A stretch of 24,423 bases of DNA from IMG/VR virus record IMGVR_UViG_3300044682_000126, positions 1-24,423 of that record. One strand, written 5' to 3'. The DNA is from a virus. This document shows, piece after piece, positions 1-24,423 of the stretch. Under the pieces are notes generated by a model. It was not told the DNA's origin. It searched no databases and was given only the letters and a program-made list of their open reading frames with translations. How positions within the stretch are numbered: the first letter of the stretch is position 1; each line of letters starts with the position of its first letter. The position numbers were made by a program, and so were the translations under genes.

Positions 1-26
1 GGGGCACAGACCGAAGGAGAACACGC

Positions 27-614
27 ATGACGACAAGGGATCTGGCCCGGCTTGACCCGGAGGCTGTAGCGGAGGCGCTGGGTATCGCCCCGGTGCCGGT
101 CACCACCGGGGACCTGGCGTGGATGGCGGGGATCGTCGACGTGAAGGGCTCTACGGTCCGGAAGAACAACAAGATGCGCAGGACGCCGCAGGTGGTGCTG
201 TACGTGCGCTCGAAGGACGAGCGGATTACCAGGCGGCTGTCAGCGCTGACGGGCGTTGCGCCGGAACCGCATACGAGGCCGATGGCGGAGCATTTCCTGC
301 GGCGCGGCTGCGCGGAGCACTGCGTGGTGCCTCATGTTCACGTCGGCGAGGATGAGTACCCGTGGCAGATGCCGATGGTGACGACCTGGGCGGTGACCGG
401 GATCGCGGCGGCCGTGGTGCTGGTGAACCTGGCGCCGTTCATGAGTACTTACGCCGATTACGCCGGGGACGTGGCCGGGATCGTCGGCAGTTTCGCGGCA
501 GCGGGCCAGGGTTCAGGTGCGGTGCGCAAGACGCTGCTGCGGCTGAGTGAGCTGGGGTGGCAGATCCCGGCGGCGGTGACGGTCCGGCTAGCCGAAGGGG
601 GACTGGGTGCCTGA
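27..614 (+). CDS. LAGLIDADG-like protein (probably not an active nuclease)
   Basis: 195 aa. Residues 32-42 (WMAGIVDVKGS) resemble the first helix of a LAGLIDADG homing-endonuclease domain, usually of the form LAGLIDGDGS. Residues around 120-140 (AVTGIAAAVVLVNLAPFM) resemble the later helix of the same fold. The first acidic residue (D38) is kept, but the second conserved acidic position is Lys40. I infer a DNA-binding or degenerate relative rather than a working endonuclease. The start is supported by the Shine-Dalgarno aaggaga 6 nt before the ATG. It heads a run of overlapping small genes; its stop overlaps the next start by 8 nt. The family call is tentative; the ORF itself is secure. Confidence 0.7.
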   Translation: MTTRDLARLDPEAVAEALGIAPVPVTTGDLAWMAGIVDVKGSTVRKNNKMRRTPQVVLYVRSKDERITRRLSALTGVAPEPHTRPMAEHFLRRGCAEHCVVPHVHVGEDEYPWQMPMVTTWAVTGIAAAVVLVNLAPFMSTYADYAGDVAGIVGSFAAAGQGSGAVRKTLLRLSELGWQIPAAVTVRLAEGGLGA

Positions 615-723
615 CATCGACGCCGAGTGGCTGGACGTATGGCTCGCGGTAACCCGCGCGAGCCTGGTTACCTGGCAGGACTGGATTTACGGTGGCCGGC
701 GAGAGGCGGCAGACGGTGCCTGA
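607..723 (+). CDS. 38-aa hypothetical protein
   Basis: GTG-started ORF of 38 codons, rich in Trp and acidic residues (begins MPDIDAEWLDVWLAV). No family is recognised. The start lies in the sequence GTGCCTGA, where the TGA is the stop of the upstream gene, so the two overlap by 8 nt and are probably translationally coupled. Its own stop sits in the same GTGCCTGA context for the next gene. The repeated junction is the main evidence that this short frame is real. Confidence 0.5.
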   Translation: MPDIDAEWLDVWLAVTRASLVTWQDWIYGGRREAADGA

Positions 724-853
724 TTGGGAGGACGATCCGGCCGCGGAGCACTGGAAGAACCCGTACCCGGGTACCGGCGGCGGTGAGTTCTGCGGGCACT
801 GCGGAAACGACTGGCCGTGCCGGGCGGTGAGAGAGGAGAGCGCAGATGCCTGA
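716..853 (+). CDS. 45-aa hypothetical protein with a possible zinc knuckle
   Basis: GTG-started ORF of 45 codons. It has CGHCGNDWPC at residues 26-35, a Cys-x-His-Cys...Cys cluster that could bind zinc. Like its neighbours it begins Met-Pro-Asp. It overlaps both the upstream stop and the downstream start by 8 nt, in GTGCCTGA and ATGCCTGA respectively. No family is recognised and the function is unknown. Confidence 0.55.
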   Translation: MPDWEDDPAAEHWKNPYPGTGGGEFCGHCGNDWPCRAVREESADA

Positions 854-1337
854 CCCGTACGAGCGCCATGCCCGGACGAAAGACCCGTCGGGCTGGGAGA
901 ACCAGAATCCGCGGTCTGCCCGTCAGGCTGCTGCGGCTGAGCAGGTTCTGCCCGAGGTCGTTCCGGAGGGAAAGCGGCCCCCGGCGAAAAAGGACCCGAA
1001 TCTGTGCAAGGGCGCGCACTGGAAAATGCCGCACAAGCCGGAGCTGCGTATCCGGGAGTACGGCTTCCGGAAGAAGGACGGGTGCCACTGGGTTATCGGC
1101 TGGGGCAGAGACGAGCCCGCCTGGTGGTGTCTGCATGAGGAGGTCTGCGCCCGGTGCGGGAAGGTGCTGCGCATTACCGTCGAGAGGGAACAGTGCCCGG
1201 ATTTCCATTCGATTGCAACGGAGGAGCAGATCGAGCTCGACCTGGAGATAGAGCGGTGGCGGGAGCGCCGGGCAGCACGGCGGCTGAAGCGCCCGGTGAT
1301 CGACGGGCCGCAGGGGTACCGGAAGAGGAAAGCATGA
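846..1337 (+). CDS. Hypothetical protein, basic, with Cys/His cluster
   Basis: 163 aa beginning MPDPYERHAR. The central part carries C...WWCLHEEVCARCGK, followed by a charged helical segment (ATEEQIELDLEIERWRERRAARRLKR) and a basic tail. The CxxC pair and nearby His/Cys suggest a metal-binding finger; the charged helix suggests nucleic-acid or protein contact. The purine-rich stretch gagaggagagc precedes the ATG, which lies within the upstream stop (ATGCCTGA). No family is recognised. Confidence 0.7.
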   Translation: MPDPYERHARTKDPSGWENQNPRSARQAAAAEQVLPEVVPEGKRPPAKKDPNLCKGAHWKMPHKPELRIREYGFRKKDGCHWVIGWGRDEPAWWCLHEEVCARCGKVLRITVEREQCPDFHSIATEEQIELDLEIERWRERRAARRLKRPVIDGPQGYRKRKA

Positions 1338-1378
1338 CAACAGCCTGCGCGGCCTGCTTCAAGGAGAAGGATGTCTAG
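1334..1378 (+). CDS. 14-aa micro-ORF joining two genes
   Basis: The ORF encodes MTTACAACFKEKDV. It starts in the ATGA overlap with the preceding stop and ends in ATGTCTAG, so it overlaps the next start by 8 nt. It may be only a coupling device that carries ribosomes past the strong Shine-Dalgarno (aaggagaagg) of the following gene. It is too short to judge as a protein, although it contains a CxxC pair. Confidence 0.25.
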   Translation: MTTACAACFKEKDV

Positions 1379-1685
1379 TACGCCGAAGACCGTCCGCCGG
1401 AACGGGGGCAGCTGCGTTCATGCTGACTCGGCGCGGCGTATCCGGGACCGCGAATTCGACGACGGTACCTGCAAGCGCGGTTACTGCTACTCGGCGAAGT
1501 GCCGGGACTGCGGGGGCGAGTTGTTCGGGATGGGCCTGGTTGCCTGTCCGTGCGAGCACCCGCGCTGGTGCCGTTACCCGGCGATGGAGACGCCCGGCCA
1601 CTGGGACCTGGAGAAGGGCGCGTTTATCAAGTGCCAGGCGGCACTTAAGCCGAGTATCAGGAGGAGAAGGTTATGGCATGGCTGA
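1371..1685 (+). CDS. Cys-rich hypothetical protein
   Basis: 104 aa with nine Cys, including CKRGYCYSAKCRDCGGELFG (about residues 34-53) and CPCEHPRWC (about 59-67). The spacing suggests one or two zinc-binding knuckles. The start is supported by aaggagaagg directly upstream. The end overlaps the next small ORF by 13 nt. A palindrome (1629-1646) that recurs elsewhere in the window lies inside its 3' part. No family is recognised. Confidence 0.65.
   Translation: MSSTPKTVRRNGGSCVHADSARRIRDREFDDGTCKRGYCYSAKCRDCGGELFGMGLVACPCEHPRWCRYPAMETPGHWDLEKGAFIKCQAALKPSIRRRRLWHG
1629..1646. repeat. Palindrome copy A, AAGTGCCAGGCGGCACTT
   Basis: Perfect 7-bp arms (AAGTGCC/GGCACTT) around AGGC. Very similar 18-mers occur at 7092-7109 and 17313-17330. 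This copy is inside a coding region. Confidence 0.4.
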
Positions 1686-1789
1686 AGAGGCTGACCGCTG
1701 CGATGCGCCGCTGCGCTTGTATGTGCGCAGGCTGCCGGAAGAACAATGATCACTGCGGAATCTCGTCATTCGGGTGTGACGGCGGGTAG
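1673..1789 (+). CDS. 38-aa Cys-rich mini-protein
   Basis: Short ORF starting 2 nt after a strong Shine-Dalgarno (ggaggagaagg). Residues 14-21 read CACMCAGC, with further Cys at 28 and 35: six Cys in 38 aa. The N-terminus is basic (MAWLKRLTAAMRRC). It could be a metal-binding or disulfide-rich peptide. It overlaps the upstream gene by 13 nt and ends just before the likely promoter of the vWA gene. No family is recognised. Confidence 0.5.
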   Translation: MAWLKRLTAAMRRCACMCAGCRKNNDHCGISSFGCDGG

Positions 1790-1795
1790 CGCCTG

Positions 1796-1801
1796 TATTA
1801 T
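1796..1801 (+). promoter_or_regulatory. Possible -10 element (TATTAT) for the vWA gene
   Basis: TATTAT lies 10 nt before ATG 1812. This would give a transcript with only a few leader bases. No convincing -35 is seen; TGTGAC at 1775-1780 is about 15 nt upstream. Confidence 0.35.
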
Positions 1802-1811
1802 GGTGGGCCGT

Positions 1812-2510
1812 ATGACACAACCTGGTTACCGGCACCGGATCATCGTGATGGACAGGTCCGGGAGCATCAACGGCATTCTCGAAGGCCAGCAGTCCGGCTT
1901 GTCTGAGTTCTTCGGCTCCGAAGGGCAGGTTCCCGGCGACGCTACTTACTCGCTGTGGGACTTCGACACTGAGATCCGCTGCGTGCACTCGTTCGCTTCC
2001 CTGAACGAGGTGAAGGACTACAAGATCGAGCCGCGCGGCGGAACGGCTATGTACGACGCCGTCGGGGACGCGGTGAACGCCGAGGGCGCCAAGCTCGCAG
2101 GACTGCCGGAAGACAAGCGGCCCGAAGACGTCACGGTTATCGTCGCCAGCGACGGGCTGGAGAACAGCTCGCAGCGGTGGACGGGAACCGAGGTCAAGAA
2201 CCTTCTGGCGGTACAGCAGGACACGTACAAGTGGCGCGTCATCTACATGGGCTGCAACCAGGACGCGTTCAAGGAGGGCGAAAAGATCGGTATGCGGCGC
2301 GGTCTGACCGTGAACACTGTCTCCAGCGACGCCGGGTCGCGGAACAGCTGGAAAATGTCAGCGGATTACCTGTCCCGTGTTCCGGTAGCGTCTGCGGCGG
2401 CGCCAGACAGCCTGGTTTTCTCCGACAAAGAGCGTGCGCTGGGCGAGTCTGGCGACGAAGAGCCAGAGCAGGCGAAATCCCTGGAAAAGGAGGGCGATGG
2501 CGGGAATTAA
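1812..2510 (+). CDS. von Willebrand factor A (vWA) domain protein
   Basis: 232 aa from ATG 1812; ATGs at 1746 and 1800 are in frame but add unstructured residues. It has a complete-looking MIDAS metal site: D14-R-S16-G-S18 after a hydrophobic strand (HRIIVMD), Thr78 in GGTAMYDAV, and Asp114 in VIVASDG. Such domains bind divalent metal and partner proteins. The acidic C-terminus from about 200 is probably disordered. Phage vWA proteins are found in several roles, and none can be fixed here. Its stop overlaps the next gene by 14 bp. Confidence 0.85.
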   Translation: MTQPGYRHRIIVMDRSGSINGILEGQQSGLSEFFGSEGQVPGDATYSLWDFDTEIRCVHSFASLNEVKDYKIEPRGGTAMYDAVGDAVNAEGAKLAGLPEDKRPEDVTVIVASDGLENSSQRWTGTEVKNLLAVQQDTYKWRVIYMGCNQDAFKEGEKIGMRRGLTVNTVSSDAGSRNSWKMSADYLSRVPVASAAAPDSLVFSDKERALGESGDEEPEQAKSLEKEGDGGN

Positions 2511-2733
2511 CGGTCGCGGCAGGCACGGCGGCCTCATGATCGGCAGCAAGCCGTACTTTCCCGCCTCTGACGGCAACGGCTGTCCGGCCTGCGGTGCGAT
2601 CTACCCGGGCGGCCACGGTGGCTACTGCCCGTACGGCCGCCATTTCGACGAGGACGGCAAGGAAGTCTCCGTCGCGGGCAAGACGCCCGTGGAGCAGATA
2701 GAGGCCGATTTGAGGGACATGCGGAAGCCCTGA
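2497..2733 (+). CDS. Small CPAC-containing hypothetical protein
   Basis: 78 aa. ATG 2497 is chosen because aaaaggaggg lies just upstream; the longer frame from 2434 lacks such support and overlaps the vWA gene heavily. Residues 29-44 (CPACGAIYPGGHGGYC) form a CxxC...H...C cluster like a zinc ribbon. The C-terminus is a charged helix. It is the last gene of the leftmost operon, and its stop codon is the first three bases of the decamer array. Confidence 0.65.
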   Translation: MAGINGRGRHGGLMIGSKPYFPASDGNGCPACGAIYPGGHGGYCPYGRHFDEDGKEVSVAGKTPVEQIEADLRDMRKP

Positions 2734-2810
2734 CTTTACCCGGCTTCACTTAGCTTTCCTGAAGTTCAGCAAGGTTTACCGGGGTTCAGTAGAGTTCAGT
2801 CCGGTTCCGC
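2731..2810. repeat. Eight-unit array of degenerate 10-bp repeats
   Basis: Eight consecutive decamers fit NNN(C/G)TT(T/C)(A/C)(C/G)(C/T): tgaCTTTACc, cggCTTCACt, tagCTTTCCt, gaaGTTCAGc, aagGTTTACc, gggGTTCAGt, agaGTTCAGt, ccgGTTCCGc. TT at unit positions 5-6 is invariant. The first three units carry C at position 4 and the last five carry G. The array fills the gap between the last gene and the terminator hairpin. A 10-bp period puts every unit on about the same face of B-DNA. Function unknown. Confidence 0.7.
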
Positions 2811-2817
2811 AGAGACG

Positions 2818-2859
2818 CAGAAGAGCCGCCTATCCGGTCGGGGGCAGGCGGCTCTTCTG
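2818..2859. terminator. Strong bidirectional hairpin terminator
   Basis: Perfect 14-bp inverted repeat (cagaagagccgcct / aggcggctcttctg) with a 14-nt loop, lying between convergent genes. The right arm continues into gcttcg, so there is no long U tract. Typical actinobacterial terminators also often lack one. Confidence 0.8.
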
Positions 2860-2889
2860 CTTCGTAGCGCACGGGCGTGCAGGCTCAGT

Positions 2890-3885
2890 CTAGACGAGCG
2901 ACCGGAGCCACTTCAGGAACTTCTCGATGCCGTCGGCGAGCTCGGTGACGATGTTCTCGGGCGGAACCGGGGCCGGCGAGGGTGCCGGGGGCACGGGAAC
3001 TGGCGACGGGACCGGGGTAACCGACGCGGGCCAGGGTTTTCCGGTGATTTCCTGGTAATCGGCGGCGAGCTGCGTCATATTCACGCCGGCCAGGAAATCC
3101 TTGCTGCCGAGGTGCTCGGGCCAGATAACCACCCACGCTTCCTCTACCTGGTGCGACCAGAAGGCGTCGGTGAAGCTGGTTTCCTGCGCCCAGGTGATGA
3201 ACCGCTCGTCACCGCCGAGCGCGTCGCTTCCGGTCAGGTGCCGGACGGTAGCCGGGAGGTTAGCGGCGGACGCCGGAGCTGCGGGTGCTCCGTAGCCTCC
3301 GGTGACGATGCTGTGGCCGCCGTCGACCGGCGAATCCGCGTCGTAGTCCCACGGCTGGCCGTCGGCGAACTCGGTGGTGTTGACGTCGAGGACGTTGATG
3401 CCGGTCCACACGTAGCCGAACAGTGCGATCGCGGCCTTCACTTCGGCCGGGCTGGTGTAGTCGACGGCTGCGTAGCCGACGGCCTTCACCCCGTCGGGGC
3501 CGCCGTTTTCAATGAGGTCTTCGATGGCGGTCTGGATGTCCATGCCGTTGTCGTCGGCTGATCCGGGCCCGTCGTCCTGCGGCGACCCGTTCGGGTTGAA
3601 GCCGGGATTCTGGGTTTCGTAGAACGTCCAGACTTCGCTCTGCGTGGGGTAGTCCGCAGCGGAGCCGAGCAGCGCAGTAACGAGCCGCCGGACGTTCGCC
3701 CACGTGACCGCAACGCAGTCGCCCGCGGTGTCGTTGCCGAGCATCTGCCAGCCGCCGCCGAGCTCGGCCAGGTAGTCGTCGTCCGCCGGGACGACGGGCA
3801 GGACGCCGGTCAGGTAGTTCTTCAGTTGCGGGGCAGCGGCGCGCTTCGGGGACCGCCGTCCGTACTTGCCGGGAATGCGGGGCAT
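2890..3885 (-). CDS. Papain-like cysteine peptidase
   Basis: 331 aa from ATG 3885 (MPRIPGK). This start has gcgagagg 7 nt upstream; a GTG at 3909 would add 8 residues and no ribosome site. The C1/C39-like pattern is a nucleophile in NDTAGDC57VAVTWANV (Cys at the head of a helix), a catalytic His in DGGH191SIVTGGYG, and an aromatic ITW232AQ strand where papains have NSW. A Pro-rich linker (about 288-309) joins a C-terminal amphipathic helix. There is no signal peptide or membrane segment. It could process virion proteins or act as a cell-wall peptidase. It is a single gene facing the leftmost operon. Confidence 0.7.
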   Translation of the reverse strand: MPRIPGKYGRRSPKRAAAPQLKNYLTGVLPVVPADDDYLAELGGGWQMLGNDTAGDCVAVTWANVRRLVTALLGSAADYPTQSEVWTFYETQNPGFNPNGSPQDDGPGSADDNGMDIQTAIEDLIENGGPDGVKAVGYAAVDYTSPAEVKAAIALFGYVWTGINVLDVNTTEFADGQPWDYDADSPVDGGHSIVTGGYGAPAAPASAANLPATVRHLTGSDALGGDERFITWAQETSFTDAFWSHQVEEAWVVIWPEHLGSKDFLAGVNMTQLAADYQEITGKPWPASVTPVPSPVPVPPAPSPAPVPPENIVTELADGIEKFLKWLRSLV

Positions 3886-3958
3886 GGTGAACCTCTCGCT
3901 AGTGCTCACCGGCTCCCGGAGGCCACGGCTGTACCTGGCCAGCCTAGCCCGTGCAGCC

Positions 3959-3964
3959 TAGAAT
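3959..3964 (+). promoter_or_regulatory. Leaderless promoter -10 (TAGAAT)
   Basis: TAGAAT is followed by exactly 6 nt (cgggct) and then GTG 3971, so transcription would begin at the start codon. The following gene has no Shine-Dalgarno. The same TAGAAT-cggg context precedes terL. On the opposite strand this interval must also hold the promoter of the peptidase gene; TAGGCT is present there. Confidence 0.65.
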
Positions 3965-3970
3965 CGGGCT

Positions 3971-4123
3971 GTGGAACTGGTCCTGCTTAACCCGCTTCCG
4001 AAGCGCACCCGTTTCCGGCTCTGGGTAACTGCCCGGCGGGACGGTACTGCTATTTGGTTCGCGTGCCACGGTCACCCGGGTGCCGCGGAGTGGGTGTGGC
4101 GGCTGACGGGAGCGTGGCGGTGA
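3971..4123 (+). CDS. 50-aa hypothetical protein
   Basis: GTG-started ORF of 50 codons: MELVLLNPLPKRTRFRLWVT..., Trp-rich, ending EWVWRLTGAWR. Placement exactly 6 nt after a -10 box supports leaderless translation. The stop overlaps the next start (GTGA). No family is recognised. Confidence 0.55.
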   Translation: MELVLLNPLPKRTRFRLWVTARRDGTAIWFACHGHPGAAEWVWRLTGAWR

Positions 4124-4539
4124 GCGGCCGGTGGACCGAGGCGAAGCGGGACGGCCGGTGCGCGCACTGCAAGGCGCCGTTCCTCGCCGGGGCGGAGATC
4201 TACGGCAAGAGCGCGGGCGTCTGGCTGTGCTATGACTGCGGCACCCTGGCGGAGAACGTTCCCGGCGACGTCGGGACGATCGAGGCGTCCATTATGAAGG
4301 AGCTGGCCAAGCTGCCGCTGGAGGCGTCCGAGGGCCTGATTGCGCAGACGATGCTGTCCCTGGCCCGGGACCTGGACGAGGGGGACGTCCCGCCGCGCGA
4401 GCGCACGCAGTACACCAAAGAACTGCGGCTCAACCTGGTGATGCTCCGCGACGACTACCCGGTGTCCGAGGACGACGACGATACCGATGACGCCCGCCGC
4501 CGGCGTGAGCGCCGTGCCCGTGCGGCCGGGGAAGAGTAG
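4120..4539 (+). CDS. Zinc-finger-like hypothetical protein with acidic/basic tail
   Basis: 139 aa from GTG 4120, which overlaps the upstream TGA by 4 nt; a longer frame upstream would be read through the preceding gene. Residues 15-18 (CAHC) and 37-40 (CYDC) form a two-CxxC treble-clef or zinc-ribbon pattern. A helical middle follows (EASIMKELAKLPLEASEGLIAQTMLSLARDL), then an acidic run (EDDDDTDD) and an Arg-rich tail. No specific family is recognised; a DNA-, RNA- or protein-binding adaptor is possible. Confidence 0.7.
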   Translation: MSGRWTEAKRDGRCAHCKAPFLAGAEIYGKSAGVWLCYDCGTLAENVPGDVGTIEASIMKELAKLPLEASEGLIAQTMLSLARDLDEGDVPPRERTQYTKELRLNLVMLRDDYPVSEDDDDTDDARRRRERRARAAGEE

Positions 4540-4560
4540 CCGGAATAAACACCCGGCTAC
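4536..4560. terminator. Hairpin after the CxxC gene
   Basis: Perfect 8-bp inverted repeat GTAGCCGG/CCGGCTAC with a 9-nt loop, starting at the stop codon of the upstream gene. There is no U tract. It could be a weak terminator or mRNA 3' structure. Confidence 0.45.
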
Positions 4561-4576
4561 ACCTGTTACACGGGGC

Positions 4577-4672
4577 ATGACTAGGGAAAACTACCCCTGC
4601 TGCATGCACTGCCCGCCTGTCATGCACCCGGCGCACCCGGTGCCGTGCAGCGTTTGCAATCCCGGGAAGTGA
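4577..4672 (+). CDS. 31-aa Cys/His/Pro-rich peptide
   Basis: The ORF begins MTRENYPCCMHC and has CPPVMHPAHPVPCSVC: six Cys and three His in 31 aa, a plausible metal-binding peptide. No good Shine-Dalgarno is seen. TTACAC 5 nt before the ATG could be a -10 for a leaderless transcript, but the fit is weaker than elsewhere. Confidence 0.4.
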   Translation: MTRENYPCCMHCPPVMHPAHPVPCSVCNPGK

Positions 4673-4714
4673 CACGGACCGTCAGCAGGGCACCAGGAAC
4701 GAGGAGGAGAAAAG

Positions 4715-4933
4715 ATGACCATTCAGGATGCCGTCGGGCGTGTTCTGCGTACTGGGCACCGGAAGCACTGCACCGTTTGCAACGGCACCGGCTGGGTCAG
4801 CATCAGCTGGTTCGGCAAGCGTGCCCCGGTCTGCACGTGCGGTGCCGGCGACCCGGCCGACGAGATGGTCTTCCACGCGGTGGACTGCGACAGTGTGGTG
4901 TGCCCGTTCGACCAGCTTCTGGCGGAAGTGTGA
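4715..4933 (+). CDS. DnaJ-type zinc-ribbon-like small protein
   Basis: 72 aa. Residues 19-26 (CTVCNGTG) match the CxxCxGxG pattern of DnaJ/TraR-type zinc knuckles, followed by CTCGAG at about 40-45 and two more Cys near the end. The start is supported by a strong Shine-Dalgarno (gaggaggaga). The stop overlaps the next gene by 4 nt. Partners are unknown; the single CxGxG unit suggests a small zinc-binding adaptor rather than a chaperone. Confidence 0.65.
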   Translation: MTIQDAVGRVLRTGHRKHCTVCNGTGWVSISWFGKRAPVCTCGAGDPADEMVFHAVDCDSVVCPFDQLLAEV

Positions 4934-5019
4934 TCCGCGGGCCGCGCTGCCCGAAGTGCGGGGTATCCGTCGGGGTCGAAGGACTGTGCCCGCGGTGCGC
5001 GGCGCAGGGAAGGCGGTAA
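4930..5019 (+). CDS. 29-aa zinc-ribbon peptide
   Basis: GTG overlaps the upstream TGA. The peptide is essentially two CxxC knuckles (CPKC...CPRC) 13 residues apart, the size of a minimal zinc ribbon. No other domain is present. It is a plausible real gene because of the coupling and the complete knuckle pair. Confidence 0.5.
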   Translation: MIRGPRCPKCGVSVGVEGLCPRCAAQGRR

Positions 5020-5055
5020 CGGGGCCAGCCCAGGAACACTTAACCCAATGATGGT

Positions 5056-5165
5056 GCGCCCCGGGCTACATTCGCCGCGGAAACCAACCATGAAGCGCCC
5101 CGGGCCAGGCGTCCTCGCGAAACCCAAATCCCGCAGCGCCCCGGGCCATCCACCGCGCGGAAACC
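5056..5165. repeat. Three ~40-bp direct repeats upstream of terL
   Basis: GCGCCCCGGGC occurs at 5056, 5095 and 5136. In every copy GAAACC begins exactly 24 nt after the repeat start (5080, 5119, 5160). The sequence between is variable but ends in CG-rich bases. Spacing is 39 and 41 bp, so the copies are in near-constant register. Confidence 0.75.
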
Positions 5166-5370
5166 TGCTAGCTAACGCCCGGAGGCAGGAGTAGGCGCGC
5201 ACCGTCGCCTCGTTCTTAGGATGTCGCTGGCGACCTGGCAAGAGGACTGCCAGTTGCCCAGCAGTTACCTCCTACCAGGACGAACCCCAGCATAACGTGC
5301 GGTGTTCCGTTCCGCTGCGCATTTTTCTTGTTCCGGGCCACATACAGCACGGTACCCATAGACGTGACGC

Positions 5371-5390
5371 CCGGGGCACCCCTTGTAGCA
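5371..5390 (+). promoter_or_regulatory. Shared 20-nt element upstream of terL
   Basis: CCGGGGCACCCCTTGTAGCA matches 9280-9299 upstream of the portal gene at 18 of 20 positions. It lies just before the terL -10 box and could be an activator or operator site for head genes. Confidence 0.55.
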
Positions 5391-5396
5391 CCTCCC

Positions 5397-5402
5397 TAGA
5401 AT
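5397..5402 (+). promoter_or_regulatory. Leaderless promoter -10 of terL (TAGAAT)
   Basis: TAGAAT, 6 nt, then GTG 5409. The 6-nt gap (cggggg) cannot act as a Shine-Dalgarno at normal spacing, so the terminase mRNA is probably leaderless. Confidence 0.65.
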
Positions 5403-5408
5403 CGGGGG

Positions 5409-7049
5409 GTGACCACACCTGTTCTGTACGGCAGCCAGCGCCCGCGCTTCTGGACGTGCCCGCCGCGGCACACCGGACCGGTTGAGGGCTGCCGTACCTG
5501 CGCGCTGATTTCCGGGGACTACGAACCGGGAACCGGCTGCGGCGACGCGCAGGCACTCGACGTGCTCGCGTGGGCCAGGGACGCTGCCGGGTACGAACCT
5601 GACCCGTGGCAGGAATGGGTGCTGACCAACGCGCTCGGCACCGAGCCGGATTCGACCTGGGCGGCGTCCGACGTCGGGCTGATCGTGTCTCGCCAGAATG
5701 GTAAGGGTACCGTCCTGGAGATCCGGGAGCTCGGCGGCCTGTTCGTGCTGGGCGAAGAACTGATTATTCACACCTCGCACGAGTTCAAGACCAGCGCTGA
5801 GCATTTCCGCCGGGTGAAGGCGGTCTTCGACGACCATGCCGCGCTGCGCAAGCGGGTGAAGCGGATCGCCGGCTCGCACGGCGAGGAAGCCATCGAGCTG
5901 TTTCCGCAGCCGACCCTGATCTTCGGGCCGGGCCGGAAGCAGATTACCCGCAGGGTAGCCGGACGGCTGCGTTTCCTGGCGCGGTCTAAGGGCTCCGGCC
6001 GTGGTTTCTCCTGTGACTGCCTGGTGTACGACGAGGCGATGATCCTGTCCGAGGACCAGGTGGCCGCGTCGCTGCCGACGATGTCCGCCCGCGCCAATCC
6101 GCAGATCTGGTACGCCGGGTCAGCCGGCAACGAGGACAGCTTCCAGTTCGCCGCCGTGCGCCAGCGGATCGTCCGCAACTCGAAGGACCTGTTCGGCGCC
6201 GAGTGGAGCATCGACCCGCATAACGACGCCTGCCCGCGTGACGAGCTGACGGGCCGCGAGACGAATTACTTCATCACCTGCACGAAGCACGACGACCGCG
6301 ACGACCCGCGCTCCTGGGCGAAGGCCAATCCCGGTTACGGGTACCGGATCAGCGAGAAGTTCACCCGGAACACCGAGATGGCGAACATGCCGCCGCAGAA
6401 GTTCGACATGGAGCGGCTGGCCGTCGGGAAGTGGCCGCAGCCGGAGGCGCCCTGGGCGGTGATCAGCGAGATTGCCTGGAACAAGCTGGCCGTCAGCCAG
6501 GAGAGCGCCGGCTTCCCGGTTCAGCCCATCGTGTTCGCGCTCGACATCGACGAAGACGGACGCAGCGCGACGATCAGCGCCGCCTGGGACCACCCGGGCA
6601 GCAAGCGCGTCGTCCTGGAAATCCCGAAGGGCTGCGCCCGGCAGGGCACCGACTGGGTCCTGGAGAAGGCCGACAAGCTGTACAAGAAGCGCCAGCCCAT
6701 CGGGATTGCCATTCCCAAGAGCGGGCCGGCCGCGGCGCTGATCCCGGGCGGGACGAAGCTGTGGCGCGAGCGGTGCATCGCGGTCGGCACCGCCGAAGAG
6801 GCCGCCGCGTTCGCCTGGCTGCTGCAGCAGGTCCGCAACGACAATCTCTGGCATTTCGGCCGGGAAGGCGCCCCTACCCTGTGGCACGCGATCGCCACGG
6901 CCGCTACCCGGGTCGTCGGGGACGGCGGCAAGGCCTGGTCACGGCGGGACAGTGAAAGCGACATCACCCCGGTGACCAGCGCTACCCTCGCCGCTTATGT
7001 TTTGGACAAATACCGGCGGAGTTACGACCTGATGGATTCGGTTGCCTGA
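5409..7049 (+). CDS. terL: Terminase large subunit
   Basis: 546 aa. The ATPase and nuclease of the DNA-packaging motor, which docks on the portal and fills the head. Walker A-like SRQNGKGT at 94-101, Walker B CLVYDEA at 204-210 with the catalytic Glu209, and a coupling-motif candidate AGSAG at 236-240. The RNase-H-like nuclease domain starts at ALDIDEDGRSA (377-387), with further acidic residues later. The N-terminus has a Cys group (17, 28, 31, 44) that could bind zinc. The length is normal. No small terminase is visible, so it may lie outside the window, be unrecognisable or be missing. The leaderless GTG start fits the promoter geometry. Confidence 0.95.
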   Translation: MTTPVLYGSQRPRFWTCPPRHTGPVEGCRTCALISGDYEPGTGCGDAQALDVLAWARDAAGYEPDPWQEWVLTNALGTEPDSTWAASDVGLIVSRQNGKGTVLEIRELGGLFVLGEELIIHTSHEFKTSAEHFRRVKAVFDDHAALRKRVKRIAGSHGEEAIELFPQPTLIFGPGRKQITRRVAGRLRFLARSKGSGRGFSCDCLVYDEAMILSEDQVAASLPTMSARANPQIWYAGSAGNEDSFQFAAVRQRIVRNSKDLFGAEWSIDPHNDACPRDELTGRETNYFITCTKHDDRDDPRSWAKANPGYGYRISEKFTRNTEMANMPPQKFDMERLAVGKWPQPEAPWAVISEIAWNKLAVSQESAGFPVQPIVFALDIDEDGRSATISAAWDHPGSKRVVLEIPKGCARQGTDWVLEKADKLYKKRQPIGIAIPKSGPAAALIPGGTKLWRERCIAVGTAEEAAAFAWLLQQVRNDNLWHFGREGAPTLWHAIATAATRVVGDGGKAWSRRDSESDITPVTSATLAAYVLDKYRRSYDLMDSVA

Positions 7050-7094
7050 CGGGCGCAGGACGTATGGGTTCCGTATAAATACTGGCCCGTCAGG
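7045..7094. repeat. 10-bp inverted repeat spanning the terL stop
   Basis: CCTGACGGGC (7045-7054) and GCCCGTCAGG (7085-7094) are perfect complements separated by 30 nt. The left arm includes the terL stop codon. It could end transcription or protect the mRNA 3' end. Confidence 0.5.
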
Positions 7095-7109
7095 TGCCAG
7101 CTGGCACTT
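7092..7109. repeat. Palindrome copy B, AGGTGCCAGCTGGCACTT
   Basis: Contains the perfect 14-bp palindrome GTGCCAGCTGGCAC. Related to copies at 1629-1646 and 17313-17330. It abuts the CCA end of the first tRNA-like element. Confidence 0.45.
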
Positions 7110-7187
7110 GGAGCCCCGCTCGGGAGTTGAACCCGTGTACTCCGCTGGTTACGCGCGTAACCGGAGACTGCAGCCCGCAGCCGGGGC
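7109..7187 (-). other. Degenerate tRNA-like element 1
   Basis: On the minus strand the 3' half looks like a tRNA: a T arm ACGGG-TTCAACT-CCCGA with a canonical loop, then an acceptor arm GCGGGGC, discriminator T and encoded CCA. The 5' end GCCCCG pairs with CGGGGC. The D loop lacks the GG pair. Where the anticodon arm should be there is a perfect 16-bp palindrome (7147-7162) that cannot give a 7-nt loop or U33. It is therefore a decayed tRNA, a tRNA mimic or an attP-like tRNA 3' fragment, not a normal tRNA. Confidence 0.4.
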
Positions 7188-7202
7188 AAAGAGGGTTAAG
7201 AG

Positions 7203-7282
7203 AGCCCGGTGCAGGGGTCAAACCTGCTTCACTCCAGATCGGACACGACGCTTTTCCGGGTGACGGGTCGGTTCCACCGGGC
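7203..7282 (-). other. Degenerate tRNA-like element 2
   Basis: On the minus strand a perfect 7-bp acceptor stem (GCCCGGT/ACCGGGC) encloses about 80 nt. A perfect T stem (GCAGG/CCTGC) with loop TTTGACC directly precedes the 3' acceptor strand, as in a tRNA. Position 56 of the T loop is T instead of the invariant C. No normal D or anticodon arm can be drawn, and CCA is not encoded. It lies 15 nt from element 1 in tandem. Confidence 0.35.
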
Positions 7283-7314
7283 ACTCAGTTAGTGTAACTA
7301 CTGTGCATGCGCGC

Positions 7315-7833
7315 CTATTCCAGGGGCGCGTGCAGCCGGATCAGGACGTCGTCGGTCTCGGCGAGCATCGCGGCGATGAAGGCGTCGGCGTCGTCTGCCG
7401 GGACCTGCAGAACCCGGTGCGCACCAGAGATTTCGCTTGCGGGAACAGGTTCGTCCGTGACAGCCGGCATTTCCTTCGTGTCCGCGGTCCGGTGGTCGTA
7501 GTTGAAGACGTACGGGTCCGGGCTGTACACGGCATCCTGCCCCTCGGTCGCGGGCGTCCAGGCGATCAGCGGCCCGGCGTACCCCGGGGGCGGGGTTTCC
7601 TGTGCTTCCAGGTACCGGGCCAGCCCCGTTTCCGGCCAGCTTTCGGGGTAGTCGTAGGTTTCGCCGTTCCACGGCTGCAGCGGGACGTCCGCCATGTCCT
7701 GGGCAAAGGCTGCGCGCATTTCCCGGTCACCCTGACGGCTGCGGCGGATGTCGCGGAACCATACGGCTCCGGTGACGGCGAGCAGGACGGCGAGGGCGAT
7801 CATCCCGGCCCCGGCCCAGTTCGTGACAGTCAT
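7315..7833 (-). CDS. Single-pass membrane protein, lysis-cassette candidate
   Basis: 172 aa. One N-terminal membrane helix (about residues 8-26, AGAGMIALAVLLAVTGAVWF) is followed by basic residues (RDIRRSRQ), so the long Pro/Asp-rich remainder probably faces the cytoplasm or lies along the membrane. A strong Shine-Dalgarno (gaggagaagaa) precedes the ATG, which overlaps the stop of the upstream gene (ATGA). It is the last of three minus-strand genes headed by a secreted transglycosylase. A helper of lysis is therefore possible, but there is no clear holin or spanin signature. Confidence 0.65.
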   Translation of the reverse strand: MTVTNWAGAGMIALAVLLAVTGAVWFRDIRRSRQGDREMRAAFAQDMADVPLQPWNGETYDYPESWPETGLARYLEAQETPPPGYAGPLIAWTPATEGQDAVYSPDPYVFNYDHRTADTKEMPAVTDEPVPASEISGAHRVLQVPADDADAFIAAMLAETDDVLIRLHAPLE

Positions 7834-8045
7834 TTCTTCTCCTCTGTTTCCGGGCTCAGAACTTTGAGGCCGAATCCGCGCGACAGCACGATGACAGGAA
7901 ATTCAACACCTAGAACTGCCTGTACCCGCAGTTGGATGTACGCCGCAGTTTCCGCGTCGATCTCAGCGTCTACGTGAACGGCAAGCCGGTCGCCGGGGCG
8001 CAGGGTCAGCCGTTCTACTTCGGTAATCTCGGGGAGTTCGCTCAC
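7830..8045 (-). CDS. 71-aa hypothetical protein
   Basis: Start GTG 8045 overlaps the stop of the transglycosylase gene (GTGA); longer readings of this frame run through that gene and are rejected. The protein (MSELPEITEVERLTLRPGDRL...) looks like a small beta-rich domain. The LRPGDRLAVHVD segment followed by a helix recalls short phage proteins of unknown role. It has a charged C-terminus and no membrane segment. It sits in the middle of the minus-strand cassette. Confidence 0.6.
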   Translation of the reverse strand: MSELPEITEVERLTLRPGDRLAVHVDAEIDAETAAYIQLRVQAVLGVEFPVIVLSRGFGLKVLSPETEEKK

Positions 8046-8746
8046 TGGCACACCCACGCGGAGAAGTTGTCCCCGGAGGCGGTGAACTTGGCGACGGCGT
8101 TGGCCGCGTTGACTTCCGGGTTCGTGAGCGAGCCGCCGAAGTCGGTGACCTGGCCGAGGATCTGCCAGATTCCCGTTGCGCCCGACGGATTGTAAGCGTC
8201 CGGGTTGAAGCCGCTCTCGCAGTCCGCGATCTGCACGGCCTGTGCTTCCGCGTACGCGGGGCCGCCGGCTCCGAGCCACAGCTGGCCGACCTGCGCGGCT
8301 GTGAGAACCCCGGAGTACGTCGCCGTCTGAACAGGTGCCTGCTGCGCACTGGCATCTGCGCTTCCCTCCCGGGCCGTTTCCGGTGGTGCCGCCGCGGGCA
8401 GGCGCCGCGAGCTTTCCTGCAGCTGCCTCTTCCGGAGGGCAGCCTGCTGTGCCTGGTAGGCAGCGTACGCGCGGGCCTGTTCTGCTTTTTCTTCCAGCGC
8501 GGCGAGGTGCGCGAGGTGCGCTTCGTGCCAGGCGTGCTCGGCCCGCAGTTTCGCGATCGCCCGGTCTTGCACGGTTGATGCCCACTGCGCGGGGGAAGCT
8601 GCCGTAACAGCTGGTTTCAGCACAGCTGCCTGGGCAGTACCCGCGAGGACCAGGCCGGAGCCGAGGACCAGGGCGAGGCACGCTGACAGCCCCGTCAGAA
8701 CTACCCGCGAGTATGCCGAAAGGGGTACGGAAACCCTGGTCAGCAT
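8042..8746 (-). CDS. Secreted lysozyme-like transglycosylase
   Basis: 234 aa. Signal peptide with hydrophobic core about 15-36 and a likely cleavage after AQA (38-40). A long Ala/Glu/Gln-rich coiled coil follows (about 52-112), then a linker. The C-terminal domain from about 165 reads VQIADCESGFNPDAYNPSGATGIWQIL, the SLT/Rpf-like lysozyme signature with catalytic Glu177. Cys176 and Cys233 could form a disulfide after export. It would cut peptidoglycan glycan strands from outside the membrane. This is the only wall-degrading enzyme recognised here, so it is the best endolysin candidate. The start is supported by aaggat upstream of the ATG. Confidence 0.8.
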   Translation of the reverse strand: MLTRVSVPLSAYSRVVLTGLSACLALVLGSGLVLAGTAQAAVLKPAVTAASPAQWASTVQDRAIAKLRAEHAWHEAHLAHLAALEEKAEQARAYAAYQAQQAALRKRQLQESSRRLPAAAPPETAREGSADASAQQAPVQTATYSGVLTAAQVGQLWLGAGGPAYAEAQAVQIADCESGFNPDAYNPSGATGIWQILGQVTDFGGSLTNPEVNAANAVAKFTASGDNFSAWVCQ

Positions 8747-8868
8747 GGATATCCTTAGCTCGTTGATTGGTGCCGGCGGCAGGGAAAGACTTGCCGGTAC
8801 GCCCCTGCTGACGGCCGTTTAACAGCCGACGATAACAGCCGGATCTCGGTCCCGGCCAATAAATCGCC

Positions 8869-8911
8869 GAAAACAGCTCCTCCGGGCCAGCTGCCAGGGG
8901 GAGCTGTTTTC
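8869..8911. promoter_or_regulatory. 12-bp inverted repeat in the divergent promoter region
   Basis: GAAAACAGCTCC and GGAGCTGTTTTC are perfect complements with a 19-nt loop. The site lies between genes that point away from each other, so it ends neither of them. It could be an operator, an attenuator for the minus-strand lysis genes (U-rich side) or insulation. Confidence 0.6.
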
Positions 8912-8923
8912 TGTTCCGGCAGG

Positions 8924-8929
8924 TACGCT
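8924..8929 (+). promoter_or_regulatory. Leaderless promoter -10 (TACGCT)
   Basis: TACGCT, 6 nt (ggcctc), then ATG 8936; no Shine-Dalgarno. Confidence 0.6.
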
Positions 8930-8935
8930 GGCCTC

Positions 8936-9199
8936 ATGACCGCAGTGATGGACCGGGCGACCGTTGAGCTCATGGACCAGGAGTCCACCCGGCTGGCCGA
9001 GGCCAATCCGCCGTCCGCGGTCGCGCTCACCCTTTTTCTCGGCCTGTTCACCGTGCTCGGGTTCGTCATCGGCCGCAGCTGGTTCTACCTCGCCAAGGTC
9101 ATCGCGATCACGTACCTCGCCAGCCGCTACGGCTACCGCAAGGGCCTCAAGGTCCCCGTCGAAGTGAAGACGCCTTCTATGCCGTCGGTGCCGCAGTAA
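8936..9199 (+). CDS. Small membrane protein
   Basis: 87 aa. A soluble N-terminus (MTAVMDRATVELMDQ...) precedes a hydrophobic stretch about 27-47 (AVALTLFLGLFTVLGFVIG) and a second about 50-65 (FYLAKVIAITYLASRYGY), followed by a basic tail. It probably makes a two-helix hairpin in the membrane. Size and topology would suit a holin, and it lies opposite the transglycosylase gene, but no family is recognised. It is expressed from its own leaderless promoter. Confidence 0.65.
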   Translation: MTAVMDRATVELMDQESTRLAEANPPSAVALTLFLGLFTVLGFVIGRSWFYLAKVIAITYLASRYGYRKGLKVPVEVKTPSMPSVPQ

Positions 9200-9279
9200 A
9201 ATCAAGCGGGGCTGGCTGCGGTTCCCGTTTTCCGGCGGGAGCTCAGGTGTAGAGGGCCAGCGGCTCCGGGGGCGGCAAT

Positions 9280-9299
9280 CCGGGGCACCTTTTGTAGCA
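9280..9299 (+). promoter_or_regulatory. Shared 20-nt element upstream of the portal gene
   Basis: CCGGGGCACCTTTTGTAGCA, near-identical to 5371-5390 before terL. A possible -10 (TACCCT, 9332-9337) follows, which would leave a ~46-nt leader for the portal. Confidence 0.55.
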
Positions 9300-9389
9300 G
9301 CAGCTGCTCCGTCCTGGCACACTGGCTGTAGTACCCTATGGCCGGCCACCACCCGGAGCTGGGAGTCCTGACCGAAGGGCATCCTGGCT

Positions 9390-11165
9390 GTGGGGTTCAT
9401 CGAGAACATCCGGGCATCCGCGTACGAAGAGCGGGTGATCGGCGGTGTCCCCTGGAAGCCGTGGGAAAACCCGTTCTGGCGGTTCGATACCGGCGGCCCG
9501 GTTCACCCGACGAGGCAGTTCTACGGCCCCCAGGAGGCGATGGGGCTTCCGGCTCTTTACGCCGGCGTCAAGCTCCTGGCTGACAACGCCGCCTCTCTTC
9601 CCTTGCGCGTGTACCAGAGCCTTGAATCGTCTACTGGCTTCGGCCCCGGTAAGCACCGGCTGTACGGCGGCCCGACCATTTTCGACCGGCCGTCGGTTAT
9701 CGGGACGTTTTTCGACTGGATGGCGCAGGCGATGGTGTCGGTGCTGCTCCAGGGAAACTGCTGGGGGTTCATCACCGGCAAGGACGGCTACGGCTTCCCG
9801 ACGGGGATCGAGTGGATTCCCCCGGAAGACGTCTACGTACTGGAACCGCAGGACCAGCAGACTGCCAACCCGCTGCGCGCCCGGGTGTTCGTCTTCGGCC
9901 GCGAGGTCCAGTGGTACGGGCCCGACTCCGAGCTCTTCCACGTCCGCGGCATCACGCTGCCCGGCCGGGTCGAAGCCATTTCGCCGCTGCGCGCGTTCGC
10001 CCTGACGATCCTGGCCGGCAACGAGGCCCAGCGGTACGGCACGAGCTGGTACGAAGCTGGCGGTTTCCCGCCCGGCACCTTCCAGAACGCTGAGATGGAG
10101 GTCAACGCTGCCCAGGCGGCCGAGATCCGCGCGTCCCTGGTGACCAGCCTCCGGCGCCGCGAGCCTCTGGTCTACGGCCGCGACTGGGACTACAAGCCGG
10201 TGACCGTGCCGCCGTCGGAAGCGCAGTTCATCGAGGCGATGCAGCTGAACGCGACCCAGATCGCCGCGATCCTCAACCTCCCGCCCGACCGGCTCGGCGG
10301 CACGCGCGGCGACTCGCTGACCTACGCGACGTCCGAGCAGTCCACGCTGCAGATCATCGAAGCGCTGCGACCGTGGCTGGTCCGGTTCGAGCAGAGTTTC
10401 TTCGACCTGCTGCCCAAGAACAGGTTCACCCGTTTCTACACCGACGCGCTGCTGAAGACCGACCTGGAAGCCCGGATGAACATCTTCCAGACGCAACGGA
10501 ACATCGGCATCCGGACGGCCGACGAGATCCGCGAAGAGCTCGACCTGGCTCCGCTGGCCAGCGGCGTCGGCGCCGAAGAGCTTCCCCTGACGACCATGAA
10601 CGCGATGGGCACCAGGGCCGGGGCCATCCCGAAGTCGTTCCTCAAGTCCGTCGTGCTGGAGATGGACGTTGCCACCGACCGGCTGATCAAGCTGGAGAAG
10701 ACCTACATCGCCCAGGGGAGGCTTCCGCAGGCAACTGCGGCTGCACCCGGGATGCCCGGCCAGGGGAGCGCGGGAGGCGCAGGCAGCGGAAAGCCAGGAT
10801 CAAGCAGCGGTCCCGGTTCCACTCCCGGCCAGGAGGCCGGCCCGGCGACGGCGCCTTCGGTAACCGGGCCTGTCCCGCCCGCCGGGACGGCGCCCATCGG
10901 CATGCCCAACGCTCCCCTGCCCCTCGCCCAGGACCCGGCGTCGTTCCTGGCGTCCTTGATCAGCGTGCAGCGGAACATGTCCTACGACTACGAGGACCGC
11001 GAAGCCGCCCGGCACATCTACGCGCGGATAGTCGAGCGCGCTCAGCAGATCGAGGCAGCCGAGCCGGAACCGTACGTACCGGACAGCCACTTGCTTGCCC
11101 CGTGGGTGCCGGGGCGCGACGACCTGCGCGAAGTAGTCCTTTCGGCGAACGGCCATAAGCGGTGA
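9390..11165 (+). CDS. Portal protein (HK97 family)
   Basis: 591 aa. Forms the dodecameric ring at the head vertex through which DNA passes. The N-terminal part (FYGPQEAMGLPALYAGVKLLADNAASLPLRVY) and the central LLQGNCWGFI, ELFHVRGI and LNLPPDRLGG motifs are typical of Phage_portal proteins. The core ends at about 430. A Gly/Ser/Pro-rich linker (about 450-515) leads to a helical C-terminal extension ending NGHKR, longer than a minimal portal. GTG 9390 is chosen, with gaaggg about 10 nt upstream. It follows terL after the minus-strand cassette and precedes the protease gene. Confidence 0.93.
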   Translation: MGFIENIRASAYEERVIGGVPWKPWENPFWRFDTGGPVHPTRQFYGPQEAMGLPALYAGVKLLADNAASLPLRVYQSLESSTGFGPGKHRLYGGPTIFDRPSVIGTFFDWMAQAMVSVLLQGNCWGFITGKDGYGFPTGIEWIPPEDVYVLEPQDQQTANPLRARVFVFGREVQWYGPDSELFHVRGITLPGRVEAISPLRAFALTILAGNEAQRYGTSWYEAGGFPPGTFQNAEMEVNAAQAAEIRASLVTSLRRREPLVYGRDWDYKPVTVPPSEAQFIEAMQLNATQIAAILNLPPDRLGGTRGDSLTYATSEQSTLQIIEALRPWLVRFEQSFFDLLPKNRFTRFYTDALLKTDLEARMNIFQTQRNIGIRTADEIREELDLAPLASGVGAEELPLTTMNAMGTRAGAIPKSFLKSVVLEMDVATDRLIKLEKTYIAQGRLPQATAAAPGMPGQGSAGGAGSGKPGSSSGPGSTPGQEAGPATAPSVTGPVPPAGTAPIGMPNAPLPLAQDPASFLASLISVQRNMSYDYEDREAARHIYARIVERAQQIEAAEPEPYVPDSHLLAPWVPGRDDLREVVLSANGHKR

Positions 11166-11177
11166 CACGTTGCACGT

Positions 11178-11204
11178 CAGGTAGCAGGTACCTACCCTGT
11201 TTTA
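11178..11204 (+). terminator. Terminator-like hairpin after portal
   Basis: CAGGTAG and CTACCCTG can pair with one bulge around CAGGTAC, followed by TTTTAT. It lies 13 nt after the portal stop. It could also be an attenuator in the protease leader, which has a second small palindrome (GCGCAG-T-CTGCGC, 11213-11225). Confidence 0.45.
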
Positions 11205-11249
11205 TAAGGAAGGCGCAGTCTGCGCTGTTCATGAAGGAGACCGGCTGAG

Positions 11250-12632
11250 ATGGCAGTTCTGTCGAGCGCCGCACGGGATAACCTTCCGGACTCAGCTTTT
11301 GCCTACATCGAAAGCGGCGGCAAGAAGGTCAACGGGAAGACCGTTCCCGGCCGCCTGCGCCATTTCCCTGTTCACGATGCCGCCCACGTGCGGAACGCTC
11401 TCGCCCGCGCCGGCCAGGGCGCCCGTTTCGGTAAGGAAGCCATGCCAAAGATCCTCGCCGCGGCCAAGCGGCACGGTGTCGAGCACGACGAGGCCAGTTC
11501 CGGTACCGGCCGGTCCTTCGATTCCCTGTACCCCGAGGTGCGGTTCCTCGCCGACGTGCCGGAGATCCGCAGCATCGGCGACGGCCAGCCGCAGCACATC
11601 ACTGGGTACGCCGCTGCATTCGGGAAGCTGTCCCGGCGTCTCGGCGGGTTCGTCGAGCGGGTCATGCCGACCGCTTTCGAAGAAGCCCGCAGTGCCGGCT
11701 ACCCCGACGTCGTCTGCCGGTACAACCACAAAGACGACATGGTCCTCGGCACCACGGCGGCCGGCACGCTGTCGCTGGAGACCGACGAGCGCGGCCTGCA
11801 CTATGACGTCATCCCGCCGAACCACCGGGGCGACATTACCGAGCTGATCCAGCGCGGCGACGTCCGCTACAGCTCGTTCGCGTTCCGGTGCATGGAGCCC
11901 GGCACCGACGACGAATGGGGCGTCACCGACTACAACTACCCGATGCGGTCCCTGCACAATGTCGCCCTGCTGGACGTCGCGCCCGTGCTCGATCCCGCCT
12001 ACCGCGATACCTCGGTGGTCGCCCGGAACATGACCGGCGCCGTAGAGTCCCTCGCCATGTGGGTCGACGCCGAGCCCGCCGAGGTCCGCAACATGCTCGA
12101 AGCCGGGCAGGCGATGCGGTTCTTCAAGCGTGCCGGCCGGCCGTCTGCCCCGCAGTCTGAGTCTGTTCCCGAAGTCCGCGACAGCGAGATGCTCGACGAC
12201 CCGGCAGTCGCCCTGCGCACCTGGAGCTTCAAGGACGAGCCCGCCGGAGAGCCTGAGCAGCGCGAGCACACGGCTGACGAGTTCGCCGAGCACGTCGAAG
12301 AGTCCCGGGCGATGCACAATCACGAGACGATGTGCCGCAAGTGGGTAGGCGGTGAGCCGTGCGTGCTCGGCCAGGGTCACGACGGCGGCTGCCAGGGACG
12401 CTGCTGGGGCAGTAAGGACGGTATCCCCTGCTCGATGGCCGAGGGCCATGGCGGCGACCACGTGCCACACGCTTACGACGACGGCAACGGTCCCGGCCGG
12501 GGACGCCCCAAGTCGTTCCGCGACGGCGAGGGCACCGAAGACGCGTCGGGCGAGGAGAAGCGCACGCTTTCCGGTCCCGAGGCCCTCGCCGAGGTGTTCG
12601 CCATGCGGGACAAGCTCACCGTGATCGACTAA
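11250..12632 (+). CDS. DUF6582 / HK97 prohead protease (S78) fusion with Cys/His tail
   Basis: 460 aa in three parts. Residues 5-80 (LPDSAFAYIESGGKK...RHFPVHDAAHVRNALARAGQ...) match DUF6582, common in actinobacteria and their phages. Residues 95-260 are a prohead protease that trims scaffold and capsid precursors during maturation: a His in YNH160KDDMVLGTT and a Ser in RYSSFAF (208-209). Residues 362-404 form a Cys/His cluster (C362, C371, H377, C381, C385, C394, H400, H404) with two related units, PCVLGQGHDGGC and PCSMAEGHGGDH. No separate scaffold gene is seen, so the acidic C-terminal region could also serve in assembly. The Shine-Dalgarno aaggag is at 11233-11238. Confidence 0.88.
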   Translation: MAVLSSAARDNLPDSAFAYIESGGKKVNGKTVPGRLRHFPVHDAAHVRNALARAGQGARFGKEAMPKILAAAKRHGVEHDEASSGTGRSFDSLYPEVRFLADVPEIRSIGDGQPQHITGYAAAFGKLSRRLGGFVERVMPTAFEEARSAGYPDVVCRYNHKDDMVLGTTAAGTLSLETDERGLHYDVIPPNHRGDITELIQRGDVRYSSFAFRCMEPGTDDEWGVTDYNYPMRSLHNVALLDVAPVLDPAYRDTSVVARNMTGAVESLAMWVDAEPAEVRNMLEAGQAMRFFKRAGRPSAPQSESVPEVRDSEMLDDPAVALRTWSFKDEPAGEPEQREHTADEFAEHVEESRAMHNHETMCRKWVGGEPCVLGQGHDGGCQGRCWGSKDGIPCSMAEGHGGDHVPHAYDDGNGPGRGRPKSFRDGEGTEDASGEEKRTLSGPEALAEVFAMRDKLTVID

Positions 12633-12660
12633 TTCCGCGGAAGACGGGCAGGACTGACCC

Positions 12661-12990
12661 GTGGACGACGACAGGCGAATCCTCCGCGAGCTCCAGGAGA
12701 TGGAGCAGCGGATTAATCAGAAACTGGAGAAAATTATGTCCGAGCAGAGCCAGCAGCAGACCGACATCGACAACGCGACGACTGCTATTACCGGCCTCCT
12801 GGCTGACATGCAGGCCGACATCGCCGCGATCGGCACGGGCGTGACCAACATCCAGAACCTGCTTGCCGCCGACGGCCCGGTCGACACCACGGCGCTGGAC
12901 ACCGAGGTGGCGAACATCGCGCAGGCTCAGGCTAGCCTCGACGCCGCTGCGGCTTCGGTGACGAACGTGGTGCCGCCTGCGACGAGCTGA
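12661..12990 (+). CDS. Coiled-coil protein, possible capsid fibre or decoration protein
   Basis: 109 aa from GTG 12661. Heptad-like repeats occur at 1-30 (RILRELQEMEQRINQKLEKI) and through residues 40-100 with regular Ala/Ile/Leu spacing, so the protein is probably a long helix that trimerises. Its place between protease and major capsid protein fits a head fibre, decoration or scaffold-like protein. An internal ATG at 12736 (MSEQSQQQ) has a better Shine-Dalgarno (ggag, 6-nt spacing) and may be the main start, giving 84 aa. A strong terminator follows. Confidence 0.65.
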   Translation: MDDDRRILRELQEMEQRINQKLEKIMSEQSQQQTDIDNATTAITGLLADMQADIAAIGTGVTNIQNLLAADGPVDTTALDTEVANIAQAQASLDAAAASVTNVVPPATS

Positions 12991-13007
12991 CCTCGCAGCA
13001 TAAGCGG

Positions 13008-13042
13008 AAGCCCGGCATAAGCACTGTGCTTATGCCGGGCTT
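13008..13042. terminator. Strong hairpin terminator before the capsid gene
   Basis: 17-nt arms (AAGCCCGGCATAAGCAC and its exact complement) with about a 5-nt effective loop, followed by ttcccg. It separates the protease unit from the capsid gene, which therefore needs its own promoter (TAACCT or GTTACT, near 13065-13077). Confidence 0.85.
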
Positions 13043-13106
13043 TCCCGTCGCCCGGTCTGTCCCGTAACCTGTTACTGAACGCCGTGGTCGTGCTCTCTGC
13101 GCGAAG

Positions 13107-13137
13107 CCGGTCCATCCTTTTGAACAAGGAGGACCGG
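13107..13137 (+). promoter_or_regulatory. Hairpin sequestering the capsid Shine-Dalgarno
   Basis: CCGGTCC (13107-13113) pairs with GGACCGG (13131-13137). After one bulged A, TCCTT (13115-13119) pairs with AAGGA (13126-13130), leaving loop TTGAAC. The whole ribosome site AAGGAGGA lies in the 3' arm of this 12-bp stem, five bases before ATG 13143. It would block initiation unless opened. Confidence 0.65.
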
Positions 13138-13142
13138 AGCCC

Positions 13143-14510
13143 ATGGCGTCCGATCTCGCAAAGAGCCTCCACGAGCAGGAGCAGGGCGTCTGGGCGAAAA
13201 TCCAGTCTCTCGCCCAGGCTGCCGCGACTGAGAAGCGCAATTTTACCGACGACGAGCAGCGTTCGTTCGATTCGATGCACGAGGAGCTCGACGGCGTCGA
13301 CAAGCGCCTCAAGCAGATCCTCGAAGACGAGAAGCGCTCTGCTGCGACCGACGAGATGTACGGCCAGCTGGAGCAGCGGACGGCCAACCCCGGCGCGCGG
13401 CGCCAGGACAACCCGTTCGAAGCCGAGATGCGGGCCTTTGCCCGGGGCGAGAAGCGGACGCTCGACATCGTGTCGTCCGAATCCCGGATCATGCAGCGGC
13501 TGGCGACGACCCGGCCCATCAGCCCGTACGAAGTCCGTGTGCTGACCGACGCTTACATGGCGCCCGGCTCGTTCACGAACCAGACCAACGCCGGCATTGT
13601 CCCGATCGACTTCTACGACCAGCTTCTGTCGTACCTGATCGAAGTTTCGGGTGTTATGCAGACCGGCCCCACGGTGCTGAACACGGCGGGCGGCGAGCCG
13701 ATTCAGGTTCCCATCGTCAACCAGCACACCGGCCTCACTTCGGCTGGCATCCAGGTGGGCGTCTCGGCCGCGCAGTCTGCGACCCTGGCTACCGCTGACC
13801 CGGTTTTCGCGCAGAAGACGCTGACCGCCAACAAGTTCGGCATCCTGATCCAGGTAGCGCGCGAACTGATCGACGACTCCGGTGTCAACCTGCTCGGCTA
13901 CCTGGCGATGTCCGCCGGCCGCGCGATCGGCAACGCGCTCGGCTCCTCGCTGATCAACGGTGGCAATGGCATCTCCGGCAACATCCTGTCGGCGCCTGTC
14001 GCGGTCACGGGTGCCTCCGGCGTTTCCGGCGCGGCGTCTGCGTCCAACCAGGTTGAGGGCGGCCCGTCCTACTCCAACCTGATCGACATGGAGTACAGCG
14101 TCATCGCGCCGTACCGCCAGTCGCGGTCCTGCTACTGGCTCGCGGCCGACAAGACCCTGGCGGCTCTCCGCAAGCTGACCGACCAGATCGGCCGGCCCCT
14201 GTGGGAGCCTTCCACGGTCCTCGGCTCGCCCGACCTGCTGCTCGGCAAGCCCCTGGTGGCCGACCCGTTCATGCCGGGCATCGGCACGCCGTCCATCACC
14301 TCGATCGCCTTCGGCGACTTCTCGCAGTACTTCGTCCGGATGGTCGGCGGAGTGCGGTTCGAGCGGTCGGACGACTTTGCTTTCGGTTCTGACCTGGTGT
14401 CCTTCCGGGCCATCATCCGGGCCGACGGCCAGCTGATGAACCCGCCCGTCTCGGTTACCCCGTCCCTCAAGGGCCAGCCGATCGTCCTGTTCCAGGGCGG
14501 CGCGAGCTAA
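13143..14510 (+). CDS. Major capsid protein (HK97 fold)
   Basis: 455 aa. Builds the icosahedral shell. Residues 1-80 form a charged coiled coil (KSLHEQEQGVWAKIQSL...DEEQRSFDSMHEELDGVDKRL) like the HK97 delta domain, which is normally removed by the prohead protease; a cut somewhere in 85-125 is likely. The rest shows the HK97 MCP pattern: AGIVPIDFYDQLLSYL, an E-loop region rich in Ala/Gly/Ser, FGILIQVARELIDDS, and a C-terminal P/A-domain (FGDFSQYFVRMVGGVRFERSDDFAF). It stands between two terminators and has its own leader with the hairpin described above. Confidence 0.93.
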   Translation: MASDLAKSLHEQEQGVWAKIQSLAQAAATEKRNFTDDEQRSFDSMHEELDGVDKRLKQILEDEKRSAATDEMYGQLEQRTANPGARRQDNPFEAEMRAFARGEKRTLDIVSSESRIMQRLATTRPISPYEVRVLTDAYMAPGSFTNQTNAGIVPIDFYDQLLSYLIEVSGVMQTGPTVLNTAGGEPIQVPIVNQHTGLTSAGIQVGVSAAQSATLATADPVFAQKTLTANKFGILIQVARELIDDSGVNLLGYLAMSAGRAIGNALGSSLINGGNGISGNILSAPVAVTGASGVSGAASASNQVEGGPSYSNLIDMEYSVIAPYRQSRSCYWLAADKTLAALRKLTDQIGRPLWEPSTVLGSPDLLLGKPLVADPFMPGIGTPSITSIAFGDFSQYFVRMVGGVRFERSDDFAFGSDLVSFRAIIRADGQLMNPPVSVTPSLKGQPIVLFQGGAS

Positions 14511-14524
14511 GCTCAGCTGTAACA

Positions 14525-14561
14525 GGAAGCCCTTCGTCAGTTACGCTGGCGGAGGGCTTCC
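14525..14561. terminator. Terminator after the capsid gene
   Basis: GGAAGCCCT (14525-14533) and AGGGCTTCC (14553-14561), with further CG and CAG/CTG pairs inside the 19-nt interval. It begins about 15 nt after the capsid stop. Confidence 0.75.
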
Positions 14562-14580
14562 CGCATTCCGAGGAGAAAAT

Positions 14581-14766
14581 ATGAACAGCTGGCGGAAATC
14601 ACGTTACAGTACCTGCTACGGAGCCTGCGTGGAGGTAGGCAGCCGGTCAGGCAGGTCGTTTATCGAGGTCCGGGATACTGTTAACCGGAAAGGCCCCGTC
14701 CTCGAAGTGCCGGCCGGCGCCTGGCGCGAGTTCACTGCCCGGGTTAAGGACGGGGTGCCGGCGTGA
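14581..14766 (+). CDS. DUF397 family protein
   Basis: 61 aa with the complete DUF397 pattern: WRKSRYS (4-10), C12...CVEV (16-19), VRDT (30-33), GPVLEVP and W48 near the end. In actinobacterial chromosomes DUF397 proteins are usually encoded beside XRE-type regulators, in pairs linked to development and proposed to act as toxin/antitoxin-like modules. No XRE gene is visible here. The Shine-Dalgarno gaggaga precedes the ATG. The stop overlaps the next start (GTGA). A phage copy right behind the capsid gene suggests capture of a host regulatory partner. Confidence 0.85.
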   Translation: MNSWRKSRYSTCYGACVEVGSRSGRSFIEVRDTVNRKGPVLEVPAGAWREFTARVKDGVPA

Positions 14767-15305
14767 AAGCGGTCAGGCTGACCCGCGCCAACGGGCTGAA
14801 CCCGCGGGTACAGGGGGAAAAGAACTCTGTCCTGATCCTAGAAGACGGCGAGGCAGCGGCGCTCGTAGAAAACAGCCTGGCCGTGTACGCGCCCGGGTAC
14901 GATCCGCAGCCGTCGTTCACAGCAGGCGGTGCACAGGAGATTCCGGTCGTGAAGAAGGAGAACGCCCCGGCGCCGGATGAGGTGCCGGACATCGCAGACG
15001 CGGCGTTCGCCGGTCCGGAGCACGCGGCGAAGCGCATGCAGGAGCTGGCCGGCTACACCGGGGAACTCGGGCTGTACGAGAACCAGCAGCCCGTCGTAGA
15101 CCAGGATGCGCTTGAAGCCGGGTACCCGATTGACATCGATCCTTCGCCGGGACTGAAGCAGCCGTGGACGACTGCGCCGAAATCGGAGTGGATCGAGTGG
15201 GCGGTGCACGGTGATCACGGGAAGGAACGCCCGGCTCCGGAGGAAGCAGCGGTCATGACGAAGGCGCAGCTGATGAACAGCTACAGCTATGGAGAACGGC
15301 TTTAG
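14763..15305 (+). CDS. Hypothetical protein in the head region
   Basis: 180 aa, acidic. The N-terminal 45 residues (KAVRLTRANGLNPRVQGEKNSVLILEDGEAAALVENSLAVY) look like a small beta domain. The middle is Pro/Glu/Ala-rich and the end (SEWIEWAVHGDHGKERPAPEEAAVMTKAQLMNSYSYGERL) is conserved-looking. By position it could be a head-completion protein, but no connector family is recognised. GTG overlaps the DUF397 stop by 4 nt. Confidence 0.65.
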   Translation: MKAVRLTRANGLNPRVQGEKNSVLILEDGEAAALVENSLAVYAPGYDPQPSFTAGGAQEIPVVKKENAPAPDEVPDIADAAFAGPEHAAKRMQELAGYTGELGLYENQQPVVDQDALEAGYPIDIDPSPGLKQPWTTAPKSEWIEWAVHGDHGKERPAPEEAAVMTKAQLMNSYSYGERL

Positions 15306-15310
15306 CCTTC

Positions 15311-15316
15311 TACACT
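15311..15316 (+). promoter_or_regulatory. Promoter -10 (TACACT), leadered type
   Basis: TACACT lies 34 nt before ATG 15351 and is followed by a normal Shine-Dalgarno (aaggag, 15334-15339). It has the same -10 form as the leaderless promoters but drives a leadered transcript. Confidence 0.4.
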
Positions 15317-15350
15317 GGTGCTATAGCGTCCAGCAAGGAGATCAGCTGAC

Positions 15351-15875
15351 ATGGCTACTGTGAACGACGGCACCAACCCGGGCCGCAGCCCTCAGCCTGC
15401 GCGGCAGTCGCCTAGCCGCGTCCGCCACGGCCGCGCTGAAGCAGGCCTCGACCCGACGAACGAAACCGGCCAGACCCCGTCCGAGATTTTCGGGTTCTCG
15501 CAGACCTACTCGACCGGTGCGCGGGGCTCGTCCGGTGGCGGCTCCGTTCCTTCCGACGTGACGATCCAGAAGGGCCAGCTCGACTCCGGCCTCTCCAACG
15601 TCAGCGGCAGCGAGATCACCTCGACCGGCGCGTCCGGTTCTGCGGGGGCCTCCAACCGGGGCGGCGGCGAGACCGTGACGTACACGGACCCGTTCGGCTA
15701 CATCGGCCAGGAGCACCGCGAGAGCTCGACGACGGGGCGCATCAGCGGCGACGGCGACTGGACGCAGGCCAACAGCGACGGCTACTCCGGCGGACCGACC
15801 CTGCCCATCCTGCAGAATGCCCGGCCCACGTCGACCGGCGCCGGCCAGGGACACGTCCGGACTCACCGGGGCTGA
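15351..15875 (+). CDS. Gly/Ser/Thr-rich low-complexity protein
   Basis: 174 aa, almost entirely Gly, Ser, Thr, Gln and charged residues, with no hydrophobic core until a short segment (TYTDPFGYIGQEHRE, about 104-118). It is probably disordered. Its place in the virion gene region and its Ser/Thr richness make it a possible virion protein and a possible glycosylation target for the enzymes encoded downstream; that is inference. Good Shine-Dalgarno (caaggagatc). Confidence 0.65.
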   Translation: MATVNDGTNPGRSPQPARQSPSRVRHGRAEAGLDPTNETGQTPSEIFGFSQTYSTGARGSSGGGSVPSDVTIQKGQLDSGLSNVSGSEITSTGASGSAGASNRGGGETVTYTDPFGYIGQEHRESSTTGRISGDGDWTQANSDGYSGGPTLPILQNARPTSTGAGQGHVRTHRG

Positions 15876-15876
15876 C

Positions 15877-16053
15877 ATGTCCAGGGACCTTTCGGGTACC
15901 AGGTGGAGCCAGCTTCCGCTCTGGGGCGCTGTCGGCGCCGGGCGGCAGGACGAGGCGTCTCCGGTACCCGAAGGGTTCAGCCTTACTCCGTCGGCAGACG
16001 CCGAGCCGGAACAAGCACCAGAGGAGGTACCTGATGGCAGTGCAGGATCTTAG
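15877..16053 (+). CDS. 58-aa acidic hypothetical protein
   Basis: ATG 15877 lies one base after the upstream stop; the longer frame from 15817 is inside the previous gene. It begins MSRDLSGTRWSQLPLWGAVGAGRQDEASP and ends in an acidic, Pro-rich tail. No family is recognised. It overlaps the next gene by 20 bp, and the next gene's Shine-Dalgarno (gaggagg) lies inside it. Confidence 0.5.
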   Translation: MSRDLSGTRWSQLPLWGAVGAGRQDEASPVPEGFSLTPSADAEPEQAPEEVPDGSAGS

Positions 16054-16297
16054 CCATCTGGCCAGGGGCTCACTGGTAGCCGATTCTTCGATGCACGGCG
16101 GCAACACAGTGAGTGTCGTGCCGCCCTTCAACCCGCCGGGGACCGAGTCTGAGGCTACTCAGGGGATTCCGACGCACAGCCGGCCGGAACCTGACATCGG
16201 CCCGAACAACGACAGCCAGCTGCATGCCAGGGTCAGCGGCAGCGGCGAGTACCCGATGACCGAACGGACCTGGAAGAAGGTGACCCCCAATGGCTAA
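16034..16297 (+). CDS. 87-aa hypothetical protein
   Basis: Begins MAVQDLSHLARGSLVADSSMHGG. Polar and Pro/Gly-rich, probably extended. gaggagg upstream supports the ATG. It overlaps the next gene by 8 nt. It shares composition (His, Asn, Gly, Pro) with the following protein; both may be small virion components. No family is recognised. Confidence 0.6.
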   Translation: MAVQDLSHLARGSLVADSSMHGGNTVSVVPPFNPPGTESEATQGIPTHSRPEPDIGPNNDSQLHARVSGSGEYPMTERTWKKVTPNG

Positions 16298-16559
16298 CTG
16301 GGGTCCTGTCGAGCATCCCGTCGAGCATTTCAGCGGGCGCGCGGTCGGCGAAGAGGGCGCTGTCGTCCAGCCGCACGTGAACGGCGGGAACGCGCCGCAC
16401 CACGCGGTGGACTACAACGCTACCGACGGGCGGCACGGCCGGGAATCCGGTATGGCGCCGTGGGACTCGGTCGACGTCAACTCCGGTACGGCGAGCGACA
16501 CGGACTGGAGCAAGACCGGCTCGTTCCCCGACGGACCCGGGAGCTGGCGGCAGACCTAG
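16290..16559 (+). CDS. 89-aa hypothetical protein
   Basis: Begins MANWGPVEHPVEHFSGRAVGEEG. Rich in His, Gly, Asp and Trp, without hydrophobic segments. gaagaaggtg upstream acts as ribosome site. It ends just before the promoter of the membrane module. No family is recognised. Confidence 0.6.
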   Translation: MANWGPVEHPVEHFSGRAVGEEGAVVQPHVNGGNAPHHAVDYNATDGRHGRESGMAPWDSVDVNSGTASDTDWSKTGSFPDGPGSWRQT

Positions 16560-16568
16560 GCCGGCTCC

Positions 16569-16574
16569 TATGCT
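16569..16574 (+). promoter_or_regulatory. Leaderless promoter -10 (TATGCT)
   Basis: TATGCT, 6 nt (cccctt), then ATG 16581. It probably drives the three-gene membrane module. Confidence 0.65.
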
Positions 16575-16580
16575 CCCCTT

Positions 16581-16949
16581 ATGAAAAAGCTCGCAGCAGC
16601 CCTGGCCCTCGCCGGACTGGGGCTTGCTGTCTGGGCGGTCATCCTGCACCCGTGGGGCGCGGCGACCGCCATAGGGGTGCACCCGTACCCGGCGGGCACG
16701 CCCTGGGAATACCAGATGTGGTCCGGGATAATTCCGGCTCTGACCATTCTTACGCTGTTCGGGTCGCTCGGCGGTGCCTACCACCTGCATAACTGTCACA
16801 AGGACGGCTGCTGGCGGATCGGGAAGCACCGGATCGCCGGAACGCCGTGGTGCGACCGGCATAAAACTGAGGCTAAACCGTCTGTCAGTACTGAAGACCT
16901 TCTTGCCTCGATTCTGGCCGAGCTGGTGCGGCAGGGCCTGGGTCAGTGA
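16581..16949 (+). CDS. Two-helix membrane protein with Cys/His motif
   Basis: 122 aa. TM1 about 5-25 (AAALALAGLGLAVWAVIL), TM2 about 48-68 (SGIIPALTILTLFGSLGGAYHL). Directly after TM2 comes HLHNCHKDGCWRIGKHRIAGTPWCDRHK, with three Cys and five His in about 28 residues, a likely metal site at the membrane surface. The C-terminal tail is helical. It overlaps the channel gene by 4 nt, so the two are probably co-translated. It could be a metal-sensing or accessory subunit; this is inference from position. Confidence 0.65.
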   Translation: MKKLAAALALAGLGLAVWAVILHPWGAATAIGVHPYPAGTPWEYQMWSGIIPALTILTLFGSLGGAYHLHNCHKDGCWRIGKHRIAGTPWCDRHKTEAKPSVSTEDLLASILAELVRQGLGQ

Positions 16950-17314
16950 ACGTGCACCACCGCCGGATGTTCTGGCTGCTCGGATCGGTGGCAGCGCTGG
17001 TCGTCGGCCTCGGCGCGCTGTACGGGTATACCGACCCGGTCGTCGGGACCTGGGGCGGGATCTATTTCGCGATCGTCACGGTGACAACGGTCGGCTACGG
17101 TGACATCATCCCGCGCGGCTGGGAAGACCACATCGTCGCGCTGGCGATCATGATCCTGATCATCCCGCTGTGGACCGGCGTGTTCTCTCTGCTGACCACC
17201 GGGTTCATTACCCAGGAAGCCGAGAAACGGCACCAGGAGCAGCAGGAGCACGCCGACCGGCGGCACGAGGAACTCAAGCAGCACATTTCCGGCAGCACGG
17301 GAACGACGAGCTAG
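16946..17314 (+). CDS. KcsA-like two-TM potassium channel
   Basis: 122 aa. TM1 about 9-28, pore helix about 35-46, selectivity filter TVTTVGYGD (45-53) with the canonical TVGYGD, and TM2 about 62-86. This is the full core of an Ion_trans_2 potassium channel, which would work as a tetramer and pass potassium across the host membrane. The C-terminal 89-113 segment (EAEKRHQEQQEHADRRHEELKQ) is a likely tetramerising coiled coil; its many His could make it pH- or metal-sensitive. It begins in GTGA overlap with the preceding gene. The size is close to minimal viral potassium channels. Confidence 0.9.
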   Translation: MNVHHRRMFWLLGSVAALVVGLGALYGYTDPVVGTWGGIYFAIVTVTTVGYGDIIPRGWEDHIVALAIMILIIPLWTGVFSLLTTGFITQEAEKRHQEQQEHADRRHEELKQHISGSTGTTS

Positions 17315-17330
17315 GTGCCAGGTGGCACTT
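17313..17330. repeat. Palindrome copy C, AGGTGCCAGGTGGCACTT
   Basis: GTGCCA-GG-TGGCAC lies between the channel stop and the transporter start; the GTG start (17322) is inside it. Related to copies at 1629 and 7092. A protein or RNA fold here could control transporter translation. Confidence 0.5.
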
Positions 17331-17777
17331 AGGCGAACCGGGCTGCTGCGCCCGGCTGTGTTCGGCCTCGCCGACGGTACGATGTCGATGCTCGGCGTCC
17401 TGCTCTACCTGCTCCACCACCAGAACCTGATCTTCCCGGCCGCGCTCATGGGCGGGATCAGCGCAGCGGTGTCCATGGCCGGCGGTGAATGGCTGTCCGA
17501 TTCCGACAACGGCTTCGGGGCGTCCGCCGTGATGGGACTGGCGACCGGAGCGGGCGCGATCCTCCCGGCTGTCCCGTTCGCCCTGGCCCGCGGTGCCACT
17601 GCGCTGACAGCTACCGTTGTCATCTGCTTGCTGATCGGCGTCGTTGTCGGGGGCATGCGCGGCCAGGCCGGCAGGCGGCACTCCAAGGTGTTCGAGATGG
17701 CCGTCACCCTCGGGCTGCTCGCCGTCATCTTCGGCGTTGTTCTCGTCTGCTCTGTCCTGGTACCGAATCCGGGTTAG
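17322..17777 (+). CDS. Minimal VIT1/CCC1-like metal transporter
   Basis: 151 aa with four or five membrane helices. FGLADGTMSMLGVLLYLL (14-31) matches the first VIT1 helix with its metal-pathway Asp18. GGISAAVSMAGGEWLSDSD (44-62) matches the second, with Met52 and Glu56. GASAVMGLATGAGAILPAVPFAL (66-88) matches the third, and two more helices follow. VIT1/CCC1 proteins move iron(II) or manganese(II) in exchange for protons. The usual cytosolic metal-binding helices between helix 2 and 3 are absent, so this is a shortened version. It lies 7 nt after the channel gene. The start codon choice is uncertain. Confidence 0.75.
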   Translation: MALRRTGLLRPAVFGLADGTMSMLGVLLYLLHHQNLIFPAALMGGISAAVSMAGGEWLSDSDNGFGASAVMGLATGAGAILPAVPFALARGATALTATVVICLLIGVVVGGMRGQAGRRHSKVFEMAVTLGLLAVIFGVVLVCSVLVPNPG

Positions 17778-17780
17778 GCT
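17775..17780 (+). promoter_or_regulatory. Leaderless promoter -10 (TAGGCT)
   Basis: TAGGCT overlaps the transporter stop codon; 6 nt (gcctgt), then GTG 17787. Confidence 0.6.
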
Positions 17781-17786
17781 GCCTGT

Positions 17787-18002
17787 GTGGTCAACACGCG
17801 GAAAATGGCCCGGCGCCTGGCGATGCACGGGGACACCTGCACCCAGGTTCGCCAAGGGCTCGGGCGGCTTGCTCCCTGCCAGTGCGGGAAGTCCCTGGCC
17901 TGGGTGTGCGGCTGCGGAGACGTCATTATCGTGCGCGGCGGGGCCTGCGGCGAGTGGCAGGCCGATGCGGCGTCGCGGAACGCGCTGGTGGTTTACCGGT
18001 GA
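17787..18002 (+). CDS. Cys-rich hypothetical protein
   Basis: 71 aa. Residues 31-43 read CQCGKSLAWVCGC, a CxC...CxC knuckle, with Cys at 18 and 54. Probably zinc-binding. No Shine-Dalgarno; leaderless start. Stop overlaps the next start (GTGA). No family is recognised. Confidence 0.6.
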   Translation: MVNTRKMARRLAMHGDTCTQVRQGLGRLAPCQCGKSLAWVCGCGDVIIVRGGACGEWQADAASRNALVVYR

Positions 18003-18244
18003 GCACGGTCTGGGTTGTCCTGGTTGAAGACTGTCATGATGATGTTGAGGCAGTGCCGTTCAGCACGAAGGCCGGGGCAGTCGCGGCTGCACGGGAAGCA
18101 GTAAACGGCCGCGGGGACGTATGCGACGAGGAACTGTCCCGGAGTATGCGGGCTGACGGCTGTGTGCTGCTCCTGTCGTACGGGGAAAGCGACTGCGTGC
18201 GCGTGGTGGAGCGGAACCTGGATGACGCCGGGAAGCTCAGGTGA
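17999..18244 (+). CDS. 81-aa hypothetical protein
   Basis: GTG 17999 overlaps the upstream stop; longer readings of the frame lie inside the transporter and Cys-rich genes. Begins MSTVWVVLVEDCHDDVEAVPFSTKAGAVAAAREAV: a beta strand, a loop and an Ala-rich helix, a layout common in small phage proteins of unknown role. Ends DDAGKLR. Confidence 0.6.
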   Translation: MSTVWVVLVEDCHDDVEAVPFSTKAGAVAAAREAVNGRGDVCDEELSRSMRADGCVLLLSYGESDCVRVVERNLDDAGKLR

Positions 18245-18260
18245 AGATCTCCTCTGCTAG

Positions 18261-18266
18261 TAGGAT
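18261..18266 (+). promoter_or_regulatory. Promoter -10 (TAGGAT) of the sugar operon
   Basis: TAGGAT, 7 nt (gcgcagc), then ATG 18274 of a micro-ORF. It probably drives the whole 18274-24353 operon. Confidence 0.55.
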
Positions 18267-18273
18267 GCGCAGC

Positions 18274-18321
18274 ATGCCGGTTATCGTAATGCCTTACCAG
18301 GGGGTGAGCCCGCACCTGTGA
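18274..18321 (+). CDS. 15-aa leader peptide of the sugar operon
   Basis: MPVIVMPYQGVSPHL, leaderless, stop overlapping the glycosyltransferase start (GTGA). The peptide may have no function beyond bringing ribosomes to the next start, which has only a loose Shine-Dalgarno (gggggtgag). Alternatively the transcript simply has a 44-nt leader. Confidence 0.35.
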   Translation: MPVIVMPYQGVSPHL

Positions 18322-19394
18322 AGATCCTCGCCAGCCACGACGGAGGTTCCGGGTGCGCCTTAGCCTGGTACCGGATGCTAGTCCCGCTGACCGCGGTGAA
18401 CGAGCTCGCGCCAAACGTTAGTGTCACCTTCCGCTCGGGGGGCCCGAAACTAATGCGGCACCCGCACCCGGTGGTGAAGATCACCGATGCGAACGACGCG
18501 GACCTGATCGTGTCCCAGCGTGCCAGCGACTACAACGGCCTGGGTCTCTGGCGGCGCTGGGGCAGTACTCCCGGCCTGCGCACTGTATATGAGAACGACG
18601 ACGACGTCTTCAGCATCACCGCGGAGAACTTCGCCGCCTGGCAGACCTACAAAGACGGCACCGAGGTCCGTGAGGCCACCTTCCGCTACTTCCGCACGGC
18701 GAACCTGGTGACCACGACGACCCCGCACCTGGGCGACCGCTTCCGGGAGATGCTGGAGAACCGGGTGACCGTCGAGGTGCTGCCTAACTACATCCCGGCC
18801 TGGGTGCTAGATTTGCCGCGAGACCCATTCGGCAGAAGGTTGCGGATCGGCTGGGCCGGCGGCGCTTCGCACGCGCGGGACATCCACACGGCGACGCCGG
18901 CGGTCCGCCGGTTCATGAAGCGGTTCCCGGACTGGGACCTGTACCTCGGCGGCGTCGACTACCGGCCCTCGTTCAGGTGCCCGCCCGAGCGGTCGTTCTT
19001 CACCGAGTGGATACACGTCACCGACGACCCGCAGCTCTACTACCGCTCGATCGACTTCGACATCGGGATCTGCCCGCTGTTGTCCACCCAGTTCAGCCGT
19101 TCGAAATCCTGGGTCAAGGCGCTGGAGTACTTCGCCCGCGGCATCCCCGTCGTGGCAAGCGACGTCGAGCCTTACCGGCGGTTCATCGACCATGGCGCCA
19201 ACGGATTTCTCGCTAAGTCCGATCATGAGTGGCTGAAGTACCTGTCCCTGCTCGCCTCCGACGAACAGCTGCGTCTCAAGATGGGCGAGGCGGCTAAAGC
19301 CAAGGCACGCGAGAACACTATCGAGGCGCATTATGCTGAGTGGGTCAACGCGTACAAGATGCTGTTCCCGATCGGATGGGAATTCCAGGGATGA
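18318..19394 (+). CDS. GT-B glycosyltransferase (GT4-like)
   Basis: 358 aa. The first half has an unusual GxGCALAWYRMLVPL start, as in some phage and capsule GT4-like enzymes. The second half begins RLRIGWAGGASHARDI and ends in the donor-binding region DIGICPLLSTQFSRSKSWVKALEYFARGIPVVASDVEPYRRFI-DHGANGFLAK, with the Glu-rich GT4 pattern (KALEYFA...PVVASD). It would transfer a sugar from a nucleotide donor to a protein or glycan acceptor in the cytoplasm. First enzyme of the operon; overlaps the next gene by 4 nt. Donor and acceptor unknown. Confidence 0.85.
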   Translation: MKILASHDGGSGCALAWYRMLVPLTAVNELAPNVSVTFRSGGPKLMRHPHPVVKITDANDADLIVSQRASDYNGLGLWRRWGSTPGLRTVYENDDDVFSITAENFAAWQTYKDGTEVREATFRYFRTANLVTTTTPHLGDRFREMLENRVTVEVLPNYIPAWVLDLPRDPFGRRLRIGWAGGASHARDIHTATPAVRRFMKRFPDWDLYLGGVDYRPSFRCPPERSFFTEWIHVTDDPQLYYRSIDFDIGICPLLSTQFSRSKSWVKALEYFARGIPVVASDVEPYRRFIDHGANGFLAKSDHEWLKYLSLLASDEQLRLKMGEAAKAKARENTIEAHYAEWVNAYKMLFPIGWEFQG

Positions 19395-19555
19395 CTGCTC
19401 AGAACATCGAGGAAATCAGCCAGCTGACCGACAACCTCTACAGCTTTTACCGGAACGCCCGGCTGTCGCAGTTCAGCGAGAGGCAAGCGATAGCCCTGAC
19501 CGCGAAGTGGCTGGAGGTCATGACCGGGCACAGCAGGGAAGCGGCTAGTACGTGA
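19391..19555 (+). CDS. 54-aa helical hypothetical protein
   Basis: ATG in the overlap ATGA with the glycosyltransferase stop; the longer frame from 19340 lies inside that gene. MTAQNIEEISQLTDNLYSFYRNARLSQFSERQAIALTAKWLEVMTGHS reads as two amphipathic helices. Similar short proteins occur in actinophage operons. Overlaps the next start by 4 nt. Confidence 0.55.
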   Translation: MTAQNIEEISQLTDNLYSFYRNARLSQFSERQAIALTAKWLEVMTGHSREAAST

Positions 19556-19935
19556 ACTGGAACCCGGGGCACTCGCCGCACAGTGCGTACGTCAGGGATG
19601 CCTTGCTAGAGTGCCGCGAACGGGGCTGCCGGGCTCCGGAGCTCGCAGCACTTGCCCGACAGCTGTCCGATCAGGAGCACCAGGTTCTAGAGATGCTGGA
19701 AAAGAAAGGCGCGCAGATGAAGCCGACTCAGGCGCTGTGGTGCGAGCAGGGCGGGCACTCGTTCAGCGAGAAGGACCCGGACGTTCAGGTACTCACGATT
19801 TCGGGTCGCGGGCCGGACGGGCAGCCGGTAGAGGAGTCGCGTACCAGCTGCGGGGAGTGCGCTGCGCTGGCCAAGACCCGGCTCGGCAAGGCGCGCAACG
19901 CCCAGGCTTCCCAGCTTCCGGCCGGCGAGGCGTAA
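19552..19935 (+). CDS. Hypothetical protein with Cys/His metal motif
   Basis: 127 aa. N-terminal helical half (YVRDALLECRERGCRAPELAALARQLSDQEHQVLEMLEKKG) and a C-terminal domain with LWCEQGGHSFSEKDP...SRTSCGECAALAK: Cys, His and a CxxC that could form one zinc site. An internal ATG at 19717 after aaagaaagg could start the zinc domain alone. No family is recognised; its place in the sugar operon is not explained. Confidence 0.6.
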   Translation: MNWNPGHSPHSAYVRDALLECRERGCRAPELAALARQLSDQEHQVLEMLEKKGAQMKPTQALWCEQGGHSFSEKDPDVQVLTISGRGPDGQPVEESRTSCGECAALAKTRLGKARNAQASQLPAGEA

Positions 19936-20895
19936 ATGAGGTACCTGGTAACCGGCGGCGCCGGCTTTCTCGGCAGCAGTCTCGTCAGGCGGCTCGTCGC
20001 CGAAGGGCACGAGGTTGTTGTTCTCGACGATATGTCCCGGGGTAAGATGCGGCGCCTGGAGGGGGTTAACTGCGAGGTCCGGCAAGGCGACGTGCGCAAT
20101 AAGTACGGAGTGGCCTACGCGATGTCCGGTTGCGACGCTGTCGTGCACATGGCTTATCTTCAGGGCACGCAGACGTTCTACGCCGAGCCCCGGCAGGTTC
20201 TGGACGTCGCTGTACGCGGCATGCTAGCTGTCCTGGATGCCTGTCAGGCAACGGGCTGCGCGCAGATGCTCCTGGTGTCCTCGTCCGAGGCGTACCAGGT
20301 CGCCAGCGTCGTGCCGACGCCCGAGGACATCCCGCTGACCGTTCCCGATGTAACCAATCCCCGGTACTCCTACGGCGGCGGCAAAATCGCCTGTGAGCTC
20401 ATGGCTTTGGCCTGGCAGCGCACCGGGGTTCTCGACCGGCTCGTCATCGCCCGGCCGCACAACATCTACGGCCCCGACATGGGCTGGGAGCACGTCATCC
20501 CCGAGTTCTGCGACCGGATGAACCAGCTCGTCCAGGCCCGGCACGAAGGCCCGATCCCGTTCCCGATCCAGGGCACCGGCCAGGAAACCCGGTCGTTCTG
20601 CTATATCGGCGACTGCACCGAGCAGCTTGCAGTGCTGTGCCGGCCGGACACGCCGGACGGGATCTACCATGTCGGCACTATGGACGAGCGGACGATCGCC
20701 GACGTCGCCCACGGGGTTGCCGCGAGCTACGGCCGGGAAATCAAGGTAATCCCCGGGACGCTGCCGAAGGGATCGCCGCCGCGCCGCCTGCCCGACACCG
20801 CGAAGATCCGGGCGCTGCGCACGGTATGGCGGGATACTTCGTTCGAGGACGGCCTGGCTAGGACTGTCGAATGGTACCGCGCCCATGCCAGGTGA
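19936..20895 (+). CDS. NAD-dependent sugar epimerase/dehydratase (extended SDR)
   Basis: 319 aa. Rossmann motif TGGAGFLG (6-13), acidic DD (31-32) after strand 2 for NAD, catalytic SSSEAY (115-120) and YSYGGGK (Y146, K150). RPHNIYGPDMGWEHVIPEF is a signature of a sugar-nucleotide SDR branch often found next to C-methyltransferases and cupin isomerases in polysaccharide clusters. It would epimerise or oxidise/reduce a nucleotide-linked sugar in the cytosol. ATG directly follows the upstream stop. It lacks the clear TDE motif of 4,6-dehydratases, so epimerase is the better guess. Confidence 0.9.
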   Translation: MRYLVTGGAGFLGSSLVRRLVAEGHEVVVLDDMSRGKMRRLEGVNCEVRQGDVRNKYGVAYAMSGCDAVVHMAYLQGTQTFYAEPRQVLDVAVRGMLAVLDACQATGCAQMLLVSSSEAYQVASVVPTPEDIPLTVPDVTNPRYSYGGGKIACELMALAWQRTGVLDRLVIARPHNIYGPDMGWEHVIPEFCDRMNQLVQARHEGPIPFPIQGTGQETRSFCYIGDCTEQLAVLCRPDTPDGIYHVGTMDERTIADVAHGVAASYGREIKVIPGTLPKGSPPRRLPDTAKIRALRTVWRDTSFEDGLARTVEWYRAHAR

Positions 20896-22018
20896 GGTCC
20901 GGACGTGCGGCGGCTGCCGTTCTCCCTACCTGCTGCTTCCGCTGTTCGACATGGGCGTGCAGCCGCTCGCGGAAGGCCGGTCGGAGCACAGCTACCCGCT
21001 CTGCCTGGTTGAGTGCGAGAACTGCGGGCTTGTCCAGCTGTCCTATGTCGTCGATCCGGCCGAGGTATTCCAGCCAGATCACCCCTATTCGACGGGCAAC
21101 TCGGCGGCGCTCCGGAAGCACTACGAAGACCTGGCCCGGCGGACTGCCGTTGCCCTGCCCCTGGGGCCCGGCGACCTGGCTGTGGATATCGGGGCCAACG
21201 ACGGCACCCTGCTCAGTTTTTACCCGGAAGACCTGAAGCGGGTCGCTGTCGAGCCGACGGACCAGGGCAAGAAGATCCCGCCCGGGATTACCTGGGAGAA
21301 AGGGTTCTTCACGGCGCAGCTCGCCGAGGGTATGCGCGAGGGGTACGGTCCGGCCCGGGTAATCACGGCTTGCAACGTTCTCGCGCACGTCCCCGATCCG
21401 CACGACTTCCTGGAGGGCGTGTCCGGGCTTCTAGCCGACGACGGGGTGTTCGTCACCGAGAACCACGACCTTGCCAGCATCTTCGACGGCCTTCAGATCG
21501 ACACGATTTACCATGAGCACCTGCGCTACTATTCCGACGCGTCGCGGTCCCTGCTGCCGGAGAGGCACGGCCTGCGTGTTGTCAGCTCAGAGCAGGTACC
21601 GACGCACGGCGGGTCGTTCAGGATCACGGCTCGCAAGCAGCACGGTGATTTTTCCCGGCGGGCCAAGGCTGCGGCGACCGCGCTGCGCGGCATGCTGTGG
21701 AAGATCTCTTTCGAGCAGCGGCAGCAGGTCTACGGCATCGGCGCCGCCACCCGCGCTACCCCGCTGATTCACTACGCCGGCATCGGGGCCTTTCTCACCT
21801 GCGTCTGCGAGGTAGCCGGCAGCGGCAAAATCGGCACGAACATGCCCGGCACGCTGATCCCGGTGGTTGCCGAGTCCGAGCTGATCCGGGACCAGCCGCC
21901 GTACGCCCTGCTGTTCTCCTGGCACATGAAAGACGCCATCGTCCCGAAGCTGCGCGCGGCCGGCTACAAGGGGAAGTTCATCGTGCCGCTGCCAGAGCCG
22001 AAGGTGCTAGATGACTGA
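20885..22018 (+). CDS. NDP-hexose C-methyltransferase (TylC3/NovU type)
   Basis: 377 aa with three domains. N-terminal zinc site C8, C11, C44, C47. SAM-binding core VDIGANDGTLL (100-110). TENHDLASIFDGLQIDTIYHEHLRYYS (191-217) carries the YHEHxxYYS signature whose His is catalytic in this family, and HGGSFR (241-246) follows. C-terminal domain has YGIGAATRATPLIHYAGI (283-300). Known members add a methyl group to carbon 3 of 4-keto deoxysugars in antibiotics and cell-surface glycans. It overlaps the epimerase gene by 11 nt, so these enzymes probably act in one pathway. Confidence 0.9.
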   Translation: MPGEVRTCGGCRSPYLLLPLFDMGVQPLAEGRSEHSYPLCLVECENCGLVQLSYVVDPAEVFQPDHPYSTGNSAALRKHYEDLARRTAVALPLGPGDLAVDIGANDGTLLSFYPEDLKRVAVEPTDQGKKIPPGITWEKGFFTAQLAEGMREGYGPARVITACNVLAHVPDPHDFLEGVSGLLADDGVFVTENHDLASIFDGLQIDTIYHEHLRYYSDASRSLLPERHGLRVVSSEQVPTHGGSFRITARKQHGDFSRRAKAAATALRGMLWKISFEQRQQVYGIGAATRATPLIHYAGIGAFLTCVCEVAGSGKIGTNMPGTLIPVVAESELIRDQPPYALLFSWHMKDAIVPKLRAAGYKGKFIVPLPEPKVLDD

Positions 22019-22376
22019 CCGTTTCGAAGACGACCGGGGCGTGATCCAGGACCTGCTGACCGAGCAGATCGACTCCGTCACCGAGATCTTCACCAAGAAG
22101 GGCGCTGTCCGGGGCAATCACACGCATAACGAGACAGTGCAGTGGACCTACGTGATATCGGGCAAGCTCTGGGTGGTCCGGCGTATGTCCGGAGGACTTC
22201 CGGTCGCCAGCCGGTGTGATGCGGGCATTTTGATCTGCGAGGAGCCCGGTGTCGCACATGCCTGGAGGGCACTGGAAGACACGTACGTACTCGTTTTCAC
22301 CCGCGGTCCCCGGTCGGGGGCGAACTACGAGGACGACGTGCAGCGGCTGCCGGAAAATGAGAAGCTGATCCCGTGA
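22011..22376 (+). CDS. Cupin nucleotide-sugar isomerase/epimerase
   Basis: 121 aa, single cupin barrel. FEDDRGVIQDLL opens as in dTDP-4-keto sugar 3,5-epimerases and WxcM/FdtA-type 3,4-ketoisomerases. RGNHTH (34-39) and Q44WTYVISGKLWVV follow, with VAHAW (81-85) at the second metal/catalytic site. It would change the stereochemistry or keto position of the sugar made by the neighbouring enzymes. Start overlaps the methyltransferase stop by 8 nt (ATGACTGA). Which of the two reactions it performs cannot be told. Confidence 0.8.
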   Translation: MTDRFEDDRGVIQDLLTEQIDSVTEIFTKKGAVRGNHTHNETVQWTYVISGKLWVVRRMSGGLPVASRCDAGILICEEPGVAHAWRALEDTYVLVFTRGPRSGANYEDDVQRLPENEKLIP

Positions 22377-23005
22377 CGGCGACCTGGGACATCCTGATCA
22401 CGTCGATCCCGCACCGGCATCAGAAGCTGTGCCTGCTGCTAGACGAGCTGGACCGGCAGGTGAAGACCGGGGTCGGGGTGATCCTGTACCGGGACGACCT
22501 GGAGCTTTCTTACGGCGGCAAGACCCAGGCTCTTGTCGAGGCTTCAGCAGCTGACTACGTATGCTGTATTGACGACGACGATATGATTGCCCCGGATTAC
22601 GTGGACAAAATCACGGATGCCCTCGCTTCCGATCCCGATTACGTCGGATTCCTGGTCCGCTGGACGAAAGACGGGAACCCGCAGCGGAAGGTAATTCACT
22701 CCCTGGCCTGCGGCGGCTGGCGCGATCACGCTGACCGCCTCGAACGGGATATTACGCAGTTCAACCCGGTCCGCCGCGTACTTGCCCTGCACGGTACCTG
22801 GGAAGGCGGCTGGGAAGCCGAGCGCCGCTGGAGCAGCCAGGTCCGGGCCGCCGAAAGCGTTGCAGACGAAGTGTTCCTCAGCGAAGAGCTCTACTGGTAC
22901 CGGGAAACGACGCACGATACTTTCCAGAGCCAGCGCCGCCCGACGGGGCACATGCCGGAACTGCCGTCGTATCCGTGGCTGAGGCAGATAGGACCGTACG
23001 CATGA
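22373..23005 (+). CDS. GT-A glycosyltransferase (GT2-like) 1
   Basis: 210 aa. ILITSIPHRHQKLCLLLDEL opens the Rossmann-like GT-A fold. CCIDDDDMIAPDYVDKI carries the metal/nucleotide-sugar DXD motif (66-70). A later Trp/Glu-rich segment with SEELYWYRETTHDT probably holds the base and acceptor site. Cytosolic, without membrane helices. GTG overlaps the cupin stop by 4 nt. Confidence 0.8.
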   Translation: MTATWDILITSIPHRHQKLCLLLDELDRQVKTGVGVILYRDDLELSYGGKTQALVEASAADYVCCIDDDDMIAPDYVDKITDALASDPDYVGFLVRWTKDGNPQRKVIHSLACGGWRDHADRLERDITQFNPVRRVLALHGTWEGGWEAERRWSSQVRAAESVADEVFLSEELYWYRETTHDTFQSQRRPTGHMPELPSYPWLRQIGPYA

Positions 23006-23724
23006 AAGACCTGCTCCTCGCCGTACCCAGCCGCGGCCGGCCGCAGAACATCGCCCGGCTCCGCGACGCCATGAGAGAGACGTGCACCGGGGACACGCAC
23101 TTGCGTGTCGGGATTGACCAGAACGACCCGGCGCTGGAGCAGTACCCAGACCATGTGATTTACGTAGTGCGAGATAACTTGCGCAAAGTGACCGCATGGG
23201 TGAACGAGCTGACGGTGCTCCGGGCTGGTGACTACCGGGCACTCGGCACAGTCGGAGACGACAACGTGTTCCGTACTCCCGGCTGGGATACGCAGATCAT
23301 GGAAGCGCTGGAGAAGACTCCGTTCGCATTCGGGAACGACCAGTACCCATCACGCCAGCCGGGCACGCTGTGCTGCCATGTCTTCATGCGCAGCGAGGTC
23401 GTGCAGACTCTCGGCTACTTCGGGCCGCCGTCGATCGCGCACATGTACGTGGACGTCGCCTGGATGGCCTGGGGCACCGCCTGCGGCATTACCTACCTGC
23501 ACGACGTCCTGATCCCGCACCTGCACTACACCGTCGGCGCCCCGCACGACGAAACCTATGCGAATTCTTACGCCGGGACCGGGGCCGACCTGCAAGCCTG
23601 GCACGCCTACTGCCGCAGCGGCCAGCTGAACACCGACATCCGCGCGCTCGGCGGCACCGAGTTCACCCCGGACGCCCTGGCGCAGTTCAACCGGAACCTC
23701 TTCATACCGGAGCGATGGGGATGA
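23002..23724 (+). CDS. GT-A glycosyltransferase-like protein 2
   Basis: 240 aa. LLLAVPSRGRPQNIARLRDAM is a typical start of phage GT-A proteins. TVGDDNVFRTPGWD (84-97) supplies the DXD-like acidic group (GDDN). HMYVDVAWMAWGTACGITYLHDVLIPHLHYTVG has the late DVAW...H pattern seen in GT2-like enzymes. Overlaps both neighbours by 4 nt. Weaker match than the other two; could be an inactive partner. Confidence 0.7.
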   Translation: MKDLLLAVPSRGRPQNIARLRDAMRETCTGDTHLRVGIDQNDPALEQYPDHVIYVVRDNLRKVTAWVNELTVLRAGDYRALGTVGDDNVFRTPGWDTQIMEALEKTPFAFGNDQYPSRQPGTLCCHVFMRSEVVQTLGYFGPPSIAHMYVDVAWMAWGTACGITYLHDVLIPHLHYTVGAPHDETYANSYAGTGADLQAWHAYCRSGQLNTDIRALGGTEFTPDALAQFNRNLFIPERWG

Positions 23725-24353
23725 CGCTTCCCCTAGTGTCCGTGATTACCCCGGCCTGGCAGCGCTACGAGCGGCTGCTGAACCGCTGCATTGCCAGCGT
23801 GCAGGCACAGACCTATCAGCGCGTCGAGCACATTGTCGTCGGCGACGGGCCCGATCCCGGCCTGGCGGACCTGATGGGGCAGCTTATGTCCAGTTCAGCA
23901 ATTTACCACCCGGTCCGGTTTTTCCAGCTGGCGGAGCACGATCCGGAGCGGCACTGGGGGCACTATGCGCGGCTGCGGGGGATTGAAGAGTCAGCCGGCG
24001 AGTACATCGCCTACGTCGACGACGACGATGCCCTGCGGCCCGAGCACGTCCGCCTGCTGGCAGAAGCACTGACCCGGAATCCGGACGCTGCCTGGGCGTA
24101 CTCGGTCATGGCTTCGCACAGCCAGCACGGAACGGTAGAAATCGGCTATCAGGGGTACCCGGCCGAAGGGCAGATCGGCACCCCGATGATCATGCACAGG
24201 CGCGAAATCCTGGAGCACGGCACCTGGGGCCCGGCGTCGTCCGTCGAGGACTGGAACCTGGTGAAGCGCTGGCTAGACGCCGGGCAGCAGTACGTGCACG
24301 TTCCCGAAGTCACCGTCGATGTCTGGCCCTCGGTCTACCATGAGCACTTTTGA
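23721..24353 (+). CDS. GT-A glycosyltransferase (GT2) 3
   Basis: 210 aa. The clearest GT2 member: PLVSVITPAWQRYERLLNRCIASVQAQTYQRVEHIVVGDGP (4-44), then AYVDDDDALRPEHV (97-110) with the DXD site, and a late SSVEDWNLVKRWL with the general-base ED. It would transfer sugar from an NDP donor. Last gene of the operon; a new leaderless promoter follows at once. Only 210 aa, so it lacks any membrane tail. Confidence 0.88.
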   Translation: MTLPLVSVITPAWQRYERLLNRCIASVQAQTYQRVEHIVVGDGPDPGLADLMGQLMSSSAIYHPVRFFQLAEHDPERHWGHYARLRGIEESAGEYIAYVDDDDALRPEHVRLLAEALTRNPDAAWAYSVMASHSQHGTVEIGYQGYPAEGQIGTPMIMHRREILEHGTWGPASSVEDWNLVKRWLDAGQQYVHVPEVTVDVWPSVYHEHF

Positions 24354-24355
24354 TG

Positions 24356-24361
24356 TAGCGT
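24356..24361 (+). promoter_or_regulatory. Leaderless promoter -10 (TAGCGT)
   Basis: TAGCGT starts 2 nt after the stop codon of the last glycosyltransferase gene; 6 nt (gaccct), then ATG 24368. Confidence 0.6.
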
Positions 24362-24367
24362 GACCCT

Positions 24368-24423
24368 ATGAGCACACCTGAGCCTGTTGACGAAACCCCG
24401 GCCGGAGCAGTTGAGATTCGCGG
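24368..24423 (+). CDS. Partial gene at window edge
   Basis: Reads MSTPEPVDETPAGAVEIR and runs off the end. Leaderless geometry supports the start. Function cannot be judged. Confidence 0.5.
   Translation, partial: MSTPEPVDETPAGAVEIR

Follow-up and report, generated by a model that had tools for sequence, protein, structure and literature searches.

In a 24.4-kb genome fragment from an uncultivated tailed phage, which carries terminase, portal, protease and major capsid genes, we found eight consecutive 10-bp units in strict phase, and this array is conserved beside a homologous hairpin in the phage's terminase lineage. We read the array, with about even confidence, as a cis-acting DNA site for the docking or wrapping of an oligomeric protein rather than as a coding, RNA-fold or guide element. 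The whole stretch that was analysed (24,423 nucleotides) is referred to below as the window, and its relevant features are collected in Table 1. All arrays described here come from metagenomic contigs; the element is a conserved, single-copy, non-coding component of large soil phages (contigs of 84–122 kb) and has no annotated counterpart in named phages.

Table 1 The phased array and neighbouring features of the window.
Feature	Position	Strand	Remarks
254-aa protein, von Willebrand A-like (phrog_7371), DRSGS motif	1746..2510	+	Motif read from sequence
78-aa zinc-ribbon-like small protein gene	2497..2733	+	Stop codon forms first 3 bases of unit 1; 72% identical relative in L007
Phased array, eight 10-bp units	2731..2810	+	Core [A/G][C/G]TT[T/C] at positions 3–7 of unit; z = 11.4 versus dinucleotide shuffles
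GC-rich hairpin, bidirectional terminator-like, 3' of array	2814..2863	+	Same place in 7/7 lineage orthologs; absent beside sister-phage arrays
Convergent gene, phrog_19005	2890..3909	-	Present in many phages that lack the array
Zn-ribbon and helical protein, upstream of terL	4120..4539	+	Conserved in lineage
Large terminase (terL, phrog_9)	5409..7049	+	Defines array-carrying lineage

Read directly, the units are TGACTTTACC, CGGCTTCACT, TAGCTTTCCT, GAAGTTCAGC, AAGGTTTACC, GGGGTTCAGT, AGAGTTCAGT and CCGGTTCCGC. The preliminary description of this sequence had pointed to a shared TT at positions 5–6, a change of type after the third unit and a start at a stop codon, and all of these were recovered: TT stands at positions 5–6 of all eight decamers (2731–2810), the base before it goes from C to G after unit 3, and unit 1 opens on TGA (2731–2733). 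The period-10 column score of the array was 0.588, compared with 0.342 ± 0.021 for its dinucleotide shuffles (0 of 5000 as high). The array is also the top period-10 place of the window and lies above the maximum of 60 whole-window shuffles. Because TRF at a score of 30 does not report it, we describe it as a phased degenerate array and not as an ordinary tandem repeat.

The hairpin 3' of the array has 15–18 pairs, with the stem starting at 2814–2817 and a loop that contains CGGTCGGG; the related CAGTCGGG is found in L008, L009 and L014. Searches of Pfam and PHROG gave no match for the 78-aa product. The von Willebrand A-like gene is not tied to the array, as relatives G001 and G003 carry the gene without it, and the convergent gene is not its partner, since many array-less phages have a phrog_19005 gene. 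Another candidate partner, orfB, was rejected on the same kind of observation, occurring as it does without the array. The product of the conserved gene upstream of terL is possibly the small terminase. Also upstream of terL, at about 5055–5175, the window holds three copies of a GCGCCCCGGGC...GCGGAAACC element spaced about 40 bp apart, and similar non-coding repeats occur in L009 and L285. The operon that had been labelled early is the leftmost one and adjoins the cos end, and its early expression may be presumed.

The large terminase of the window shares 80–85% of its residues with those of a small set of IMG/VR contigs; identity to those of named actinophages such as Rhodococcus phage REQ1 drops to about 35%. 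Within this lineage, all seven members covering the locus (the window, L014 (945), L008 (1246), L010 (3797), L062/G005 (contig 13749), L009/G004 (1064) and L012/G002) carry the decamer consensus with its 10-bp period kept, in seven to eight in-register units directly 5' of the homologous hairpin; in L012/G002 the array (about 1521–1590) has seven units, the first three of which overlap a gene end. Each of the seven arrays is significant alone (z of 4.7–11.4), and when they are pooled, identity between positions is highest at lags of 10, 20 and 30 (z of about 10) and falls under expectation at 5 and 15. Pooling the decamers gives the consensus T T Y N S S S N R G, with RGTTY as its core. Conservation is concentrated in four columns (T1 46/51, T2 43/51, Y3 48/51 and R9 46/51 of the pooled units), with columns 4–8 near background, and between phages the aligned units are identical at 0.90 and 0.86 in the T1 and T2 columns and at about 0.5 in the spacer columns. 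Orthologous arrays vary in length by whole units, and relatives of 84–122 kb have one array per genome. When all strong hairpins upstream of terL were compared across the lineage and sister phages, at least five phased TT in the preceding 85 bases were seen at the seven homologous ones alone. BLAST of the array locus against named phages gave no match beyond chance, and an Rfam search returned tRNAs only.

Phages with less similar terminases (sister phages) were scanned for 10-bp A/T periodicity, and each array found was compared with shuffles of the region in which it lies. In four of the seven, A/T steps phased at 10 bp form an array close to the left (cos) end, at the left-region maxima of L070 (118), L301/L077 (405), L068 (496) and L297 (1368), where 0, 0, 1 and 2 of 300 shuffles, respectively, for L070, L301, L068 and L297, reached the observed signal; the array of L301 is partly a 20-bp duplication. 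The other three (L296, L299 and L300) show no significant array. Sister arrays either extend across the 3' end of a gene for a small cysteine-rich protein or adjoin the genome end, and are followed by a ribosome-binding site or tRNAs and not by a hairpin. AA and TT share columns in these arrays (three AA and five TT in L297; two AA and six TT in L070), and this interchange indicates that the weak pair is what is kept, a property of double-stranded DNA. A/T spectral power peaks at 10.0 bp in the sister arrays and most lineage arrays, falls by 10.5 and is low at 10.75–11; the exception is L062, with a weak A/T spectrum though its RGTTY array is significant.

The position of the array relative to the genome end could be read from nine independent contigs (L007, L008, L009, L012, L068, L070, L071, L077 and L299) whose base 1 in each case lies 9–10 bases ahead of a conserved TCTCTCCCC...GAAAA block; one of these contigs has a 9-base remnant resembling an Illumina adapter in front. 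This shared start is probably the physical left (cos) end of the phage family, probably with a cohesive overhang of about 10 bases. Where the end is known, the array lies 0.1–1.6 kb to its right, and it lies 2.7–4.3 kb before terL; in G005 a block similar to TCTCTCCCC...GAAAA stands about 1.5 kb left of the array. The distance from array to end is not fixed, being at least 2.7 kb in the window and at least 3.8 kb in L010, both of which stop short of the end.

Taken together, the strict integer phase, the preference for A/T rather than T, the indifference to coding borders and the lack of a consistent RNA fold favour double-stranded DNA that would be read on one face. Fold energies of the array RNA are inconsistent across the seven orthologs, with L008 and L010 more stable than shuffles. 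In the proposed mechanism, seven to eight A/T steps with exact 10-bp spacing would lie on one helix face over 70–85 bp and serve as docking points for a protein that attaches as an oligomer or has the DNA wound around it. DNA wrapped in a left-handed sense through about one superhelical turn would be expected to show a surface period such as the 10.0 bp seen here, which is shorter than the 10.5 bp of free DNA and departs from it in the opposite direction to the 10.75 bp of gyrase. Eight contacts over 80 bp may amount to about one turn. The net intrinsic bend of the arrays is not above that of shuffles (wedge-model z of −0.5 to 1.3), so that any bend would have to come from a protein, unless the protein aligned along the face instead. 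The suggestion in the preliminary description that a protein or polymer binds one helix face thus stands as the best-supported reading, given the strict period, the selection on A/T steps, the AA/TT interchange in sister phages, the overlap with coding ends and the changes of length by whole units, while the binding itself we infer. Since each genome has a single array, placed close to its left cos end and ahead of the terminase genes, the role would more likely be in handling the genome (folding, initiation of replication, entry or packaging) or in controlling the left operon than in general transcription termination. A more speculative extension, to which we give little weight, is that its eight contacts at 10.0 bp make the phage DNA coil through about one left-handed superhelical turn close to one genome end, around an oligomer encoded by phage or host; a tailed phage would then carry a nucleosome-like wrap written into its sequence. 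With a strict 10.0-bp period and free bases between the steps, the element offers a clean natural setting in which to test indirect readout and wrapping, and its location near the cos end would expose a new protein in genome entry, folding or packaging.

An RNA-level role is unlikely but deserves weighing. Transcribed in the 3' UTR of the leftmost operon, the 70–80 nt array could load an oligomeric RNA-binding protein, of the Rho type or another, and form a composite terminator with the hairpin. In 7/7 orthologs the array does come immediately before the hairpin that ends the operon, and in sense orientation; this includes L012, where the hairpin lies between two co-directional operons. Plus-strand T dominates in these arrays, and an RNA element would show the same orientation. 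Because the orthologs are related by descent, however, this orientation is not independent evidence. The link to a terminator is real in the lineage of the window and not general, as in sister phages the array lacks a hairpin and extends over coding ends, and each genome has it at only one of many hairpins. Our first idea, a general termination element, was rejected for this reason: no other examined hairpin in these genomes has an array. The length matches that of rut sites and pyrimidines recur regularly, but the published rule of C>G over about 78 nt (PMC6407284) fails in five of seven orthologs, where the C/G ratio is 0.61–0.88 (1.05 in the window and 1.38 in L012). TT is kept rather than YC, and G is conserved beside the core. 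The earlier proposal of a Rho-type site is therefore disfavoured, though it keeps some probability because actinobacterial Rho may tolerate G-rich RNA. A rut site is expected to be unstructured RNA with cytosines every 11–13 nt; here a pyrimidine core recurs every 10 nt with T rather than C as the conserved base. As a separate observation, the stretch from stop codon to array in L008 (about 1160–1240) and L062 (about 7000–7085) could form a pseudoknotted RNA in which GCGGTC/GACCGC is crossed with GCAGCGGC/GCCGCTGC, and the GCAGCGGC/GCCGCTGC stem shows two compensatory changes between the two phages.

A packaging element of the pac or cosB kind, in which a small-terminase ring binds the eight sites and the DNA is wrapped around the ring, seems distinctly unlikely. 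The array tracks the terminase lineage and lies close to the cos end and the terminase genes, and the SF6/SPP1 pac model likewise has about 100 bp of wrapped DNA with phased A/T (PMC4737164). The varying distance to the end argues against it, however, and the cos end has its own conserved block, in nine contigs, at the place where the HK97 small terminase binds, 15–29 bp from the cos cut (PMC11331095). With that block occupying the HK97-type place, the array need not be the packaging site.

The array might also be a decayed 10-bp tandem repeat that is functionless and kept by descent, which we regard as improbable. Ordinary 10-bp GTTY satellites are common in viral contigs and, unrelated to the array, made up most of the matches to the GTTY decamer pattern across the collection, and units are gained and lost between orthologs; but the unequal decay of the columns (T1 at 46/51, columns 4–8 near background) argues against a neutral relic, and the phase is kept in sister phages despite their different sequence. 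The centromere-like partition site and the iteron origin that had also been proposed fared no better. ParA (PF13614, PF01656) has no match in nine records, being absent everywhere searched, which speaks against partition, and ParB (PF02195, ParB_N) gave in the same nine records a single sub-threshold match, in G005 at 102 kb, about 89 kb from the array. The actin-like ParM family (PF06406) matched neither the records nor the control genomes, and searches for Lsr2 and StbA returned nothing usable. No initiator gene for an iteron origin was recognised near the array, and the usual replication iterons are longer than its 10-bp units.

Least credible is a programmable guide RNA akin to those of VIPR, in which the repeat would be 10 nt long rather than 5 nt and the hairpin would be the tail: a phage-encoded fixed core alternates with variable bases, the hairpin has a conserved loop and the relative G002 has a likely VIPR locus, but there is no 5-nt period in the pooled orthologs (lag 5, z = −2.6; lag 10, z = 10.1) where vrRNAs of the newly described VIPR systems (preprint PMC13142463) have tandem phased 5-nt repeats (YNNGG or related) with a structured 3' tail and act with a Vipr protein, the variable bases are partly conserved between phages rather than hypervariable, the arrays of G002 are AGY/NN pentamers elsewhere in the genome, and the Vipr-like phrog_4652 and C-terminal RAMP G-loop are absent from the array-bearing 117-kb and 84-kb relatives (G004 and G005), records that may be incomplete and a family that does not cover other Vipr types. 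A YNNRS frame suits the 17 pentamers of the window by eye and was rejected on the pooled orthologs; as far as these tests reach, the array is not a canonical vrRNA, and an unusual VIPR type is improbable.

In the 122-kb relative, L269 11797–13545 (contig G002 about 91395–93140) is a likely VIPR locus. Between two long AGY/NN pentamer arrays it has a T5orf172-domain gene and a 214-aa phrog_4652 protein with a C-terminal glycine loop (GRGVGIGNARKLGHGRF) and homologs in Felix O1-like E. coli phages and Gordonia phages; among G002, G004 and G005, only G002 has phrog_4652. The locus lies between separate genes for the exonuclease and polymerase domains of a family A DNA polymerase (L269 8713–14754), the exonuclease domain being fused to a D5-like primase/helicase region. 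GGY/NN-type pentamer arrays occur on either strand in related soil phages (L134 11266; L105 about 5060–5210; L113 about 7000–7700; L130 15413; L027 7031), in gaps beside terminase, portal or other genes, and resemble VIPR guide RNAs.

Several known systems share features with the array. Actinophage parABS sites (parS-L and parS-R of RedRock) and ParR-type arrays of 10–11 bp consist of seven to ten short asymmetric direct repeats; the array is like them in its phased short asymmetric direct repeats and differs in that the nine records have no ParA. VIPR vrRNA arrays (PMC13142463) are also phage-encoded phased degenerate repeats followed by a hairpin, but here the period is 10 nt and not 5 nt, two large relatives gave no Vipr gene and the spacer is not hypervariable. 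Rut sites (PMC6407284) likewise span 70–80 nt with regular pyrimidines and a hairpin downstream, but the array has G > C in most orthologs, TT rather than YC and one copy per genome. Gyrase wrapping motifs (E. coli gyrase sites and the Mu SGS; PMC6379681) have a 10.75-bp period in two arms around a 36-bp non-periodic centre, and gyrase acts downstream of transcription units (PMC6379681). The array shares with them a phased A/T–G/C alternation over tens of bp and the prospect of DNA wrapping, but this candidate was rejected, as the period of the array is 10.0 and unbroken, with low power at 10.75 and no 36-bp centre. The pac site of SPP1/SF6, bound by the small-terminase HTH ring (PMC4737164), differs in that the array is not within terS and a separate conserved block stands at the cos end, and is alike in about 100 bp placed around a ring, in A/T runs in helical phase and in its location near the terminase genes.

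Follow-up and report, generated by a model that had tools for sequence, protein, structure and literature searches.

A gene for a two-helix Cys/His protein (denoted CH), a minimal potassium channel gene (K) and, frequently, a gene for a small VIT1/CCC1-like metal transporter (VIT) form a conserved unit that recurs in many distantly related uncultured phages. We characterised this unit in IMG/VR virus record IMGVR_UViG_3300044682_000126 (positions 1-24,423), a stretch of 24,423 bases, probably from a phage of soil actinobacteria, that is referred to here as the window. The three ORFs that a first-pass annotation of the sequence had placed at 16581-17777 are recovered at exactly these coordinates, co-directional on the plus strand: CH (16581..16949, 122 aa), the channel (16946..17314, 122 aa) and VIT (17322..17777, 151 aa). 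CH and K overlap by four bases, with the GTG start of K lying over the CH stop (GTGA), and a 7-base gap separates K from VIT, which also starts with GTG. The assignment of the region to a phage rather than to a host chromosome is borne out by the virus record itself and by the virion genes on the plus strand of the same contig, namely, those for the terminase large subunit (5409..7049; phrog_9, 3.6e-59), portal (9390..11165; phrog_12, 2e-58) and head maturation protease (11250..12632; phrog_80, 7.3e-34), all identified in PHROGs, and the major capsid protein (13143..14510; PF05065 in Pfam, 5.7e-48). Directly upstream of CH lies a conserved phage gene of family F38 (16290..16559, plus strand) that is common to the window and its closest relatives, the loci L007, L091 and L094. 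A leaderless promoter that had been proposed for the unit is not corroborated: a promoter scan gave no sigma-70-like promoter at the proposed place, the TATGCT/ATG spacing is missing in the three relatives, and in these the CH start abuts the stop codon of the upstream gene.

Recurrence was assessed by single-protein scans over 2.9 million viral contigs, keeping in mind that IMG/VR contigs are fragments. The alignment-based scans yielded 80 CH, 74 K and 17 VIT loci, which were clustered by shared DNA. Thirteen of the resulting clusters, including the window, contain CH, K and VIT, 22 contain CH and K, and five contain CH and VIT, these counts varying with search depth and with the threshold on shared 80-mers. 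Thus, the co-occurrence implied by the annotation of a single module is observed elsewhere, with all three genes together in at least 12 other DNA clusters. When the channel alone was used for the search (27 clusters with E <= 6e-12, with L114, which is cut at the contig end, left out), CH was adjacent to K in 23 of the 26 assessable clusters, the exceptions being L102, L103 and L109, where K occurs in another setting without CH beside it. In the syntenic relative L007, all three genes occupy the same place, with 82, 62 and 74% identity for CH, K and VIT, respectively. The usual order is VIT-CH-K, the genes being co-directional and CH and K overlapping by a few bases; in the window and L007, the order is CH-K-VIT. 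VIT is missing from the near relatives L091 and L094, and therefore CH-K is the core of the unit and VIT an optional member. A possible fourth member is the gene for a small Cys-rich protein that follows VIT in the window (17787..18002, plus strand, 71 aa); its only Pfam match, to Metallothio_Euk, is below the threshold (0.012), and a protein similar by eye is encoded after the CH-K pair in L094 (8614-8823).

CH is a sizeable family, with about 80 or more viral loci, that has no entry in Pfam or PHROGs and no member in the named-phage collection searched. We detected no match to it in Pfam, PHROGs or PDB, none in 50,697 named phages by tblastn with three different CH members as queries, and none in a fold search against PDB and BFVD. 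Across an alignment of 63 homologues, C72, C77, C91, Y44 and S48 are invariant and H94 is conserved in at least 90% of the sequences, so that the motif reads C72-x4-C77 ... C91-x2-H94, a set of the CCCH metal-ligand type. The AF2 model (pLDDT 91) consists of two long helices (residues 2-22 and 42-69) and a small C-terminal beta hairpin around the Cys and His residues, in line with the initial description of a two-helix Cys/His protein. We read CH as a putative membrane-anchored, zinc-finger-like protein that probably binds zinc, judging from the conserved residues and the model. In L113 (7704-8360), an apparent fusion of CH and K was considered and discarded: the DNA shows a frameshift or deletion within CH, and the other frame restores a CH-like tail that ends at the K start.

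Among cellular genomes, a pattern scan of GTDB did not find CH; a profile search gave hits in one and four genomes, respectively, of 299 from the Streptacidiphilus family and 397 from its phylum. In one genome of this family (Streptomycetaceae), CH belongs to an integrated phage-like element, upstream of terminase-, portal- and capsid-like genes. The CH element in this family is also plasmid-like, with possible SpdB2-type transfer proteins, and occurs three times in one genome (L186, 20,000 bases, and L179-L181). An element of Streptacidiphilus carbonis NBRC 100919, NZ_BBPM01000016, encodes a VIT relative (62%) with an Rv2525c-like hydrolase gene as its neighbour. From the CH element and the VIT relative, it follows that the hosts of the module family are at least partly Streptomycetaceae, a statement that holds for the module family as a whole. 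Within the phage structural region, the window also carries a DUF397 gene (14581-14766; PF04149, 1.6e-15); genes of this type are typical of actinomycete chromosomes.

The channel is a minimal 2TM/1P protein that matches PF07885 (Ion_trans_2) well above the cut-off (4.7e-9; 36.5 vs 22.5 bits), shows pore matches to KcsA, KCNK and KCNQ, and contains the TVGYGD filter, as expected of the canonical potassium channel reported in the first-pass annotation; the position of KcsA Glu71 is occupied by Val. The filter is not a constant feature of the family. T/S-VGYGD is kept in 31 of the 42 phage channels analysed and lost in the remaining 11, where degenerate forms such as TVGC-D, TVGC-N, TDGC-D, TAGC-D, TEG-AC, TDG-AD and TSGNSP are seen; homologues with a destroyed filter include those of L018 (8318-8617), L032 (8264-8602), L013 (8366-8656), L009 (6495-7064), L016, L027 and others. 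In nine of the 11, a Cys in the pore helix, where KcsA has W68, is paired with a Cys in the filter, which in eight of these nine is at the Y78 position; neither Cys of the pair is found in any of the 31 channels with a canonical filter. All 11, and none of the canonical channels, have Gly at the Glu71 position. The Cys pair makes structural sense because W68 and Y78 touch each other in KcsA.

Both types of channel are under purifying selection, with omega of 0.12-0.47 for the variants vs 0.25-0.42 for canonical pairs. On a tree built without the Cys, Gly and filter columns, the filter change arises at least four times, an estimate limited by the shortness of the proteins and by recombination. 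A single origin of the degenerate filters was rejected, the AU test disfavouring one clade (p 0.005), on the few columns (65) in the tree; instead of being lost repeatedly, the filter may have been changed by recombination of a short pore segment. Across independent tree pairs, the association between the Cys pair and filter loss has the same direction in three to four pairs, too few for significance. Because about one member in four has lost the filter while purifying selection persists, potassium selectivity appears to be dispensable in part of the family, with the scaffold and the link to CH kept; by the same argument, what is maintained would be the pore architecture and not potassium selectivity as such. 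An extension of this idea that we consider possible but doubtful is that CH and the 2TM protein constitute a phage-specific two-part pore system in which potassium selectivity is optional. In several lineages, the Cys pair would have taken the place of the aromatic cuff (W68-Y78 in KcsA) and, along with the Gly at position Glu71 and the shortening of the filter by one residue, would have produced a non-potassium pore of a new type that would set late membrane conductance.

The third gene product matches PF01988 (1.2e-9; 38.8 bits vs a cut-off of 28.1), and its AF2 model (pLDDT 92) has the five-helix VIT fold, with VIT1 6iu4 as the best PDB match (prob 1.00, TMq 0.67), which upholds its designation as a VIT1/CCC1-like transporter. 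It aligns to residues 11-66 and 143-216 of EgVIT1 (6iu3), that is, TM1-2 and TM3-5; the jump from 66 to 143 corresponds to the cytoplasmic metal-binding domain between TM2 and TM3, in place of which there is a short linker. Among 28 VIT homologues, Asp18 in TM1 is conserved in at least 90% and Met52 in TM2 is invariant. Their counterparts in the 6iu3 chain are positions 22 and 59, which we take to be the EgVIT1 transport-path residues D43 and M80. Directly after VIT, L160 (8423-8842) and L165 (8432-8887) contain genes that, assigned by position, are most likely the two PF04120 (low-affinity iron permease) matches.

We compared gene maps of 79 clusters, with genes called by a simple codon-bias caller written for this analysis. 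In approximately 23 clusters, the module is located near head-tail genes, including those for a major tail protein, the head-tail adaptor (phrog_442) and the tail terminator (phrog_17840), the last making up 8 of the 72 downstream genes; in eight, it precedes the terminase, and in six, the window among them, it lies between capsid-linked and glycan genes. An endolysin or related hydrolase is encoded at most four genes downstream in 9 of the 79 clusters (L003, L004, L017, L044, L046, L051, L099, L161 and L165). An endolysin or Rv2525c-like hydrolase gene directly follows CH in L004, L046 and L051 and K in L017, and in L099, the K stop overlaps the start of a GH25 endolysin; in the window, there is no endolysin beside the module. 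The downstream neighbours are co-directional with the module in 74 of 79 cases. With its constant composition at changing places in the late genome, the module looks like a functional cassette. The glycan genes of the window begin with a gene for a glycosyltransferase-like protein (18318..19394, plus strand), a function assigned from sequence only, with an 83% identical homologue in the same place in L007; the region as a whole (18318-24353) encodes apparent glycosyltransferases, a sugar epimerase, a methyltransferase and a cupin and is kept beside the channel module in L007 and L094. Elsewhere in the window, a minus-strand block (7315-8746) contains a weak transglycosylase match and a gene for a small membrane-type protein; a small protein that resembles the latter by eye is encoded in L013 next to an NlpC/P60-like gene, immediately before CH-K. 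The phrog_19005 protein encoded at 2890-3909 (minus strand) has relatives (family F22) whose genes lie close to the module in several further phages.

What is new is the combination and the variants; the individual parts of the module are all known or almost so. Like the window channel, Kcv is encoded by a virus (Chlorella virus) and is a minimal 2TM/1P channel, about 100 aa long, with a canonical filter. However, Kcv acts on entry from the virion membrane, whereas the phage gene belongs to the late region of a tailed phage and is coupled to CH, and many of its relatives lack the filter. To our knowledge, tailed phages have no virion membrane; given also the location of the genes in late structural and lysis regions, the depolarisation on entry that had been suggested by analogy with Kcv is unlikely. 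The viral potassium channels compared previously all keep TxxTxGF/YG (PMC3369850). The phage channel shares with KcsA and other bacterial Ion_trans_2 channels the pore helix, TVGYGD and two TM helices, and differs from KcsA in its short termini, the Val at the Glu71 position, the phage genetic setting and the presence of the Cys/Gly pore variant in its family. Potassium channel-like genes of the Ion_trans_2 type are present in named phages (Phabba, Myrna, BillNye, Aeromonas LAh_6/8/9, Acinetobacter ME3 and phi-pp2, the last annotated as such in PMC3468402) and have been annotated in viruses of Atacama soil (PMC8269230); the proteins of the named phages are distant, with 27-44% identity over short stretches to the L104 channel, and the three CH queries found no match in the same collection. 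The window VIT resembles EgVIT1 in its five TM helices and the conserved Asp and Met and differs in its small size and short linker. Giant viruses carry VIT1 homologues (PMC7162819), but these are viruses of eukaryotes, and we found no link to CH or a potassium channel there. Our literature search found no study of a phage potassium channel with lysis or a holin, or of a phage with VIT, as such a module, and no description of the CH family, the CH-K(-VIT) unit, a phage VIT lacking the metal-binding domain, or the Cys/Gly pore variants; nor did it find a paper describing the pairing of a potassium channel with an iron/manganese transporter in a phage, which agrees with the earlier view that this is not an established system. 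Overall, the earlier interpretation survives with respect to the phage module, its co-occurrence and the lack of a paper on the pairing, and is unsupported with respect to the leaderless promoter and entry depolarisation.

Because the module recurs beside endolysins or at head-tail boundaries, we favour a late membrane role. Specifically, we propose, tentatively and at somewhat less than even chances, that this is a late-expressed module of actinobacterial phages that changes the ion conductance of the host membrane and is plausibly tied to lysis or superinfection exclusion. The proteins would be made with the late genes and enter the host cytoplasmic membrane. The core would be CH, with two TM helices and a cytosolic zinc-finger-like domain, translationally coupled to the minimal channel; the latter would form a tetrameric pore, with CH as its likely contact and its gating or assembly partner. 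As a frequent extra member, the Fe/Mn transporter lacking the metal-binding domain would act as a divalent metal/H+ exchanger. Membrane potential might thereby be lowered or clamped at about the time of lysis, or for as long as other phages can still attack the infected cell, to the presumed benefit of the resident phage. Lysis timing is a candidate use because of the endolysin adjacency and the K/endolysin overlap, and superinfection exclusion because of the moron-like insertion among morphogenesis genes. These are the two leading uses, with homeostasis next, and we favour lysis timing. Against the lysis-linked reading, an endolysin is confirmed within four genes in only 9 of the 79 clusters and is not beside the window module; genes for homeostasis or superinfection exclusion could likewise be expected in the late region. 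VIT, absent from near relatives, is not an obligate part of the module.

Superinfection exclusion as the principal function, with a moron-like cassette rendering the infected cell or lysogen resistant to other phages via a lowered potential or a membrane altered for DNA entry, is a real but rather doubtful possibility. Small membrane exclusion proteins, such as HK97 gp15, are carried at the same place between the head-tail adaptor and tail terminator genes where the module is frequently inserted, the same gene set occupies several unrelated positions, as a mobile cassette would, and CH is found in the integrated element of the Streptomycetaceae genome. However, several copies of the module lie inside lysis cassettes, nothing points to lysogenic expression or to regulation of its own, and the scan gave no conserved promoter for the module alone. 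Alternatively, the module could play an auxiliary metabolic role, keeping potassium and iron/manganese fit for late expression, DNA packaging or stress survival. The Asp and Met that VIT shares with the EgVIT1 transport path and the two iron permease matches, in L160 and L165, are compatible with this function, as is the finding that infection by phage WC1 alters host metal genes and represses a host VIT gene (PMC10986025). Nevertheless, we regard it as unlikely: repeated loss of the filter is hard to square with a need for potassium transport, CH is not among the known homeostasis proteins, and VIT is missing in most CH+K loci.

Improbable, in our estimate, is a scenario in which the phage subunits co-assemble with, or poison, a host KcsA-type channel, with CH as the adaptor and the dead-filter subunits as dominant negatives. 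The pore scaffold and C-terminal coil are kept where some lineages have lost the filter, and Streptomycetaceae, a family that has KcsA, harbour relatives of VIT and CH, but a perfect canonical filter is retained in most of the phage channels and identity to KcsA is low. Finally, single genes of the module have cellular homologues, but an accidental neighbourhood, or a host chromosome miscalled as viral, is extremely improbable given the virion genes on the contig, the 12 other three-gene clusters, the same gene order among homologues in unrelated phages, and dN/dS of 0.16-0.40 between the window and L007, well below 1.

Phage potassium channels have been noted singly in annotations and, as far as we could find, never given a function. 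With its apparently translationally coupled CH partner, an optional metal transporter, a position that recurs next to tail or endolysin genes, and natural variants whose filter is destroyed, the module turns such channels into a testable system, and raises the question of whether a true ion channel controls phage lysis or exclusion, and whether potassium selectivity is needed for it.
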